Shown one piece after another: positions 1 to 64,000 of a stretch of DNA of 64,000 bases (position 1 is the first letter of the stretch; the number at the start of each line of letters is the position of its first letter). Made by a program: the position numbers and the translations under genes. Source of the stretch: an uncultured Trueperaceae bacterium (GTDB taxonomy: Bacteria > Deinococcota > Deinococci > Deinococcales > Trueperaceae); the NCBI GenBank assembly GCA_937873495.1, contig CALMXZ010000011.1, positions 470,808-534,807 of the forward strand, in the 5' to 3' direction. Below the pieces are notes generated by a model that made no database searches, was not told the DNA's origin, and worked only from the letters and a program-made list of their open reading frames with translations.

Positions 1-1267
1 GCGCCAGAAGGCTTCGACCGCTGGCCGCGAGGTTGGAGAGCCAGTCGGTGCCAAGGTCACGCGCCGGCGCAGCGCTGCCGTCGAGCAGGCCGCGCGCCAT
101 GGTGAGGGCGGCGTCGAGCACGTCGGGGGGGAACGCCTCGGTGCCTTCGGAGCCGCCGTACCAGGCGAGCACCGGCGTCTGGTCGGCGTCGACCAGCAGC
201 AGGTAGTCGACGCCCCAGCCCGGCGCCCTGGCGCCGGCCGCTTGGACCACGCCGAGCTCGACCCTAAGGATGGGCGCGGAGAGCGGCAGCCCACCCGACA
301 GCCCCTCGACAGTGGCCGCGACGGCGTCGACGACGCCCGACACGCGCTTCTGCTCCGAGTTCCTGAGGATGGGCAGGACCGTGATGCCGACGGTCAGCAG
401 CGTGACGAGGAGGGTGACGATGCCAGGCAGGGTGGCGGCGCTGGCCACGCCGCGCCGGAGGGCGCCCCGCTCGAGCGCCGGCGGTTCGCGCACCAGGGTC
501 GTCCTGAGCGGGTCGCGGGGCGGGGTGGTCGTCGTGTGCCCCGGCGCCGGCGTGGCATGGAACCTGTCCGACTCCCGCCGCTCGGCACTCGACCTGGTGT
601 CGGCCTCGGCGCCCCTGTCGGTCGCCCGGCCGGAGGCGGTCGTCCGCCCTGAGGCAGTGGTCCGCCCTGAGGCAGTGGTCTGCCCTGTGGCAGTGGCGCG
701 CACGGAGCTCGCGGTGACGGCAGGGTCGGCGGCAGGGTCGGTGGCCCGCCCGGCGGCCGGCTCCTGGTCGCCGGCTTCGCGGCCGACGTCCTGCCGATCG
801 GCCGTGCGCCACGCCCGCCCTTCGCCGCTGGCCGACACGCCCTCGCCGGCCGAGACGCCGCCGGTCGACGACATACCGCCGGCCTGCTCGACGCTCCTCC
901 CGGCCCGCCCCTCGGGCGGCGCGTAAGCGGACACGTCCGACTCGGTCCTGTCGAGGACGGCGGTGGACGACGGGTCGGCGGCCGTGCCCGGCGTGGCGGC
1001 GCCGGCGGAGGCCGCGTCGGCCGAGAAGGCCGCGATCGGGCCGTCCGGGCTCTCCTCGCGCACCTCGACCAGCAGGCCGGCGGCCCGCATGATGTTCTGA
1101 ACCGTCCGCGCCTCGCGCTCCGGCACGGCGCGCGTGACCGGCCCTGGCACCCGGGCCAGGAGCTTCTCCGCCTTGTCAGTCGGGATGCGGAACCCGGAAG
1201 CGACCTTGTCCGCCGCACCCCGCATGTCGGCCGGCAGCGGTTCTCTGACGAGCACCACGTACTTCAT
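1..1267 (-). CDS. Membrane-anchored protein with N-terminal L7/L12-like domain (3' end outside window)
   Basis: This reading frame is open from an ATG at 1267 to the window edge, about 422 codons without a stop. Residues 1-72 have the spacing of a ribosomal L7/L12 C-terminal or ClpS-like fold (KAEKLLARVPGPV, then EARTVQNIMRAAGLLVEV). A long Ala/Ser/Thr/Gly-rich linker follows, with three TTASGR repeats near residue 192-210. One membrane segment lies at about 275-298, and the extracytoplasmic part (LLLVDADQTPVLAWYGG) recalls a small PAS/Cache-like sensor. The ATG overlaps the stop of the upstream DUF4388 gene by ATGA, so the two are probably translated together. Function unknown; the domain assignments are inference from pattern. 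Confidence 0.8.
   Translation of the reverse strand, partial: MKYVVLVREPLPADMRGAADKVASGFRIPTDKAEKLLARVPGPVTRAVPEREARTVQNIMRAAGLLVEVREESPDGPIAAFSADAASAGAATPGTAADPSSTAVLDRTESDVSAYAPPEGRAGRSVEQAGGMSSTGGVSAGEGVSASGEGRAWRTADRQDVGREAGDQEPAAGRATDPAADPAVTASSVRATATGQTTASGRTTASGRTTASGRATDRGAEADTRSSAERRESDRFHATPAPGHTTTTPPRDPLRTTLVREPPALERGALRRGVASAATLPGIVTLLVTLLTVGITVLPILRNSEQKRVSGVVDAVAATVEGLSGGLPLSAPILRVELGVVQAAGARAPGWGVDYLLLVDADQTPVLAWYGGSEGTEAFPPDVLDAALTMARGLLDGSAAPARDLGTDWLSNLAASGRSLLA
643..696. repeat. 18-bp tandem repeat, three copies, in frame
   Basis: Units GTCCGCCCTGAGGCAGTG at 643-660 and 661-678 are identical, and a diverged third copy lies at 679-696. The 18-bp period keeps the frame of the overlapping minus-strand gene and encodes the TTASGR repeats of its linker. 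Confidence 0.8.
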
Positions 1268-2154
1268 GGCTTCCTCCTTGGCCGGGTGGCGGAGCCGTCG
1301 CGATCGGGGCCTCCGCGGCCGCCGCCCTTGCGGGGGGCATCCTCTTCGCTTCGTGAGCCGCGCGCCTGCTGGTCGAGCGAGAAGAGCCGGCGCAGCTCGG
1401 CGACGCGGCGCGAGAACTCGGCGCGGCGCTCGCTCGAATGGATGGCGCGCCCGACCTCTTCCAGGAACTCACCCACGCCGCTGACCGGCAACGTGTCCGG
1501 GCTCACCCCCAGGTCCATCAGCGCGTCCTCCACCACTATGCTACCGACCGGCCCCATGAGGTCGACCGTCTCCCTGGCCACCTCCCTGACGAACCGCGGG
1601 TCCGCGACGGCCAGGGTGGCGAACTCGGCGAGGCCCTCGTCGAGCAGCTCCTGCGCCGCGGCCACGGTCTCCTCGACCGGCTTCCCGATGGTGACGGCCA
1701 ACTGCCGCAAGCTGCCAACCCCGTCGATGGTGCGCCATAGCTGGAGGGCGGCGAGGGTCAGCATGACGGACTCCTCGCGCCCCCGGCTCTCGGCCACGCG
1801 CAAGACCGTGTCGGCAGCGGCGCTCGGGCCGCCGGCAGCCTCGCCCGTGTCGACCAGGTGGGACGCCTCGAGCAGGAGCGTGTCGGCGTTGCGGCTCATG
1901 GACTTGCGCTTGGGCGTCTCACCGGGGCGGAACGCGAAGCGCCCCTCGCGCCACTCGAGCATGGCGGCCATGGCGGCCACGTCGTACAGGGGTCGGGCCT
2001 CGACGAGCACGATGACGCCGTTCTCGAGGTACACGCGCCCGTGCCGCCGCTCCGGATGGACGAGCGCGAGGCAGCCGGTAGCCTGACTGAGCGCCAGGTA
2101 CTGGAGCACGTTGGCGACCACCCCTTCGTCAAGCCGGCCGTTCAATGTAGACAC
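1264..2154 (-). CDS. DUF4388 (PATAN-like) domain protein
   Basis: The protein is 296 aa. Residues 1-100 form a DUF4388 domain (STLNGRLDEGVVANVLQYLA, then TGCLALVHPERRHGRVYLENGVIVLVEA), a family common in Deinococcota and myxobacteria, often beside signalling or gliding genes. A winged-helix-like segment (LWRTIDGVGSLRQLAVTIGK) and a C-terminal helical region resembling DUF8082 follow. I chose GTG 2154 because GAGGTG sits six bases upstream; GTG 2163 is also possible. It is divergent from the homoisocitrate dehydrogenase gene and overlaps the next minus-strand gene by ATGA. A role as a cytoplasmic adaptor for the membrane partner is inferred. Confidence 0.8.
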   Translation of the reverse strand: MSTLNGRLDEGVVANVLQYLALSQATGCLALVHPERRHGRVYLENGVIVLVEARPLYDVAAMAAMLEWREGRFAFRPGETPKRKSMSRNADTLLLEASHLVDTGEAAGGPSAAADTVLRVAESRGREESVMLTLAALQLWRTIDGVGSLRQLAVTIGKPVEETVAAAQELLDEGLAEFATLAVADPRFVREVARETVDLMGPVGSIVVEDALMDLGVSPDTLPVSGVGEFLEEVGRAIHSSERRAEFSRRVAELRRLFSLDQQARGSRSEEDAPRKGGGRGGPDRDGSATRPRRKP

Positions 2155-2163
2155 CAGTAGCAC

Positions 2164-2346
2164 CTCGATCGGTCGCCATCCTACCAGCGGCCGGGGCGGG
2201 CGGCGGACCGTGGTAGCTTGGTACCGCTGCGCCGGTACCGGCAGCGCAAGCGCCAGCCGGCACGCAGATGTAACGACCAGGCTGGGGCGCGAACGCTGCG
2301 AAGGCCCACGGCCCATCACCGACCGGCGCCACAGTAGGAGTCCTTC
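2164..2346. promoter_or_regulatory. Divergent intergenic region with inverted repeat
   Basis: This 183-nt spacer separates the DUF4388 gene (-) and the dehydrogenase gene (+). It holds a perfect 7-bp inverted repeat GGTACCG/CGGTACC at 2220-2239 and a minus-strand TAGGAT box near 2174-2179. An AGGAG six bases before ATG 2347 serves the plus gene. No clear -35 element is visible. Confidence 0.4.
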
Positions 2347-3339
2347 ATGCACAGCATCTGCCTGATCCCTGGCGACGGCATCGGCCAGGAGGTCGTACCG
2401 GCGGCCCGCCGGCTGCTCGAGGCCACCGGCCTACCCATCGAGTTCCGCACGGTCGAGGCCGGCTGGGGCACCTTCACGACGCAGGGGACGAGCGTTCCGG
2501 ACGCCACTCTCGCGGCCGTGCGCTCGGCCGACGCCACCCTCGCCGGCGCCTTCACCAGCCCGTCCAAGCGCGTCGAGGGCCATCAGGGCGCCATCCGCTA
2601 CATGCGCCGCACCCTCGATCTCTTCTCGAACCTCCGACCGGCGCGCTCGCGCCCCGTCCCGGGAAGCCGGGAAGGGATCGACATGCTCATGGTGCGCGAG
2701 AACACGGAAGGCCTGTACGTGGAGAAGGAGCGGCGCTACGGCGACGTGGCGATCGCAGACGCCGTCGTGACCAAGCGCGCCAGCGAGCGCATCGCGAAGG
2801 TGGCGCTCGAGCAGGCCATGCGCCGCCGCAAGCGCCTGGCCGTCGTACACAAGGCCAACGTCCTGCCGCTGACCTCCGGCTTGTTCCTCGACACGGTCAT
2901 GAGCGTGGCGAAGGAGTACCCCGAGGTGGAGACGTACGACGTCATCGTCGACGCCGCCGCCATGAAGCTGGTCCGCGACCCGCAGTCGTTCGACGTGCTC
3001 GTCTCCACCAACCTCTTCGGCGACATCCTCTCCGACCTCATGGCCGGCCTGACGGGCGGGCTCGGGCTCGCCCCGAGCGCGAACCTCGGTGAGAAGTACG
3101 CCGTCTTCGAGCCGGTGCACGGCAGCGCCCCCGACATCGCCGGCAAGGGGATCGCCAACCCGACCGCCACGTTCCTGACGGCGGCCATGCTCCTCGACCA
3201 CATCGGCGAGCGCAACACGGCGCGGCGCATCGAGCGGGCCGTCGACGACGTGCTCACCAACGGGGAGCTCACGCCCGACCTGGGCGGCCGCGCCACGACG
3301 GCGAGCCTCACAGACGCCGTCATCGCGGCGCTCGACTGA
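2347..3339 (+). CDS. hicdh: Homoisocitrate dehydrogenase (lysine biosynthesis, AAA pathway)
   Basis: The 330-aa enzyme would oxidatively decarboxylate homoisocitrate to 2-oxoadipate with NAD in the alpha-aminoadipate route to lysine. It shows the isocitrate/isopropylmalate dehydrogenase fold: GDGIG at residues 9-13, the substrate region [10 protein letters not shown] at 101-110, RENTEGLYV at 117-125, metal-binding Asp residues in NLFGDILSD at 222-230, and [15 protein letters not shown] near 258-272. Wording and length match the Thermus thermophilus enzyme as I remember it more closely than LeuB or Icd. The start has AGGAG six bases upstream. It stands alone, with no other lysine gene in the window. 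Isocitrate side activity, as in Thermus, cannot be excluded. Confidence 0.9.
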
Positions 3340-3357
3340 CCACCGTCGGCGCCGGCG

Positions 3358-3390
3358 GGCGGGCCGCCGGGGTCCGCCTGCCGGCCCGCC
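3358..3390 (+). terminator. GC-rich hairpin after the dehydrogenase gene
   Basis: A 9-bp perfect stem GGCGGGCCG/CGGCCCGCC encloses a 15-nt loop 19 nt after the stop codon. There is no T-tract, so termination is plausible but not certain. Confidence 0.45.
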
Positions 3391-3396
3391 TTACGG

Positions 3397-3402
3397 TAGA
3401 TT
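3397..3402 (+). promoter_or_regulatory. -10 box TAGATT upstream of a mini-ORF and ftsX
   Basis: TAGATT lies seven bases before GTG 3410. The geometry matches the other predicted leaderless promoters in this window. Confidence 0.5.
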
Positions 3403-3409
3403 GGTGCCC

Positions 3410-3457
3410 GTGACCCCGCCCCACGAGGCTTACGAGCGCTTGGAGCTACGCGCATGA
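3410..3457 (+). CDS. Possible 15-codon leaderless leader ORF overlapping ftsX
   Basis: GTG 3410 opens a 15-codon frame (MTPPHEAYERLELRA) whose TGA stop at 3455-3457 overlaps the ATG of ftsX as ATGA. The frame contains a GGAG that could act as the SD for ftsX. It starts seven bases after a TAGATT box, so ribosomes could load on the 5' end, translate this frame and re-initiate at ftsX. It may have no peptide function. A second example of this arrangement occurs at 56479. Confidence 0.35.
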   Translation: MTPPHEAYERLELRA

Positions 3458-4317
3458 TGTACGCGTTCCTCCAAGCCATGCGCGCCATCCGCGGCAACTG
3501 GGTCGCGAGCGTCTCGACGATCACGACGATGACGCTCTCGCTGACCATCCTGGTCGGCTTCAGCCTCCTGAGCGTCAACCTCAACAACGCGCTCGCCCAG
3601 TTGCAGGGCGAGCTCGAGCTGGCGGCCTACCTGACCGACGGCGCCAACGTGCAGCAGCTGACGGCGACCGTGCGCGCCTGGCCGGAGGTGGAGCGCCTCG
3701 AGTTCGTCTCCAAGAGCCAGGCGTTGTCCGAGATGGTCGCCGACCTCCCCGCCCTCGGCCGGGCGGCCGGGCTCGTCGAGAACCCTCTGCCGGACACGTT
3801 CCACTTGCGCCTCTACGACCCGTCGCAGACTCAGCTGGTGCGCCTGCGGCTCGAACAGCTCCCCGGCGTGGACGAGGTTGACGACTCGAGCGCCGCCGTG
3901 GCGACGTTCCTAGCCCTCAACGACGTCCTGCGCATCGGCGGCTCCATCCTCATCGTCGTCCTGCTCGGCGCGGCCGTGTTCGCGATCGTGAACTCCATCA
4001 GGGCGGCCATAACGGCGCGCAAGGAGGAGATCGACGTCATGCGCCTGGTGGGGGCGAGCCGCGGCTTCATCAGGGCGCCGTTCCTCCTCGAGGGGTTGCT
4101 CCTAGGGCTGATCAGCGCCGTGCTCTCGCTCGGCCTCGCCATCCCCGGCTACCAGTCGGCCGTGGCGCGCCTCTCCGAGCAGTTCGCGTTCGTACCGTTC
4201 GTGCGCGACAGCGGGCTGCTCGCCTGGATCGCGTCCCTCCTCGCCGTCCTCGCGATCCTCGTCGGCCTCGTCGGCAGCGCCATCGCCGTAGCTCAGCACC
4301 TGCGGGAGCACGACTGA
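3454..4317 (+). CDS. ftsX: Cell-division protein FtsX
   Basis: The 287-aa integral membrane protein is the permease-like half of FtsEX, which couples ATP hydrolysis to activation of peptidoglycan hydrolases at the septum. It has an N-terminal membrane segment at about 20-43, an extracytoplasmic domain at about 50-155 (ELELAAYLTDGANVQQL) and three C-terminal membrane segments, with the FtsX motif VNSIRAAITARKEEIDVMRLVGASRGFI between the first two. FtsE is normally encoded just upstream but is absent here. The following gene encodes an EnvC-like activator, the usual partner. The start choice rests on the ATGATG and a GGAG ten bases before it. Confidence 0.92.
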   Translation: MMYAFLQAMRAIRGNWVASVSTITTMTLSLTILVGFSLLSVNLNNALAQLQGELELAAYLTDGANVQQLTATVRAWPEVERLEFVSKSQALSEMVADLPALGRAAGLVENPLPDTFHLRLYDPSQTQLVRLRLEQLPGVDEVDDSSAAVATFLALNDVLRIGGSILIVVLLGAAVFAIVNSIRAAITARKEEIDVMRLVGASRGFIRAPFLLEGLLLGLISAVLSLGLAIPGYQSAVARLSEQFAFVPFVRDSGLLAWIASLLAVLAILVGLVGSAIAVAQHLREHD

Positions 4318-4329
4318 GCGAACAGGCCG

Positions 4330-4348
4330 GACCCGCGCTGCGCGGGTC
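4330..4348 (+). terminator. Short GC hairpin between ftsX and the EnvC-like gene
   Basis: GACCCGCG and CGCGGGTC form an 8-bp stem around CTG, 12 nt after the ftsX stop. The string CGCGGGTC(G/A)TCCA is repeated just after. There is no T-tract. Confidence 0.35.
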
Positions 4349-4391
4349 GTCCAAGGCCGGCGCGGGTCATCCACCGGTCACGAACCGCTGC

Positions 4392-4397
4392 TAGACT
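4392..4397 (+). promoter_or_regulatory. -10 box TAGACT, leaderless start of the EnvC-like gene
   Basis: TAGACT lies six bases before GTG 4404, and no SD is present. The mRNA is predicted to begin at or next to the start codon. Confidence 0.6.
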
Positions 4398-4403
4398 TGG
4401 CCC

Positions 4404-5717
4404 GTGCCGCGTGTCCGGTTGCTCCGCGTAGGGATCCTCGCTGTGGCCTTGACGGCCGCTGCGCCGGCGCTGAGCACTGCGAGCGCCCAGCCGAGCCTCA
4501 CCAGCCCGGAGCGTCAGGCGCTCGAGCAGGACATCGCCAGGTACCAGGACCTGCTCGCCGAGCGGCAGCTGCAGCTCGTGGAGATACAGAAGGCGCTCGG
4601 GCAGACGTCCGGTCAGTTGGAGCAGCGCATCGCGGAGCGCGACAAGGTGAGCGAGCAGCTCGCGGCCAAGCGCCGCGAGCGTGAGCAGCTCGTGGCGCGC
4701 ATAGGAGCCCTGGAGGCGGAGCGCACCGCCACCGAGGCGCAGGTCGCCGCGCTCGACGAGCGCCTGGCGGCCATGGCCGAGCGCATCCAGGACCTGCTGC
4801 TGAGCCATTACAAGCAGAAGGGGCGCGACGTCACCTCGAGCCTCGCGACCAGCAAGACCTTCCATGAGCTGCGGGTGCGCAACCACTACCTCGGCCTCCT
4901 CGCGGAGCAGGACGCCGACGTCGTCAACGAGCTCGACGCGGTCCTCGAGGAGCGGAAGGCCGCCAAGGCGCAGCTCGACGCGCAGCTCCTCGAGCTGCAG
5001 GCGGCCGAGGCAGAGCTGACGCGCACCGAGGCGGAGCTGGCGGCCGCCCGCCAACGGCTCGAACAGGTGCTCTCCGAGCTCAACGCCACGCGCGCCGGCC
5101 AGCTCATCCAGCAGCAGAACCTCCTGGAGGAGCAGACGCGGCTCGAGGGGAGCCTCGGCGACGTCAACCGCCAGCTCGAGCAGGAGATCGCGCGCCTCAG
5201 GGCCGAGGAGGCGGCGGCCAGGGCGGCGGCGGCGCAGTACGCGCAGGACCGCGAGAAGCAGCTCGAGCTGCAGCGTCAGGCGGACGCGGCGCGCAGCCGG
5301 GCCGACGCGCTCACCGCACCCCTGGCGCCGCTGACGACGGGCTTCACGCGCCCGTTCGACGGCGCCAAGCTCATCAGCCGCTTCGGCGAGGGGAACAACT
5401 CGTACCTCGGCATCCAGGCCCCCGCCAACAACTCGGCCGTGCGCGCCGTCCAGGCGGGCCGCGTGTCCGCCGTCACCTACCTCGGCGCCAACTTCGGCTA
5501 CATGGTCGGCGTGCAGCACGCCGGGGGCCTCACCAGCGTCTACGTGAACCTCCGCCAGCCGCTCGTCGACCTGTTCGACGACGTTCAACAGGGCGCCGTG
5601 CTCGGCTACCTCGGCGGCGGCACCCTCACTCCCCCGGACGTCCTGCAGTTCTACGCTCAACGCGCCACCGGGTCGAACAGCCCGTTCATCGATCCGGCGC
5701 CGCTCCTGGGCTGGTGA
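4404..5717 (+). CDS. EnvC/NlpD-like murein hydrolase activator
   Basis: The 437-aa protein carries a signal peptide (LLRVGILAVALTAAAPALSTASA), long coiled coils over about residues 30-300 rich in Glu, Gln, Arg and Leu, and a C-terminal LytM/M23-like domain at about 313-437. The catalytic zinc ligands of M23 peptidases look lost: the HxxxD position reads YLGIQAPAN and the HxH position reads LQFYAQ. That is how EnvC-type activators look, as opposed to active endopeptidases. It follows ftsX, as EnvC and PcsB partners often do, and probably works outside the membrane, driven by FtsEX. GTG 4404 is chosen because of the TAGACT box. Confidence 0.85.
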   Translation: MPRVRLLRVGILAVALTAAAPALSTASAQPSLTSPERQALEQDIARYQDLLAERQLQLVEIQKALGQTSGQLEQRIAERDKVSEQLAAKRREREQLVARIGALEAERTATEAQVAALDERLAAMAERIQDLLLSHYKQKGRDVTSSLATSKTFHELRVRNHYLGLLAEQDADVVNELDAVLEERKAAKAQLDAQLLELQAAEAELTRTEAELAAARQRLEQVLSELNATRAGQLIQQQNLLEEQTRLEGSLGDVNRQLEQEIARLRAEEAAARAAAAQYAQDREKQLELQRQADAARSRADALTAPLAPLTTGFTRPFDGAKLISRFGEGNNSYLGIQAPANNSAVRAVQAGRVSAVTYLGANFGYMVGVQHAGGLTSVYVNLRQPLVDLFDDVQQGAVLGYLGGGTLTPPDVLQFYAQRATGSNSPFIDPAPLLGW

Positions 5718-5756
5718 GCCGTGGCGGTGCGTGAACGCGGCAGGGGGAGCTAGCCC

Positions 5757-7871
5757 ATGATCTGCTCGGCTTGCGGCACGGCCAACCCGACCGGCATGCG
5801 CTACTGCGGCATGTGCGGCGTGCCCCTCGACCGCCAGGCCGGAGCCGCCCGCGAGCGGCGGCGCGTGAGCATGCTCTTCGTCGACCTCTCCGGCTTCAGC
5901 GGCCTCACGCGCGACCTCGACCCCGAGGACCTGCGCGACCTGGCCGACGAGGTCCTGACCGTCGTGACCGGGGTGGTGGAGACGTACGACGGCTACGTCG
6001 ACGCCCTCAAGGGCGACGGCCTGCTCGCCCTCTTCGGGGCGCCGCACTCCCACCCCGACGACGCGCTACGCGCCGTGCTGGCCGGGGCGGCCAGCCTGCG
6101 GGCCATCGAGGACATCGGCAAGAGCAGGGGGTTGCCCCTCAAGGCGCGGGCGGGCGTCAACACCGGGATCGTCATCGCGGGGGCCATCGGCTCCGGCAGG
6201 GTGCGCTCCTACACGGTGATGGGCAGCGCGGTGAACCTCGCCGCCCGCCTGGAGGAGGCCGCCGCGCCTGGCGACGTGTGGGTGGGGCCCGAGACGCACC
6301 AAGCGACGCGCCACCGGATCCACTACCAACCGACCGGACCCATCAGCTTGCACGGCTTCCCCGACATCACCTCGGCGCACCGGCTCGTGATGCCGAAGCA
6401 GCAGCAGACCGACCCGTACGCCCACGTCCCATTCATAGGCCGCACGAACGAGTTGGCGGTCCTGCGGTCCGTCTACGACGAGGCCGTCGGGAGCGGGAGC
6501 GCGCGCGAGGCGTGGCTCGTCGGCGAGGCAGGTCGTGGGAAGACGCGCCTCGTGCGGGAGTTCCTCAAGCGACTCGGCGGGCGCCCGCTGGTCCTGTGGC
6601 TCGAGCAGTCGGTGACGGAGGAGGCGGCGTTCGCCGGCCTCGGCCGCCAGCTCTTCGCGCTCCACCTGGCCGAGGAGCCCCGCTCGGCCGCGCCGCGCGT
6701 GCAGCGCCTGCTCCACGGGCTCCTGCCTGGCGAACCGCGGTGGCACCAGCTCATCCTAGAGAGCCTCGACCTCGCCCAGCGCTCGACGTGGACGCGCATC
6801 GAGCGGCGCAGCATCGACCGGACCAACGTGGCGTGGCGCGACCTGCTCGTCGCCCTGACGCGCAGGGGGCCGGGCACCGAGCACGGGCAGGTGAGGCCGT
6901 TGGTGCTGATCGTCGAGAACGAGCCCAACGACCCGGCCTCGCGCGAGTTCGTCGCCCTCGCCGCCACGGCCGAGGCGCCGCTGCTCGTCCTGCGCACGTC
7001 GCGGCGCCACGGCGTCGACCACGCCAAGGTCGTCCACCTCCCCGCGCTCACCCCCGAGGAGAGCCTGAGGCTCCTTGGCGAGGTGGCCGGTCCGGCGCTG
7101 CGCGTGGCCGCCGCGGGGTTGGTCGAGCAGGTCGGCGGGGTGCCTGCTTTCGTGCTCGAGCTTGGCAGGGCGCTCTCCGTGGCCTCCCTCGACTCGTTCC
7201 CCGGCTCCCTCGCCTCGCTCCTGCAGGCGCGCCTCGACATGATCGACGCCCCGCACCGGCGCCTGCTCGCCCACGCCGCGCTCGCCGGCGAGGTCGTGTG
7301 GGAGGGGCTGCTGCGCGAGCTGGCCGGCCCGGCCGTTCCCGGCGACGTCGAGGTGCTGCTGCGCGAGAAAGTGCTCGTCGCCCAGACGAGCTCTTCGATC
7401 CCTGACGAGCTCGAGTACCGCTTCCAGAGCGAGTTCCTGCGCAACGGGTTGCTGCGCATGATCCCGTTCTCGGAGCGGCCGGTGCTCCACCTGCGGATCG
7501 CGACCTGGCTCGAGCGCAACGCGCCGTTGAGTTTCTCCGCCATGACCGCCGAGCACTTCGCCTTGGGCGGGGCGCCCGACGCCGCGTACGCCCACTACCT
7601 CACCGCCGCCGACCTCGCCACGGCGCAAGACGACTCCGCGCGCGCGTTCGAGCTCTTCGAGCGACTGCTGAGGCTCCCCATCCCACCCGAGCTGCAGGCG
7701 GAAGGGGCGTTGGCGTTGACGCAGGCGGCCCTGAGCCTGGGAGCGGGCGAGCGGGCACGGTCCGCTTTCGAACTGGCCGAGGGCTACCTGGCGGGCTGCG
7801 CGCCCGACGCGCGCCGCGAGCTCGGCAGGGTGCTGGAGCAGCTCGGGCACGACCTCGCGCTGCTCACTTAA
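5757..7871 (+). CDS. Zinc-ribbon class III nucleotide cyclase with AAA/STAND ATPase region
   Basis: The 704-aa protein starts with a zinc ribbon (C3, C6, C17, C20). A class III adenylate/guanylate cyclase domain follows at about 35-200, with both metal Asp sites (FVDLSGFSGL and KGDGLLALFG) and the GVNTGIVIAGAIG/NLAARLEEA region. An ATPase begins at about 220, with Walker A GEAGRGKT near 256-263, followed by a helical C-terminal part. Such cyclase-ATPase proteins are usually large soluble signalling enzymes making cAMP; product and regulator are not shown here. It follows the EnvC-like gene by 39 nt with GGGGGAG as SD, so it is probably co-transcribed. Its stop overlaps the convergent next gene. 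Confidence 0.85.
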   Translation: MICSACGTANPTGMRYCGMCGVPLDRQAGAARERRRVSMLFVDLSGFSGLTRDLDPEDLRDLADEVLTVVTGVVETYDGYVDALKGDGLLALFGAPHSHPDDALRAVLAGAASLRAIEDIGKSRGLPLKARAGVNTGIVIAGAIGSGRVRSYTVMGSAVNLAARLEEAAAPGDVWVGPETHQATRHRIHYQPTGPISLHGFPDITSAHRLVMPKQQQTDPYAHVPFIGRTNELAVLRSVYDEAVGSGSAREAWLVGEAGRGKTRLVREFLKRLGGRPLVLWLEQSVTEEAAFAGLGRQLFALHLAEEPRSAAPRVQRLLHGLLPGEPRWHQLILESLDLAQRSTWTRIERRSIDRTNVAWRDLLVALTRRGPGTEHGQVRPLVLIVENEPNDPASREFVALAATAEAPLLVLRTSRRHGVDHAKVVHLPALTPEESLRLLGEVAGPALRVAAAGLVEQVGGVPAFVLELGRALSVASLDSFPGSLASLLQARLDMIDAPHRRLLAHAALAGEVVWEGLLRELAGPAVPGDVEVLLREKVLVAQTSSSIPDELEYRFQSEFLRNGLLRMIPFSERPVLHLRIATWLERNAPLSFSAMTAEHFALGGAPDAAYAHYLTAADLATAQDDSARAFELFERLLRLPIPPELQAEGALALTQAALSLGAGERARSAFELAEGYLAGCAPDARRELGRVLEQLGHDLALLT

Positions 7872-8767
7872 CCGACCTTGCGACCGAAGACGGCGAACCA
7901 GGGCCTGAAGCTCGGCTCGAGTTCGACGAGCTTGCGCGCCAACTCCCCCCTGTCGGCCGGCGGGAGGGCGGAGCGCAGCTCGGTCAGGTAACCCCAGCCG
8001 CGACGCTCCGAGAGGTCGAGTGCCCGCTCGGCGAACACGCCCTGGTACCAGAGGAGCCTCTCCCAGCCGGCCCGGTTGCGCGGGTACTCGAAGGCCGCCA
8101 GGTCGCCTGCCTCGGCGCTGGTGCCGGCCACCTGCCACCTCGACCACTCCGTCAGGCGCAGCAGGGCGTCGCGTTGGCCGGTGGCCCGCAACGCCTGCAC
8201 GAAGAGGTAGGTGGCGTTCAACTCGTCCAGCCACTTGAGGCGCGTGCGCAGGCCGCTCAGGTTGGCGACGGCGTGGCCCCACTCGTGCCCCACCATCAGG
8301 TCGACGAACTCGCCGAGCTGCGCCGGCGCGCTCACGCCCGCGCGCGCCGCGGCGAGCATGGCGCCGTCGAACCGTTGCAGGAGGCGCGGCTGGTGATCGG
8401 CCGCCACGATCACGTTCGCCTGCCGACCGCCCACGGCCGTGCGGGCGAACGGCAGGCCGTACGGGTAGCGGGCGAGCTTGTACCAGTCGCGCGAGTCGAC
8501 GACGAGCAGGGTCACGTCGGCCTCCGCGCCGAGGGCGGCGCGGGCCGCCTCGTGGAGCGGCCGCAAGAACGCCTGGATCTGGGCCGCCCGCCGCCGCGCC
8601 CCCGCCGAGTGGCGCGCCGGCAGCACGTCGTCCCGCAGTGGCCGGAGGTAGACGCCCGTCAGCGCGGCGGCAGGGTTGGCCGGCGCGCCGGTCGGAGAGC
8701 CGACGGGTTGCCCGTCGGCGGCGGCGCTCGGTCGCCCGTCCTGCCTGGTCCGTCTGGGGTTGGGCAT
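7868..8767 (-). CDS. Putative HExxH zinc metallopeptidase-like protein
   Basis: I do not recognise this 299-aa protein as a named family. It has HEWGH in LMVGHEWGHAVANL at about residues 170-183 and, some 20 residues later, LDELNATY, a plausible third gluzincin ligand. No signal peptide or membrane segment is seen; the first 40 residues are low-complexity Pro/Ala/Arg. It is convergent with the cyclase gene, sharing four bases at the stops, and divergent from the YhcB-like gene. A TACACT box lies nine bases before ATG 8767. Protease activity is inferred from the motif only. Confidence 0.65.
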   Translation of the reverse strand: MPNPRRTRQDGRPSAAADGQPVGSPTGAPANPAAALTGVYLRPLRDDVLPARHSAGARRRAAQIQAFLRPLHEAARAALGAEADVTLLVVDSRDWYKLARYPYGLPFARTAVGGRQANVIVAADHQPRLLQRFDGAMLAAARAGVSAPAQLGEFVDLMVGHEWGHAVANLSGLRTRLKWLDELNATYLFVQALRATGQRDALLRLTEWSRWQVAGTSAEAGDLAAFEYPRNRAGWERLLWYQGVFAERALDLSERRGWGYLTELRSALPPADRGELARKLVELEPSFRPWFAVFGRKVG

Positions 8768-8776
8768 CCTGGCCGC

Positions 8777-8782
8777 AGTGTA
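8777..8782 (-). promoter_or_regulatory. -10 box TACACT of the HExxH gene
   Basis: On the minus strand TACACT lies nine bases before ATG 8767. It sits back to back with the plus-strand TATGCT at 8806. Confidence 0.5.
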
Positions 8783-8805
8783 GGGGAAGCCGGCCGGGGC
8801 CTTGC

Positions 8806-8811
8806 TATGCT
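8806..8811 (+). promoter_or_regulatory. -10 box TATGCT, leaderless start of the YhcB-like gene
   Basis: TATGCT lies seven bases before ATG 8819 with no SD. The in-frame ATG 8807 falls inside the box and is therefore an unlikely start. Confidence 0.6.
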
Positions 8812-8818
8812 CGGCGGC

Positions 8819-9160
8819 ATGAGCGTGTGGCTATGGGCCGCGGTTGCCTTCCTCGTCGGTGCTGGAGCCGGCTGGGGGCTGTCGGCCTACTTGCGCGGCA
8901 GGCAGCCGAGCGAGCAGCGGCTGCGCCGCCTCCAGGGGGTCCTAGACCGCTTCCAGGGCGAGGTGGCGCAGCACTTCCAGGAGTCCGGCGAGCTGATCAC
9001 GCGCCTCCGGACGGACGTCGAGTCGCTCTACCACCACCTCGAGAGCGGGGCGGCCCGGCTCACCACTGAGGACGCCGCGCAGGCGCGCCTGCGTCAGCTC
9101 GAGGAGACCGCCGTCACGCAACCCGGGCACGGCGTGCCGGACCGGAGCGCCGAGCGGTGA
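8819..9160 (+). CDS. YhcB/DUF1043-like membrane-anchored coiled-coil protein
   Basis: This small 113-aa protein has one N-terminal membrane segment (WLWAAVAFLVGAGAGWGLSAYL) followed by a Gln/Arg/Leu-rich helix (RLRRLQGVLDRFQGEVAQHF) and a disordered tail. That is the layout of the YhcB (DUF1043, now LapD/ZapG) family, which links to cell division and envelope growth in other bacteria. The start is ATG 8819, set by the TATGCT box. The next gene encodes a cell-wall amidase. Family membership rests on architecture and is moderately sure. Confidence 0.65.
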   Translation: MSVWLWAAVAFLVGAGAGWGLSAYLRGRQPSEQRLRRLQGVLDRFQGEVAQHFQESGELITRLRTDVESLYHHLESGAARLTTEDAAQARLRQLEETAVTQPGHGVPDRSAER

Positions 9161-9272
9161 CTCGCGGGAGCGGCGGAATGGTCCGACCAACTCGCCGCCT
9201 ACCGCCTGTCGTGAAGCCGGGAAACCCGCTGTAGGGCGAATTTCCTCATGTTTCGACCCAGGGGGTGCGTGA

Positions 9273-9278
9273 TAGACT
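9273..9278 (+). promoter_or_regulatory. -10 box TAGACT of the amidase gene
   Basis: TAGACT lies ten bases before GTG 9289. An earlier in-frame GTG at 9265 is upstream of the box and would not be in the transcript. Confidence 0.5.
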
Positions 9279-9288
9279 CCCCGGCGAC

Positions 9289-10848
9289 GTGAAGCGGCTG
9301 CTGCTCATCCTCACCCTGCTGTTGACCTGCGTCACGGCCGCCGCTCAGGAACGGCACAACTACCTGGCGGTCAACGGCACCGTGGTGGACGCCGCCGGGC
9401 CCTACTACTTCATCCAACAGGGCGACAGTTCCAACGCCTTCGCGCGAGCACAGCCTCTCGCCGAAGCCATGAAGCTCACCGTGAACTACGTCGCCGACGA
9501 GAAAGTCCTCGTGTTCTCCGATGGGTTCAGGACGGCGCGCTTCAAGGCGACGGCGGACATCGCGGCCGGTCTGCCCAAGGCGCAGAACACGGTCACGCTC
9601 TCCCCCGCCCTCGGCGGTCAGACCACTTTGGCGAGCCCCATGGCCATCCTCGTCGACGGGGTCGCGTACGTAGCCGTCACGCCGCTCGTCACGGCGTTCG
9701 AGGGCGAGAGCGCGTGGAACCCCGAACGCCACATCATCACGATCGACACGGCGGACCGCCTCGGCTACACGCTCCCGCGGGCGCGGACCGGCATCACGGA
9801 CGGCGTCTCGCGCGTCGCCATCGACATCCCGGAGAACGCCGACTACCAGGTGGCCGCCGGGGGCAAGGCCTTCGTCATCGTCCTGCCGGGGGCCCGCTCC
9901 GAGTCGTACGAGGTGACGGTCGACGACCCCAACCTGAGCGCGCTCAGCGTCACGAACGGGGCCGGTGGCGTCAGGATCGGCGTGCACACCAAGTTCGACC
10001 TCGCGGCGTCGGGCAGCGGCTTCCGCGTCGGCCTCGTGCCGAAGGCCACCGGGCGCACCCTGTACGTCGACTTCGCACCGGCCGTGCGCGGCACCGCCGT
10101 TACGGCGCTGCAAACGACCCCCACGCCGACCGAGACACCGGTGCAGGCGCTGCAGACGGTGCCGGAGCAGCGGCAGGTCGTCGTCATAGACGCCGGGCAC
10201 GGGGGCAACGACCCCGGGGCGACCGGCTACGCCGTCGAGAAGACAGTCGTCCTCTCCGTGGCGTTGCAGCTCAAGCGGCTGCTGGAGGCGGAGGGCGTCG
10301 AGGTCATCCTCACCAGGGGCGACGACACCTTCCTCACCTTGCAGCAGCGCTCGCTCTTCGCCGCCCCGGAGCGCAACCTGTTCGTCTCGATCCACGCGAA
10401 CTCCGCCGCCAACGCCTCGGCCTCCGGGATCGAGACGTGGGTGTTCGGCGAACCGCTCAACCCCTCCCTCATCGACAGGGCGATCGAGGAGAACGGGGGC
10501 GGCACGGAAGGGCAGGCCCTCACCGAGGAGGCGCGCGCCAGCGCCCGCGACCTGGCCGCCGACATCTTGCGCGAGGCCCAACTCAACTACTCGCTCACCC
10601 TGGCCGAGACCGTGCAGCGCAACCTGATCGAGGCGACGGGCGCGCGCGACCGCGGCGTGAGAGCCAACCTCTTCTACGTGATCCGCACCGCGCGTATCCC
10701 CGCCATCCTCGTGGAGCTCGGCTTCGTCAGCAACCCGGAGGAGGGGCGCGACCTGGCCTCTTCGAGCTACCAGGGCAAACTGGCCCAGGCGTTGGCGGAC
10801 GGCCTGCTCGAGTTCCTCCACGGCGGGGGCCTGGTCGCGAGGCGCTGA
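9289..10848 (+). CDS. N-acetylmuramoyl-L-alanine amidase (Amidase_3) with AMIN domain
   Basis: The 519-aa secreted enzyme cleaves the amide bond between MurNAc and the stem peptide. A signal peptide (LLLILTLLLTCVTAAAQ) precedes a copper-amine-oxidase-N-like domain at about 20-150, an AMIN-type domain at about 160-265 that would target it to septal envelope structures, a short Thr/Pro linker, and the Amidase_3 domain from about 290. The zinc and catalytic motifs are visible: DAGHGGNDPG, the Glu of VEKTVVLS, SIHANS and LVELGFVSN. With the EnvC-like activator encoded nearby, this is a likely target of FtsX signalling, though not in the same operon. Confidence 0.9.
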   Translation: MKRLLLILTLLLTCVTAAAQERHNYLAVNGTVVDAAGPYYFIQQGDSSNAFARAQPLAEAMKLTVNYVADEKVLVFSDGFRTARFKATADIAAGLPKAQNTVTLSPALGGQTTLASPMAILVDGVAYVAVTPLVTAFEGESAWNPERHIITIDTADRLGYTLPRARTGITDGVSRVAIDIPENADYQVAAGGKAFVIVLPGARSESYEVTVDDPNLSALSVTNGAGGVRIGVHTKFDLAASGSGFRVGLVPKATGRTLYVDFAPAVRGTAVTALQTTPTPTETPVQALQTVPEQRQVVVIDAGHGGNDPGATGYAVEKTVVLSVALQLKRLLEAEGVEVILTRGDDTFLTLQQRSLFAAPERNLFVSIHANSAANASASGIETWVFGEPLNPSLIDRAIEENGGGTEGQALTEEARASARDLAADILREAQLNYSLTLAETVQRNLIEATGARDRGVRANLFYVIRTARIPAILVELGFVSNPEEGRDLASSSYQGKLAQALADGLLEFLHGGGLVARR

Positions 10849-10899
10849 AGGCAGCACGGCCCGGGAACGGCGTTATGGAGCGGTGTAGCATGTTGGAGC

Positions 10900-11352
10900 A
10901 TGTCAAGCCGCTACCACGACCGACCCGGCAGAGCGCGCGACGTGGCCGCTTCGACGGTCGCGGGGGCGGGCGGCGTGGTCTTCGGGCCCGGCGGGAAGGT
11001 GCTACTCCTGAGGCACGGCGGCGGTCACTGGGTGTTCCCTAAGGGGCACGTCGAGCAAGGCGAGACGCAGCTGCAGGCCGCCCTCAGGGAGGTGGCCGAG
11101 GAGGCGGGCGTGAACGCGCGGTGCGACCACCCGAAGCGCACCTGGACGACGTACTACCGCAACCCGCGGGGCGTGTACCGCCTCATCACCTGGTTCCGCT
11201 GCGAGGCGGAGGACACGGCGACCAACGTCACTGAGGAAGCGTTCGTGGCGGGGGGCTTCTACCCGCCCATAGAAGCGCTCGAGCTCCTGACGCACCGCAC
11301 CGACCGCGACCTCCTCCGGCGCGTCCTGAACGAAGGGGAGCGAAACGCGTGA
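10900..11352 (+). CDS. Nudix hydrolase
   Basis: The 150-aa protein has a complete Nudix box at residues 49-71 (GHVEQGETQLQAALREVAEEAGV) in a small alpha/beta fold. Family members hydrolyse nucleoside diphosphates linked to another moiety. The substrate is not readable; lengths near 150 with WVFPKGH resemble diadenosine polyphosphate or MutT-like enzymes. A TAGCAT box lies eight bases before ATG 10900, with GGAG in between. Its stop overlaps the next gene start as GTGA. Confidence 0.85.
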   Translation: MSSRYHDRPGRARDVAASTVAGAGGVVFGPGGKVLLLRHGGGHWVFPKGHVEQGETQLQAALREVAEEAGVNARCDHPKRTWTTYYRNPRGVYRLITWFRCEAEDTATNVTEEAFVAGGFYPPIEALELLTHRTDRDLLRRVLNEGERNA

Positions 11353-12503
11353 ACGAGATGGGCGGCAACGGCCGCGGCATGCAGCCGCGCCAGCCCGGCG
11401 CGGCGCAGGGCGAGCAAGCGACGCTGGGGCTGAACCCCACGAGCGCAAGCCGCTCCCAGGACGCGAGCCTCGGCACCGGCGCCCAAGGGATGCTCGGCGA
11501 CACGGGCGAGCACAGCGCCGAGTGGCTCCTCGAGAACCTGCGCGCCATCAGGCTCTCTGGCACGCTGGCGCTGGCGGACGGCACCGGCACCACGCTCCTC
11601 CTGCTCGCCCGCGGCCAGGTGGAGGCGAGCTTCAAGCTCGGACCGTACGCGCGCCTCGACGCACCGGATCAGCGCTTCCACCTGCACACGCACGAACCGT
11701 CCGTCACCCCCCAGCTGCCGCCGCGCTTCCCAACGAGCAAGTCGCCGCTCCTGCGTGCGCTGCCGCGCCTCGCCCCGCCCCAGCGGCTGACCCCCGGCGC
11801 CATCGACCTCCCCGACCTGCTCGAACGCCTGCACGAGTCGGGGTTCGACGGCTGCCTGAGCTACACGACCGAGCGCGAACGGTCCATCGCCCTGCTCGTC
11901 GGCGGCGGCGTGAGGGCCGCCGTGCACGAGGTCGGCGGCGCGCTCCACGACCGGGCGGAGGCCATGCGGGCGCTGCAGAAGGCCGGACAGGCCCGCGCCA
12001 AGGGTCTGCTGGAGCTGGACGCCTTGGAGCCGGCCGTCGTCCTACCGCTGGCGGCGCTCGCCCTCGGCAAGAGCGCGCCGGTCGACGGCTCTGCGTTCAC
12101 CGGCCTCGAGGTCTTCGGCTCGGGCTTCCGGTACTACAAGCACGGCCAACCGTTCCTGGAGGTACTCGCTCCGACGGACGGCCCGACGCGCCGGTACGCC
12201 CTGGCGGAGCAGGCCGTCGAGCGCGCGCCGCAACTCGAGCTCCCCGACGAGCCGCCGGGCTGGGAGGACCGCCGCTTCGCCCTCACGCTGCGGGGCCGCG
12301 ACGCTCTCAACCCCATGACCGCCCTCTACATGACCTTCCGCTCCGAGCACGGCGCCGAGGGCCTGCGCCTCCTCGAGGCGCTCGGCAAGGGCGAGACCCT
12401 CGGCCGCACCGCCGACGCGCTCGGCTTGGAGCTCGGCGACATGCGGCCGTGGCTCGAGCGGCTTGAGCGTTCTGGCATGCTGCGCGAGCTGGCGGGTCAC
12501 TGA
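11349..12503 (+). CDS. PATAN/DUF4388-like protein with two related domains
   Basis: This 384-aa protein of unknown function starts with about 50 disordered residues. Two segments resemble one another and DUF4388: SAEWLLENLRAIRLSGTLAL at about 57-110, and DLPDLLERLHESGFDGCLSY at about 157-215, each followed by a hydrophobic strand and a long helix. The C-terminus (about 320-380) looks like a winged helix. It is cytoplasmic by appearance. GTG 11349 overlaps the Nudix stop; ATG 11358 is an alternative. It resembles the DUF4388 protein at 1264-2154 in logic only. Confidence 0.65.
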   Translation: MNEMGGNGRGMQPRQPGAAQGEQATLGLNPTSASRSQDASLGTGAQGMLGDTGEHSAEWLLENLRAIRLSGTLALADGTGTTLLLLARGQVEASFKLGPYARLDAPDQRFHLHTHEPSVTPQLPPRFPTSKSPLLRALPRLAPPQRLTPGAIDLPDLLERLHESGFDGCLSYTTERERSIALLVGGGVRAAVHEVGGALHDRAEAMRALQKAGQARAKGLLELDALEPAVVLPLAALALGKSAPVDGSAFTGLEVFGSGFRYYKHGQPFLEVLAPTDGPTRRYALAEQAVERAPQLELPDEPPGWEDRRFALTLRGRDALNPMTALYMTFRSEHGAEGLRLLEALGKGETLGRTADALGLELGDMRPWLERLERSGMLRELAGH

Positions 12504-12566
12504 GCCTCGTGCCGCTTATTGGCGTATCCTAGTCGGGCTTTGAACGAGCCAAGGGAGTACGCCACC

Positions 12567-14027
12567 GTGGTCGAGCGCGCCGACGAGGTCTCGCTCCGCG
12601 AGCTCTACCTCATCTTCCGTCGCGGTTTCTGGCTCATCGCCGGCGTCGCCGCGTTGGCGGCCGTGGTGGCGTTCGCGTACCTCTCGACCCGCCCAGCGTC
12701 CTACGTCGCCAGCGCCACCGTCCAGGTAACGGCCCCGCAACCGGCCACGTCCGGGGAGCTGGCGAGCCTGGTCCCCCAGGTCGGCATGGGCGTGCAGTCG
12801 TACACATCGTTGGCCATGTCGAACGCCGTGCTGTTCGAGGCGCTGAACGGCGTGGACCAGCAGGACTCGGAAGAGCAGGGCGCGGAGGAGCAGGGCGCGC
12901 CCCAGGGCGTCGAGGCGCCGCCGCCCGCCACCACGACCTACGACCTGACGCCGTTGAGGCAGCTCCGGCAGGACCTCAAGCTCACCGCCATCGACACGTC
13001 GAACCAAGCGCGTGGCCAACTCACCGTCCAGCACACCGCCACCGCCGGCGACGCCGCGCAAGCCGCGGAACTCGCCAACGACTGGGCCCAAGCCAGCGCC
13101 AGGGCGGCCACCACCGCGATGCGCGGCGCCGTCGACCTGGCGGTCAACGCGGCGCAGAGGGAGCTGAGCGCGAGGGAGGCGGAGCTCGTGACGGCGCGAG
13201 ACGCCTGGACCGCGTTCTCCAAGGAGGACGCGCGCCCCGCGTTGCAGAGCCAGTTGGCGCAGTTGGCCGTCCAGCAGTCGGCCACCCGCACGCGCTCGGC
13301 GGAGCTCGACCTCCTGATCGCGTCGAACGGCGCGCGGCAGGCGCTCCTGGCCGCGGCCGCGGAGGCGCGCGCCGACGCGACGCACGCACCGCTCGAGGTC
13401 CAGGTCAAGGCCCTAGTTGACGCCGGCGCACTCGACGCAGGCACTGCCGCCGCCCTGGCGGCGGCCATCGCGCAGCTCCCCCCGGGCGTGGCCACCGGCG
13501 ATCAGAGCGTCCTCGGGCTCGTGAGCCGTGCTCGCATCGAGTCGTTGGCCGCCGACCTGGCCGGCCAGGTCGCCGAGCGTGAGCAGCTCAGGAGAGACTC
13601 GAACAACGCCGAGACGGAGGCCGCCGCGCTGCGCGAGCGCTTGGCCGACCTCGAGCTGCGGGCCGCCGCGCCCCAAGCGGCCCTTCGCAACGCCACGGCC
13701 GCGTACGACCGCGTGGCCGCCGTCATGCCGCTCCTCACGCTCCAGCAGGGCATGGTGGACGACGCGGCCCGGGTGATCATCGGCGCCTCCGAGCCGCTCG
13801 AGCCGAAGCCGAGGAACCGCCTGACCGTCACGTTGGCAGCGCTGCTGGTGGGCGGGCTGCTCGCCACGCTGTTCGTGTTCCTGCGCTCCGCGGTGGCCGA
13901 GCCGCAGCGCCCCGCGCTCGAGCCGGTCGTCACCACCGGTCACGGCAACCCCTTCAGCAGCCAGGTGCCGACCGCTACGGCCGGGCGCGAAGCGCAGGCG
14001 CGGCAGGGCCCGAGCCGACGCAGTTAG
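12567..14027 (+). CDS. Wzz-type polysaccharide chain-length/co-polymerase protein
   Basis: The 486-aa protein has the polysaccharide co-polymerase layout: an N-terminal membrane segment at about 20-42 (FWLIAGVAALAAVVAFAYL), a large periplasmic region with long helices (about 195-390), and a second membrane segment near the C-terminus (TVTLAALLVGGLLATLFVFL). No Walker motif or BY-kinase domain follows, so it is a Wzz-like subunit rather than a kinase fusion. It opens the polysaccharide locus and precedes the rhamnose genes by 8 nt. GTG 12567 has AAGGGAG nine bases upstream; TTG 12540, nine bases after a TATCCT box, is an alternative. Confidence 0.8.
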   Translation: MVERADEVSLRELYLIFRRGFWLIAGVAALAAVVAFAYLSTRPASYVASATVQVTAPQPATSGELASLVPQVGMGVQSYTSLAMSNAVLFEALNGVDQQDSEEQGAEEQGAPQGVEAPPPATTTYDLTPLRQLRQDLKLTAIDTSNQARGQLTVQHTATAGDAAQAAELANDWAQASARAATTAMRGAVDLAVNAAQRELSAREAELVTARDAWTAFSKEDARPALQSQLAQLAVQQSATRTRSAELDLLIASNGARQALLAAAAEARADATHAPLEVQVKALVDAGALDAGTAAALAAAIAQLPPGVATGDQSVLGLVSRARIESLAADLAGQVAEREQLRRDSNNAETEAAALRERLADLELRAAAPQAALRNATAAYDRVAAVMPLLTLQQGMVDDAARVIIGASEPLEPKPRNRLTVTLAALLVGGLLATLFVFLRSAVAEPQRPALEPVVTTGHGNPFSSQVPTATAGREAQARQGPSRRS

Positions 14028-14035
14028 GACCGCTG

Positions 14036-14797
14036 ATGACCGCCTCGCCGCCGCCCGCTGCCGGCAGCCTGCTGCTGACGGGCGGGAGCGGCGTGCTCGG
14101 GCGAGAGCTGCGAGCCCTCCTGCCAGGCGTGATGGCGCCCGGCTCGCTCGACCTCGACGTTACCGATGAGCGCCGTGCCGCCCAGGTGATCGCGTCAGCA
14201 GCGCCGCGCGTCGTCGTGCACTGCGCCGCCTACACGGACGTCCGCGCGGCCGAGTCGGAGCGCGAGCGGTGCTGGCTCGTCAACGTGGTGGGCACGCGCA
14301 ACGTGGCGCGGGCGGCCAGGGAGGCCGGTGCGCGCTTGGTGCACGTCTCGACGGACTACGTGTTCTTCGGTGACCGGGGCGGCTACCGTGAGGACGACGT
14401 GCCCGGCCCGGTGCGCAACTACTACTCGCTCACGAAGCTCGTCGCCGAGGAGGTGGTGCGGGCCCAGCCCGACTCCCTCGTGGTGCGCACGAGCTTCAGG
14501 CCCCGCGCGTGGCCGTACCCGACAGCCTTCACCGACCTCTACACGTCTCAGGACTACGTCGACGTGATAGCCCCCCTGTTGGTCGAGCTGATCGCGCACC
14601 TCGACGAGGTAGAGGACGACACCCTCCACGTGGCCACCGAGCGCAAGAGCGTGTTCGACCTGGCCGCGCGCCGGGCGCCCGGGGTGCGGCGCGCGAGCAA
14701 GGCCGAGGCCGGCGTGCCGCTGCCGGACGACGTCTCACTCGACGTGGAACGCTTCGGACGCCTGCGCGCCGCGTGGGAACGGCAGACGACGCCATGA
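14036..14797 (+). CDS. rfbD: dTDP-4-dehydrorhamnose reductase-like (RmlD)
   Basis: The 253-aa SDR protein shows the nucleotide motif TGGSGVLG at about residues 16-23, VHCAAYTDV, STDYVFFG and the catalytic YSLTK. It would reduce dTDP-4-keto-L-rhamnose to dTDP-L-rhamnose, the last step of the pathway encoded by the next three genes. It is some 30-40 residues shorter than typical RmlD, mainly in the substrate-binding C-terminal part, so its activity deserves a check. It overlaps rfbC by ATGA. Confidence 0.8.
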   Translation: MTASPPPAAGSLLLTGGSGVLGRELRALLPGVMAPGSLDLDVTDERRAAQVIASAAPRVVVHCAAYTDVRAAESERERCWLVNVVGTRNVARAAREAGARLVHVSTDYVFFGDRGGYREDDVPGPVRNYYSLTKLVAEEVVRAQPDSLVVRTSFRPRAWPYPTAFTDLYTSQDYVDVIAPLLVELIAHLDEVEDDTLHVATERKSVFDLAARRAPGVRRASKAEAGVPLPDDVSLDVERFGRLRAAWERQTTP

Positions 14798-15348
14798 ACG
14801 TGACGTCCCTGGCCATCCCGGACGTCAAGCTGGTGACGCCGAGCGTGAAGCCGGACGCGCGGGGCTTCTTCCTCGAACGGTGGAGCGAGGCGGCGTCCGC
14901 CGCGGCCGGGTTGCCGCTGCGGTTCGCGCAGGACAACCACTCGCGCTCCACGCGCGGGGTGTTGCGCGGCCTCCACTTCCAGACCGGTCCGTACGCGCAG
15001 GGGAAGCTGATCGGGGTGGCGCGAGGGAAGATACTGGACGTGGCCGTCGACCTGCGGCGCGGCTCCGCCACCTTCGGCGGGTGGGTGAGTTCCGTCCTCG
15101 ACGATGTCGAACTGTGCCAGCTATGGGTGCCCGCCGGCTTCGCCCACGGGTTCCTCGTGCTCTCGGAGGTGGCAGACGTGCTGTACAAGACCGACCGACC
15201 GTACGCCCCGACCGCGGACGCGGGCGTGCGCTGGGACGACCCGACGCTCGGCGTCGACTGGGGGATCACCGACCCGCTCCTCTCGCCAAGGGACGCCCTG
15301 CTACCGCTCCTCGCCGACCTGGAAGCGTTCCCGGAGGGCCGACCATGA
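14794..15348 (+). CDS. rfbC: dTDP-4-dehydrorhamnose 3,5-epimerase (RmlC)
   Basis: The 184-aa cupin epimerises dTDP-4-keto-6-deoxyglucose at C3 and C5. The family signatures are present: DARGFFLERW near residues 21-30, RFAQDNHS, RGVLRGLHFQ with the catalytic His, and PAGFAHGFLVLS. ATG 14794 overlaps the rfbD stop, and the gene end overlaps rfbB, both as ATGA, giving tight coupling through the four genes. Confidence 0.93.
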   Translation: MNVTSLAIPDVKLVTPSVKPDARGFFLERWSEAASAAAGLPLRFAQDNHSRSTRGVLRGLHFQTGPYAQGKLIGVARGKILDVAVDLRRGSATFGGWVSSVLDDVELCQLWVPAGFAHGFLVLSEVADVLYKTDRPYAPTADAGVRWDDPTLGVDWGITDPLLSPRDALLPLLADLEAFPEGRP

Positions 15349-16427
15349 CCACGTACCTCGTGACTGGTGCGGCCGGCTTCATCGGCTCCGCCCTGGTGCG
15401 TCACCTCGTGCGGCGCGGCGGAGCCGGCGGCGTGCGCGTCGTGAGCGTCGACGCCTTCACGTACGCCGCCGACCCGGAGCGTCTGCGACCGGCGGGTGGT
15501 GAGCCGGCGCACCGGCTCGTGCGGCTCGACATCAACGACGTGGACGGCATGGCGTCCCTCCTCGCCGAGGAACGGCCGGCGGTCGTCTTCCACCTGGCCG
15601 CCGAGACGCACGTCGACCGCTCGATAGACGGGCCCGGCGCCTTCCTACGTGCCAACACCATGGGAACCTTCAACCTGCTCGAGGCCGTCAGGCGCTGCTG
15701 GCAGTCGCTGCCGGCGGCCGAGCGCGCCGCGTTTCGGCTGGTCAACGTGAGCACGGACGAGGTCTACGGCAGCCTCGGACCCACGGGAGCGTTCGACGAG
15801 GGCAGCCCGTACGACCCGCGCTCGCCGTACAGCGCCAGCAAGGCCGGCGCCGATCACTTCGCGAGCGCCTACTTCCACACCTTCGGCCTGCCCGTCATGA
15901 CGACGCACGCAGCCAACAACTACGGCCCGTTCCAGTTCCCGGAGAAGCTAGTGCCGCTGGCCGTCAACCGAGCTCTGGCAGGCCAGAGCGTGCCCATGTA
16001 CGGCGACGGCATGCAGGTCCGCGACTGGCTCCACGTCGACGACCACGCGCGCGGCCTCGTGGCCGTGGCGGAGCGCGGCCGACCGGGCGCCACCTACCTC
16101 ATGGGCGGGGGGCACGAGCTAACGAACCGAGCCATGCTGGAACAACTCCTCGGCTACCTCAACGACCTGGCGCCCGGCCGTGAGGACTACCGCCGCCTGA
16201 TCCAGAGCGTCCCCGACCGCCCCGGCCACGACAGACGCTACGCGGTCGACTCGCGCCGCGCCGAGAGCGAGCTCGGGTGGCGGAGGCTCGTGCCGTTCGA
16301 CGACGGCCTGCGTGACACGGTGAAGTGGAACATCGAGAACCGGCAGTGGGTGAGCTCCATCACGGAGCGTTACGACCTGAGGCGCCTGGGGCTCGGCACG
16401 AGCGTGACGGGGGCGCCGTCGGCGTGA
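15345..16427 (+). CDS. rfbB: dTDP-glucose 4,6-dehydratase (RmlB)
   Basis: The 360-aa extended SDR converts dTDP-glucose to dTDP-4-keto-6-deoxyglucose. It has TGAAGFIGS at 7-15, [19 protein letters not shown] (active-site Thr-Asp-Glu), YSASKAGAD with the catalytic Tyr and Lys, and [15 protein letters not shown]. Length and motifs are normal. It overlaps rfbC and rfbA by four bases each. Confidence 0.95.
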
Positions 16428-17296
16428 GCCGCCGCGGCATCGTGCTCGCCGGCGGTTCCGGCACGCGCCTCTACCCCGCCACGTTGGCGGTGAGCAAGCA
16501 GCTCCTGCCCGTGTACGACAAGCCGATGGTCTACTACCCCCTCACGACCCTGATGCTGGCCGGGATCCGCGAGGTCATGGTGATCTCGACTCCGCGCGAC
16601 CTACCGGCGTTCCGCGCGCTGCTCGGCACGGGCGATGAGTGGGGCATGCGCTTCGAGTTCGCCGTCCAAGAGCGGCCGGATGGCATCGCGCAGGCGCTCG
16701 TCATCGGTTCGGAGTTCCTGGCCGACCGCCCTGCCGCGCTCGTCCTGGGCGACAACCTCTTCCACGGGCACGGCCTGACCGACCTGCTGGCCGCCGCGGG
16801 CGCGCGGACCGACTCCGCCACCGTCTTCGGCTACCAGGTGACCGACCCGCAGCGCTACGGCGTGGTGGCGTTCGACGACCGGGGCCGAGCCACCAGCATC
16901 GAGGAGAAGCCGGCCAGACCGAGCAGCCGCTACGCGGTGACCGGCCTCTACTTCTATCCGGCCGGGGCGGCGGCCGAGGCGCGGCAACTGAGCCCGTCGC
17001 AGCGCGGCGAGCTCGAGATCACCGACCTGAACCTCTCTTACCTGCGCCAAGGGCGCCTGCGCGTCGAACTGCTCGGCCAGGGGATGGCGTGGCTGGACAC
17101 GGGCACGCACGAGAGCTACCTGCAGGCCTCCAACTACGTCGAGACGTTGGAGGCCAGGCAGGGTGTGAAGATCGGCTGCCCGGAGGAGGTCGCGCTCAGG
17201 AACGGCTGGATCGGCCCCGAGCAGGTGGCGCGCCTCGCCGAGGCCATGCGCGGGAGCGGCTACGGGCGGTACTTGCTCGGGTTGCTGGACGGCTAG
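16424..17296 (+). CDS. rfbA: Glucose-1-phosphate thymidylyltransferase (RmlA)
   Basis: The 290-aa enzyme makes dTDP-glucose from glucose-1-phosphate and dTTP, the entry step of the dTDP-rhamnose pathway. It carries the pyrophosphorylase signature [13 protein letters not shown] near the N-terminus, [27 protein letters not shown] and the C-terminal [16 protein letters not shown] 16424 overlaps the rfbB stop. The gene order rfbD-C-B-A is the reverse of the common rfbBDAC order, and the last gene ends nine bases from a convergent MerR gene. Confidence 0.95.
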
Positions 17297-17305
17297 GGAC
17301 CGCTG

Positions 17306-18088
17306 CTAGCCCCGCGCCTCGGCGTTCGCGATGATCGCGGCCGAGACGAACGCGGCCAGCCCTGCGGCGCGCTGCTCGTAGTGCGCGGTGAAGCGCGGGT
17401 CGGCCAAGTACATCTCGGCCAGGCCGCGGTGGATGTCGTAGCCGCACTCGTAGTAGAAGCGCGAGATGTGCCGCTTATGCGCCTCGGCCGCCTCCAGGGC
17501 GCGCCGGTCCGTCGGGGCGACGCCCGCGGCAAGCAGCTCGGCGAACCCGGCCTCGATGGCCTCACTCTCCTGCGAGACGCGCAGCCAGTCCTCCTTCGTG
17601 TAGCCCTTCGTGCGGCGCTGGCTCTCGCGGTAGGCGTCCGTGCCGCCCCAGCGCTCCTCGGCTTCCTTGGCATGCTCGGTGGGGTCCGCGTCGCCGAAGA
17701 CCTCCAGTAGCTCCTTGGGGTTCAGGTTGATTCCCATATGTATCGCCTCCATCTGTTTGCGTAACGACCGCCGCATGGCGAGCAGCTTCTCGAGCCGCGC
17801 GTTCAGCACCGCCTCTTGGCGCTTCAGGTGCTCCATCGGGTCGGCCGCCTGATCGGAGAGGAGTTCCTGGATGGCGCCGAGCTCCAAGCCCAACTCGCGG
17901 TAGGCGAGCACGGCGTGCAAGCGCTCTAGGTCGCGCGGCGTGTAGCGCCGGTAACCAGCCTCGCTGCGCTCGCTCGGCGACAGCAGGCCGAACTCGTCGT
18001 AGTGGTGGAGCGTCCGGACGCTCACGTTGGCGAGCTTGGCCACCTCGCCGACCGTCAGGGCTTCGTTCTGGGTGCTCCTCACAGGCAT
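17306..18088 (-). CDS. MerR-family regulator with TipAS drug-binding domain
   Basis: The 260-aa protein has an N-terminal MerR winged helix (LTVGEVAKLANVSVRTLHHY, then RYTPRDLERL), a coiled dimerisation helix at about 85-120, and a C-terminal TipAS-like domain at about 140-258 (FYYECGYDIHRGLAEMYLAD). TipA-like activators bind small peptidic or drug ligands and twist their promoter. It has AAAGGAGG three bases before ATG 18088. The upstream palindrome within a 19-bp promoter spacer points to autoregulation. No target gene other than itself is evident; cysQ is divergent. Confidence 0.9.
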   Translation of the reverse strand: MPVRSTQNEALTVGEVAKLANVSVRTLHHYDEFGLLSPSERSEAGYRRYTPRDLERLHAVLAYRELGLELGAIQELLSDQAADPMEHLKRQEAVLNARLEKLLAMRRSLRKQMEAIHMGINLNPKELLEVFGDADPTEHAKEAEERWGGTDAYRESQRRTKGYTKEDWLRVSQESEAIEAGFAELLAAGVAPTDRRALEAAEAHKRHISRFYYECGYDIHRGLAEMYLADPRFTAHYEQRAAGLAAFVSAAIIANAEARG

Positions 18089-18108
18089 GCGCCTCCTTTC
18101 CGACGTCC

Positions 18109-18139
18109 ACCCTAGAGCCTCACGTTACGTGAGGGTCAA
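18109..18139 (-). promoter_or_regulatory. MerR-type promoter/operator with 19-bp spacer
   Basis: On the minus strand TTGACC (18134-18139) and TAGGGT (18109-18114) are separated by exactly 19 bp. The perfect palindrome CCTCACGTTACGTGAGG (18118-18134) fills most of that spacer. This is the hallmark of MerR-family activator promoters, where the long spacer is corrected by DNA twisting. It drives the TipA-like regulator. Confidence 0.85.
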
Positions 18140-18182
18140 GGGGGGAGGCCACCGGTTCCACTACGCCGGTGCGGCAGCGCGT

Positions 18183-18188
18183 TACGCT
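18183..18188 (+). promoter_or_regulatory. -10 box TACGCT, leaderless start of cysQ
   Basis: TACGCT lies seven bases before ATG 18196 and no SD is present. Confidence 0.5.
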
Positions 18189-18195
18189 AGCCGCA

Positions 18196-19047
18196 ATGAC
18201 ACCCGACGGGACGACCGCTCTGGACCTGGACCTCGACCTCGAGGCCATACGTGAAGCCGTGATGGACATCGCCAAGGCCGCCGGCGAGGCGATCCTCGCG
18301 ATCTACGCCACCGACTTCGCCGTCAGCACGAAAGCCGATGCGTCGCCGGTGACTGCGGCCGACGTCGCGTCCCAGGAAGTGATCGAGGCCGGGCTCGCCA
18401 AGCTGATGCCGGGCGTTCCCGTCATCGCCGAGGAGTCACCGGCCTCGGCCTTCGAGGAGCGACGGGCGTGGCGGCGCTTCTGGCTCGTCGATCCGCTCGA
18501 CGGCACCAAGGAGTTCGTCAAGCGCAACGGCGAGTTCTCGATCAACATCGCCCTGGTCGAGGACGGGGCGGCCGTCCTAGGCTTGGTGCACGCCCCGGTC
18601 GCCGGCCTGACGTACACGGGTCTCGCCGCCCACGCGGGTAAGCCGGCCAGCGCGTGGCGCTTCGACGCGGAAGGCGGCGCCCACCCCATCCACGTGCGCC
18701 GGCCCGTCTCCGGCGAACCGGTCCGCATCATGGTGAGCCGCTCCCACTCCAACCCTGCCACGCTCGCGTTCATCGAGCGCCTGCGCGAGGAGTACGGCCA
18801 GATCGAGACCGTCGCGCGCGGCTCCGCCATCAAGACCTGCCTCGTGGCCGACGGCACGGCCCACTTCTACGCGCGGCTCGGACCCACGATGTGGTGGGAC
18901 ACGGCGGCGGCGCAGGCCGTGTTGGAGGCGGCGGGGGGGTCCATGACCGAGGCGAGCGGGGGGCGGGCGCTTCGGTACGTGGGCGATGCGTTGTCCAACC
19001 CGGGGTTCGTGGCGGCTGCGCGCCCGCCCAGGCAAGCCGACGAGTGA
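18196..19047 (+). CDS. cysQ: 3'(2'),5'-bisphosphate nucleotidase / inositol-phosphatase family (CysQ)
   Basis: The 283-aa protein belongs to the Li-sensitive inositol monophosphatase fold. It shows VTAADVASQ, AEESPAS, the metal motif DPLDGT at 99-104 with EFVKRNGEFSINIAL after it (typical CysQ wording), and a C-terminal WWDTAAAQAVLEAAGG. CysQ removes 3'-phosphoadenosine 5'-phosphate left from sulfate activation. The start at ATG 18196 is set by the TACGCT box. Confidence 0.88.
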   Translation: MTPDGTTALDLDLDLEAIREAVMDIAKAAGEAILAIYATDFAVSTKADASPVTAADVASQEVIEAGLAKLMPGVPVIAEESPASAFEERRAWRRFWLVDPLDGTKEFVKRNGEFSINIALVEDGAAVLGLVHAPVAGLTYTGLAAHAGKPASAWRFDAEGGAHPIHVRRPVSGEPVRIMVSRSHSNPATLAFIERLREEYGQIETVARGSAIKTCLVADGTAHFYARLGPTMWWDTAAAQAVLEAAGGSMTEASGGRALRYVGDALSNPGFVAAARPPRQADE

Positions 19048-19071
19048 GCGGCGCCTCGACCGGCCCCGCGC

Positions 19072-19956
19072 CTACTCCCGCGCCACCCACTCCTCGCCGA
19101 CGGCCCGACCCTCCCGCCAGACGGCCCCCATCTCGTACTCGAACGCGGGTGGACGCCACAGGTTGAGCGCGCCGGACGGGTAGAACGTCAGCTCCCCGAA
19201 ATAGGTGCGGCCCCCAACGTCATAGAGGTCGACCCTGATGTACTCGTGACCCGCCCCCAGCTTCTCCGCCAGATCGACCATCTCCGCCAACTGCGTTGGC
19301 AACGGCGGCAAGAGCTCCGGCACGTCCCTGCCCCTATCGACCGCCAGCCGCCTGCCGTCCGGCATGAAGAACGCCTGCTTGTGCCGCGAGAACCGCGTGT
19401 AGTCGACCTCGAACAGGCGCACCTTGCCCGAGAACACGAAGAACTTGTAGTCGACCGGCACCAGGCCGTCCTCGCCGACGAGCAGCTCCTCCACGACGAG
19501 CCTGCGCGGGACCGCCCGGTAGGGAGCCTCCCGATAGAGCCGTGAGTAGTCGGTGGCGAGCCAGCGCCGCGCGGTGGCACGCACCTCGTCCCAGTCGACG
19601 CTCGCCTTGTCCTGGACGATCAGGTTCATGCCCGAGCCGTGGGTGCCCTTGAGGACGAAGGCGTCCGGCAGTGCCGCCACGTCCAACTCGTCGACGTCCC
19701 CGTACACGCCGATCAGCGGGATCAGATGCTCCGCCCCGATGGTCCGTGCCACGACCTCGCGTACGCCGTACTTGTCCGAGAGCTCCCCCAGCTCGCGGTA
19801 GCGAGGAAGGTCGAGCACCTTCTTCCTTATCAGCAGCTCGTGGAAGGTCTTCGGGTCTCGGTGATTGCGGGGGCGTCCGAACCGCCACACGTACTGCATG
19901 TCCGTGTGCCACCGGTCCGGCAGCAAGGCCTTCAAGCTGTCGACGAGCTTCCCCAT
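19072..19956 (-). CDS. ATP-grasp protein, TupA-like (teichuronopeptide/polysaccharide synthesis)
   Basis: The 294-aa protein matches the ATPgrasp_TupA family: FHELLIRKK, LSDKYGVREVV, LPDAFVLKGTHGSGMNLIV (ATP-binding), then VPVDYKFFVFSGKVRLFEVD and IRVDLYDVGGRTYFGELTFYPSGAL near the C-terminus. TupA family members are ATP-grasp ligases or related transferases in capsule-like loci, and the exact chemistry is not set by sequence. It ends the long minus-strand polysaccharide run, and a TATCAT box at 19968-19973, eleven bases before the ATG, may give it its own promoter. A second member lies at 21240-22109. Confidence 0.85.
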   Translation of the reverse strand: MGKLVDSLKALLPDRWHTDMQYVWRFGRPRNHRDPKTFHELLIRKKVLDLPRYRELGELSDKYGVREVVARTIGAEHLIPLIGVYGDVDELDVAALPDAFVLKGTHGSGMNLIVQDKASVDWDEVRATARRWLATDYSRLYREAPYRAVPRRLVVEELLVGEDGLVPVDYKFFVFSGKVRLFEVDYTRFSRHKQAFFMPDGRRLAVDRGRDVPELLPPLPTQLAEMVDLAEKLGAGHEYIRVDLYDVGGRTYFGELTFYPSGALNLWRPPAFEYEMGAVWREGRAVGEEWVARE

Positions 19957-19967
19957 GCCGAAGTCCG

Positions 19968-19973
19968 ATGATA
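19968..19973 (-). promoter_or_regulatory. Possible -10 box TATCAT for the TupA-like gene
   Basis: TATCAT on the minus strand lies eleven bases before ATG 19956, in the 24-nt gap after the flippase gene. Confidence 0.35.
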
Positions 19974-19980
19974 GCCCGGG

Positions 19981-21243
19981 CTAGCGCGGGGCGGGCGCGT
20001 CCAGCCGCCGCTTGAGCCGACCGATGACCATCACGATGAGCATGACGTTGAAGGCCATGCCCGTGAACGCCATCCCGGCCACCGCGCCGACCGGCCCGGC
20101 GAGCATCCCGCCGCCGACGAGCGCCCCTACGCGCGCCGCCGTGTAGACGGTCTCGTAGACGGCGTGCCAACGCTGGATCCTCAGGAGTGGCACCAGGCTA
20201 ACGGCCGGGATGTTCATCAGCCCTGCCATCAGGTTCAGACCCAGGTACCGCGCGAACTCGCCGCCGACCCGCCACTGCTCGCCCAAGGCCCACGCGAACG
20301 CCTGGGGGCCGAAGACCGCGAGGAGCGCGGCCGGTACGGCCGCCAGCGCCGCCAGCGCCAGCGTTGTCCTGACCGCGAACGCCAGGACCTCGGGTCGATC
20401 GATCCTCCGGCTCAGGTGCGGGTAGAGGACCTGCCGCAACGACTGGCCAAGCAGGTTGGACGGCGCGGTGACCACGCGTCTCGCGAGGAGGTACTGTCCG
20501 GCGGCGCCGGCGCCGAAAGCGGCCGTGAGGACCACCGCGGGCAGACCCTGCCCGATCGCGTTGAGCAGCGACTGCGGAGCGCCGTAGACGATGAAGTCGG
20601 CGTACTCCCTCAGCACCTTGCCCGCCCTCGCGAAGCTCACGGGTGAGCGCAGGTCGAGGCGGCCCGCGCGGGCAGACCTCCCCAGCAAGGCGAGGGTCCC
20701 GACGACCTGCCCGGCGACCTGGCCGGCGAGCATCCCGGTGGCCCCGAGGCGCGCCGCGCCGAGCCCGATCTGGCCCGCGGCGCCGATCGCGCCGCGCACC
20801 ACCTGAGCGCTCGCCAGGTGCCCGAACTTGCCGACCCGGGTCGACCAGTAGTTGAAGACTTGGAACGTCCCGAGCGAACCGACGTAGAACGGGAGGATGC
20901 CGAGGAGCGGCGCGAGCGCCGGCGCGCCGAGGGCGCGCGCGGCAGCCTCGCCCGCGATCAGGACGGCCAGCGCGGTGCCGCTCACCACCCCGGCTATGAC
21001 GAGCAGCGCGGCTACCATCACCTGCTGCGCGTCCTCGTCGGTCTTGGGCACGACGACCGCCAGCTCGAGGCGCAGCGCCGCCACGACCCCGATCACGGTG
21101 GCCACCGAGAGGAAGACACCGACCACGCCGAAGTCGTCCGGCGTGTACAGGCGGCTGAGCAGCGGGGCGGCGACGAAGCCGATGGCCTGACCGACGGCCG
21201 TGCCCGTCATCAGCTTGGCTACGTCTCGCAGGCCGCGTCTCAC
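19981..21243 (-). CDS. Oligosaccharide flippase (Wzx/PST family)
   Basis: The 420-aa protein has about a dozen hydrophobic segments and the typical N-terminus VAKLMTGTAVGQAIGFVAAPLLSRLYTPDDFGVVGVFLSVATVIG of polysaccharide transporters that flip undecaprenyl-linked repeat units. GTG 21243 overlaps the preceding TupA-like gene as GTGA, which decides the start against a much longer open frame. It is flanked on both sides by TupA-like ATP-grasp genes. Confidence 0.88.
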   Translation of the reverse strand: MRRGLRDVAKLMTGTAVGQAIGFVAAPLLSRLYTPDDFGVVGVFLSVATVIGVVAALRLELAVVVPKTDEDAQQVMVAALLVIAGVVSGTALAVLIAGEAAARALGAPALAPLLGILPFYVGSLGTFQVFNYWSTRVGKFGHLASAQVVRGAIGAAGQIGLGAARLGATGMLAGQVAGQVVGTLALLGRSARAGRLDLRSPVSFARAGKVLREYADFIVYGAPQSLLNAIGQGLPAVVLTAAFGAGAAGQYLLARRVVTAPSNLLGQSLRQVLYPHLSRRIDRPEVLAFAVRTTLALAALAAVPAALLAVFGPQAFAWALGEQWRVGGEFARYLGLNLMAGLMNIPAVSLVPLLRIQRWHAVYETVYTAARVGALVGGGMLAGPVGAVAGMAFTGMAFNVMLIVMVIGRLKRRLDAPAPR

Positions 21244-22109
21244 GGTGCCAGGAACGCCTCGGCCATGGGCCTCCCCGCGCCCCACACCTCGCCGAGCTCC
21301 AGGTCGAACGCCCGCGGCTCGAAGCGCACCACCCCCCCTTCGGGATAGTGCGTGATCTCCCCGACGACCACGCGGTCGGGGAGGCTGTAGAAGTCCACTC
21401 GAGCGAAGGCGAACGGTTCGGCCAACTTGGCGGCCGCCCAGAGCATCTCCTCGAGCCGCGCCGGCGCGCTCACGGGCGTGCCGAGTAGCGGGTACTCGCA
21501 GACGACGGCCAGCGCGCGCCACTCCGGCGTGTACAGGCTCCGGCGGTGGTCCGTGAACCGGTCCCGGTCGACCTGGATGAGGCGCGCGACCCCGCCGAAC
21601 GTGAACACCTTGTAGTCGTCGATGGGGCTGCCGGGCAGCAGGTTCTCCTCGAACACCACGCGCGGCGTCAGGTCGCGGTAGGCCCACTCGCGGCGCTTCC
21701 AGTAGTACGAGCGCGCCAACCAGTCCGCAGCCAGGGTCACGGCCTCGGCTTGCGTCAGGTCGGAACCGGTCACGATGCGGTTCCACCCGCTCCCGTGCGT
21801 GCCCTTCATCACGTAGTCGGAGGGCAACCGCGTCACGTCGACGTCCGCCGCCGACTCGACCACCGCGTAGAGCCGCGGCAGGTAGCCATCTCCCAGTCTC
21901 TCCTCCACGTACGACCTCAGCGTGAACTTGTCAGCGGTCACCGCCAGCAGCGGGTCGTGGTCGTATACCCGCTTCGCCAGCAGCCGCTCGGTGAAGGTCC
22001 GCGGGGCGCCGAGATCCGGCAGGTAGCCCAGCTTGGCCATACAGTGCAGCCTAGCGAACGCTGCCGGGGGCAGCACCCGCGCCGCGGCCGTCAGGAGCTT
22101 CCGTCTCAC
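21240..22109 (-). CDS. ATP-grasp protein, TupA-like (second copy)
   Basis: The 289-aa protein shares the TupA-family pattern with the gene at 19072: FTERLLAKRVYDHDP, VTADKFTLRSYVEERLG, LPSDYVMKGTHGSGWNRIV, IDDYKVFTFGGVARLIQVDRDRF and ARVDFYSLPDRVVVGEITHYPEGG. The copies are clearly diverged, so this is not a recent duplication. It starts with GTG overlapping the WecG-like stop, and its own stop overlaps the flippase start. It probably adds or activates a polysaccharide substituent; this is inference from context. Confidence 0.85.
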   Translation of the reverse strand: MRRKLLTAAARVLPPAAFARLHCMAKLGYLPDLGAPRTFTERLLAKRVYDHDPLLAVTADKFTLRSYVEERLGDGYLPRLYAVVESAADVDVTRLPSDYVMKGTHGSGWNRIVTGSDLTQAEAVTLAADWLARSYYWKRREWAYRDLTPRVVFEENLLPGSPIDDYKVFTFGGVARLIQVDRDRFTDHRRSLYTPEWRALAVVCEYPLLGTPVSAPARLEEMLWAAAKLAEPFAFARVDFYSLPDRVVVGEITHYPEGGVVRFEPRAFDLELGEVWGAGRPMAEAFLAP

Positions 22110-22945
22110 GTCGCGCCGCGACCGTCCTCGGCCCGGTCGAACCGGAAGTGGGCTTCTCCCAACCGTCTGTTACGCAGGTCTGTCAGCAACCGTGGGAGGA
22201 GCCTCAACGGCTCGACCAGGTAGCGCCGCCATAGCCGGCGGGGCTCTGCCGCCAGCCGGAAGAGCCACTCGAGCCCAAGGCTGGAGAGCCAGCGAGGCGC
22301 CATCGGGATGACCCCGGCGACGTAGTCGAAGGCCGCTCCGCACGTGCCGACGACCGGCGCGGCGACCCGGTCGAGGTAGCGCTGCAAGAACTCCTCCTGC
22401 CGCGGCATGCCCATGCCGATGAGCACGATGTCGGCGCCCTCGCTCGCTACGCGCTCGAGGCGCCTGGTGACCTCGCCGTCGGCGTCGTCGAGGGCGAAGT
22501 AGCCGTCTTCCGTGAGGAGCTGCAGCCCCGCATGCTCGGCCCTGAGCTTGGTGGCCGCGAGCTCGGCCACCCCGGGCCGACCGGCTATGACCATCACCTT
22601 CCAACCGCGCTCGCCGGCGGCGGCCATCAGGACTGGCATCAGGTCCATGAAGCCGGCCCTCTGCGCGCGCGTGACGGGCAGACCGAGGAGCCTGGCTATC
22701 CATACGAGCGGCATACCGTCTATCCGGACCACGTCGGCGCGCGCCTGCAGCTCCATGAGGGCGGGGCTGCCTGGCGCCAGGTAAGCGCTGTGCATGTTCT
22801 GGCTGACGAGGAGGCGCCGGCTGCGGCTCTTCACGCCCTCCTCCACGACCCCGAGCCACTGCTCGCGCGTCACGGGGGAGATCCTCACGCCGAGGACCAT
22901 GTAATCGGTGCGCGCCTGCCGGCTCCCGCTAGACCCGGTACTCAC
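22106..22945 (-). CDS. WecG/TagA/CpsF family glycosyltransferase (GT26)
   Basis: The 279-aa protein shows the GT26 pattern: LLVSQNMHSAYLA, VRIDGMPLVWIARLLG, GWKVMVIAGRPGVAELAA, VLIGMGMPRQEEFLQRYL and the C-terminal ALRLLPRLL-type amphipathic tail (EPRRLWRRYLVEPLRLLPRL). Members add N-acetylmannosamine or its uronic acid to lipid-linked acceptors at the inner membrane face. GTG 22945 overlaps the preceding stop as GTGA. Confidence 0.88.
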   Translation of the reverse strand: MSTGSSGSRQARTDYMVLGVRISPVTREQWLGVVEEGVKSRSRRLLVSQNMHSAYLAPGSPALMELQARADVVRIDGMPLVWIARLLGLPVTRAQRAGFMDLMPVLMAAAGERGWKVMVIAGRPGVAELAATKLRAEHAGLQLLTEDGYFALDDADGEVTRRLERVASEGADIVLIGMGMPRQEEFLQRYLDRVAAPVVGTCGAAFDYVAGVIPMAPRWLSSLGLEWLFRLAAEPRRLWRRYLVEPLRLLPRLLTDLRNRRLGEAHFRFDRAEDGRGAT

Positions 22946-23976
22946 TGTGCCTTCGCTCCTTCGGCGCCCGGGCGCACGCCGGACTGGACGTCCCACGAGG
23001 CCAACGCCAGCGCCAAGGGAGCGTACACGACCGGGTACAGGAGCGCCAGGTCAACCAGGCCTTGCACCGCGAGGGCCGTGGCGCCGACGACCAGCGCCGT
23101 CCCGGCGAGTGAGCCGCCCCTCGGTTGGCGGACCAGCAGCCGCTTGACGCCAAGCGCGGCGAGCACGAGCAAGGCGACCAGCCCGACGGCGCCGCCGTCG
23201 ATGAGGACCTCGAGCGGCACGCTGTGTGGATGGACGGCCGCCTCCAGCGGCAGCGAGGGCTCGACGACGGGCGCCCAGCGCGTCCAAGCACCGTCTCCAA
23301 GGCCCGTCACGGGCGAGAGGGCCGCGATCCCGATGGCCGTCATGAAGATCGGCCCGCGCTCGAACGACCCGAGCACCGAATCGACGTCGGGACGCAGGCG
23401 GGCGATCGCCACCAACCCGGTGCAGAGGGCCGCTACCACGGCGACGAGCCAGAGGCGGGTCCACCTCCCCGAAGCGCCTCTCCCCCGGAGCAGGGCGACG
23501 ATGACACCGAGGAGGAGCCCTAACAGCAGTGACCGACTGCCGGCGGCCAGCAGGAGGAACCCGCTCACGGCACTCCCGACCAGCAGCGCGGCGCGCCAGG
23601 CGGCGCCCGTCCGACCGCCGGAGTCGACCGACCACGCGCATGCGACGGCCAGGAGCGTCCAGAGGGACACGGTGACGGCCGCGGCCGTGTTCGCGTGCGG
23701 TAGGAACCCGGCGGCCCGCCCCAGGTCGCCGGCGACGGCGACGCCGACGAGTTGGGCCCCCAGGCCGACCGCCGCCGCGACGGCGAGCCACGGGGTCAAC
23801 CACAGGGTCAGGCGCGCGGACGCCCGCACCGACCCGGCTCGACCCGCCAAGGCCGTCCGGGCCATCACGCAGAAGAGGACGGCCCCGCCGAGGAGCCAGG
23901 TACGACCGTGCACCGCGGACACCACCAGGACCCCGAGGAGCGCGACGAGCGCGACGTCCCGCAACGCCCTGCTCAC
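22942..23976 (-). CDS. O-antigen polymerase/ligase-like membrane protein (Wzy_C family)
   Basis: The 344-aa protein has about ten membrane segments and a large loop in its second half with SPVTGLGDGAWTRWAPV followed by HPHSVPLEVLIDGGAVGLVALL. The G-x-G and HPHS pattern is that of the O-antigen ligase/polymerase superfamily (H-N/S in the catalytic loop). It overlaps both neighbours by four bases. Whether it polymerises repeats or ligates chains cannot be told from sequence. Confidence 0.78.
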   Translation of the reverse strand: MSRALRDVALVALLGVLVVSAVHGRTWLLGGAVLFCVMARTALAGRAGSVRASARLTLWLTPWLAVAAAVGLGAQLVGVAVAGDLGRAAGFLPHANTAAAVTVSLWTLLAVACAWSVDSGGRTGAAWRAALLVGSAVSGFLLLAAGSRSLLLGLLLGVIVALLRGRGASGRWTRLWLVAVVAALCTGLVAIARLRPDVDSVLGSFERGPIFMTAIGIAALSPVTGLGDGAWTRWAPVVEPSLPLEAAVHPHSVPLEVLIDGGAVGLVALLVLAALGVKRLLVRQPRGGSLAGTALVVGATALAVQGLVDLALLYPVVYAPLALALASWDVQSGVRPGAEGAKAQ

Positions 23977-24470
23977 CGCGGCGTCACCTCCAGCCTCAGG
24001 TTGCGGTCCTCTGACCCGCTCGCCAAGTCGTTCGTGAACGAGACGAGCGCCCCGGCCCCGGCGGGAAGGAGCAGAGCGACGCCCTCGGGGCCGACCAGGC
24101 CGTACCAGGCGGAGGTCTCGGCGGCGGCCAGGGTGTAGGTCACGCTGACCGCCGGACCGACCCCCCTCACGGAGCTACCCGACAGCAGCATGGTCCTGTC
24201 GGACCCGCAGCCAGGCACCGCCACCAACGCGTTGGTGAAGGCTTCGACGCGCGCGCCGTCCGCCGCGCCGGCACCGGCGACCAGGCTCGGCGCCCCGCAA
24301 GCGCCGCTCGCGCCGGGCGCCGGTGACGGGACGACCGCCGCCGGAGCGGCCTCCCGCACGCCACCGGTGGCGAGACCGCCAGCCACCACGCAGACGCACA
24401 CGGCGATCAGCACGAGCCGGGGCCCTACGCCCGATGCCCGCCCCGAGCCGCGCCCGACGCTAGTCGCCAT
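23973..24470 (-). CDS. Small anchored extracytoplasmic protein, unknown
   Basis: I do not recognise this 165-aa protein. It has one N-terminal hydrophobic segment (RLVLIAVCVCVVAGGLATGG) after a short Arg/Gly-rich start, an Ala/Pro linker, two Cys residues (CGAPS and VPGCGS), and a C-terminal half that looks like beta strands (AVSVTYTLAAAETSAWYGLVG). ATG 24470 is chosen because it overlaps the preceding stop by only 11 nt. It lies between a Wzy-like gene and a second small anchored protein, so a role in export or assembly is suggested by position alone. Confidence 0.6.
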   Translation of the reverse strand: MATSVGRGSGRASGVGPRLVLIAVCVCVVAGGLATGGVREAAPAAVVPSPAPGASGACGAPSLVAGAGAADGARVEAFTNALVAVPGCGSDRTMLLSGSSVRGVGPAVSVTYTLAAAETSAWYGLVGPEGVALLLPAGAGALVSFTNDLASGSEDRNLRLEVTPR

Positions 24471-24879
24471 ACCGAACCCGTCGGGAGACCACCTGAACGG
24501 TGCGGACGCCACCGAGTGCGTCAGGGCGCAGCACGAGCATGTCGAGGTCGTACTCGCCCGGCGCGAGCGCCCGCGTGGCCGTCACGACGCCTACGCTCGA
24601 GCGCTCGGTGACCGCCTTGCGGGCACCCAGGATGCAAGCCCGCTCGAGGTCGCAGATGCGCAGTTGGACCGAGGCCGTCAGCCCGGAGGGCGCGGCCGGG
24701 ACCTCGAAGGCGAACCAGGCGGCGAACGGCGCGCCATCCGGCACCCCCGGGGGGATGAACGCCCACGCCAACCGAGGAGCCGGGCCGGAACCCGCGATGC
24801 GCGGCGCGAGCCGGAGCGCGAGAACCAGCACCGCGACGAGGAGCAGGAACACGGTCGCCGCCGCTACGTGGCCCTTCAC
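24460..24879 (-). CDS. Small single-pass extracytoplasmic protein, unknown
   Basis: This 139-aa protein has one N-terminal membrane segment (HVAAATVFLLLVAVLVLALRL) and an outward domain of about 105 residues with regular beta-like alternation (APFAAWFAFEVPAAPSGLTA, then ALAPGEYDLDMLVLRPDALGG) and two Cys residues (ICDLERACIL), perhaps an Ig-like fold. GTG 24879 overlaps the GT4 stop as GTGA. No known family came to mind. It is embedded in the glycosyltransferase run with no spacing, so it is probably part of the same machinery. Confidence 0.6.
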   Translation of the reverse strand: MKGHVAAATVFLLLVAVLVLALRLAPRIAGSGPAPRLAWAFIPPGVPDGAPFAAWFAFEVPAAPSGLTASVQLRICDLERACILGARKAVTERSSVGVVTATRALAPGEYDLDMLVLRPDALGGVRTVQVVSRRVRYGD

Positions 24880-25997
24880 CGCGTCTCCAACTCCTCGAGC
24901 ACCTTGTCGACGTAACGCCCGTACATCGTCTCCTGATCGAACTCGGCCCGCTGCCGGGCGCGGGCGCGGGCGCCCATGGCCTCGGCAGCCGCGGGGTCGG
25001 CGGCGACGGACGCCAACGCCGCCGCCCACGCGTGAGGGTCGTGGCCGGGCAGGAGCAGGCCGACGGCGCCGTCGGGGGCGTCCATGGGGTCGCGGTTCGC
25101 GGGGATGTCGCTCACGAGGACGGGAGCGCCGCGCGCCATAGCCTCGAGCACGGCCAGGCTGAGGCCCTCGTGGAGCGAAGGCTGGACGAAGGCGTCGCAA
25201 GCCGAGAGCCACCGGCCCACCAGCTCACGCGGCACCCGGCCGAGGAACCGGACGCGCTCGGCGAGTCCGAGCGCGCTCGCTCCCGCCTCCAACCCCGCCC
25301 GCCCCTCGCCGTCACCGAGTATCACCAGCGACCAGTCGGGCGCCAGCGCGAGGGCCTCGAACAGCACGCCGTAGTTCTTCCCGGCGGTCAACCGGCCGAC
25401 GGCGACGGCGACCAGGCCGCCAGACGACGGTCCGAGGCCCGCCCCCGAAGCTCCCGACCCGCTCCTCCGCGGCTCGTAGCTTGGCTCGACGCCGTTGGCG
25501 ACGACCGTGACGTGGCGCATGTAGGCCGGACCGTTCCGCTCGTAGCTCGCGGCCACCGACGGCGCGCAAGCGACGATCCCGCTGTACCAGCCGAGCCGGG
25601 CCACCACCGCGTCGAACCAGAGGACCCCTCGGCCGACGCGGTCGCTGGCCGTGTGCAAGGTCGAGACGACCTTCGACCGGCCGAGGAACCTGGCGGCGAG
25701 GGCCGCGAGCGCACCGAGGAAAGGCGTGAACGTGACGATCACGGCCGGACGCTCCTGCCGCAACCGCCGCAGCAGTCGGCCGAAGTCGCGCGAGGCGAGG
25801 AACGGCCGGGTCCAACGGGCTCCGCGAGCGTCCTCGTGCTCCCGCAGATCGCGCAGATAGACGGCCGAAGCATCGACGCCACGTGCCGCGAGCCGGCCTT
25901 CGAGCCCGTCGATCAAGACCTTGGTCCCCCCGACCACGTCGCTCCGTTGCAGGAGCCAGACGCGCGCCCGGGAGCCCCCGTCGGAAGCGGCACTCAT
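24876..25997 (-). CDS. Glycosyltransferase family 4
   Basis: The 373-aa GT-B enzyme has the family 4 C-terminal donor-binding pattern: VAVGRLTAGKNYGVLFEAL, LVILGDGEGRAGLEA, VRFLGRVPRELVGRWLSACDAFVQPSLHEGLSLAVLEAMARGAPVLVSD (EGLSLAVLE is the E-x7-E element). The N-terminal half begins VWLLQRSDVVGGTKVLIDGLEG. ATG 25997 overlaps the preceding gene stop as ATGA. It transfers a sugar to the growing lipid-linked unit; donor unknown. Confidence 0.9.
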   Translation of the reverse strand: MSAASDGGSRARVWLLQRSDVVGGTKVLIDGLEGRLAARGVDASAVYLRDLREHEDARGARWTRPFLASRDFGRLLRRLRQERPAVIVTFTPFLGALAALAARFLGRSKVVSTLHTASDRVGRGVLWFDAVVARLGWYSGIVACAPSVAASYERNGPAYMRHVTVVANGVEPSYEPRRSGSGASGAGLGPSSGGLVAVAVGRLTAGKNYGVLFEALALAPDWSLVILGDGEGRAGLEAGASALGLAERVRFLGRVPRELVGRWLSACDAFVQPSLHEGLSLAVLEAMARGAPVLVSDIPANRDPMDAPDGAVGLLLPGHDPHAWAAALASVAADPAAAEAMGARARARQRAEFDQETMYGRYVDKVLEELETR

Positions 25998-27337
25998 GAG
26001 CGCGCCGGGCCCTCCCGACCCGCGGTCCGCGCGGCCATGGCCGCCCCCGCGGCGCCCGATCTGAGCGCGCCGACCGGCAGGTACGCCTGCGCGCCGGCCA
26101 CACACTGCACGAAGAGGAGGAGCAAGAACACGTTGTTCGGCCCGAGCAGGACGGAGTCGGACATGGAGACGAGCAGCGCGGCGACGGCCACCACGACGCC
26201 GACTTCGTGATAGCGGGAAGCGGACCGCCCGGCCATCAGCCACCGTCGCAGGGGCAGGAAGACCAGCGCGGCGACGAGCAGGAGGCCGACCACTCCCAGG
26301 TCGAGACCGACGTCGAGCCAGCTGTTATGGGCATGGCCAACGCGCCACGCGAGGGTCTGGCTGATCGCCTCTCCGCCGGGGCTCGCCCAGAAGGCCCGGT
26401 ACCCGTGACCGAGCACTGGCTGCTCCTCGGCCTTGCCGAGCACGAGCGACCAGAGGGTGGTCCGCCCCGTCACGGACACGTCGCGGCCCACCAACGCGAA
26501 CAGGCGATCAGGAGCGAGGCTCACCAGCATGCCCGCCACGGTCACGCCGACGAGCACCAGCGCCACGAAAGCGGCGGCCAAGGCGGGTCGGCCGCGGACC
26601 ATGCGGACGACCAGCGCCGTGCCGACGGCGCCGGCGACCGCGACCAGCCCGGTTGCGGACTGGGCCTGCACGATCAGCGCGACGGCCAGCACCGTCATCA
26701 TCACCCAGAACAGCCGCCCACCGGCCCGGCGCGCGTGGATGGCGGCGACTGCGAACAGCCCGCCCGCCAACGCCATCTCTCGGCCGAGAAGGTTCTTGTG
26801 CAGGTACACGCCCTTCCAGCGACCGACGTGAGCGCCGACCTGATGAACGCCGAGGTCGGGCACCACCACCGCGACGACCACGGACAATAGGGCCGCGGCG
26901 GCCAACAGGACCGTCACGAGCTTGACGGTCCGCTTGTAGCCCAACGCCCCCACCAGGTAGGCGGCCACCAGGACGGCGCCGGCCAGGGCCAGCGAGCGCC
27001 TGGCCGTCAACTCCTGGTTCACGGACCAGAGGCTCGACGCCGCGGCGAGAACCGCGAAGGCGATGGGCAGCCAGGCAGCCTTGAGGAGCGGCACGACCGG
27101 CCGCCGCCAGAAGCGCAGGCAGAACAGGACGCCGACCGCCGCGAGGAGCGCGGCCATGGCCACTTGCAGGCCCGGCAGACCGGCGTCCAGGTCGACCGTC
27201 CCGGCGCCGCCGGACGCCAGGAGCGGCGGCAGGACGGCGCCGGACAGGAGGAACACGTACGCGAACACCACGGCCTGCCCGAGAGCGGCGCGTGGGCGGA
27301 AACGCAGCTTCAGCGCGGTAGCAGCGCCGCTAGCCAT
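25994..27337 (-). CDS. O-antigen ligase/polymerase family membrane protein
   Basis: The 447-aa protein has about twelve membrane segments and the Wzy_C signature: VLGHGYRAFWASPGGEAI, then VGHAHNSWLDVGLDLGVVGLLLV (the HNSWLD-type catalytic loop). That is stronger family evidence than for the protein at 22942. ATG 27337 lies 28 nt inside the preceding GT4 gene, with no SD; a slightly later start is possible. It is one of three proteins of this superfamily in the locus. Confidence 0.85.
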   Translation of the reverse strand: MASGAATALKLRFRPRAALGQAVVFAYVFLLSGAVLPPLLASGGAGTVDLDAGLPGLQVAMAALLAAVGVLFCLRFWRRPVVPLLKAAWLPIAFAVLAAASSLWSVNQELTARRSLALAGAVLVAAYLVGALGYKRTVKLVTVLLAAAALLSVVVAVVVPDLGVHQVGAHVGRWKGVYLHKNLLGREMALAGGLFAVAAIHARRAGGRLFWVMMTVLAVALIVQAQSATGLVAVAGAVGTALVVRMVRGRPALAAAFVALVLVGVTVAGMLVSLAPDRLFALVGRDVSVTGRTTLWSLVLGKAEEQPVLGHGYRAFWASPGGEAISQTLAWRVGHAHNSWLDVGLDLGVVGLLLVAALVFLPLRRWLMAGRSASRYHEVGVVVAVAALLVSMSDSVLLGPNNVFLLLLFVQCVAGAQAYLPVGALRSGAAGAAMAARTAGREGPARS

Positions 27338-28416
27338 CGGGGACCAACGCTCTCGATGTGGAAGGCGCGGCTGCGCTCGATCAGCCGCTGGGCGTCGGGA
27401 GCGCGCGCGAGCGCCAGCCGCAGGGCCGCCGCCAACGCGGCCACGTCGCCGACGGGGACCAGCTCGCCGAACTGGCCGTCCGCCAGGATCTCGCGTGGAC
27501 CGGAACGGCAGTCGGTCGCCACCACCGGCACCCCCAGCGCCAACGCCTCGACCAGCACGTTCGGGGAGCCCTCCCAGCGGGAAGACAGCACCAGCAGGTC
27601 GGCGCTCCTCAACCATCTGAACGGGTTGGTCTCGTCCGTCACGATCTTCACGCGCCCCGCCAGGCCGAGCGAGTCGACCAGCCCACGCACTTGCGCCTCC
27701 AGCGGGCCGGAGCCGATCAGCACCAGGCCGGTCCTCGGTCCCGCCTCGAGACTCGCGAAGGCCCGCAAGAGCGTCGCGTGGTCCTTCTGGGCCGACAGCC
27801 GAGCTACGCACACGATCCGCTTCTCGAGGCCGGCGTACCAGTCGTCGTTCAGCTCGGCGCGCGACCGCTCGAGCAGACCGTCGTCGAGGCTGGCGTTGGG
27901 GAGGGCGACGACCCGCGCCGGATCGACCCCGTAGGCCTGCTCCACCCCGGCCTTGACCCCTTCGGAGACCGCGATCACCAGGTCGGCGCGGCGGTAGGCG
28001 GCTGCGAGCAGGCGCCGAGTGACGCCGCCGAAGCGCCGGGAGTAGGGCGCCTCGTGGCGCGGGTCGTTCGCCTCGCGCACCACCACCCTCGGCCTGGCCG
28101 GCAGCGAACGCGCGACCGCCACCGAGAGGGCGTTCACCTGGGGCAGCGTTGAGAGGAGGCTGTCCGGCCTCAACCGAGCCAGCAGTCGGTAGAAGGGGAT
28201 GACGGCGCTCCGGATCCTCCCGGCGGCCAGGTCGTGCAGCTGCACGCCGTCGCCGAGTTCGGCCGCCAGCGGCCCGGCCCCGACGAGCGTGATCAGACCC
28301 GTGTCGAGCCCTTGGGCAGCCAGGTAGTTCGCCAGACGCACGACCACGCGTTCGGCTCCGCCGACTCCGAGGTCGCGCAGCACGAGCACTACCCTCCGCT
28401 CCTCGGCACCACCCAT
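27310..28416 (-). CDS. Glycosyltransferase family 4 (first gene of the minus-strand run)
   Basis: The 368-aa GT4 enzyme shows VLVLRDLGVGGAERVVVRLANYL at the N-terminus (the G-G-A-E acceptor loop), CVARLSAQKDHATLLRAFASL, LVLIGSGPLEAQV, and LRSADLLVLSSRWEGSPNVLVEALALGVPVVATD. It opens the minus-strand polysaccharide run, which continues to 19981 without a spacer. A TAGGAT box ten bases before ATG 28416 may drive all of it. The divergent gene encodes the polymerase/PHPT fusion. Confidence 0.9.
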   Translation of the reverse strand: MGGAEERRVVLVLRDLGVGGAERVVVRLANYLAAQGLDTGLITLVGAGPLAAELGDGVQLHDLAAGRIRSAVIPFYRLLARLRPDSLLSTLPQVNALSVAVARSLPARPRVVVREANDPRHEAPYSRRFGGVTRRLLAAAYRRADLVIAVSEGVKAGVEQAYGVDPARVVALPNASLDDGLLERSRAELNDDWYAGLEKRIVCVARLSAQKDHATLLRAFASLEAGPRTGLVLIGSGPLEAQVRGLVDSLGLAGRVKIVTDETNPFRWLRSADLLVLSSRWEGSPNVLVEALALGVPVVATDCRSGPREILADGQFGELVPVGDVAALAAALRLALARAPDAQRLIERSRAFHIESVGPRWLAALLPR

Positions 28417-28426
28417 ACGGTTAGCT

Positions 28427-28432
28427 ATCCTA
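28427..28432 (-). promoter_or_regulatory. -10 box TAGGAT of the minus-strand polysaccharide run
   Basis: On the minus strand TAGGAT lies ten bases before ATG 28416. It is next to an AT-rich CTAATTAG palindrome (28433-28440) and back to back with the plus-strand TAGACT at 28481. Confidence 0.45.
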
Positions 28433-28480
28433 CTAATTAGCCCGACCGCGTTGGGGAGCCGACGACGCCGGACACCGCGG

Positions 28481-28486
28481 TAGACT
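28481..28486 (+). promoter_or_regulatory. -10 box TAGACT, leaderless start of the fusion gene
   Basis: TAGACT lies seven bases before ATG 28494 and no SD is present. Confidence 0.55.
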
Positions 28487-28493
28487 CGGGCAG

Positions 28494-31400
28494 ATGGCCG
28501 CCTTGCATAGCACCAGCCGGATGCAGCGGGGCGCGGCGTTCCTGGCCGGCGTGAGCTTCGCGGCGGTGCCGGCGGTCGGACCGTTCATCGCCATCGCCGC
28601 GATCTTCGCAGGTCGCTTGAAGGTGCAGCGCGCGGACGCCTGGTGGTGGCTCGCCAGCCTCCTCCTCGGGCTCCCGTACATGCTCACCGGCCATCCGCTG
28701 GACGGCGCTCTCGCCGGCACCCAGGTGCTGGCCGTGTGGCTGATCTTCCGCTCCGCCACCGAGTTCAGGCGCAACGCGCGCAGCGTGACGGTGTCGGAGG
28801 ACATCGGCGCCGGCCTCATCGTCGGCCTCGTCATCACACTGGTGTTCGGGCTCGGGCAGATCGGCGCGTTCCGTTTCGACCTGGCCCAGACCTTCCTCGA
28901 CGCCATAACTTGGAACGTCCATCCCGCCATCTTCGGCCACGCCATCCTGGTGCTCTCCGCGCTCCTCGCCATCGTGGTCCCGTCCCCGCAGCTGCGGGTC
29001 ATCTCGCTCGGCATCGGCGCCGTCGGGGTGATCGTGGCGGGGGCCGGCGAGGCCGTCTGGGCCTGGCTGGCCATCGCCATCGGCCTACAGTTCGTCGTCA
29101 GGCGCGGCACGACCCTCACGCGTGGTGCGGAGCGGCTTCTCATCCTGGTCATGCTGCTCTTCGCCGTCGGGGTGCCCGCCAGGTTAGGGCTTGGCACGAC
29201 CGGCCTGCTCACCGACTTCGCTCCCCAGGCGGAAGCCGTCAACGAGTTCCGGGGCACCGAGTCGGCGAAGGGCGACTGGTGGGTGCCGCTGGGAGTGACG
29301 TTCACTACGCGCGCCGCTGCTGTCGCGGGGACACCGAGGACGGCGTTCGACGTCCGCAAGACCTCCACGGAATCCTGGTCGCGCTTGCAGCAGGTGGTCA
29401 CGTTGCTGCCCGGTGAGACCTACACGCTCAGCGCGGCCATCCAGGCCCCGGAAGGGGCTCGTCCGGGGTTCGACGGCTGGGGTCGGGAGGCCGTGGGAGA
29501 GACGGCGGCCAACCTCGGCACCGTGCTGGAAGACGAGGTCCATCGCGCCACGACTACGGGGCCGATCACCGTCATCTCCTCGAGCGCCGTGGAGTTGGAC
29601 GAGGGGTGGGTCCGCACCGCCGTCACCTTCCGCTTCGAGGGCGAGCGGCCGTTGACTTGGTACGTAGGCGTCGTACCGGACCGCTCGAGCAAGACGGGCA
29701 TCACGAGCTCGTTCGCCGAGCTGCAGCTCGTCGGTTCGTACGTCCTGCTGCCGTACCGACCCGGACCGGCCGCGCGGGGGGTAACGGACCTGCGCACCTC
29801 GCGCCTACCCATCTGGCGCGACGCCCTCGAGGCGGTGAGCGCCAAGCCGCTCCTCGGTTGGGGGCCGGGCGGGTTCCCGGTGGCCGTCACGACCCTCCAC
29901 CCCGACGAGACGCTGCTCCGACCGATCGCCGCGCATGCCCACAACTCGTTCCTGGCCATCTGGGTCGATCGCGGCCTCGTCGGCCTGATGGGCCTCGTCG
30001 GCCTCTTCGCGCTGCTCGCGCTGCGCGCCGTTCAGCAGCGCGATCAACCCGCGGCTCTCGTTCTCCTCGGCGTCCTGATCCTCAACCTCTTCGACGCTAC
30101 CCTCCTGTCTGGTGCCGTCATCTACCCGCTGGCCGCCGTGCTCGGCTGGCGCGCCGTCGGCCGGCGCGAGGTGGCGGAGGCCGAGACCGGGGTCGGCAGC
30201 GCGACGGCCGTAAGGCTCGGGCTGGCGCTCGCCGACGCGGTGGCCGGAGCTGCCGCCCTCTCGCTCGGCATGTACGTCGCCGGGCGCTTCGACCCCGACC
30301 TGTCGCTCGCGGTGGGTTGGCGCCTGCCCCTCCTCTACGCCACGCTGGCGTGGCCGGCGGTCGCCGCCGCTGCCGGGCTCTATCCCGGTTACGGGCTCCC
30401 GTCCTATCGGCAGCTGAGCCGTTCCGTGCGGGCGGCGTTCGCGGCCGCCGTCGCCGTCGGGTTCATCGCCTTGCTCCTGCCGGACGTGTTCGGGCTCACC
30501 GCGCCCGTGTTCTTCGTCGCCGTGCCGGCCGCCACCGCGCTGGCGCCAGTGTTCCGCTTCACGGCGCAGAAGGCGCTCCAACGTCTGAGGTTGTGGGGAA
30601 GGCCGGTCGTGATCATCGGCACCGAACCGGCAGCCGCGCAGGTGACGCGTCACCTCCTCGCTCATCCGGACATAGGCCTGCACCCCATGGCGGTCTTCGG
30701 CGATCCGCACGGGCGTCCCGGCGCGGCGCTGCCCGTCACCGGCACGCTCGCGCAGGCCTGGGAGTACATCGAAGCGCACGACGTCCGCCATGCGATCATC
30801 GGCCCGGCCGCCGCCAACTCGGCCGCCTTCGACCAGGTCCTCCTCCAATCCGGCAACCGCCTCAAGTACGTGCAGTTCCTGCCCGATCTACGTGGGCTAC
30901 CCACCAACTCGGTGATCGCCACGCCTCTCGGCACCACCCTCGGGCTGGAGGTGCGCAATCAGCTCGCGTCCGGCACGAACCGCGCCGTGAAGCGGGTCAT
31001 CGACTTCCTCGGCTCGAGCGTGCTGCTGGCCATCCTCGGGCTGCCCCTGCTGGTCATCGCGGCCCTGATACGCCTCGATTCGCGCGGGCCGGCCCTCTAC
31101 CTCTCGCCGCGCATCGGTCGTTACGGCAAGACCTTCGCCTGCGTCAAGTTCCGCACCATGCACCTCGACGCGGACGAGCGCCTCCAGACGCTCATGAGGG
31201 AGCATCCCGAGCTGCGCGAGGAGTACGAGCACTTCCACAAGCTCGAGAACGATCCCCGCGTCACCCGCGTCGGTCGCGTCCTGCGGCGCGTGTCCCTCGA
31301 CGAGCTGCCCCAGCTCCTCAACGTCGTGCGCGGCCAGATGAGCCTCGTGGGCCCGCGACCGTACATGGAGCGCGAGCGCAGGGAGCTGGGCGGCGAGCAG

Positions 31401-31583
31401 GACATCATCTTCCTCGCTCGCCCCGGCATGACGGGCTACTGGCAGACGGAGGCGCGCAACGACGTCAGCTTCGCGGAGCGCCAGGCCATGGAGGCGCACT
31501 ACGTGCGCAACTGGTCGGTATGGTGGGACATCGACATCCTCCTGCGCACGCCGGCGGCCATGCTCCATAGAGCGGGGAAGTGA
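28494..31583 (+). CDS. Fusion of O-antigen polymerase/ligase and polyprenyl-phosphate sugar-1-phosphate transferase
   Basis: This 1029-aa protein joins two functions usually on separate genes. Residues 1-560 form a Wzy_C-type membrane protein (about ten segments) with PLLGWGPGGFP near 455 and AHAHNSFLAIWVDRGLVGLMGL near 482. Between its membrane parts, about 290-425, is an inserted extracytoplasmic beta-rich domain (WSRLQQVVTLLPGETYTLSAAI and GWVRTAVTFRFEG) resembling a carbohydrate-binding jelly roll. Residues 570-690 are four or so membrane segments, about 700-810 a CoA-binding-like Rossmann domain (VVIIGTEPAAAQVTRHLLA), and about 827-1029 a bacterial sugar transferase domain (VKFRTM, DELPQLLNVVRGQMSLVGPRP, RPGMTGYWQ). 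It may both start and extend or ligate the polymer. No stop or frameshift breaks the junction. Confidence 0.9.
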   Translation: MAALHSTSRMQRGAAFLAGVSFAAVPAVGPFIAIAAIFAGRLKVQRADAWWWLASLLLGLPYMLTGHPLDGALAGTQVLAVWLIFRSATEFRRNARSVTVSEDIGAGLIVGLVITLVFGLGQIGAFRFDLAQTFLDAITWNVHPAIFGHAILVLSALLAIVVPSPQLRVISLGIGAVGVIVAGAGEAVWAWLAIAIGLQFVVRRGTTLTRGAERLLILVMLLFAVGVPARLGLGTTGLLTDFAPQAEAVNEFRGTESAKGDWWVPLGVTFTTRAAAVAGTPRTAFDVRKTSTESWSRLQQVVTLLPGETYTLSAAIQAPEGARPGFDGWGREAVGETAANLGTVLEDEVHRATTTGPITVISSSAVELDEGWVRTAVTFRFEGERPLTWYVGVVPDRSSKTGITSSFAELQLVGSYVLLPYRPGPAARGVTDLRTSRLPIWRDALEAVSAKPLLGWGPGGFPVAVTTLHPDETLLRPIAAHAHNSFLAIWVDRGLVGLMGLVGLFALLALRAVQQRDQPAALVLLGVLILNLFDATLLSGAVIYPLAAVLGWRAVGRREVAEAETGVGSATAVRLGLALADAVAGAAALSLGMYVAGRFDPDLSLAVGWRLPLLYATLAWPAVAAAAGLYPGYGLPSYRQLSRSVRAAFAAAVAVGFIALLLPDVFGLTAPVFFVAVPAATALAPVFRFTAQKALQRLRLWGRPVVIIGTEPAAAQVTRHLLAHPDIGLHPMAVFGDPHGRPGAALPVTGTLAQAWEYIEAHDVRHAIIGPAAANSAAFDQVLLQSGNRLKYVQFLPDLRGLPTNSVIATPLGTTLGLEVRNQLASGTNRAVKRVIDFLGSSVLLAILGLPLLVIAALIRLDSRGPALYLSPRIGRYGKTFACVKFRTMHLDADERLQTLMREHPELREEYEHFHKLENDPRVTRVGRVLRRVSLDELPQLLNVVRGQMSLVGPRPYMERERRELGGEQDIIFLARPGMTGYWQTEARNDVSFAERQAMEAHYVRNWSVWWDIDILLRTPAAMLHRAGK

Positions 31584-31643
31584 CGGGCCGCCGCGGCTCG
31601 CCGCCCGCCGTGAAGGCCCGACCGAGGCGGGCCGCGCCCGCGG

Positions 31644-31649
31644 TAAAGT
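31644..31649 (+). promoter_or_regulatory. -10 box TAAAGT, leaderless start of uppS
   Basis: TAAAGT lies five bases before GTG 31655 and no SD is present. Confidence 0.55.
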
Positions 31650-31654
31650 AGCCC

Positions 31655-32485
31655 GTGCCTGCCAAGCCAGTAGCCAACGGTGCCCTACGCGCGTTCGGCA
31701 TCGTCTCGGCTGCGACCAAGCCGCTCTACTGGTTGTACGAGCGGCGCCTCGCGCGCGCCGTGAAGACGGCCGGACACCTCCCGCGCCACATCGGCATCAT
31801 CATGGACGGCAACCGCCGCTTCGCGAAGGCGGCCGGCATCGACGTCAAGGCCGGGCACGACTACGGGGCGAGCAAGGCTCGAGAGGTGCTCGACTGGTGC
31901 CTTGAGCTCGGCATCCCGCACGTGACCCTGTGGGGGTTCAGCACCGAGAACCGCTCCCGTTCCGCCGAGGAGGTCGGGCATCTGCACCGCCTCTTCGCGG
32001 AGCAGGCGCGCAGCCTCCTGAACGACGAGCGCCTGCACGCGAACCGGGTGAAGGTCCGCATCATCGGCGACATCGCCGACTTCCCCGCCGAGGCCAAGGC
32101 GGCCCTCGCCGCCATGGAGGATGCCACCCGCGACTACGACGGCATGCACCTCAACGTCGCCCTCGGTTACGGGGGGCGCGAGGAGATCGTCGATGCGGTC
32201 AAGCGCCTGGCCGCCGAGCGGGCGGCCGAGGGCGCCACGCTGAGCGAGCTGGCGTCGAGCCTGACGGCCGACCAGATCACCCGCCACCTCTACACGGCGG
32301 GCCTGCCCGACCCTGACTTCGTGATCCGCACCTCCGGCGAGGTCCGCCTGTCCGGCTTCCTCCTGTGGCAGACCGCGTACAGCGAGTTCTACTTCTGCGA
32401 CGCCAACTGGCCGGAGTTCCGCCGGGTCGACTTCCTGCGCGCCGTGAGGTCGTTCCAGGCGCGCGAGCGCCGGTTCGGGAAGTAA
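31655..32485 (+). CDS. uppS: Undecaprenyl diphosphate synthase-type cis-prenyltransferase
   Basis: The 276-aa enzyme extends farnesyl diphosphate with isopentenyl units to the C55 carrier used for peptidoglycan and surface polysaccharide. It has HIGIIMDGNRRFAK with the catalytic Asp, LWGFSTENRSRS, LNVALGYGGREEIVDAVK, and the C-terminal PDFVIRTSGEVRLSGFLLWQTAYSEFYF. About 30 residues precede the family start. Its place behind the polymer-initiating fusion fits lipid-carrier supply, although it is also a housekeeping gene. Confidence 0.93.
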   Translation: MPAKPVANGALRAFGIVSAATKPLYWLYERRLARAVKTAGHLPRHIGIIMDGNRRFAKAAGIDVKAGHDYGASKAREVLDWCLELGIPHVTLWGFSTENRSRSAEEVGHLHRLFAEQARSLLNDERLHANRVKVRIIGDIADFPAEAKAALAAMEDATRDYDGMHLNVALGYGGREEIVDAVKRLAAERAAEGATLSELASSLTADQITRHLYTAGLPDPDFVIRTSGEVRLSGFLLWQTAYSEFYFCDANWPEFRRVDFLRAVRSFQARERRFGK

Positions 32486-32487
32486 CA

Positions 32488-32512
32488 CGGCCGGGGTACT
32501 AGTCCCCGGCCG
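32488..32512. terminator. Bidirectional hairpin between uppS and the aldehyde dehydrogenase gene
   Basis: CGGCCGGGG and CCCCGGCCG form a perfect 9-bp stem around TACTAGT, between two convergent genes. There is no T-tract on either side. Confidence 0.6.
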
Positions 32513-32536
32513 GTCCAACTTCACTGTTCGATCGAC

Positions 32537-34105
32537 TCAGAACAGGTCCGCCACGCTCACGGCCGCCTGCGGCTCGACGTAAGCAGTGTCCATCTGCGCG
32601 AGCTGGAGCTTGCCCGAGATGTCGTCGTTGACGCCGTGCCAGTACGTGTAGCTGTCCAGCACCCAGATGCCGCTCTCGCGCGTGCCGTTGCCGCTCGCCT
32701 TCACGCCGCCGAACGGCATGTGGGCCTCCGCGCCGTTGGTCGTGTTGTTGATGCTCGTCATGCCGGCCTGGATCTCGTCCTTGAAGGCGTACGCCCACTC
32801 GCGGTTGTTCGTGTAGATGCTGCTTGAGAGACCGTAGGCGACGGCGTTGGCGGTGGCGATGGCCTCCTCGATGCCGTCGACCTTCACGAGGTTGATGGTG
32901 GGCCCGAAGATCTCTTCCTGGAAGAGCTTCATGCCGGGCTTCACCCCTTCCCACACGGTCGGCCAGCCGTAGAAGCCGGCGTTCGGGTCGCCGATGAACC
33001 CCGCGGGCTTCGAGTCCGGGGTGATGCGGCCCTTGCCGTAGAGGAGCGTGGCCCCGTCGGCCTTGCCCCACTCGTACTGCTGCTCCCAACGCCTGAAGAA
33101 GCGCTCGTTGATGAACGGGCCGTAGAGTACGTCCTCGGTCTTGAGCGGGTCGCCGATGCGGATCCTCTCGACCGCGGCCAGGTAGCGTTTCTTGAACTCG
33201 TCGTAGATCGGCGCATCGACGATGACGTTGCCGGCGCTCGTGCAGCGCTGCCCCCCGGTGGCGAACGCCGAGAAGATGGCGCCCTGGACCGCGTTGTCCA
33301 GGTCGGCGTCGCGCATGACGACGAGCGGGTTCTTACCGCCGAGCTCGAGCGTCGGGTGTTGGAGGTTGCGGCCCGCCACCTCGCCGACGTACCGCCCGAC
33401 CGTGCTGGAGCCGGTGAAGGCGAGCTTGTCGACCAGGCCGTCGTCCATGAGCTCGATCAGGTACTGCCCCGCCGCGTCCTTGCCGCCGCCGAACACGACG
33501 TTGAACACCCCGGCCGGCAACCCGGCGCCGAGGAGGATCCTCGCGAAGGCGTAAGAGCAGGCCGGCACGTCCTCCGACGGCTTCCACACGATCGTGTTGC
33601 CCGTGACGAGGGCGGGGATGATCTTCCAGCTCGGCACAGCCACCGGGAAGTTACCGGCGGTGACGATGCCGACCACGCCGAGCGGGCGGCGGTACGTCAT
33701 GAGGTCCTTGCGCGGCATCTCGCTCGGGACCGTCTGGCCGTAGAGGCGCCTGCCCTCGCTCTGGAAGAAGTAGCAGGTGTCGATGGCCTCCTGGACGTCG
33801 CCGCGGGCTTCCTTGAGCGTCTTGCCCATCTCGCGCGTAATGAGGCGGGCGAGGGGCTCCTTCTCCCGCTCGATGGCCTGGCCGACGAGGCCGATGACCT
33901 GGCCGCGGATGGGAGCGGGCGTCTTGGCCCACGCCTTGGCCGCCGCCCGAGCGGCCCGAGCGGCCTCCTGAACCTGCTCCTTGGTGGCCTCGTAGAAGGC
34001 GCCGAGCACGTCGCTCGTATCGCTCGAGTTGCGGCTCTCGAAGGTCCTCTCGCCGACGACCTCGCGGCCGGCGTAGAGGTGCGGGTAAACCTTGTCCTTG
34101 CTCAT
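32537..34105 (-). CDS. NAD(P)-dependent aldehyde dehydrogenase
   Basis: The 522-aa protein is a complete member of the ALDH superfamily. It has GNFPVAVPSWKIIPALVTGNT and WKPSEDVP (cofactor), FTGSSTVG, ELGGKNPLVV with the general-base Glu, ATGGQRCTSAGN with the catalytic Cys, EEIFGPTINLV and MPFGGVKASGNGTRE. The wording is closest to 2-oxoglutarate-semialdehyde or aminoadipate-semialdehyde type enzymes, but substrate is not decided by sequence. ATG 34105 begins the conserved part, and an upstream open frame is discarded. It is transcribed toward uppS, and a hairpin separates them. Confidence 0.9.
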   Translation of the reverse strand: MSKDKVYPHLYAGREVVGERTFESRNSSDTSDVLGAFYEATKEQVQEAARAARAAAKAWAKTPAPIRGQVIGLVGQAIEREKEPLARLITREMGKTLKEARGDVQEAIDTCYFFQSEGRRLYGQTVPSEMPRKDLMTYRRPLGVVGIVTAGNFPVAVPSWKIIPALVTGNTIVWKPSEDVPACSYAFARILLGAGLPAGVFNVVFGGGKDAAGQYLIELMDDGLVDKLAFTGSSTVGRYVGEVAGRNLQHPTLELGGKNPLVVMRDADLDNAVQGAIFSAFATGGQRCTSAGNVIVDAPIYDEFKKRYLAAVERIRIGDPLKTEDVLYGPFINERFFRRWEQQYEWGKADGATLLYGKGRITPDSKPAGFIGDPNAGFYGWPTVWEGVKPGMKLFQEEIFGPTINLVKVDGIEEAIATANAVAYGLSSSIYTNNREWAYAFKDEIQAGMTSINNTTNGAEAHMPFGGVKASGNGTRESGIWVLDSYTYWHGVNDDISGKLQLAQMDTAYVEPQAAVSVADLF

Positions 34106-34188
34106 GGGGCAATTACAACATGGGGTTGGGCCGGGTCGGAGCCATGGTTCTGGTGGACCTCGGCACACCGGAGGCCGCTTCGCAACAG

Positions 34189-34635
34189 TCAACCGTCTTT
34201 CTTCGCCGCTCCTTGAATCCAATAGCGCTGCCCATGCGCGCTGTGCCGTGTGATCTCCCCAGTGGCCAGCCGTCGGCGGACCTCTACTAGATGAAGCGAC
34301 ACGATGGGAGAATCCTCGAACAATACGACCCCTTCGACCGCCATCTCTGCCCAGAACGCGGAGATCGGAGCACCAGCTTCTGGAAAGCGAATGAAGTGCG
34401 GTTCGATGTTCAGGCCGTTCCAGGCGGGTGGGGCTTCATCCCATCTTCGATACTGATCACGGTTAACGGCGGTGTCACTTGTGACGATGACGATGACATC
34501 GAGATCTGATCGGTCAGTCAGCTCGTCTCGCGCCCACGAGCCATACGCGACTATCGCCATGAGGCTCGCTCCGAACAAGCCCACCGCCCTCTCTACCAGC
34601 CTGGCACAGAGCTCATCAAGGAAGTAGCGCGCCAT
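34189..34635 (-). CDS. MNT-like nucleotidyltransferase domain protein
   Basis: The 148-aa protein is a polymerase-beta-type nucleotidyltransferase: YGSWARDELTDRSDLDVIVI at residues 31-50, with the G32-S33 and D44/D46 metal pair. Such small proteins are the MNT half of HEPN-MNT toxin-antitoxin pairs, or aminoglycoside-type transferases. No HEPN gene is adjacent. Its ATG follows the stop of a degraded DUF433 gene with no gap. The region is visibly less GC-rich than its surroundings and has less biased codons, suggesting acquisition. Confidence 0.7.
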   Translation of the reverse strand: MARYFLDELCARLVERAVGLFGASLMAIVAYGSWARDELTDRSDLDVIVIVTSDTAVNRDQYRRWDEAPPAWNGLNIEPHFIRFPEAGAPISAFWAEMAVEGVVLFEDSPIVSLHLVEVRRRLATGEITRHSAHGQRYWIQGAAKKDG

Positions 34636-34970
34636 TCACGCCGCGTTCTCGAAGAGGATGGCGTTCTTGACGTAAGCGGGATCGACACCATAATCCTCCG
34701 CTACCTGGTGCGATGATTCGCCGGCGTCTATACGGGCGACCACCACGCGTGTCTTGATCCCCGTTCCGGTCAAGGTCGGGGCGCCGAATGCAACGAGCGG
34801 CGACAACGCGATGGGGTACTGCTCGCCCACCAACGAGCGGTGCTTTCCGGTACACGCAGGTAGCGGGCGGCCGCTGCGATCGTGTACAGGGGCACATCCC
34901 CCGGCTCCTGGCCGCCGAAGAAGGCTCGATCGACGTTCGCGCGACCCCAGCCGTGGACGTGTTCTGCCAC
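34636..34970 (-). pseudogene. Decayed HTH-DUF433 protein (frameshift and internal loss)
   Basis: Two minus-strand frames hold parts of one known architecture. The 5' part (34970 down to about 34825) encodes PLYTIAAAARYLRVPESTARWW, the MerR-like HTH that starts many DUF433 proteins. The 3' part (34833-34636, another frame) encodes PLVAFGAPTLTGTGIKTRVV followed by IDAGESSHQVAEDYGVDPAYV, the end of DUF433. The central part of about 130 residues normally between them is missing, and the frames differ by one base at the junction. The 65-aa 3' frame could still be translated from a TTG at 34833, so a minimal DUF433 antitoxin-like protein remains possible. Confidence 0.6.
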
Positions 34971-35156
34971 CCTGCGCCTCCTTCCCCGGTCACCGCGATT
35001 CTAGGCCAAAGAGCCAGATCACGGGCAAGCGACCACAACCTAGTCGCCCTACGCCATACCCCCACCCGAACGGCTTACTATCGTGCAGGTGCGCCCGGCC
35101 CATCTGGTCGGCTCACCCGGCCGGTCCCAACCGTCCGCGGCACAAGGAGGACCACC

Positions 35157-36224
35157 ATGCTGCGTGCAGCCCAAGAACCGAGACACCAAGACAGCCCCGT
35201 CACGCGCGCATGTCCACGCCGCCCCGCACGGCGCGCCCCGGCCCTCGCGCGCCTCCTGATCCTCATCGCTTCCTGCCTCCTGAGCGGCGCCCTCGCCCAA
35301 GGCGAGGTCCGCGTCTACTCCGTGATCAACGAGGACGACGTCAAGCTCCTCGCCGACATGTTCACCGCCGAGACCGGCATCCAGGTCAGCTACCTGCGCG
35401 CGGCGACCGGCGAGCTCGTCAGCCGCGTGATCGCGGAGAAGGGCGCGCCGCAGGCCGACGTCCTCCTCGGCGGCCCCAGCTCGCAGCACATCGCCATCGC
35501 CGATACCGGCGCCCTCGCCCGGTACTCGCCCGCGGCCGCCGAGGCCCTGCCCGCTTACGCCGTGAGCCCGGAAGGGTACTGGACCGGTTTCTACCTGACC
35601 GCCCTCGGCATCGGCGTCAACGAGGAGCGCTTCCACCGGCTCTTCCCGGACAAGCCGTTCCCGGCCACCTGGGACGACCTCCTCGACCCGGCGTTCGCCG
35701 GCGAGATCGTCATGACGGACCCAGTGGCGTCCTCGACCGCGTACCTCTTCGTCCAGACGCAGCTCCAGCGCCTCGGCTGGGACGCCGGCTGGGCCTACCT
35801 CGAGGCGCTCGCCCCGCTCGTCGGGCAGTTCCCCGCCAGCGGCGGCGCGCCGCCACAGCTCGTCGGCACGGGCGAGTACGCCATCGGTGTCGCCTACACG
35901 CACGCCCTGGCGCGCTACCGTCACGACGGCTTCCCCGTCTCGACCATCGTGCCGCCAGCCACGGCCGGCGAGGTCGGCGCCGTCTCGATCATCGAGGGCG
36001 GGCCGAACCCCGACAACGCCCAGCGCTTCGTCGACTTCGTCCTCTCCGCCACGGCCGAGGCGGCCTTCTCGGCGCAGTCGCTCACCACGCCCCTCAACCC
36101 CGAGGTGACCCTCCCGGAGGGCGCCAACACGTTCGCCGATTTCGATTTCATCGACTACGACGCGAAGCTGGCCGGCGACCAGCGCGACGAGGTGCTCCTG
36201 CGCTGGCAACAGGTGGTCCATTGA
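35157..36224 (+). CDS. ABC transporter substrate-binding protein (Fe3+/FbpA-like)
   Basis: The 355-aa protein has a signal peptide after a basic start (LARLLILIASCLLSGALAQ) and the family 1 binding-protein fold: VRVYSVINEDDVKLLADMFTAETGIQV, PQADVLLGG, YWTGFYLTALGIGVNEERF, TWDDLLDPAFAGEIVMTDPVASSTAYLF, and VSIIEGGPNPDNAQRFVDFVLS. Paralogues bind ferric iron, phosphonates or polyamines; iron is the most usual for this set. The start has AAGGAGG seven bases upstream. The first gene of three, its stop overlaps the permease start as TTGA. Confidence 0.88.
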   Translation: MLRAAQEPRHQDSPVTRACPRRPARRAPALARLLILIASCLLSGALAQGEVRVYSVINEDDVKLLADMFTAETGIQVSYLRAATGELVSRVIAEKGAPQADVLLGGPSSQHIAIADTGALARYSPAAAEALPAYAVSPEGYWTGFYLTALGIGVNEERFHRLFPDKPFPATWDDLLDPAFAGEIVMTDPVASSTAYLFVQTQLQRLGWDAGWAYLEALAPLVGQFPASGGAPPQLVGTGEYAIGVAYTHALARYRHDGFPVSTIVPPATAGEVGAVSIIEGGPNPDNAQRFVDFVLSATAEAAFSAQSLTTPLNPEVTLPEGANTFADFDFIDYDAKLAGDQRDEVLLRWQQVVH

Positions 36225-37879
36225 CGTACGGCATCCGGTCGCTCGGCCGGCTGTGGCGTTACGACCGGGGGTTGCTCCTGGCGTACGGCCTGGTGGCGGC
36301 CTTCCTGCTCGTCTTCGTGGTCGCGCCGCTCATGCGGGTGGCGTTCGAGCCCACGGTCGCGGACTGGCGCCAGGTGTTCTCGACGCCGCGCTGGCGCAGC
36401 GCGAGCCTCAACACCCTCACCATGCTCGTCCTCTCGACGGGGTCGTCACTGCTGGTCGGCACGCTCTACGCCTACGCCGTCACGCGCGCGCGGGTGCCGG
36501 GGGCCGGCTTCTTCGGCGTCGTGCCCCTGTTCTTGCTGTTGACGCCGCCGTTCGTGGCCGGCCTCGCCTTCATCCTCCTCCTCGGTAGGCGCGGCCTCGT
36601 CACGTACCAGCTCCTCGGGCTCGAGACGTCCATCTACGGCTGGCACGGCCTGTGGCTGGCCCAGACGCTCTCCTTCTTCCCCGTCGCCTACCTCGTGCTC
36701 CGCGGCTCCTTCGCGGCCATCGACCCTGGGCTCGAGCAGGCCGCCAGGGGCCTCGGCGCGAGCCGCGCCCAAGTCCTGCGCACCGTCACCCTGCCGCTCG
36801 CGACGCCAGGGCTGCTGGCGGCGGCGCTGTTCATCGCCATCGGCATCCTCGGCGACTTCGGCAACCCCATGCTCGTCGGCGGGCGCTTCCAGGTCCTCGC
36901 CACGGCGGTGTACACGCAGCTCAGCGGCTGGGCGAGCTTCGGGACGAGCGCCGCGCTCGGCCTGCTGCTGCTCGCCCCCGCCGTCCTGCTCTTCGCCGCG
37001 CAGCAGTGGGTGCAGGGGGCCACGCGCGAGCGCTTCGCGACCGTCGGCGGGCGCGGATCGTCGCTGCCTACGCCGACCGTCTCGCCGTGGCTGCGCTGGG
37101 GGCTCTTCGCCTTCTGCGTGCTCGTCACCCTGTTCGTCGTCGCCAGCCACGGCGTCGTGCTCATGGGCGCTTTCACCCATCTCTGGGGGGTCGACTTCCA
37201 GCCGACGCTCGAGCACGTCGCCTACGTCCTCGGTCAGTTCGGTGGGCTCGGCAACAGCCTCCGCTTCGCCGCGGCGGCGGCGCTCCTCTGCACGGCAGTG
37301 GCGGCCGTGGCCGCCTACCTCGTCCAGCGCGCCAAGGTGCCGCTGCGCCGCGGCCTCGACCTCGCCACGCTCCTGCCTGCCGCCATCCCTGGCACGCTGA
37401 TGGGCGTGGCGTTCGTCCTCGCGTTCAACAACCCCTCGTTCAAGCTGACGGGCACGGCGAGCATCATCGTCATCGCCATGTCCGTCTCGTACCTGCCGGT
37501 CGGCTACCGCATCTGCGCGGCCGCCATGGACCAGCTCAAGCCGAGCCTTGACGAGAGCGCGGCGAACCTCGGCGCGTCCAAGCTGCGGGTGCTCACCACG
37601 ATCACGGCGCCGCTGGTGCGGCAGGCGCTGGCGGCGGCGTTCGTGTTCTGCTTCGTGCGATCGGTCGGGACGCTCAGCACCGTCATCTTCCTCGTCTCGT
37701 TCGACACGCCGCTCGCCTCCGTCGCCATCCTCAACCTGGCCGATCAGGGGAGGTGGGGGCGGGCGGCCGCGTTGGCGAGCGCGCTCGTCGCCGTGACCAT
37801 GCTCTCCATCGGTCTGCTGTACCTGGTCACCGGACGCTCCCTCAAGCCCCTGGCGGAGAGCGCGCATGCCGGCGCCTGA
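36221..37879 (+). CDS. ABC transporter permease with two BPD domains (FbpB-like)
   Basis: The 552-aa protein contains two fused binding-protein-dependent transport domains, each of six membrane segments. The EAA loops are LEQAARGLGASRAQVLRTVTLPLATPGLL near residues 168-195 and LDESAANLGASKLRVLTTITAPLVRQAL near 440-467. This double layout is that of FbpB/CysW-type iron uptake permeases. TTG 36221 overlaps the binding-protein stop. It overlaps the ATPase gene by 14 nt. Confidence 0.9.
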   Translation: MTYGIRSLGRLWRYDRGLLLAYGLVAAFLLVFVVAPLMRVAFEPTVADWRQVFSTPRWRSASLNTLTMLVLSTGSSLLVGTLYAYAVTRARVPGAGFFGVVPLFLLLTPPFVAGLAFILLLGRRGLVTYQLLGLETSIYGWHGLWLAQTLSFFPVAYLVLRGSFAAIDPGLEQAARGLGASRAQVLRTVTLPLATPGLLAAALFIAIGILGDFGNPMLVGGRFQVLATAVYTQLSGWASFGTSAALGLLLLAPAVLLFAAQQWVQGATRERFATVGGRGSSLPTPTVSPWLRWGLFAFCVLVTLFVVASHGVVLMGAFTHLWGVDFQPTLEHVAYVLGQFGGLGNSLRFAAAAALLCTAVAAVAAYLVQRAKVPLRRGLDLATLLPAAIPGTLMGVAFVLAFNNPSFKLTGTASIIVIAMSVSYLPVGYRICAAAMDQLKPSLDESAANLGASKLRVLTTITAPLVRQALAAAFVFCFVRSVGTLSTVIFLVSFDTPLASVAILNLADQGRWGRAAALASALVAVTMLSIGLLYLVTGRSLKPLAESAHAGA

Positions 37880-39071
37880 GGCGGGGCGGGGCGCCGCCCA
37901 CGTCCGGCTGGTAGGCCTGCGTAAGGCCTTCGGCGCCGCGGTGGCGGTCGACGACTTCTCGCTCGACATCGGCCGCGGCACCTTCACGACCCTGCTCGGG
38001 CCGAGCGGCAGCGGCAAGACGACCGTGCTGCGCATGCTCGCCGGGTTCGTAGAGCCCGACGCGGGCAGCGTGATCATCGACGGGGTCGACCAGACGGGCC
38101 GGCCACCGAACCTGCGCGGCACCGGCATGGTCTTCCAGGACTACGCGCTCTTCCCCCACATGAACGTGCGGGCCAACGTCGAGTACGGGCTGCGCATGCA
38201 GCGCTTCGACAAGGGGGCGAGGCGCGAGCGCGTCGAGCGCGCGCTGGAACTCCTCGGCCTCGGCGGCCTCGCCGGGCGCTTCCCGCACGAGCTGTCCGGC
38301 GGGCAGCAGCAGCGGGTCGCGCTCGGCAGGGTCATCGTCCTGGAGCCGCAGGTCCTGCTGATGGACGAGCCGCTCTCCAACCTGGACGCCAAGCTGCGCG
38401 TGCGCCTGCGGGCAGAGCTCAAGTCGTTGCAGCGGCAGCTGGGCATCACGACCGTCTACGTCACGCACGATCAGGAGGAGGCCCTCTCGCTCTCCGACCA
38501 GGTGGTGGTGATAGACAAGGGGCGCGCGCAGCAGGTCGGCGCGCCGGAGGCCATCTACCGGCGGCCAGCCAACCGTTTCGTCGCGGAGTTCGTTGGCCAG
38601 GCCAACCTGTTGCCGGTCGTGGCCAACGCGGACGCGCGCGGCGCAGGGCCGGCGGGCGCAGGCGGCACCGCGCCGCGGTCGCAGGCGCCCGAGGACCGCG
38701 CCTCGACCGAGGCTGCCGTCTGGGCCACCGCCGCCGGGCGCCGGCTGCTGGTCCGCCTGCCGGACGAGAGGCGCCCGGGCGCCGGCGCCGCCGGAACTGC
38801 GCTGGCGCGCCCGGAGCACGTGCGCCTGGCGCACCGAGACGAAGCCGACGCCGCGAGCGAGGACCGTTCCTGGCGGTGCCGGGCGAAGGTGGTCTCTAGG
38901 GGCTTCTTCGGAGCGTACTCCCGGTACTGGCTGGAGCTCGACGGCGTGCCCGACCTATGGCTCGCCGACGTGCCGCTACCGGAGCTGGGCGGCGAAGAGA
39001 CGAGCGCGTTCGAGCCGGGAGCGAGCGTTACGGTCCGCCTCAACGCCGGCGCGGCCTGCTGGCTGTGGTAG
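37866..39071 (+). CDS. ABC transporter ATP-binding protein (FbpC/PotA-type, TOBE)
   Basis: The 401-aa ATPase powers the transporter. It has Walker A GPSGSGKTT near 43-51, Q-loop MVFQDYALFPHM, signature LSGGQQQR, Walker B VLLMDEPLSNLD and the switch His in YVTHDQEEALSLSD. The C-terminal TOBE-like part (about 265-400) contains a low-complexity stretch rich in Ala, Gly and Pro. The gene overlaps the permease, completing a binding protein, permease, ATPase operon. Confidence 0.92.
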   Translation: MPAPEAGRGAAHVRLVGLRKAFGAAVAVDDFSLDIGRGTFTTLLGPSGSGKTTVLRMLAGFVEPDAGSVIIDGVDQTGRPPNLRGTGMVFQDYALFPHMNVRANVEYGLRMQRFDKGARRERVERALELLGLGGLAGRFPHELSGGQQQRVALGRVIVLEPQVLLMDEPLSNLDAKLRVRLRAELKSLQRQLGITTVYVTHDQEEALSLSDQVVVIDKGRAQQVGAPEAIYRRPANRFVAEFVGQANLLPVVANADARGAGPAGAGGTAPRSQAPEDRASTEAAVWATAAGRRLLVRLPDERRPGAGAAGTALARPEHVRLAHRDEADAASEDRSWRCRAKVVSRGFFGAYSRYWLELDGVPDLWLADVPLPELGGEETSAFEPGASVTVRLNAGAACWLW

Positions 39072-39086
39072 CTCAGGCTCGAACGC

Positions 39087-39872
39087 TCAGACCTTCCGCA
39101 AGTACCACACCTGCTCGCTCGGCCAGTCGCGCGCCCAGGCGTCGCTGACGAAGAACCGGTCCCGGCCTTCGACCGCGGCGGGTCGGGGCTCCCTGAAGCC
39201 CTCGACTACGAAGCCGACGCGCCCGAAGAGCCCGATCCAGTCCTCGAAGGTCAGGTTGAACTCGATGCCGCCCGGGTCGACGGTCACGTCCGTCCAGTCG
39301 AACACGCGGGCGCCGAAGTACGGCCTCACGAGCCTAGTGCCGAGCGCGCTGCCGTCCTCGGGGCTGAAGGCTGGCGTGAAGGGGTGGTTGCCGAGGAAGC
39401 GCAGGCGGCCGCCCGGCTTCAGGAGCCTGTGCGCCTCGGGCAGCCACACGTGCGGGTCGCACCAGATGGCGGCGCCGTACTCGCTGATGGCGAAGTCGAA
39501 GGAGGCGTCCTCGAACGGGGTGCGCTCGGCGTCGCCGTGCACGAAGTCGATGTTCGCGCCGTGGGCGGCCGCCAGGCGTTTCGCGGTGGCGAGCTGCTCC
39601 TCCGAGACGTCGATGCCCGTGACGCGCGCGCCTCGCCGCGCCATCCAGGACGACACGTAACCCGTACCGCAGCCGAGCTCGACGGCGCGCATGCCCGTCA
39701 TGTCATCTAGCAGCAGGCGCAGGTCGCTCTCGGGAACGCCCCACACACCCCAACTCGGCTCGGCGGCCGCCCAGGCCCGCTCGCCGGCCGCCACCCAATC
39801 GGGGGCGCGCTGGTTCCAGTAAGCGCGGTTGGCGGCTACGTGTGCATCCGGCGCTGAACGCTCATGCGGCAT
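39087..39872 (-). CDS. Class I SAM-dependent methyltransferase
   Basis: The 261-aa protein has the Rossmann motifs of UbiE/COQ5-like methyltransferases: MRAVELGCGTGYVSSWMARRG near residues 63-83, VTGIDVSEEQL, IDFVHGDAERTPFEDASFDFAIS and LKPGGRLRFLG. The substrate is unknown; the N-terminal ANRAYWNQRAPDWVAAGERAW is usual for this subfamily. ATG 39872 lies five bases after a TACCAT box. It is convergent with the transporter and divergent from pyrR. Confidence 0.85.
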   Translation of the reverse strand: MPHERSAPDAHVAANRAYWNQRAPDWVAAGERAWAAAEPSWGVWGVPESDLRLLLDDMTGMRAVELGCGTGYVSSWMARRGARVTGIDVSEEQLATAKRLAAAHGANIDFVHGDAERTPFEDASFDFAISEYGAAIWCDPHVWLPEAHRLLKPGGRLRFLGNHPFTPAFSPEDGSALGTRLVRPYFGARVFDWTDVTVDPGGIEFNLTFEDWIGLFGRVGFVVEGFREPRPAAVEGRDRFFVSDAWARDWPSEQVWYLRKV

Positions 39873-39877
39873 GACCG

Positions 39878-39883
39878 ATGGTA
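39878..39883 (-). promoter_or_regulatory. -10 box TACCAT, leaderless start of the methyltransferase gene
   Basis: On the minus strand TACCAT lies five bases before ATG 39872. It is back to back with the pyrR promoter. Confidence 0.5.
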
Positions 39884-39903
39884 CCCGGCCGACTCCCAAG
39901 CGG

Positions 39904-39957
39904 TATGCTCCGTCAGACCTTTAATCCGGTCCAGCGAGGCCGGGAAGGAGCGAACAT
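39904..39957 (+). promoter_or_regulatory. pyrR promoter and PyrR-binding RNA leader
   Basis: TATGCT at 39904-39909 places the transcript start near 39916. From there the leader reads GACCTTTAATCCGG, then TCCAGCGAGGCCGG, then GAAGGAG before ATG 39958. It matches the PyrR-binding loop of Bacillus and Thermus (TTTAA, a stem closing on CCAG-like arms, and the TCCAGNGAGG core). The SD lies directly after the stem, so UMP-loaded PyrR would block translation. The same leader precedes pyrC at 44615. Confidence 0.85.
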
Positions 39958-40527
39958 ATGTCCGAGCCAAGACCCGAGAACCCCAACATGACCTTCAAGG
40001 CGACCCTGATGGGCGAAGTCGAGCTCGAGCGCGCGCTTAAGCGCATCGCGCACGAGGTGGTGGAGCGCAACAAGGGCGCCGAGAGCCTCGCGCTCGTCGG
40101 CATCCACACGCGCGGCGTGCCCATCGCCGAACGGCTCTCCGCCTACATCGCCGAGTACGAGGGCGTCACGCCGCCCTTCGGCAAGCTCGACATCACCCTG
40201 TACCGCGACGACCTGACGGAGATCGCGTTGCAGCCGATCGTCAGGAAGACCGAGGTCGACTTCGACGTGCACGGCATGCGCATCGTGCTCTGCGACGACG
40301 TGCTGTTCACGGGCCGCACCGCCCGCGCCGCGCTTGACGCCCTCATCGACATGGGCAGGCCGGCGGCCATCCAGTACGCCGTCGTCATCGACAGGGGTCA
40401 CAGGGAGCTGCCGATCAGGGCCGATTACGTCGGCAAGAACGTGCCTACCTCCTCGTCGGAGGTCGTGCAGGTGAAGCTCGCGGAGGTCGATGGCGTGAAC
40501 GCCGTCGAGCTCTGGGAGCGCGCGTGA
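39958..40527 (+). CDS. pyrR: Pyrimidine operon regulator / uracil phosphoribosyltransferase PyrR
   Basis: The 189-aa protein binds pyr mRNA leaders in response to UMP and also has uracil phosphoribosyltransferase activity in many bacteria. The PRPP-binding motif is [16 protein letters not shown] at about 107-122, and the family strings [32 protein letters not shown] and [16 protein letters not shown] are intact. The start has AAGGAG seven bases upstream. It heads the operon with pyrB, which it overlaps as GTGA, and is autogenously controlled through its leader. Confidence 0.95.
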
Positions 40528-41522
40528 CCGGCACGGCGACCGACCCGACCCCCACCGCCACCCGCCACCGCCACCTCCTCGACTTCACCGCCTGGTCGGC
40601 GGCCGACGTCGTGGCGCTGCTCGGCAGGGCGGACGTGATGGCGCAGGTCCTCACGCGCACCATCAAGAAGGTCCCTGCGCTCCAGGGCTTCACGATCGCC
40701 ACGCTCTTCTTCGAGGAGAGCACTCGCACCCGCCTGAGCTTCGAACGCGCCGCGCGGGCACAGAGCGCGGACGTGATCGCCTTCGCCGCCGGCAGCTCCT
40801 CCCTGAAGAAGGGCGAGAGCCTGCGCGACACGTTGCGGACGGTCGACCAGCTGCAGGTCGACCTCTACGTCGTGCGCCACCCCGCCAGCGGCGCGCCGTA
40901 CCAGCTCGCCCGCTGGACGGACGCCGCCATCGTCAACGCCGGCGACGGACGCCGCGCGCACCCCACGCAAGCGCTGCTCGACGCCTACACGATGCTGAAA
41001 CGCTTCGGCGGCGGTGGGGGCGGGGGCAGCGAACGCGCGGACCCCGAGCGCCCGTTCGCCGGCAAGCGCCTGACCATCGTCGGCGATGTCGACCACTCGC
41101 GCGTGGCGCGCTCCAACGTCGAGCTGTTCACGAAGCTGGGCGGCGAGGTGACGCTGTGCGGGCCGGCCACGCTCGTACCGGCGGAGTTCGGCGCCGTGCC
41201 GGGCGTGCGCGTCGTGACGCGGCTCGAGGAGGCGGTCGAGGGGGCGCACGCCGTCATGGGGCTGCGCCTGCAGCAAGAGCGCATGAGCGCCGGGCTCCTC
41301 CCCTCCTTGAGCGAGTACGTCGCGCGCTACCAGCTCACGGAGAAGGTCATGCGGCTCGCGCACGACGGCGCCATCCTCATGCACCCCGGGCCGCTGATCC
41401 GCGACGTGGAGGTCGACAGCGCCTTGGCGGACGGGCCGCGCAGCGTCATCGAGCAGCAGGTGGCCAACGGCGTGCCAGTGCGCATGGCCGTGCTGTACAC
41501 GCTCCTCGTCGGCAAGGGGTGA
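40524..41522 (+). CDS. pyrB: Aspartate carbamoyltransferase catalytic subunit
   Basis: The 332-aa enzyme condenses carbamoyl phosphate and aspartate, the second step of UMP synthesis. It has [13 protein letters not shown] (carbamoyl phosphate), [45 protein letters not shown] and [16 protein letters not shown] seven-glycine stretch at about residues 162-168 is inserted in the loop before the aspartate domain strand. GTG 40524 overlaps the pyrR stop. No regulatory subunit pyrI is present. Confidence 0.95.
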
Positions 41523-41563
41523 CCAAGGCAGGGTCGCGGTTGCCCCTCATGCATCTTTGCTGC

Positions 41564-41592
41564 TTGCGCATCCTTGCACGATGTGCAATCAT
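41564..41592 (+). promoter_or_regulatory. Promoter and operator of the TetR gene
   Basis: The perfect palindrome TTGCACGATGTGCAA occupies 41574-41588. It lies in the spacer between a possible -35 TTGCGC (41564-41569) and a weak -10 AATCAT (41587-41592, 17-nt spacing), just before GTG 41601. That position suits autorepression by the TetR protein. Confidence 0.6.
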
Positions 41593-41600
41593 CCGCACCC

Positions 41601-42416
41601 GTGGATGACGCGCGGTCGACCAGCCTGAGGGAGCGGAAGATGCGCGAGACGCGTCGCGCCCTCGAGGTCGCGACGATAGAGCTCACGCTGGAGTCCGGCA
41701 TCGAGAACGTCACCGTCGAGCAGATAGCCGAGCGCGCCGTCGTCTCGCCACGGACCTTCTTCAACTACTTCTCCTCCAAGGACGACGCCCTCCTTGGCCT
41801 CTCACCGGACCGGTGGGAGGCCGACCTCCTCGCCGGCTTCCCGCGCCGGCCGAGCGGGGCCGGAACGTACGTCGACCTGCGCGAGTTCCTCGTGTCCCAC
41901 TTCCAGGAGCGCGTGGTGGCCGACGAGCTGCTCGAGAAGCGGATCGCGGCGCTGTCTTCGAGCCCCGAGCTGATGAAGCGCCACCTCAACCAGCTGACCG
42001 TGCTGCTCGAGAAGCTGACCCTCCTCACGGCCCGCCTGCTCGCGGCCGAGGACGCGGTGCGCGCGGACGCGAGCGGCGCGGACGCGAGCGGCGCGGACGC
42101 GAGCGGCGCGGAGGCGGACGCGAATGGCGCCGAGGCGGACGGCGGCGCCGAGGCGGACGGGGGCGGCGGAGCGCCTACGCGCGGGTCGAGTGCGGTGGCC
42201 GACCCCGACGAGGCCGCGCCGGACGCGGTCCGCCCGACACCGGAGCAGGTCGCGGAGGCGCACATGCTCCTGCTCGTGTGCGGTGCCGCCATCGACTACG
42301 CGTTCCGCTCCTGGTTGACGTCCGGCATGGGCGACCGGCCGGCCGACAGCATCGCCTCCGCCTTCGTCCGGCTGGAGAGGACGGTGGCCCGCCACGTCAT
42401 CCCAGCCGCCGGCTAA
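41601..42416 (+). CDS. TetR-family transcriptional regulator
   Basis: The 271-aa protein has the TetR N-terminal helix-turn-helix: MRETRRALEVATIELTLESG, then VTVEQIAERAVVSPRTFFNYFSSKDDALLG at about 30-60. The ligand domain is interrupted at about 155-200 by a low-complexity run of Ala, Asp, Gly and Ser built from 15-bp repeats. GTG 41601 is chosen because the operator/-10 region ends just before it. It precedes a MacB-like ABC exporter by about 30 nt and probably represses it and itself. Confidence 0.88.
   Translation: MDDARSTSLRERKMRETRRALEVATIELTLESGIENVTVEQIAERAVVSPRTFFNYFSSKDDALLGLSPDRWEADLLAGFPRRPSGAGTYVDLREFLVSHFQERVVADELLEKRIAALSSSPELMKRHLNQLTVLLEKLTLLTARLLAAEDAVRADASGADASGADASGAEADANGAEADGGAEADGGGGAPTRGSSAVADPDEAAPDAVRPTPEQVAEAHMLLLVCGAAIDYAFRSWLTSGMGDRPADSIASAFVRLERTVARHVIPAAG
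42063..42107. repeat. 15-bp tandem repeat in the TetR gene
   Basis: GCGGACGCGAGCGGC occurs three times in a row (42063, 42078, 42093). Imperfect GAGGCGGACG-containing copies continue to about 42165. The period is in frame and encodes repeated ADASG. Confidence 0.85.
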
Positions 42417-42444
42417 GCGAGCCCTCCCCCATCACCCTCTAGCC

Positions 42445-42466
42445 GCCATGGCCGCACGGCCATGGC
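42445..42466. repeat. 22-bp palindrome over the ABC gene start
   Basis: GCCATGGCCG and CGGCCATGGC form a perfect 10-bp inverted repeat with a 2-nt centre. It covers the predicted ATG 42448, so it could form a hairpin hiding the start, or be an operator. Confidence 0.6.
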
Positions 42467-43191
42467 AGAACCCGAAAGCGAGCCGGACCATTCAGATCCT
42501 GGAAGCACACGCCATCAAGAAGTCATACGGTAGCGGGGAGAGCTACTTCGAGGCCCTCAAGGGCGTCTCCCTCTCCATCGCGGCGGGCGAGTCGGTCGCG
42601 ATCGTCGGGAAGAGCGGCTCGGGCAAATCGACCCTCATGCACCTGCTCGCGCTCCTCGACACGCCTGACGACGGCCGGATCGTCGTCGAGGGCACCGACG
42701 CCGACAGCCTCTCCGCCACGGCCCTCAACAAGCTGCGCAACAGCGCGTTCGGCTTCGTCTTCCAGCAGTTCTTCATGATCCCCAACGCGAGCGTGCTAGA
42801 GAACGTCGTGCTGCCCCTCAAGATCGCCGGCATGCCGCGCGGCAGGCGCACCGAGCGGGGCATGGACGTCCTGCGGCAGGTCGAGATGGACGACAAGGCC
42901 GGGAACCTCGCCACCGCGCTGTCGGGCGGCCAGAAGCAGCGGATGGTGATCGCCAGGGCGCTCGCCAACGAACCGCGGATCATCTTCGCGGACGAGCCGA
43001 CGGGGAACCTCGATAGCGCCACCGGCACCGTCGTCGAGGACCTGCTCTTCGAACTCAACGAGCGGCACGGGATCACGCTCGTCATCGTCACGCACGACGA
43101 GGAGCTGGCGGAGCGCTGCGACCGCCGCATCTACCTCAAGGACGGCCTGATCGTTGACAGCGCCGCGACCGCCGTGGAGGTGCGCCGATGA
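42448..43191 (+). CDS. MacB/LolD-type ABC transporter ATP-binding protein
   Basis: The 247-aa ATPase has Walker A GKSGSGKST near 53-61, Q-loop FVFQQFFMIPNASVLENV, signature LSGGQKQRMVIARAL, Walker B RIIFADEPTGNLD and VIVTHDEELAERC. The EPTGNLD wording and the adjacent FtsX/MacB-fold permease place it in the MacB/LolD group of exporters or lipoprotein-release systems. ATG 42448 is the only usual start before the domain. It is downstream of TetR and overlaps the permease as ATGA. Confidence 0.9.
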   Translation: MAARPWQNPKASRTIQILEAHAIKKSYGSGESYFEALKGVSLSIAAGESVAIVGKSGSGKSTLMHLLALLDTPDDGRIVVEGTDADSLSATALNKLRNSAFGFVFQQFFMIPNASVLENVVLPLKIAGMPRGRRTERGMDVLRQVEMDDKAGNLATALSGGQKQRMVIARALANEPRIIFADEPTGNLDSATGTVVEDLLFELNERHGITLVIVTHDEELAERCDRRIYLKDGLIVDSAATAVEVRR

Positions 43192-44483
43192 GCTTCGCTG
43201 AGATCGTAAGGACGGCCATCGGCAACGCGTTCCGCAGCAAGCTCAGGACCACCCTTACCGTCCTGGCCATCTTCGTCGGGGCCTTCACCCTCACCCTCAC
43301 GAACGGCGTCGGCACGGGCATCACCAACTACATCGACACCCAGGTCAGCAGCCTCGGCGCCACCGACATCATCATGATCAGCCAGGCCTCGTTGGCGGAA
43401 GGCGGTGCCTTCGGCCAGGCCGCGTCCGGCCCGACGGAGTACGACCCGGACAAGGCCGTGGTGGCCGGCCAGATGGGGTCGCAGTTCGCGGCCCTCACCA
43501 ACACGGACCTCGCCGCCATCCGGGCCATCGGCGGGATCCTGTCCGTCGAGCCGCTGCGCATCGTCTCGCCCGACTACATCGGCAGCGAGGGCGGCAAGAA
43601 GTACGAGTTCACCGTCAACCCGTCCCCGGCCGGCTCACGCGTCGCGCTGCTGGCCGGTACGGGCTTCACCGACGGCGCCACTCCCGAGCTGCTCCTGCCC
43701 GCCGCCTACGTCGAGCCGCTCGGCTTCGCCAGCCCTAGCGCGGCCGTAGGGGCGACCCTCACGATCGGGGTGAGCGACGTGTTCGGCCAGAAGCACGAGG
43801 TCGAGGCCCGCGTCGCCGGGGTGCAGGAGGACACGATCTTCGCCTTCGGCATGATCATCAGCGAGGGGCTGACCGACGCGCTCTACTCAGCGCAGACAGC
43901 GGGCCTGCCCGCGGCGGCGGCGGAGATCTACCCGATGGCCGTCGCGCGGTTCTCGCCCACCGCCGGCCCGGCGCAGGTCAAGGAGATCAAGGCCGCCCTC
44001 GAGGCCGGGGGTTACTCCGGTCGGACGGTCGCCGACCAGCTCGGCGCCGTCAACACCGTCATCAACGGCATCGTCGGGGTGCTGAACGCCTTCGCCGTGA
44101 TCGCCCTGATCGCCGCCAGCTTCGGCATCATCAACACTCTCCTCATGTCCGTGCAGGAGCGCACGCGCGAGATCGGGCTGATGAAGGCGATGGGCATGGG
44201 GCGCTCGCGGATCTTCGCGCTGTTCACGACCGAGGCGGTCGTGATCGGCTTCCTCGGCAGCGCCATCGGCTCCGGAGTAGCCATCGCCCTTGGCACGGTG
44301 ATCAGCACCGTGCTGGCCGACGGTCCGCTGAAGGACCTCGCCGGGCTGCGGGTGCTCGAGTTCAACCCCGTCTCCGTCGTCGTCGTGATCCTGGTCGTCA
44401 TGCTCCTCGCCTTCCTGTCCGGCACGCTGCCGGCCGCCCGCGCCGCCAAGCTGGACCCCATCGAGGCGCTCCGCTACGAGTAA
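43188..44483 (+). CDS. MacB-like ABC transporter permease
   Basis: The 431-aa protein has the MacB layout: an N-terminal membrane segment at about 20-40 (LRTTLTVLAIFVGAFTLTL), a periplasmic MacB_PCD domain at about 45-270, and an FtsX-type C-terminal part with three membrane segments (AFAVIALIAASFGIINTLLM, AVVIGFLGSAIGSGVAIALG and VSVVVVILVVMLLAFLSG) and the coupling RTREIGLMKAMGMGRSRIFAL. There is no MacA-like membrane fusion protein beside it. It is likely to export or extrude a small molecule, peptide or lipid under TetR control. Confidence 0.88.
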   Translation: MSFAEIVRTAIGNAFRSKLRTTLTVLAIFVGAFTLTLTNGVGTGITNYIDTQVSSLGATDIIMISQASLAEGGAFGQAASGPTEYDPDKAVVAGQMGSQFAALTNTDLAAIRAIGGILSVEPLRIVSPDYIGSEGGKKYEFTVNPSPAGSRVALLAGTGFTDGATPELLLPAAYVEPLGFASPSAAVGATLTIGVSDVFGQKHEVEARVAGVQEDTIFAFGMIISEGLTDALYSAQTAGLPAAAAEIYPMAVARFSPTAGPAQVKEIKAALEAGGYSGRTVADQLGAVNTVINGIVGVLNAFAVIALIAASFGIINTLLMSVQERTREIGLMKAMGMGRSRIFALFTTEAVVIGFLGSAIGSGVAIALGTVISTVLADGPLKDLAGLRVLEFNPVSVVVVILVVMLLAFLSGTLPAARAAKLDPIEALRYE

Positions 44484-44504
44484 GGCGGCCCCTTGGGGGC
44501 CGCC
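44484..44504 (+). terminator. Strong GC hairpin after the permease gene
   Basis: GGCGGCCCC pairs with GGGGCCGCC (9 bp, loop TTG) immediately after the stop codon. It separates the exporter unit from pyrC. No T-tract follows. Confidence 0.55.
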
Positions 44505-44600
44505 AGGCGGCGCCACGTAACCCGAGCCGCCCGGCGACGCGCCGTAGCCCGAACCGCCCGGCGGCGCTACGGCGCGCCGTAGCCCGAGCGGCCCCGGAGC
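44505..44600. repeat. GC-rich direct repeats between exporter and pyrC
   Basis: The string CGTA(A/G)CCCGA(G/A)CCGCCCGGCG recurs at about 44516 and 44549, with a third partial CGTAGCCCGAGCGGCCCC near 44578. No reading frame of the region looks coding. It ends at the pyrC promoter. Confidence 0.5.
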
Positions 44601-44602
44601 GG

Positions 44603-44657
44603 TATGCTCGCGCGGACCTTTAAACCGGCCCGGAGAGGCCGGAAAGGAGTAGTTCAC
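44603..44657 (+). promoter_or_regulatory. pyrC promoter and PyrR-binding RNA leader
   Basis: TATGCT at 44603-44608 is followed, six bases on, by GACCTTTAAACCGG (44615-44628), then CCCGGAGAGGCCGG and AAAGGAG before GTG 44658. The layout and nearly every conserved base match the pyrR leader at 39916-39950, including the distance from the -10 box. PyrR should control pyrC translation here independently of pyrRB. Confidence 0.85.
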
Positions 44658-46034
44658 GTGTCCGATCACCCGACAGACGACTCCCGAGGCGCAGAGCCGA
44701 CCCCCAAGCGGCGGTCGCCGGCGCGCAGCCGTACTAGCGTGCGCGGCGGCGCGGCCGGGCCGCGCACCGTCTTGCGCCGCGCCCGCCTAGCCATCGTCGA
44801 CGGCCTGTCACGACCGACCGACGTCTACGTCAGAGGCGGCGTCGTCGAAGGCTTCGACCTCGGCGGCGCCGTCGACCTCGAGCTCGACGCGCGCGAGCAG
44901 CTCGTGACGCCGGCCTTCGTGGACCTGCACGCGCACCTGCGCGACCCGGGCCAGGAGGTCAAGGAAGACCTGGCGAGCGGCCTGGCGGCGGCCGCGGCCG
45001 GCGGCTTCGGCACGGTCATCAGCATGGCCAACACCACCCCGGCCGTGGACGACCCCGGCCTCGTCGCCGACCTCATCCGCCGCGCCGAGCTCGTCGGCCA
45101 GGCGCGCCTCAGGCCTGCGGCGACCGTGACCGCCGGCATGCGGGGCGAGCGCCTCACGGACTTCGCCGCCTTGCAGGCCGCGGGTGCTGTCATGCTCACG
45201 GACGACGGCCTCCCCCTTGCCGACACCAACCTCATGCGCCGCGCCTGCGAGTACGCCGCCGAGCTCGGCCTCGTCATCCAGACGCACTCCGAAGAGCCGC
45301 GCCTGCGTGCCAACGGCGTGATGAACGAGGGCCGCGTCAGCCGCGAGCTCGGCTTGCCGGGCAACACCGCCTCCGCCGAGACGATCATGGTCTTCCGTGA
45401 CACCGAGATCGCGCGGCTGACGGGCGCCAGGGTCCACATAGCCCACGTGAGCTGCGAGCGCGCCATGCGGGTCGCCGAGTGGCAGCGCGCCAACGGCGCG
45501 CCGATCACCATCGAGGTCACGCCACAGCACCTGACCCTGACGGACGAGGCCCTGCGCACCTTCGACCCCGTGTTCAAGGTCGCCCCTCCCCTACGCACGT
45601 CCACCGACGTCGCCCATCTCAGGGAGGCCTTGCGGCGAGGCGCCGTCGACAACATCGGCACGGACCACGCCCCCCACACGCTGGCCGAGAAGGAGCGCGA
45701 CCTCCTCGAGGCTCCGTTCGGCATCGCCAACCTCGAGGTGACCTTCGCGCTCCTCTACACGCGCCTCGTGCTCACGGGCGAGCTGCCGCTCACCTGTCTT
45801 CTGCACCTCCTGCAGGGCGGCCCCGCCTCCGTGATGGGCTGGCAAGCTCCCACGCTCACGCCCGGCGCGCCCGCCGACCTCACGGTCATCGACCTCGAGG
45901 GCGAACGGCCGGTGCAAGGGCGCTCGTTCAAGAGCAAGGCCAAGCACAACCCGTGGGAAGGTGAGCCGCTAAGCGGCTGGCCGCGCCTGACGCTCGTGCG
46001 CGGGAACGTCTGCTACGACCGGGAGGGCGGCTGA
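44658..46034 (+). CDS. pyrC: Dihydroorotase
   Basis: The 458-aa amidohydrolase cyclises carbamoyl aspartate to dihydroorotate. It has the metal motif DLHAHLRDPGQEVKEDLASG, NTTPAVDDP, LTDDGLPLADTNLMRRACEYA, QTHSEEPRL, HIAHVSC, and IGTDHAPHTLAEKE with the catalytic Asp. About 35 extra, basic and low-complexity residues precede the domain. GTG 44658 has AAGGAG eight bases upstream; an in-frame ATG at 44604 lies inside the -10 box and is rejected. In Thermus pyrC sits in one operon with pyrRB; here a TetR/ABC module lies between. Confidence 0.93.
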   Translation: MSDHPTDDSRGAEPTPKRRSPARSRTSVRGGAAGPRTVLRRARLAIVDGLSRPTDVYVRGGVVEGFDLGGAVDLELDAREQLVTPAFVDLHAHLRDPGQEVKEDLASGLAAAAAGGFGTVISMANTTPAVDDPGLVADLIRRAELVGQARLRPAATVTAGMRGERLTDFAALQAAGAVMLTDDGLPLADTNLMRRACEYAAELGLVIQTHSEEPRLRANGVMNEGRVSRELGLPGNTASAETIMVFRDTEIARLTGARVHIAHVSCERAMRVAEWQRANGAPITIEVTPQHLTLTDEALRTFDPVFKVAPPLRTSTDVAHLREALRRGAVDNIGTDHAPHTLAEKERDLLEAPFGIANLEVTFALLYTRLVLTGELPLTCLLHLLQGGPASVMGWQAPTLTPGAPADLTVIDLEGERPVQGRSFKSKAKHNPWEGEPLSGWPRLTLVRGNVCYDREGG

Positions 46035-46347
46035 CTTCCCGGCGGCGGTCTGGCGGTCTTGCTGGCGGGGGCTCGGTGGCAGCCGGCTCGGTGGCGGGGG
46101 GCTCGGTGGCGGGGGCTCCCGGTCGGCGGGCTCCCGGACCGAGCCCGTTCGGCCTGACCGGGGGACCCAGGGCACCCCGTGTTTGAACACCCTGAGTAGT
46201 CGAGCTAAGGTTACCGACTATCCTTGGCTCGGCACAGAGGGTTCCCGCGAGGGGACCAACCTGCCGGACCCGCTTGCCGGACCCGCTTGCCGGACCCGCC
46301 GCGCGTCGCAGCCGTCGACCGCCGAACGGCCGTCCTTGAGCTCCGCA

Positions 46348-46376
46348 GGACTAGCCTGACTAGGCAAATGACTAGG
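46348..46376 (+). promoter_or_regulatory. Direct-repeat operator candidate upstream of the Crp/Fnr gene
   Basis: TGACTAGG occurs at 46357-46364 and 46369-46376, one 12-bp step apart, and a related GGACTAGC at 46348-46355. They lie just upstream of the -35 position of the TATGAT promoter, where an activator or autoregulator could bind. Confidence 0.45.
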
Positions 46377-46404
46377 AAATCACGGAGCGAGCGGCCCGAA
46401 CCAC

Positions 46405-46410
46405 TATGAT
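46405..46410 (+). promoter_or_regulatory. -10 box TATGAT, leaderless start of the Crp/Fnr gene
   Basis: TATGAT lies six bases before ATG 46417 with no SD. Confidence 0.6.
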
Positions 46411-46416
46411 GTGGCT

Positions 46417-47199
46417 ATGACGGCAGCCGCGGACGCCACCCACCTGCGCGCCAACCACCCCTTGGTGCGCGGTGGTCTCGCAGACCCGCGTACCGCGCTG
46501 CACGTCGGCACCACGCCCTCCCCCCCGGCGGAGGTGTCGACCAGTTCGTCCGCGGTTCCCGTCATCCCCGCCTTCAACGACGTGGCTCAGGGCCTCCCCG
46601 TTCATGCCTACGCCAAGGGCGATCTGCTCTACCGGGCGGATGCGCCGGCGGCCGCACTCTTCTACCTTGAGGCCGGGCTCGTGGCGCTCGAGCTGAACAC
46701 ACCCAAGCCCCGTATCGGCGCGCTGGCCGGTCCTGGCGATGTGGTCGGCGCCCTCACACCCGGGAGTGGCGGCTACCTGGAGAGCGCGGTGGCCCTCAGT
46801 GGGGAGGTCGCCGTCAGGGTGCTCGACGAGCGCGCGCAAGCCGAGCTGCCCGCCGCCGAACTCGCCGCGCTGATCGCGCGTGCGGCTGGTGCGCGGCTCA
46901 CCGCGCTCACGCAAGCACTGGAAGACGGCGAGCACCCGGTACCGGCGCGCGTGGCGCGCGCGTTCCTGCGCCTAGGCTCGCGCTTCGGCCAGAGCCTGGC
47001 CGACGGCACGGTGCGCCTGACGCTGCCCGTCACGCACGACACGCTCGCCGCCATGGTGGGCGCGGCACGCGAGACGACCACAGCCGTCGTCGCCGACCTG
47101 CGGCGGCTCGGCCTGCTGGAAGGCACGCGCGGCAGCTACCGCATGCGGCCGGCGGAGCTGACGGAGTACGCGCTCGAGGCCACGCTCGACGCGCGATGA
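46417..47199 (+). CDS. Crp/Fnr-family transcriptional regulator
   Basis: The 260-aa protein has about 55 disordered N-terminal residues, a cyclic-nucleotide-binding-like beta barrel at about 60-150 (AYAKGDLLYRADAPAAALFYLEAGLVAL) and a Crp-type winged helix at about 175-250 (RVARAFLRLGSRFGQ, then LPVTHDTLAAMVGAARETTTAVVADLRRLG). The R-E-T-x recognition helix is normal. The cNMP phosphate-binding GE-x6-RSA signature is not obvious, so the ligand may be absent or different, as for SdrP-like Deinococcota regulators. It could respond to the cyclase in this window, but nothing shows that. Confidence 0.85.
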   Translation: MTAAADATHLRANHPLVRGGLADPRTALHVGTTPSPPAEVSTSSSAVPVIPAFNDVAQGLPVHAYAKGDLLYRADAPAAALFYLEAGLVALELNTPKPRIGALAGPGDVVGALTPGSGGYLESAVALSGEVAVRVLDERAQAELPAAELAALIARAAGARLTALTQALEDGEHPVPARVARAFLRLGSRFGQSLADGTVRLTLPVTHDTLAAMVGAARETTTAVVADLRRLGLLEGTRGSYRMRPAELTEYALEATLDAR

Positions 47200-47304
47200 C
47201 GGGATAGTCGCTGGCAGCCGGGCTCCGCGCGGACCTGAGCCGGCGGCCGGATTCGAGCGGCGCCTGAGCCGACGACCCCACGCAGGCTCCAGAGTTCGAG
47301 CAGG

Positions 47305-47895
47305 TCAGAGTTCGCGCAGGAGTTCCGGGATGTCGTCGCCGAGCTTCACGACCACGTCCTGACCGTAGATGTAGCGCAGCGAACCGCGCCGGTCCAACAC
47401 CCCGACGACGTCGGTATGCGCCACGGTGGCGCCCGAGCCGACGTAGCCGACGAAGAACGCCCTGGCCGCCTCGGCCACCTGCGAGTTGGTACCGGTCAAC
47501 CCGACGAAGTCGGGGTGGTAACGGCTCAAGTACTCGGCCATGACCTCCGGCGTGTCGTGGCCCGGATCGACCGACACCATCACGACCTTCAGGCCGGCCG
47601 GCGCGCCAAGGATCTCGTACGCGCGCGTCAGACGGGCCATCGTCAACGGGCACACGTCCGGGCAACGCGTGTAACCGAAGAACACGAGGGTGACCGAGCC
47701 GGCGAAGTCGGCGGCGAGGTCGACCTCGCGCCCCGCCGTGTCGACGAGCTTCAGGCCCGACACCGTCACCGGGTTCTGCAGCACGGTGCCGGCCAGGGCA
47801 GGCTTGGCCCGGGCGACGCCCCAGTAGTAGTAGGCGGCGGCCCCGAGGACGACCAGCGCCGCGACGGACCACAAGACCTTGATAGCGCGACTCAC
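47305..47895 (-). CDS. SCO1/SenC copper chaperone-like protein
   Basis: The 196-aa protein has one N-terminal membrane anchor (VLWSVAALVVLGAAAYYYWG) and a thioredoxin-fold domain with the copper ligands TRCPDVCP (C78 and C82) and H160 in GATVAHTDVV. It works outside the membrane in assembly of the CuA centre of cytochrome oxidase, or as a thiol reductase. GTG 47895 lies six bases after a TATAGT box that sits inside the end of the upstream gene. Confidence 0.9.
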   Translation of the reverse strand: MSRAIKVLWSVAALVVLGAAAYYYWGVARAKPALAGTVLQNPVTVSGLKLVDTAGREVDLAADFAGSVTLVFFGYTRCPDVCPLTMARLTRAYEILGAPAGLKVVMVSVDPGHDTPEVMAEYLSRYHPDFVGLTGTNSQVAEAARAFFVGYVGSGATVAHTDVVGVLDRRGSLRYIYGQDVVVKLGDDIPELLREL

Positions 47896-47901
47896 TCGGC
47901 G

Positions 47902-47907
47902 ACTATA
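47902..47907 (-). promoter_or_regulatory. -10 box TATAGT, leaderless start of the SCO gene
   Basis: On the minus strand TATAGT lies six bases before GTG 47895. It overlaps the last codons of the HD-GYP gene. Confidence 0.6.
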
Positions 47908-50230
47908 CGCGCTGCTCGGTGGCTACTTCGTGCTCCAGCAGGTCGAAGAACGCCTGCACGACCCGCGGGTCGAAGTGCGTGCCGGTCTGGTCGCGGATGT
48001 GCCCGAGGGCGCGTTCCTGCGGCCACGCCTCGCGGTACGGGCGGTCGGAGGTGAGGGCGTCGTACACGTCGACGATGGCGAAGATCCTGGCGGCGAGCGG
48101 GATCTGTTCGCCTTGCAGGCGGCGCGGGTACCCGGTGCCGTCCCACTTCTCGTGGTGGCAGTACGGGATGTCGAGCGCGGGGCGCAGGAACTCGATCGGG
48201 AAGAGCAGGTTGTAGGCGTAGACGGGGTGCTGGCGCATGACCTCGAACTCCTCGGCGTCGAGCGGGCCACGCTTGAGGAGGATGTGGTCGGGGATGCCCA
48301 TCTTGCCGATGTCGTGCAGGAGCGCGCCGCGCTGGAGGTGGACCAGCTCCTCGGCAGGCACGCCGAGCTTGCGCGCGAGCCGCACGGCCATGTCGGTCAC
48401 GCGCTTGCTGTGGCCGGCCGTCTCCTCGTCCTTGAGGTCGAGCGCGCTCGCCCAGCCCTCGATCGTGCGGTCGTACGCCCGCTGCAGCTCCTGGTTCGTG
48501 CGTTCGAGCGTGCGCACGAGCTGCGAGTTCTCGAGCGCGATGGCGCCCTGGTCGGCGTACGTCTCCAGGTACTCCTGCCACTCCGGCGTCGCGTCGAGCG
48601 GCCGGTAGGCGTACAGCTCGAGGACGCCGTGCAGCTGCCCCTTGGCGGACATCGGCACCGCCATGTACGAGGAGAAGCCCGCCTGGGCCTCCGGACCGAT
48701 GGCCGCGCCCCAGACGCTGCCGACGCGCAGGTCTGGGATGTAGACGTTGCGCTGGTCGGCCGCCGCCCTGCCGGCCGGCCCTTCGCCGAGCGGCACGCGC
48801 GTGCTCGACCGAAGCTCGCTCGTGAAGCCGAGCCCCATGAACGGCTTGAGCTGCTGCAGCTGGGGCTCGTAGAGGAGGACCGCTACGGCGTCGACGCCGA
48901 GGTCCTGCACGACCTGGTTCATGAAGATGTCGAACACCAGGCGCAGGTCGGCGCTGTTGTTGATGGCCATGTCGATGCGCCTGAGCGACTGGAGGTGCTG
49001 CACCCGGCGCGTCAGCTGGTCGTTGAGCGACCTGACCCGGTCGACGGTCGGCCCGTGCTCACCGACGCTGCGGTACGTGAGGACGAACGCGCGCACGTCG
49101 GGGTCGTGGAGCATGTTGGAGAGCGACCCCTCGATCCAGTGGTACGCGCCGGCCTTGTCGCGCACCCGCAGCCTGACCTGTTCGGTGGCCCCGAGGCGCG
49201 CCTCGACCATGTCGAAGGCGTCGGACAGGGCCTCCCTGTCGCCCGGGTGCACGAGATGGACGCTGCGCGTGCCGAGCAGGTCGGCGTTCGAGTAGCCCAG
49301 GTCCTCCTGGGACCGGCCCACCAACCTCACCAACTGCTTGCGCCGATCGAGGAGCACGAGGCCGTCGTGGTTGCGCTCGAAGATGGCGCGCAGGTACGCC
49401 TCGCTGGCGCGCAAGCGCTTCAGCTCCTCGACGCGCTCGGTGGTATCACGCGCCTGTACGAGCAGGCCACGGATGTCGGGGTCGTCGGTGAGATCGGTGA
49501 CGCGCGCCTCGAACCAGCGCCACCGGCCGGCGACCCGTACGCGGACGGTGACGACGACGTCCTCGAGGGGCTCGGCCGAACGGTCGTAGCGCGAGGCCAA
49601 GGCCAACTGCGCGGCGGCCCTGTCGCGAGGGTGAACGAGGCGCCACACGTCGGCCTCGGTGTGTTCGCTGGCCACCAGGCCGAGCTCGGCGGCCGAGGGC
49701 GAGGCGTACTCGATGCGCTCATGGGCGTCGATGACGAACCGGACCTCGGGCGAGCTCTCGATCATGCGGCGGGAGCGGCGTTCCGCGCGCGGCGAGCGCG
49801 AGTCGAGCGTGGCGGTGCTCGGCGCGTGGCACACGAGCACGGTGCGGCCGTCGTCGAGCCTGAAGGCGCTCACCGAGGCCGGCACGAGCCCGCCCAACGG
49901 CCGGACGAGGTCGACCTCGAGTTCGAGGGTGCCGCGGCGGTCCGGCGCCACCACCAGCGCGAGGAGCGGAGCGGAGACGGGGAGGAGCTTCACGAGCGGG
50001 AGGCCCACGAGGCCGCCCGGCTTGACCTGCAGGAGCGCTTCCGCCGCCGGGTTTGCGGCTATGACCTGGTCGGCCTGATCGAGGACGATGAGCCCGTCGT
50101 TGACCCGCGCGAACACCTCGGCAAGCAGTAGCGTGCCGAGCCCCGCCCGCTGTTGGCTTGTCGGGCTACCGCCGTGTCCGTCGTCCTCGCCACCGAGCGA
50201 CGCCTTCACGGTGTAGCCGAACCGGTCCAT
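47903..50230 (-). CDS. PAS-PAS-PAS-GAF-HD-GYP signalling protein (putative c-di-GMP phosphodiesterase)
   Basis: The 775-aa soluble protein begins with a PAS at about 35-140, two more at about 150-275 and 285-400 (the last two with PAC-like RWRWFEARVTDLTDD and GAYHWIEGSLSNML ends), a GAF at about 425-580 (SLRRIDMAINNSADLRLVFD), and an HD-GYP domain at about 600-770. The HD-GYP metal motifs are complete: HSKRVTDMA, LLHDIGKMGIPDHIL near 637, HPVYAYNLL, and HHEKWDGTGYP near 690. It should hydrolyse cyclic-di-GMP in response to sensed signals. ATG 50230 has AAGG five bases upstream; GTG 50236 is possible. Confidence 0.93.
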   Translation of the reverse strand: MDRFGYTVKASLGGEDDGHGGSPTSQQRAGLGTLLLAEVFARVNDGLIVLDQADQVIAANPAAEALLQVKPGGLVGLPLVKLLPVSAPLLALVVAPDRRGTLELEVDLVRPLGGLVPASVSAFRLDDGRTVLVCHAPSTATLDSRSPRAERRSRRMIESSPEVRFVIDAHERIEYASPSAAELGLVASEHTEADVWRLVHPRDRAAAQLALASRYDRSAEPLEDVVVTVRVRVAGRWRWFEARVTDLTDDPDIRGLLVQARDTTERVEELKRLRASEAYLRAIFERNHDGLVLLDRRKQLVRLVGRSQEDLGYSNADLLGTRSVHLVHPGDREALSDAFDMVEARLGATEQVRLRVRDKAGAYHWIEGSLSNMLHDPDVRAFVLTYRSVGEHGPTVDRVRSLNDQLTRRVQHLQSLRRIDMAINNSADLRLVFDIFMNQVVQDLGVDAVAVLLYEPQLQQLKPFMGLGFTSELRSSTRVPLGEGPAGRAAADQRNVYIPDLRVGSVWGAAIGPEAQAGFSSYMAVPMSAKGQLHGVLELYAYRPLDATPEWQEYLETYADQGAIALENSQLVRTLERTNQELQRAYDRTIEGWASALDLKDEETAGHSKRVTDMAVRLARKLGVPAEELVHLQRGALLHDIGKMGIPDHILLKRGPLDAEEFEVMRQHPVYAYNLLFPIEFLRPALDIPYCHHEKWDGTGYPRRLQGEQIPLAARIFAIVDVYDALTSDRPYREAWPQERALGHIRDQTGTHFDPRVVQAFFDLLEHEVATEQRV

Positions 50231-50358
50231 CGACACCTTGGTCGTTGCCTCCCTGGCGACCCGCCGCGACCTCGACCGGTCACGACGAACCCCTCAAGGA
50301 TATGCGCAGGATTCGATGAGGTGTTGACGAAGATGCCACTCCAGCCGTGTAAAGCGCC

Positions 50359-52488
50359 TCAGTCGGTGCTTATGCCCGCGCCGCCGGAGCCGTTCGCGGT
50401 GCCGGCGTGGTGGTCGAAGAGGGCCTGGATGTTGTCGAGGCGCGCGGCGACGAGCTGAGCGACGTCAAGCACCTGCGGCGCGGCCTCGGCGTCCGCCCCG
50501 TCGGAAGACGACAGCATCACCTTGCAGAAGGGGCAGCCCGTGGCGATGACCTGGGCGCCCGTGGCGACGGCCTCGTCGAAGCGCTCGTTCGAGACCCGCC
50601 CGTCGCCCTCCTCCTCTTCCTTCCAGAACTGCGCGCCACCCGCGCCGCAGCAGAAGGAGTCGTTCCGATTGCGCTCCATCTCGATGACGGTCGCGCCGCC
50701 GCTTTCGAGGACCTGGCGCGGCGCGGCGTAAACGCCGTTGTGGCGCCCCAGATAGCAGGGGTCGTGGTAGGTGATGGTCTCGTCGAGCGTGAAGGGTGGG
50801 ATGCGCCCCTCGGCCATCAACTGGGCGATGAGCTCCGTGTGGTGCGTGACGCGGTAGTCGCCCCCGAGCTGTGGGTAGTCGTTGAGCAGGGCGTTGAAGC
50901 AGTGCGGGCACGTCGTGAGCACGAGCTTGCTCTTGTCCTTGTCGAGCTTCTCGTCCACCAGGACGGCATTGAGGGTCTCGACGTTCTCGCCGGCGAGTTG
51001 ATAGTAGAGGTACTCGTTGCCGGCTCGCCGCGCCGGGTCGCCCGTGCACTTCTCGCCCTTGCCGAGCACGGCGTAGTTGACCTTCGCCTGCTCCAGGATG
51101 CGCGCCATGGCACGTGTCGTCTTCTGCGCGGCCGGGTCGTATGAGCCGGCGCACCCGACCCAGAAGAGCACCTCGAACTCCGGGTTCTCCTCGACGGTCG
51201 GCACGCTCAGGCCGTCGGCCCACTCCATGCGCTTGTCCTGCCCGATGCCCCACGGGTTGCCGCTACGCTCCATGCCGCGGAACGCGGTCTGCAGCTCGGC
51301 CGGGAACTCCCCCTGCATCATCACGAGGTCGCGCCGGATGTCGACGATGTCGATCATCTGCTCGCAGCCGACCGGGCAGACCTCCATGCAGGCGCCGCAC
51401 GTGGTACACGCCCACACCGCCTCGGCCGGTATGGCGAACTCGAGCAGCGTCCTCGGGCTCTCCCCTCCCGCGGCGAACGCGTCCGCGATCCGGTTGAGCT
51501 CGTAACGCTTGTTGATCTCGAGCGCCGCCGGGCTGAGCGCCTTGCCCGTCTGGTTGGCGGGGCAGACGTTGGCGCAACGGTTGCACTGGATGCACGCGTA
51601 GGCGTCGAGGATCTGCGGGAAGCGTAGGTGCTCGAGGCGCGCAGCGCCGAACTGCTCGGCCGTCTCGTCCTCGAGGTCGACGGGTTCGAGCACGCCCGTC
51701 GGGACCGGCTCCAGCTCCGCCGTGCGCCGCGAGAGGGCGAACTTGCTCGGCGCCCCGAACAGGTGGATGTGCTTGGAGCGCGGGAAGTACGGCAGGAACG
51801 CGAGGATCATGCCGATGGCGCCCCACCAGAACACGTGGTAGCCGACGCTGCGCCCGGGGCCGCTCCCGATGAGGCCGGCCACGGCGCTCGCCATGGGTTG
51901 GTACGGGTCCGAATGACCGTGGCTGGCGAGGAGGAAGCTCTCGGCCAACAACCTCGAACCGACGTGCAGGAGGATGAAGCAGCCCACTATCAGGCTGTCG
52001 CGCTTGACGCCACCGGCCTTGACGTCCTCGTGGAGCTTGACGCGCGCGCCGTACTGCATGGTCCTGGGCTTTACCAAGAAGCGCCTGACGAGGAAGTACA
52101 CCATCCCGACGAGGATCAGGAGCGTGAGGACATCGGCGACGAGGCGGTACAGGTCGCCGAAGACGCCGAAGCCGAGGCGCGCGGTGATGCTCGGGGGCAA
52201 GAGGCCGTTGAGGGCGTCGACGGCGTTGACGAGCAGGTAGAGGATGAACCCGTAGAAGATGAAGGAGTGGAAGAAGCTCGCCACCGGGCGGGCGCGGAAG
52301 ACGGTCGTCTGCCCCAGGGTGCGCATGACCCCGTCGAAGACGCGCTGCGGCAGCCGGTTCAGGCGCGGCACCTGGCCGGTCTGGCCGCGGGCGATCACCC
52401 GGACGACCCGCCGGAAGCCGATGTAGGAGAGGTACGCCGAGGCGGCGGCAAGCACGACGAACAGCAGCTTCTCGGGGATGCTCAGCAT
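50359..52488 (-). CDS. Membrane Fe-S oxidoreductase with CCG domains (HdrDE/GlpC-like)
   Basis: The 709-aa protein combines a nitrate-reductase-gamma-like membrane part (about residues 1-250, five or more segments) with two 4Fe-4S motifs, CIQCNRCANVCP near 299 and CTTCGACMEVCP near 359. Two cysteine-rich CCG domains follow: WVGCAGSYD, then CPHCFNALL, and CYLGRHNGV, then CCGAGG. Proteins of this build pass electrons between the quinone pool and soluble donors such as electron-transfer flavoprotein. The partner is not in the window. ATG 52488 has GGAGG eight bases upstream. Confidence 0.88.
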   Translation of the reverse strand: MLSIPEKLLFVVLAAASAYLSYIGFRRVVRVIARGQTGQVPRLNRLPQRVFDGVMRTLGQTTVFRARPVASFFHSFIFYGFILYLLVNAVDALNGLLPPSITARLGFGVFGDLYRLVADVLTLLILVGMVYFLVRRFLVKPRTMQYGARVKLHEDVKAGGVKRDSLIVGCFILLHVGSRLLAESFLLASHGHSDPYQPMASAVAGLIGSGPGRSVGYHVFWWGAIGMILAFLPYFPRSKHIHLFGAPSKFALSRRTAELEPVPTGVLEPVDLEDETAEQFGAARLEHLRFPQILDAYACIQCNRCANVCPANQTGKALSPAALEINKRYELNRIADAFAAGGESPRTLLEFAIPAEAVWACTTCGACMEVCPVGCEQMIDIVDIRRDLVMMQGEFPAELQTAFRGMERSGNPWGIGQDKRMEWADGLSVPTVEENPEFEVLFWVGCAGSYDPAAQKTTRAMARILEQAKVNYAVLGKGEKCTGDPARRAGNEYLYYQLAGENVETLNAVLVDEKLDKDKSKLVLTTCPHCFNALLNDYPQLGGDYRVTHHTELIAQLMAEGRIPPFTLDETITYHDPCYLGRHNGVYAAPRQVLESGGATVIEMERNRNDSFCCGAGGAQFWKEEEEGDGRVSNERFDEAVATGAQVIATGCPFCKVMLSSSDGADAEAAPQVLDVAQLVAARLDNIQALFDHHAGTANGSGGAGISTD

Positions 52489-52647
52489 GATGGCGTCCTC
52501 CTACGCCGGGGACGAACGAGCCTGGTCGCGCGGCCACGCCTGGCGCCCGGCCGGGCCGGAGCGCAGTACGGCTTCGCGAGCCTTATGCAGCCAGTGTAGT
52601 ACCAGCGGCGCGGAAGCCGGTCGGTGTACCGAGGCCCGGTAGCCCAG

Positions 52648-52679
52648 TTGACACACCCGGGGTCCGGTAGGACTAATAT
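52648..52679 (+). promoter_or_regulatory. Promoter of the noncoding RNA candidate
   Basis: A consensus -35 TTGACA at 52648-52653 is followed by TAATAT at 52674-52679. The 20-nt spacing is long; ACTAAT at 52672-52677 would give 18. This is the only near-consensus -35 I noticed in the window apart from the MerR promoter. Confidence 0.55.
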
Positions 52680-52685
52680 GTCGCT

Positions 52686-52856
52686 ACCACGGAAAGGAGG
52701 TGGTCTTATTCAACGCATAGCAATGACCAGTGGAGGTGCCCGCCTAGGGTAGCCCCAGGACTGCCTCCTGGATGACTAGGAACCGTGGGGTTCCCCGAGT
52801 TCCAGGCCGGCACCGACTCGCCCCCGATCCATCGCGGTCGGGGGCGAGCTTTTTTT
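52686..52856 (+). ncRNA. Unassigned structured RNA, about 170 nt
   Basis: A consensus -35 and a textbook terminator bound a region with no coding frame. Visible pairings are CCACGG 52687 with CCGTGG 52783, TGGTC 52701 with GACCA 52725, GGAGG 52732 with CCTCC 52764, CCAGGA 52755 with TCCTGG 52766, and GGAACC 52779 with GGTTCC 52789. Several exclude each other, as in switching RNAs. CGAGT 52796 could pair with ACTCG 52816 and compete with the terminator stem. No plus-strand gene follows for 780 nt, so this ends as a free RNA. I cannot place it in a known family. A nine-codon ATG frame at 52723 (MTSGGARLG) lacks a spaced SD. Confidence 0.6.
52817..52856 (+). terminator. Intrinsic terminator with seven T
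   Basis: CTCGCCCCCGA (52817-52827) pairs perfectly with TCGGGGGCGAG (52838-52848), then C and seven T residues. It is the only hairpin plus T-tract terminator I saw in the 64 kb. Confidence 0.92.
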
Positions 52857-52947
52857 GTGGCCAACAGCGTTCTCGTGACCAACGGCGCGGCTCGCCGACG
52901 CGGCCAGAGGCTCGACACGAGCCCCGGGCCGCGCACTTAGCGCCGGG

Positions 52948-53556
52948 TCAGCGCCGGCCGACGAACCGCCACGCCGCCGGCAGCGAGACGGCGGCCACCA
53001 GCAGCTTGAGCAGGTCGCCGAGCAGGAACGGGACGAGGCCGACCTGCAGGGTGCGGAGCCACGTGCCACCGAGGACGACGTGCAACCAGGCGAGGCCGCA
53101 GGCGTAGATCACGCAGCTCGCGACGAGCATGGCGAGCGCGGCCGAGCCGAGGGTGCGGTCCCAGCCGCGCTCGGCCAACGCCCCGAGCAGCGCGGCGGCG
53201 ACCACGAAGCCGAGCAGGTAACCACCCGTTGGCCCCATGGCGTACGCCAGGCCGGCCTGGCCGCCGGTGAAGATCGGCAGGCCGGCGGCGCCGAGCAGCA
53301 GGTACGCGCCGGTCGACAGGGCGCCGAGGCGGACGCCGTAGGCGGCGCCGAGCAGGAGGACGCCGAGCGTCTGACCCGTGACGGGCACCGGGCCGATCTG
53401 CAAGCGCAGCTGCGCGAGCAGAGCCAGGAACGCGACACCGGCGGCGACCAGCGCGACCTGCCTGAGTCGGCTCGAGGCGAGCGACGCGCGGGGCGTCGCC
53501 GCGCGCGCGGGCACCAGCCTGTCGATCAACGGGGACGTGAGTTGGCTGCTCGTCAT
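52948..53556 (-). CDS. bioY: Biotin transporter BioY (ECF S component)
   Basis: The 202-aa membrane protein is the biotin-binding subunit of an energy-coupling-factor transporter or a stand-alone carrier. It has about six hydrophobic segments and the BioY strings IGPVPVTGQTLGVLLLGAAYGVRLGALSTGAYLLLGAAGLPIFTGG and MGPTGGYLLGFVVAA. ATG 53556 has GGAGG six bases upstream. A TATGCT box on the minus strand at 53614-53619 gives a leader of about 50 nt. No bioM/N or biotin-synthesis gene is nearby. Confidence 0.93.
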   Translation of the reverse strand: MTSSQLTSPLIDRLVPARAATPRASLASSRLRQVALVAAGVAFLALLAQLRLQIGPVPVTGQTLGVLLLGAAYGVRLGALSTGAYLLLGAAGLPIFTGGQAGLAYAMGPTGGYLLGFVVAAALLGALAERGWDRTLGSAALAMLVASCVIYACGLAWLHVVLGGTWLRTLQVGLVPFLLGDLLKLLVAAVSLPAAWRFVGRR

Positions 53557-53613
53557 GTGAGGCCTCCGGTGGACTCGCTTAGGCTGCGACCCCGCTTGGG
53601 CCGCGACTGCGGC

Positions 53614-53619
53614 AGCATA
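53614..53619 (-). promoter_or_regulatory. -10 box TATGCT of bioY
   Basis: On the minus strand TATGCT lies about 57 bases before ATG 53556. It is back to back with the thioesterase TATACT at 53628. Confidence 0.45.
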
Positions 53620-53627
53620 ACAGCGCC

Positions 53628-53633
53628 TATACT
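53628..53633 (+). promoter_or_regulatory. -10 box TATACT, leaderless start of the thioesterase gene
   Basis: TATACT lies six bases before ATG 53640 and no SD is present. Confidence 0.6.
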
Positions 53634-53639
53634 CGGCTG

Positions 53640-54137
53640 ATGGCGAACGGCGCGGCACGCGAATCGCAGTGGGTGGTCTCGGTCCAGACGGCTTTCCCGA
53701 ACATGGCCAACCCGCTTGGCACGCTCTTCGGTGGCCACGTCATGCAGTTGATGGACATCGGCGCGAGCATCGCGGCGCAGCGCTTCTGCCGGCAGGTCGT
53801 CGTCACCGCCTCGACGGAGCCCATCGACTTCCGCAACCCCATCCACGTCGGCGAGATCATCGAGCTCAAGTGCCGTGTCGCATGGACAGGGCGCACGAGC
53901 ATGATCGTGCGCTGCGAGGTGCACGGCGAGAACCCGCTGACGGGCGAGCGCCGCCTGTGCACCATCGGCCACCTCAACTTCGTCGCCATCGGCCCGGACG
54001 GCCGTCCGACGCAGGTGCCGGCGCTGAGCGTCAGCACGGAGCTGGAGCGGCGCCACTGGGAGACGGGCGCGCGCGTGCGCGAGGACAGCGAGAGGCGGCG
54101 CGACCGCAAGGCGGACCAGCCGACCGCGGGGAGCTGA
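53640..54137 (+). CDS. Hotdog acyl-CoA thioesterase (YciA/BACH type)
   Basis: The 165-aa protein has one hotdog domain with the family strings FPNMANPLGTLFGGHVMQLMDIGASIAAQRF (the GG-x-H-M-x-x-D active-site region), VTASTEPIDFRNPIHVGEIIEL, and GENPLTGERRLCTIGHLNFVAI. It hydrolyses acyl-CoA esters; chain preference is not visible. The C-terminal 30 residues are charged and probably disordered. Confidence 0.88.
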   Translation: MANGAARESQWVVSVQTAFPNMANPLGTLFGGHVMQLMDIGASIAAQRFCRQVVVTASTEPIDFRNPIHVGEIIELKCRVAWTGRTSMIVRCEVHGENPLTGERRLCTIGHLNFVAIGPDGRPTQVPALSVSTELERRHWETGARVREDSERRRDRKADQPTAGS

Positions 54138-54246
54138 GCCGCCGCTCGCTCCTCCGGCGCCCTCGACCGCCTGGCGGACGGACGCTCCGCGAGCGGGCGG
54201 TCGCCCGCCTCGCCCAGGCGCTCCCCGGAGGGTCGCGCCGCCCTGG

Positions 54247-54252
54247 TATCTT
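54247..54252 (+). promoter_or_regulatory. Possible -10 box TATCTT of tkt
   Basis: TATCTT lies 61 bases before ATG 54314, predicting a leader of about 55 nt with a GAAGGGA SD and a small GTCGC/GCGAC hairpin. Confidence 0.4.
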
Positions 54253-54313
54253 TGAGTTCCCGCGCGTCGCCGCGAAGTAGCGACCGCGCCGCCCAGCTTG
54301 AAGGGACAGCCCC

Positions 54314-56383
54314 ATGCCTGACGCCGATCTCCTCGCCGACCCCGCGCTCTCGCAGCGCTCCGTCAACACCGTACGAGCCCTGACTATCGACGCGACCGAG
54401 GCCGCCGGCGACGGCCACCCCGGCATGCCGCTCGGCGCCGCCGCGATGGGCTACACGCTCTTCGCCCACACCATGCGCTACGACCCGCGAGACCCCAAGT
54501 GGGCCAACCGCGACCGCTACGTCCAGTCGGCCGGCCACGGCTCCATGCTCCTCTACTCGCTCCTGCACCTGACCGGCTTCGAGCTGCCGATGGAGGAGTT
54601 GAAGCGCTACCGCCAGTGGGGCTCGCTCACGCCCGGCCATCCGGAGCACGGCCACACCGCCGGCGTCGAGACGACCACGGGGCCGCTCGGGCAGGGCATC
54701 AGCACGGCCGTCGGCATGGCGCTGGCGGAGGCCCACCTGGCCGCCCGCTACAACCGGCCCGGTTTCGACGTCGTCGACCACCGCACGTACGTGATCGCCT
54801 CAGACGGCGACCTAATGGAAGGCGTCGCCGCCGAGGCGTCGTCCTTCGCCGGCCACCACGGCCTCGGCAAGCTCATCGTCCTGTACGACGACAACGGCAT
54901 CTCGATCGACGGCCCGACGAGCATCACCTTCACCGAAGACGTGCCTGCCCGCTACCGCGCGTACGGCTGGCACGTCCAGACGGTCGCGGACGGCAACGAC
55001 GTCCTCGCGCTCAGGCGCGCGCTCGCCGCCGCGCGCAGCGAGGCGTCAAGGCCCAGCCTCATCGCCGTGCGCACGGTGATCGGTTACGGGTCGCCGAAGC
55101 TGGCCGGCACCTCGAAGGTCCACGGCTCCGTGCTCGGCGCCGAGGAGGCGAAAGCGACGAAGGCGAACCTCGGCATCGACTGGCCGGCCTTCACCGTGCC
55201 GGACGACGTCTCGCGCCACATGCGCTCTGCCGGTGAGCGCGGCGCCGCTGCCCACGCGGCCTGGCAGGACCTCTTCGCACGCTACCGCGCCGCCCACCCC
55301 GAGCTGGCGGCCGAGTTCGAGCGCGTGACGAGCGGCGAGCTGCCGGCGCACTTCGATGCCGACCTCCCCAGCTATCCCGTCGGCAAGAGCGTGGCGACCC
55401 GCAAGGCGTCGCTGGAAGCCATCAACGCGCTCGCCAAGCGCCTGCCCGAGCTCGTGGGCGGCTCCGCCGACCTGGCGGGCTCCAACTACACGGACATCGC
55501 GGGCGAGACGGCGATGCGGGCGGGCGACTACGCGGGCCGCATCATCCACTTCGGCATCCGCGAGCACGCCATGGCTGCCATCGGCAACGGCCTCAGCCTG
55601 CACGGCGGCCTGCGCCCCTTCGTCTCCACCTTCCTGATCTTCTCCGACTACCTGCGCCCTTCCCTACGCCTCGCGGCGCTCATGGGCCAGGGAGTGATCT
55701 ACGACTTCACCCACGACAGCATCGCGGTCGGAGGGGACGGCCCGACCCACCAGCCGATCGGCGAGCTCGCCGCCTTGAGGGCGGTGCCTGGCCTCGACGT
55801 GATCAGGCCGGCCGACGCCAACGAGACGGCGCAGGCCTGGACGGAAGCGCTGCGCAACACGAACAGGCCCACCGCCCTCGCGTTCACGCGCCAGAACGTC
55901 CCCAACCTCGCCGTGCCGGCGGGCGCGGTGGCGCGCGGCGCCTACGTGTTAGCCGAGGCCGGGGCGAGCGGCGGTCTGGCCGAGGGCGGAGCAGGTGCCA
56001 CCCTGACGCCCGACCCGGCGGTGGTCCCGGACCTGATCCTCATCGGCACGGGCTCCGAGGTGCAGCTCTGCCTCGCCGCCCGCGACGTCCTGGAGGCGGA
56101 AGGTGTGCGGACGCGCGTCGTCAGCCTGCCGAGCTTCGAGGCCTTCGCCCGGCAGGACGCTGGCTACCGCGCCGCGGTGCTGCCGCCCCGCATACGCGCC
56201 CGCGTGGCCGTCGAGGCCGGCACCACGTTCGGTTGGGAGCGCTACGCCGGCGACCTCGGCGAGGTGGTCGGGGTTGATCGTTTCGGCGCCTCGGCGCCAG
56301 GCGACGTCGTCATGCGCGAGTACGGCTTCACGACCGATAACGTCGTGGCGGCGGCGCGCAGGGTGCTGGCACGCTCCAGATGA
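54314..56383 (+). CDS. tkt: Transketolase
   Basis: The 689-aa thiamine-diphosphate enzyme moves two-carbon units between sugar phosphates in the pentose phosphate pathway. It shows [92 protein letters not shown] (ThDP motif), [19 protein letters not shown]-type [19 protein letters not shown], and [25 protein letters not shown]. Length is normal. The start has a GAAGGGA at a good distance. Confidence 0.96.
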
Positions 56384-56466
56384 CGGGAGCGGACCTCTAG
56401 GCACCGACGCCCCTCGCACTAGGCTTGGAAGTGGGCACCCGTACACGTGAAGCGGCCCGGCTACCG

Positions 56467-56472
56467 TAACCT
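56467..56472 (+). promoter_or_regulatory. -10 box TAACCT before a mini-ORF and the DUF3352-like gene
   Basis: TAACCT lies six bases before GTG 56479, the same geometry as the ftsX mini-ORF. Confidence 0.45.
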
Positions 56473-56478
56473 TGAGCC

Positions 56479-56502
56479 GTGCATCGCGCAGGAGGACTAT
56501 GA
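56479..56502 (+). CDS. Possible seven-codon leaderless leader ORF
   Basis: GTG 56479 opens a seven-codon frame (MHRAGGL) whose TGA at 56500-56502 overlaps ATG 56499 as ATGA. Its two Gly codons GGAGGA are at the same time the SD of the next gene. This duplicates the arrangement in front of ftsX. Confidence 0.35.
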   Translation: MHRAGGL

Positions 56503-58274
56503 ACCAAGACCGTACGTCACTACTGAACCGTTCCGGGGCGCAGGCGCACCCCTTCAGGGCTCTGGCCCGCTTCGCGGCGGTGGTCATCGTCGTCGGGGCG
56601 CTCGCCACGGTGGCCGCGCAGTCGCTCGCGGCGCTTCTCCCCTCAGAGACCATCGCCGCCGTCGGCATCGACGGGCTGGCCGACCACAAGGCGAAGCTGC
56701 AACCGTTCGTGGATGAGTGGGAGCGGCTCGGCCTCACCCAGATGCTCGAGGAGACCGCCGACGAGGAGGGCGAAGACCTGGACGGCCTGTCCGACACCCT
56801 CTCCGGCCTGGACTTCTTCGACCTGCTCGGCGACGAGGTATGGCTCTCCGTCTCCGCGTCCAACTTCAACCCGCTCCCGGCCGTGACCGTGGTGGCGCGC
56901 GTCTCCGAGGCCGGGGCCCGGGTGCTGGGCGAGCTGCTGGCGGACGGCGCGCAGGACGCGACGGCGCAGACCTTCAGCGAAGGCAGCATCTCGTTCACCG
57001 TCTTCGACTCGGAGGGCGAGGAGTTCCCCGTCGCCGCCGCCCTCTCCGGCAACTTCGCCGCCCTCTCCACCAACCCCGACACCCTCCGCGGCGTCCTGCG
57101 CCGCTACCAGGGCGCGGCCGAACCGAACTTCACAGACTCCGTGGCGTACGCTTCCGCGCTCGCCCCGCTCGGAGCGTTCACGGTCGCGTTCACCCTCGAC
57201 TACCCGCGCGTCGCCGACGTGCTCGTTCCGTTCGCGCAAGGCATGGGCTTCGACCAGAGCGTGGCGCGCGTCGCGCAAGCGTTCCGCACGGCCGGCACGT
57301 TCGCCGGCACGGCGCTCCTGACTGACGGCGGCATCGAGTCGCAGTCGCTGCAGGTCCTCGGCGACCGCTCCCTCGACCCGACCCTCTACGACCTCCTGAG
57401 CGCCAACGCGGCCTACCCCTCCGCCGTCATGCGCTTCGTCCCGACGGGGGCCCTGGCCGTCCAGGCCGGCAACGCCGACATCGCCGGCTGGTGGGCGTAC
57501 CTGAATGAGCTCGCCATGGGCCTGCAGGAACTCGGCATCGGCGACATCGATAGCTTCCTCGCGGAGAACATCGGCATCGACATGCAAGCCATGCTCTTCA
57601 GCTGGATGGGCAAGGGTGGAGGCGCCATCAGCCTCAGCGCCCCCGCCGCCACCGCGCCCGGCATGACGCCGGAGAGCCTCCTCGGCGACAGCGTCTACCT
57701 CATCGAGGCGAAGGACGAGGCCGCCGCCAACCAGGGCGTCGCCCAGTTCTTCATGATGGCTGGGGCCATGGCGTCCTCGTTCATCGACCCCATGGGTGAA
57801 GGCGCCCCCGTGGCGCCGGCCACCAGGCAGTCGGCCGGTGTCACCGTGACGACGTACGAGTTCGGCGAAGGCCTCACGTTCGAGACCGCCGTCGCGGGCG
57901 GCTACCTCCTGATCGGCACGAAGGCGGGCAGCCTCGATGCCGCCCTCGCCGCCAACGCCTCAGGCGGACCAGGCATGACCACCGGCCTGCTCGCCGCGTT
58001 GCAGCAGCCCGTCCCGGCGAACGCCAGGAGCATCAGCCTCTCCGACATGCGCCCGACCATCACCTCGGTGGCGGACGCGGTCGTGTCCGAGCTCGGCATG
58101 GCGGCCGGCTTGACCGGCGCCGCCGACCTCGACTTCGACGCCGTGGAGGCCTCGAGCCAGGCCATCGCCGAGTACGTCCGCTTCATCGCTCAGAAGGTGG
58201 GTGGGGCGTACAGCTATCAGACGGTGGACGGCGGCGCGGTCCGCAGTTACGGCCTGACGCAGGTCACTTGGTAA
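56499..58274 (+). CDS. Secreted DUF3352-like protein, unknown function
   Basis: The 591-aa protein starts with a membrane-anchoring or signal segment (ALARFAAVVIVVGALATVAAQSLAALLP). Its long extracytoplasmic region has repeated patterns of the DUF3352 type: VWLSVSASNFNPLPAVTVVARVSEAGARVLGELLADGA, LSTNPDTLRGVLRRYQG and VAGGYLLIGTKAGSLDAALAA. Related proteins occur widely as surface-exposed proteins of unknown role. The ATG is chosen for the AGGAGG six bases upstream. The Met content (over 20 residues) in the second half is notable. Confidence 0.75.
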   Translation: MNQDRTSLLNRSGAQAHPFRALARFAAVVIVVGALATVAAQSLAALLPSETIAAVGIDGLADHKAKLQPFVDEWERLGLTQMLEETADEEGEDLDGLSDTLSGLDFFDLLGDEVWLSVSASNFNPLPAVTVVARVSEAGARVLGELLADGAQDATAQTFSEGSISFTVFDSEGEEFPVAAALSGNFAALSTNPDTLRGVLRRYQGAAEPNFTDSVAYASALAPLGAFTVAFTLDYPRVADVLVPFAQGMGFDQSVARVAQAFRTAGTFAGTALLTDGGIESQSLQVLGDRSLDPTLYDLLSANAAYPSAVMRFVPTGALAVQAGNADIAGWWAYLNELAMGLQELGIGDIDSFLAENIGIDMQAMLFSWMGKGGGAISLSAPAATAPGMTPESLLGDSVYLIEAKDEAAANQGVAQFFMMAGAMASSFIDPMGEGAPVAPATRQSAGVTVTTYEFGEGLTFETAVAGGYLLIGTKAGSLDAALAANASGGPGMTTGLLAALQQPVPANARSISLSDMRPTITSVADAVVSELGMAAGLTGAADLDFDAVEASSQAIAEYVRFIAQKVGGAYSYQTVDGGAVRSYGLTQVTW

Positions 58275-58380
58275 CCAGCTAGCGGCGCGGCCGCGGCGCC
58301 GCGCTCGAAGCGCTGACAACCGACGCGGAGCCGACCGCGAAGCCGCAGCGGAGCCGACCGCGGCAGAAGGTGGCGCGCCT

Positions 58381-59067
58381 CTAGGACGAGCGAGCGAGAA
58401 GCTCCTCCCAGAGGCGCGCCACCTTGTCCGTCAGCTCGTCCTCCGAACCGGAGTTGTCGATCACGAAGTCCGCCCGCGCCACCTTCTCGGCGAGCGGGAG
58501 CTGAGCGGCGTCGCGGGCTAGTACCTCTTCCTCTCCCAAGCCGGAGCGCGTGGCGAGCCGCGCGACGCGCGCGGCCAGGGGCGCGGTGACGACCACCACG
58601 GCGTCGACGTCACGGTCGAGGCCCACCTCGTAGAGCAGGGGCACGTCGTGGACGACGACGGGCGGCGGGGGCTCGCCCGCGACCAGCTCGGCCTCGAGTT
58701 CGGCCCTCCTGGCCGCCACCCATGGGTGGACGAGCGCGTTGAGGGTCGCGCGCGCTCGCGCGTCGCCGAAGACGCGCGCGGCCGTGGCGGCGCGGTCCAG
58801 CCGCCCGTCCCTGACCAGGTCCTCACCCAGTTCGGCCGCCACGCTCGCCAGCACCCCGGGGTCCTCGGTGGCCAGCCTGGCGAGCGCGTCCGCATCGATG
58901 ACGGCGGCGCCATGCCTGGCCAGCAGCCGCGCCACGCTCGACTTGCCCGTCCCGATGTTGCCCGTGAGGCCGACCCGAAGCGGACGCCGGCGCCCGCCAA
59001 CCCCGCCCGGGTCTACAGTGGGCTCCAAGGAAGGGGTCGTGGTGGCCGGTTCCGTTCGACTAGACAC
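58381..59067 (-). CDS. coaE: Dephospho-CoA kinase
   Basis: The 228-aa enzyme phosphorylates dephospho-CoA in the last step of CoA synthesis. It has the P-loop GLTGNIGTGKSSVARLL at about 33-49, AAVIDADALARLATEDPGVL, LVHPWVAARRAE, and VVHDVPLLYEVGLDRDVDAVVVVTAP. About 30 extra residues precede the domain. GTG 59067 is chosen because TAAACT lies five bases upstream with no SD. It is divergent from the tRNA nucleotidyltransferase gene with only 10 nt between start codons. Confidence 0.92.
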   Translation of the reverse strand: MSSRTEPATTTPSLEPTVDPGGVGGRRRPLRVGLTGNIGTGKSSVARLLARHGAAVIDADALARLATEDPGVLASVAAELGEDLVRDGRLDRAATAARVFGDARARATLNALVHPWVAARRAELEAELVAGEPPPPVVVHDVPLLYEVGLDRDVDAVVVVTAPLAARVARLATRSGLGEEEVLARDAAQLPLAEKVARADFVIDNSGSEDELTDKVARLWEELLARSS

Positions 59068-59078
59068 GCGCCAGTTTA
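59061..59078. promoter_or_regulatory. Interlocked divergent promoters of coaE and the tRNA nucleotidyltransferase
   Basis: The minus-strand -10 TAAACT (59073-59078) drives coaE and touches the ATG of the plus gene. A plus-strand TAGACA (59061-59066) overlaps the coaE start codon. Each gene start is thus embedded in the promoter of the other. Confidence 0.5.
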
Positions 59079-60523
59079 TGCCGTGGCCGACCGGCGCCAC
59101 CTCGCCGGGTGAGGCGCGCGGGGCGGCCGAGGGTCGCGGCGCGGGTGGAGGCCGGGGTGAAGCCGGCGCTGCGCCAGATGACGAGGCCGTGCTGGTGGGC
59201 GGCGCCGTCCGGGACGCCCTCCTCGGCAAGGAGCCCACCGATCTCGACTGGCTGGTGCACGACCCGGCGCACAGCGCGAGGAGCTTCGCGGCGCTCTCGG
59301 ACGGCGCGGTCTTCCAGCTCGACGCCGAGCGTCGGCATTGGCGCGTGATCGAGCCCGGCGGGAAGGTACACGATTTCGTGCCGTTGAGGGCCGGCGCCAA
59401 CTCGCTGGCGGCCGACCTACGCCTGCGCGACCTCACCGTGAACGCCATGGCACTGACCAGCGCCGGGGTGCTGATCGACCCGACGGGCGGCGAGCGCGAC
59501 CTGCACCGCAAGCTCGTGCGCATGACGTCCGTCGCCTGCCTGCGCGCCGACCCTATCAGACCGCTGCGGGTCGTACGGTTCGCCACTACCCTGGCGTTCG
59601 ACATCGAGGGGGAGACGCGCGCCGCCGTGATGGCGCGCTTCGAGGCGCAGTCGCGCGGGGCCGCGCCGCGGCCGGCCTGGGAGCGGGTCGGGGCCGAGCT
59701 CTCGGCCATTCTCGGCTCCCAGCACGCGGCGCGCGGCTTCGCCCTGCTCAAGTCGCTGGGCGGCTTGGCGGTCTACCTCCCCGAGCTGGAGGCGGGGCGC
59801 GGCGTCCAGCAAGGCGGGTTGCACCACCTCGACGTCCTCGATCACCAGCTCGAGGCGCTGAACCAGTTGCTGCACGGCTTCCCCGACGCAGGTCAGGCCT
59901 TACGCTTCGCGACCCTCCTGCACGACGTCGGCAAGCCGGCCAGCGCCGCGCCGGCGCCCGCTGGCGCAGGGGCGCCCCCAGGCGCAGGGGCGCACTTGGG
60001 CGCAGGGGCGCCCCCAGGCGCCCCGACGTTCTACGGCCACGACAAGCTCGGAGCCGAGCTGACGGCCGACCTCCTCAGACGACTGCGGCTCCCCGGCGAG
60101 CTCGTCTCGGCAGCGGCTTCGCTCGTGCGCTACCACATGCTGCCCTTGCCTCGGGGCGAACGCGCGGTGAAGCGCTTCGTCCACCGCCGGCGCGAGCTCC
60201 TGCCCGACCTGCTCAAGCTCATGCTCGCGGACCGCGAGGCGGCGCGCGGGCGTCTGGCGACGGCGGTAGGGCGCGAACGTTACCGGCTGGCCGTCTCGGC
60301 CATCTTGGCGGCGCAGGACGTTACGCCAGAGCCTCGACCGCTCCTGACGGGTGACGACGTCATGACGCTCCTGCGCCTCGAGCCGGGCCCGCGGGTCGGC
60401 GAGGCGCTCGCGGTGCTGGGGGAGGCGCAGGCGCTCGGGGACGTCCTCGACCGCGAGGACGCCGAGCTGGCGCTGCTCCGCTACGCGGCGGCGCAGGGGT
60501 GGACGAGGGAGTGCGAGACGTGA
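59078..60523 (+). CDS. CCA tRNA nucleotidyltransferase / poly(A) polymerase family, with HD domain
   Basis: The 481-aa protein has the class II nucleotidyltransferase head VLVGGAVRDALLGKEPTDLDWLVH near residues 37-61 (D-L-D metal site), DFVPLRAGANSLAADLRLRDLTVNAMAL (RRD-like element), a helical neck, and an HD domain near 283 (ATLLHDVGKPA). It adds CCA or A residues to tRNA 3' ends. A low-complexity GAGAPPG insert lies at about 288-315 beside the HD motif. ATG 59078 is the only usual start before GTG 59191 and leaves about 37 disordered residues. Confidence 0.88.
   Translation: MPWPTGATSPGEARGAAEGRGAGGGRGEAGAAPDDEAVLVGGAVRDALLGKEPTDLDWLVHDPAHSARSFAALSDGAVFQLDAERRHWRVIEPGGKVHDFVPLRAGANSLAADLRLRDLTVNAMALTSAGVLIDPTGGERDLHRKLVRMTSVACLRADPIRPLRVVRFATTLAFDIEGETRAAVMARFEAQSRGAAPRPAWERVGAELSAILGSQHAARGFALLKSLGGLAVYLPELEAGRGVQQGGLHHLDVLDHQLEALNQLLHGFPDAGQALRFATLLHDVGKPASAAPAPAGAGAPPGAGAHLGAGAPPGAPTFYGHDKLGAELTADLLRRLRLPGELVSAAASLVRYHMLPLPRGERAVKRFVHRRRELLPDLLKLMLADREAARGRLATAVGRERYRLAVSAILAAQDVTPEPRPLLTGDDVMTLLRLEPGPRVGEALAVLGEAQALGDVLDREDAELALLRYAAAQGWTRECET
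59962..60023. repeat. In-frame GGCGCAGGGGCGC repeats
   Basis: GGCGCAGGGGCGC recurs at about 59964, 59982 and 60000 (18-bp period, the middle copy ending differently). It encodes the GAGAPPG/GAGAHLG insert of the tRNA nucleotidyltransferase. Confidence 0.75.
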
Positions 60524-60573
60524 GAAACGCCCGGGCGCGAACGCCGGCACCGGGCGCCCCTCATCACTAACCT

Positions 60574-60593
60574 CGGGGGTCGGCCGACCCCCG
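60574..60593. terminator. 20-bp perfect palindrome between convergent genes
   Basis: CGGGGGTCGGCCGACCCCCG is fully self-complementary and would form an 8-bp stem with a GGCC loop in either direction. It probably ends both converging transcripts; no T-tract is present. Confidence 0.6.
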
Positions 60594-60594
60594 A

Positions 60595-60622
60595 ACGATC
60601 ACTGCAAGACGATCACTGCAAG
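60595..60622. repeat. 14-bp tandem duplication at a gene end
   Basis: ACGATCACTGCAAG occurs twice in a row. It includes the stop codon and last codons of the minus-strand gene ending at 60613, so a second stop copy lies just beyond. Confidence 0.85.
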
Positions 60623-61212
60623 ACGACGTCCAGGACGATGTCTTCTACCGAAGGCACGATGGCGTAGCTCGCCTTGTCGCCCGGGAAGCGGACGGTGAAG
60701 ACGTTCCAGCCCTGACGCAGCGGGAGTTCGACCCCGCCGCCCGTGAGGGTGGCAGCCCGGTCGACGTAGAGGAGCGTGAAGAAGCCGACGGGGGCCTCGA
60801 GGCTGGCGACGCCGATGTAGAAGCGGTCGACGACGCGGTCGAACACGTCGTTACCGTTCTGGTCGACGTACATGTTGAAGCGCGCCACGGCGACGTTGAC
60901 GCCTTCCGGGCTCACCCGGTACTCGTTCTGCAGGCCGGGCAGGATCACGCTGCCCGAGCGGAACGGCCTGAGCTGATCGGCAGGCACCGGTCCGGGCGTC
61001 ACGCGGAACGTGCCACCGACGGGGGCGACGGTGGCGACCTCGAGGCCCCACACGTTGTCGCTATCGACGACGTGGATGGCTACGCGAGTGTTGTCTGCGA
61101 GCGGCTCTTCACTCTTAACGAGGCCGCTCATCACCGCGCCCGTCTGCGCTGCGGCCGCTGCCAACGTGGCGACGGCGAGGCAGGCGAGGGCGGTGCGGAG
61201 TAGTCGTCTCAT
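60613..61212 (-). CDS. Secreted protein of unknown function
   Basis: The 199-aa protein has a clear signal peptide (LLRTALACLAVATLAAAAAQ) and a predicted all-beta mature part with no motif I know. YVDQNGNDVFDRV at about 120 resembles a small calcium-binding or dockerin-like loop (D-x-N-x-N-D). ATG 61212 has GGAG six bases upstream. It is a monocistronic gene between the tRNA nucleotidyltransferase and galE. The 3' end carries a 14-bp duplication. Confidence 0.7.
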   Translation of the reverse strand: MRRLLRTALACLAVATLAAAAAQTGAVMSGLVKSEEPLADNTRVAIHVVDSDNVWGLEVATVAPVGGTFRVTPGPVPADQLRPFRSGSVILPGLQNEYRVSPEGVNVAVARFNMYVDQNGNDVFDRVVDRFYIGVASLEAPVGFFTLLYVDRAATLTGGGVELPLRQGWNVFTVRFPGDKASYAIVPSVEDIVLDVVLQ

Positions 61213-61362
61213 GACAGTCTCCAAATCGGAGGCAGTGGGCTTCGTGGGCGGCGCAAGTTCGCCTCCATGTCGCAACAGGTCATATCACATCTTCGGCGAG
61301 GGCCGGTGCGGGGCGGATGAGCGCTCTCGGCGGCGCGTTCACCGCGCCCTCATCACGCCTGC

Positions 61363-62343
61363 TCAAGCCTCGTACCCGTCGGGATGGGAGGCGTGCCACG
61401 CCCAGGCGCTCGCCACCAAGGTCCTCAAGTCGTCGAAGCGCGGGCTCCAACCGAGCTCGGAGCGGGCGAGTGAGCTGTCGGCGACGAGCCGCGGCGGGTC
61501 GCCTGCCCGGCGCGGCGCCATGGTGGCCGGGATGGCGTGCCCGGTGACCTCGCGGCAGACGTCGATCACTTCGCGCACCGAGTAGCCGCTGCCGCTGCCG
61601 AGGTTGTAAGCGCGGGCCTCGCCCGGCCGCATGGTCTCGAGGGCGAGGGCGTGGGCGTCGGCGAGGTCGGCGACGTGCACGTAGTCGCGCACGGCGGTGC
61701 CGTCGGGCGTCTCGTAATCGCCCCCGAAGACCTGGACCTCAGCGCGTCTCCCGGCGGCGACCTGCAGCACAAGCGGGACGAGGTGGCTCTCGGGGCGGTG
61801 GTCCTCGCCGTGCGTCGCCGTTGCCCCCGCGGCGTTGAAGTACCTGAGCGCGACCGAGGCGAGCCCCGTCGTGCTCGCCAGCCACCTCAAGGCCCGCTCG
61901 ATCATGAGCTTGGACTCCCCGTACACGCTCTCGGGGCGGAGTTCCGCCGTCTCGGGGATGGGGACGCTCGCGGGCGTGCCGTACACGGCGGCCGTCGAGG
62001 AGAGCACGAAGCGGCCGACCCCGTGAGCGGCAGCGGCGTCGAGGAGCGCGAACGTCGCGGCCGTGTTGGCGAGGAAGTACTTCGTCGGCTTGTTCATGCT
62101 CTCGCCGACGAGCGACTTGGCCGCGAAGTGGACGACGGCTTCCACAGCGTGCTTGGCGAGCGCGTAACCGACCATGTCGGGGTCTGCGACGCTGCCGTGG
62201 ACGAACGGGACGCCCTCCGGCACGGCCCCCCGATGGCCGGTCGAGAGGTCGTCGAGCACGACGACCGAGTGGCCTCTCTCGAGCAGGGTGGCTACCGTGA
62301 CCGATCCGATGTAACCGGCGCCGCCCGTGACTAGTACGTTCAT
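61363..62343 (-). CDS. galE: UDP-glucose 4-epimerase
   Basis: The 326-aa SDR enzyme interconverts UDP-glucose and UDP-galactose. It has VTGGAGYIGSVTVATLLERGH at the N-terminus, VVVLDDLSTGHRGAV, VVHFAAKSLVGESM, LSSTAAVYGTP, YGESKLMIERAL with the catalytic Tyr and Lys, RYFNAAGA, and DGTAVRDYVHVADLADAH. ATG 62343 lies six bases after a TAGACT box. It may feed galactose to the polysaccharide locus, but is far from it. Confidence 0.95.
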   Translation of the reverse strand: MNVLVTGGAGYIGSVTVATLLERGHSVVVLDDLSTGHRGAVPEGVPFVHGSVADPDMVGYALAKHAVEAVVHFAAKSLVGESMNKPTKYFLANTAATFALLDAAAAHGVGRFVLSSTAAVYGTPASVPIPETAELRPESVYGESKLMIERALRWLASTTGLASVALRYFNAAGATATHGEDHRPESHLVPLVLQVAAGRRAEVQVFGGDYETPDGTAVRDYVHVADLADAHALALETMRPGEARAYNLGSGSGYSVREVIDVCREVTGHAIPATMAPRRAGDPPRLVADSSLARSELGWSPRFDDLRTLVASAWAWHASHPDGYEA

Positions 62344-62349
62344 GCGGCG

Positions 62350-62355
62350 AGTCTA
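62350..62355 (-). promoter_or_regulatory. -10 box TAGACT, leaderless start of galE
   Basis: On the minus strand TAGACT lies six bases before ATG 62343 with no SD. Confidence 0.6.
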
Positions 62356-62475
62356 CCCGTTGCCACCCAGCGACCGAGGCCTGCGCCGTTCGGGTACGCC
62401 CTTATCTGCCCTGCGCGGACCGCCACCGCCCGGCCCGCGTTGAGCGATACTTGGTGGCCAAGGAGGACAGCGAAC

Positions 62476-63441
62476 ATGACCACCGACAACGGCTCCCGAG
62501 CCGCCTCCACCGGGGCAGCGACGGCCAACGGCGCGGGCCTCATCTGGTTCGACGGCGAACTCGTGCCGGAGGAGCGGGCGCAAGTGAGCGTCCTGACGCA
62601 CGCGCTGCATTACGGCACGAGCGTCTTCGAGGGGATAAGGGCGTACGAGACGCGGCGCGGCGCCGCCGTCTTCCGACTCGAGGAGCACGCGCGGCGCCTC
62701 CTCGACTCCGCGAAGATCCTCGGCATGCGAACGAACCTGACCGTCGAACAGGTATCGGCCGCCGTGGTCGACACGCTGGTGGCGAACGCCCGCAAGCACG
62801 CCTACATCCGGCCGCTCATCTGGTACGGCTCTGACGCTCTAGGCGTGAGCCCCGAGCGCAACCGCCTGCACTTCATGGTCGCCACGTTGCCGTGGGGCAC
62901 GTACCTGGGCGACGAGGTGATCAGGAAGGGCGCGCGGCTCATGACGAGCTCGTGGCGGCGCTCGCCTGGCGACGTCCTCCCCACCAAAGCGAAGGCGGGT
63001 GGCAACTACGTCAACTCCGTGCTGGCCAACATCGAGGCGAAGTCGAACGGCTTCGACGAGGCGCTGCTCCTCGACAAGCAGGGCTTCGTGGCCGAAGGCT
63101 CGGGCGAGAACGTCCTGCTCGTCAAGGACGGCGTGCTGCAGGCCATCGCCACGTCCGTGAACCTGCGCGGCATCACCCGCGACAGCGTCATGCGGATCGC
63201 GGAGGCGGGCGGCACGCGTGTCGAGACCGTCATGGCGACGCGCGACGAGCTCTACACGGCGGACGAGGTCTTCCTGGTCGGCACGGCGGCAGAGGTGACG
63301 CCCGTGGCGAGCATCGACAGGCGCCCGATCGGGATCGGGGCCGCCGGCCCCGTCGCGCTCGACCTCCGCGAGCGTTACCTGCGGGTGGCGCGCGGCGAGG
63401 TCCCGGAGTTCGAGCGCTGGCTGACGTACGTCGACGGTTGA
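62476..63441 (+). CDS. ilvE: Branched-chain amino-acid aminotransferase
   Basis: The 321-aa class IV PLP enzyme makes valine, leucine and isoleucine from their keto acids. It has IWFDGELVPEERAQVSVLTHALHYGTSVFEGIRAYET, RPLIWYGSDALGVSPE, SSWRRSPGDVLPTKAKAGGNYVNSVLANIEAKSNGFDEALLLD (with the PLP lysine), GFVAEGSGENVLLVKDG, GITRDSVMRIA and EVFLVGTAAEVTPV. ATG 62476 has AGGAGG nine bases upstream. The gene is divergent from galE and followed by a transporter gene. Confidence 0.95.
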   Translation: MTTDNGSRAASTGAATANGAGLIWFDGELVPEERAQVSVLTHALHYGTSVFEGIRAYETRRGAAVFRLEEHARRLLDSAKILGMRTNLTVEQVSAAVVDTLVANARKHAYIRPLIWYGSDALGVSPERNRLHFMVATLPWGTYLGDEVIRKGARLMTSSWRRSPGDVLPTKAKAGGNYVNSVLANIEAKSNGFDEALLLDKQGFVAEGSGENVLLVKDGVLQAIATSVNLRGITRDSVMRIAEAGGTRVETVMATRDELYTADEVFLVGTAAEVTPVASIDRRPIGIGAAGPVALDLRERYLRVARGEVPEFERWLTYVDG

Positions 63442-63517
63442 GGGCGCCGGCGGCTCGGGCAACGCGGCGGGCCGCTGAGGGCGTGCGGTCCGCCCGGGTG
63501 GGCCGTGGTGGTGCAGC

Positions 63518-64000
63518 GTGACGACCCTGGCGCTCACCCTCGTCTTCGCCTCTGCGTTCCTGCACGCGACCTGGAACCTGCTGTCGAAGCGGGCGCGCGG
63601 CGGGGCGGAGTTCGTCTGGCTGTTCGCGAGCCTGACCGTCGTCGTGTACGCACCGTTCGTGGCGGCGTACGCGATCGTCCTCAAGCCGGCGCTCACCTGG
63701 ACGCATGTGCTCCTGGCCGCCGTCTCCTCCGTCCTACACATCCTCTACTTCGTGTTCCTGCAACGTGGCTACCGGCTGGGCGACCTCTCGCTCGTCTACC
63801 CGACGGCGCGGGGCAGCGGCCCGGCCTTGGCGACCGTCCTGGCGATCCTCGTGCTCGGCGAACGCCCCGGACCCCAGGCGCTGCTCGGCACCCTGCTGGT
63901 CGTGGCGAGCGTCTTCGTGCTGGCCGGCGGCAAGGCAGGCGGCCGCCGGTCGCGCCCCGCCGTCGGCTACGGTCTCCTCACGGGCCTCTTCATCGGCATC
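63518..64000 (+). CDS. EamA/DMT-type membrane transporter (3' end outside window)
   Basis: A GTG at 63518 opens a frame that runs without a stop to the window end (161 residues). It begins MTTLALTLVFASAFLHATWNLLSKR and continues through five or so membrane segments, with VFLQRGYRLGDLSLVYPTARGSGPALATVLAILVLGERP, the typical EamA half-domain ending in GER-P. This suggests a drug/metabolite superfamily exporter. It follows ilvE by 76 nt. Confidence 0.85.
   Translation, partial: MTTLALTLVFASAFLHATWNLLSKRARGGAEFVWLFASLTVVVYAPFVAAYAIVLKPALTWTHVLLAAVSSVLHILYFVFLQRGYRLGDLSLVYPTARGSGPALATVLAILVLGERPGPQALLGTLLVVASVFVLAGGKAGGRRSRPAVGYGLLTGLFIGI

Follow-up and report, generated by a model that had tools for sequence, protein, structure and literature searches.

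A single gene in the 64,000-nucleotide stretch of DNA analysed here (the window) encodes two polysaccharide enzymes in one chain: a WaaL/Wzy-type (GT-C) enzyme with a predicted 12 helices is followed by a short linker and then by a complete WbaP-type phosphoglycosyl transferase (PGT). This order of parts is virtually certain. The joined gene is genuine, arose long ago and has been conserved in the Trueperaceae, a family of relatives of Deinococcus.

Domain organisation of the fused protein

As the original prediction had it, the frame is unbroken, running from an ATG start over 1029 codons with zero internal stops (28494–31583, forward strand; Table 1). The proposed joining of a Wzy_C-type half to a full PHPT (PGT) was borne out by a Pfam domain search, which gave Wzy_C, Bac_transf and a CoA_binding_3 match close to its cut-off. 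Wzy_C covers residues 431–501 (E 6.6e-11; 42.6 bits, above the cut-off of 31.7) and Bac_transf residues 833–1024 (E 2.2e-57). CoA_binding_3 (PF13727), at 639–768, scores 24.4 bits in the window copy, just below the 25-bit cut-off, and 36 bits in the fused copy of another genome, G016. Over 577–1028 the NCBIfam WbaP model gives 401.7 bits, the cut-off being 403, so that the protein falls on the border of the WbaP subfamily; solved WbaP structures align over about 668–1028 (E 4e-61). The catalytic dyad of the PGT, D936–E937, is invariant in the alignment of fused copies, and the HNS loop expected near residue 482 of the first half is found as H483-N484-S485.

Used as a profile (A2), the first half matches the solved WaaL of Cupriavidus metallidurans (7TPG; E 4.6e-8) and the oligosaccharyltransferase 9RMK (E 3.5e-7). 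The possibility that this half is merely an extended membrane part of the PHPT is ruled out by these two matches and by the usual four WbaP helices, which come after it. Alignment-averaged hydropathy and positively charged loops fit nine helices before the loop and three after it, and a low-confidence model agrees. Such an arrangement would put the insert and the His loop outside and both ends of the Wzy half inside; since the four WbaP helices come next in the chain, the Rossmann-like and PGT domains would stay inside. The full-length predicted structure has a mean pLDDT of 34.6, its input being only two near-identical sequences (window and L004).

Table 1. The fused gene, its parts and neighbouring genes, in window positions
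Feature	Position	Strand	Basis
Fused Wzy/WaaL-type GT-C enzyme and WbaP-type large monotopic phosphoglycosyl transferase, 1029 aa	28494–31583	+	Open frame, profiles, homologues
First nine predicted TM helices of Wzy/WaaL half (N-terminal hairpin counted as two), residues 1–239	28494–29210	+	Alignment-averaged hydropathy; low-confidence model with same helices
Codon 185, Gly; site of GSR-motif Arg (WaaL 7TPG R191, equated with E. coli WaaL R215)	29046–29048	+	Alignment to 7TPG
Beta-rich domain inserted in the extracytoplasmic loop, resembling CBM_4_9 in homologues, residues 240–432	29211–29789	+	
Wzy_C catalytic loop and last three helices of Wzy/WaaL half, residues 433–556	29790–30161	+	
Codon 437, Arg; equivalent of WaaL 7TPG R265 / E. 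coli R288	29802–29804	+	Alignment
Codons 481–483, His-Ala-His, each His unchanged across the fused copies; H483 = 7TPG H313 / E. coli H338	29934–29942	+	
Linker of near-constant length, residues 557–573	30162–30212	+	
Four-helix membrane part of WbaP half, residues 574–690 (helices at 577–686)	30213–30563	+	Hydropathy, NCBIfam
CoA_binding_3-type (PF13727) Rossmann-like domain, residues 691–825	30564–30968	+	Pfam, WbaP structures
Catalytic PGT domain (Bac_transf), residues 826–1029	30969–31580	+	Pfam, NCBIfam, WbaP structures
Asp-Glu catalytic dyad of PGT, codons 936–937, invariant	31299–31304	+	Alignment
Undecaprenyl diphosphate synthase (UppS), 71 bases downstream of fusion	31655–32485	+	
GT4 glycosyltransferase, divergent neighbour	27310–28416	-	
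Separate Wzy_C protein, 447 aa	25994–27337	-	
GT4 glycosyltransferase	24876–25997	-	
Second separate Wzy_C protein, 344 aa, GSR motif present	22942–23976	-	
WecG/TagA-family glycosyltransferase	22106–22900	-	
Wzx-type flippase	19981–21210	-	
dTDP-rhamnose genes	14036–17296	+	Pfam (RmlD); gene order and homologues (RmlC, B, A, inferred)
Wzz-type chain-length regulator	12540–14027	+	

Distribution and origin of the fusion

The same fusion spans the junction, stop-free, in 20 of the 39 genomes of the family (14 genera, 35–91% identity), and a candidate in one further family genome is broken off at a contig edge. None of the 72 other Deinococcota genomes searched carries it; a stand-alone PGT match, mostly of about 480–550 residues, was obtained in 42 of these. 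A contig scan gave one relative, at 90%, from a Deinococcota MAG, in line with the gene lying in a Deinococcota genome. The locus is variable within the family, since three of the six genomes of the window's own genus lack the fusion, and only smaller PGTs turned up there in the same search. Relatives of the whole protein or of its Wzy half were not found in viral contigs, nor did the Wzy half match plasmids or phages.

The window's assembly consists of 17 contigs, which leaves room for two genes having been wrongly joined, or annotation could have merged two proteins made via an internal start. The probability of such an artefact is negligible: independent assemblies carry the same fusion, including the finished single-contig genome of the Truepera radiovictrix type strain RQ-24T (G017), which refutes an assembly error, and the window copy has no Shine-Dalgarno-like internal start at the junction. 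Among the fused copies compared (14 in alignment A1 and six more, all from independent assemblies), a stretch of 29–32 residues separates Gly-Trp 551, which closes the Wzy half, from Asp581 in the WbaP half in every case; this constancy likewise rules out a chance joining.

In the tree of the PGT half all fused copies fall into one group (100/99) with one stand-alone PGT, that of G021, nested inside it, and separation of the fused copies from this protein was rejected (AU p 7e-5). The fused copies also form one group in the tree of the Wzy half (100/99), together with P0015, a long-branched separate protein of G022; monophyly of the fused Wzy halves was not rejected (p 0.43). The trees of both halves fit one origin of the fusion, the plain reading being that a single fusion would have occurred in the family's ancestor, with later release of the PGT in G021.

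The stand-alone WbaP of G021 (L036:8898–10358), nested as it is in the fused clade, appears to be a PGT released from the fusion. P0015, the separate Wzy of G022 (L035:14217–15812), has the same insert, is close to the fused gene and sits on its long branch beside the fused copies.

All segments of the protein are under similar purifying selection. Between the window copy and its congeners, dN/dS is 0.09–0.11 in the Wzy helices, 0.11–0.12 in the insert and 0.12 in the PGT. With values alike throughout, decay of one half is rejected.

Conserved residues of the Wzy/WaaL half

In E. coli WaaL, R215, R288 and H338 are important, and they are conserved in PglL (PMC3643930). R191, R265 and H313 of 7TPG were equated with these three by motif and spacing, and codon 185, R437 and H483 of the window protein align with them respectively. 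H481, H483 and R493 are invariant in all copies having that region, and R437 is kept in all fused copies except that of G016.

The GSR-motif Arg, equivalent to E. coli R215, is absent from the window copy, which has Gly185, as do two congeners. Nine of the 18 fused copies on the tree have Arg at this position and the others Gly, His, Gln or Leu, amounting to about four changes in the fused clade on either tree. Half of the fused copies retain all three WaaL residues, and the GSR Arg is kept in 11 of the 12 separate Wzy proteins examined. With the R215-equivalent Arg missing, the half is a Wzy_C/WaaL homologue whose activity as ligase or polymerase is putative.

The fused copy of G016 (L031:7923–10406) has lost the whole insert as well as Arg437, while the His loop and the fusion are kept. 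It represents a natural test of the need for the insert.

The extracytoplasmic insert

The insert is placed in the main extracytoplasmic loop, downstream of the codon 185 position and ahead of Arg437. A beta-rich domain of about 130 residues had been predicted in this loop; its location holds, but it is larger, with about 180 residues (about 240–432, with a conserved core at about 250–425). There are 25 invariant columns among 11 copies. CBM_4_9 (PF02018) is matched at E<0.05 by four of the 11 homologous inserts, in one case above the cut-off (27.3 against 25.9 bits), and Laminin_G_3 by two. The window's own insert has no Pfam match, CBM_4_9 included, so that the earlier label 'lectin-like' is weakly supported, through the homologues and not through the window copy. 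Carbohydrate binding may be regarded as a fair lead, one suggested by the homologous domains. The beta-sandwich known as CBM_4_9 would here be placed in the loop of a membrane enzyme. An AlphaFold2 prediction from the same two near-identical sequences (window and L004) gave a mean pLDDT of 43.9 for the insert.

Large extracytoplasmic segments are also present in separate Wzy proteins of the Trueperaceae and of other Deinococcota families (L038:7842–9416, L040:10479–12089, L032:6512–8389 and L033:5784–7715). These lie ahead of the GSR motif, a place different from that of the insert in the fused protein, and have no Pfam match.

Proposed function and alternatives

The setting is a Wzx/Wzy-type polysaccharide locus. 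Within it the C-terminal WbaP-type Lg-PGT half would transfer the first sugar-1-phosphate onto undecaprenyl phosphate at the inner face of the membrane, a site of action which, judged from family and residues, is near certain. The N-terminal GT-C half, of the WaaL/Wzy/PglL group, would face outward with its His loop and CBM-like insert and act on undecaprenyl-PP-linked glycan as a second transferase, either a ligase or the polymerase of a special step. The insert would hold the glycan acceptor or the chain. In the fusion, the enzyme releasing the carrier would stay close to the one loading it again; that the fusion fixes the ratio and place of both enzymes can reasonably be inferred. Inference likewise underlies both activities, the roles in ligation and in glycan binding, and the coupling through the carrier. 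Taken as a whole, this proposal of a two-sided single-chain enzyme, with a PGT start inside, an outer transferase, a glycan-holding insert and carrier coupling, falls just short of probable.

The proposal is favoured by the profile matches, the invariant PGT dyad and H481/H483, R437 present in every fused copy but one, the topology and the similar dN/dS of the segments, as well as by the restriction of the fusion to the family (20/39 genomes against 0/72 outside). It is also favoured by two features of the locus. In each of the 13 loci with enough sequence to test, another gene for a Wzy_C protein is found no more than about 10 kb from the fusion, so that the fused half is one enzyme of this type among others. 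In addition, UppS is a neighbour of the fusion, adjacent or close by, in seven genomes (the window and six others). Against the proposal stand the R215-equivalent Arg, which is missing from the window copy, was replaced some four times among the fused proteins and is retained by nearly all separate Wzy proteins examined (11/12), and the G016 copy, still fused after losing the insert and R437.

The original prediction cast the first half as the polymerase or ligase of the pathway. Its kinship to Wzy/WaaL-type enzymes stands, but the role is qualified by the separate Wzy in 13 of 13 testable loci and by the absence of the R215-equivalent Arg in the window. That the fused half alone polymerises is improbable; it more likely serves as a second transferase (ligase) or as a scaffold. 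The constant presence of a separate Wzy polymerase in the same locus, from which a second transferase is the most likely role, is the sole basis for preferring ligase over polymerase.

A two-faced enzyme can also be imagined, in which release of the carrier by an outer ligase or polymerase would be coupled to its reloading by the inner PGT, while a built-in glycan-binding domain would sense the chain. This version is rather doubtful. If it were true, initiation and termination of one polysaccharide would be united in a single chain.

Alternatively, in the window's lineage the Wzy/WaaL half may no longer be a (full) transferase, serving instead as a scaffold that tethers the PGT to Wzx/Wzy/Wzz, or as a sensor of the polymer outside that feeds back on initiation. 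Repeated loss of the R215-equivalent Arg (Gly185 in the window; His, Gln or Leu elsewhere), the G016 copy without insert and R437, and the other Wzy proteins that are always present would all suit such a role, as would the released WbaP of G021, where the PGT hence works without a Wzy half. However, a mere scaffold would not need invariant H481, H483 and R493, the Wzy helices are constrained as much as the PGT, and half of the fused copies have all three WaaL residues. On balance this alternative is possible but not likely.

The fused half could, finally, be the main repeat-unit polymerase (Wzy), with the separate Wzy_C proteins acting as ligases or on other glycans. Membership of the same Pfam family and a locus shared with Wzx and Wzz would agree with this, but a canonical separate Wzy accompanies the fusion in 13 of 13 testable loci, and in outgroup families the Wzy adjoining a stand-alone WbaP falls, with modest support, among the separate Wzy proteins and not among the fused ones. 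Such a role is unlikely.

Undecaprenyl phosphate is scarce and shared, and cells balance its loading by the PGT with its release by polymerase and ligase. In the fusion, which occurs naturally, is conserved and is present in a cultured type strain, an enzyme that loads the carrier shares one chain with an enzyme of releasing type, so that carrier coupling can be tested directly. The fusion also offers a fixed-ratio anchor for modelling the Wzx/Wzy machine.

Relation to known systems

PGTs fused to other pathway enzymes (bifunctional monoPGTs, Bi-PGT) are an accepted class (PMC10942596). Like these, the window protein combines a PGT and another glycan-pathway enzyme in one frame and one chain. 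With WbaP and other Lg-PGTs (e.g. Salmonella WbaP, PDB 8T53 and 9S7S) it shares the four-helix part, PF13727 and the PGT domain, in the same order, but it has in front of them an extra WaaL/Wzy-type enzyme of a predicted 12 helices and an extracytoplasmic insert. WbaP has been purified in polymer nanoparticles (PMC10942596). With the O-antigen ligase WaaL (7TPG) and the wider Wzy_C family (Wzy, PglL, TfpM) it has in common the equivalents of R265 and H313 and, by prediction, 12 helices; it differs from 7TPG in the insert in the main periplasmic loop, in Gly for R191 and in the PGT fused on.

Common partners in the PGT-fusion survey of O'Toole et al. 2021 are reportedly sugar-modifying enzymes, glycosyltransferases, regulators and some polytopic PGTs. 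A WaaL/Wzy enzyme working at the other face of the membrane is not known to be one of these partners. A Wzy/WaaL–PGT fusion had been put forward as lacking a described example, and a targeted full-text literature search found no description of one; the survey lay outside this search and may list one. PGT fusions are thus known as a kind, and a WaaL/Wzy partner appears to be undescribed in the searchable literature.

Other genes of the locus

Two TupA-like ATP-grasp proteins (19072–19956 and 21240–22040) flank the flippase gene of the window. UppS, which follows the fusion here, was not seen next to the PGT gene in the stand-alone WbaP loci examined. Directly before the gene for the 344-aa Wzy lie two small proteins, each with a hydrophobic segment at its N terminus (23973–24413 and 24460–24879, reverse strand), neither of which has a Pfam match. 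The first overlaps the Wzy gene by 4 bases; considered as a secreted relative of the insert, it showed no relation by hhalign. The two small proteins might be detached periplasmic partners of the 344-aa Wzy.
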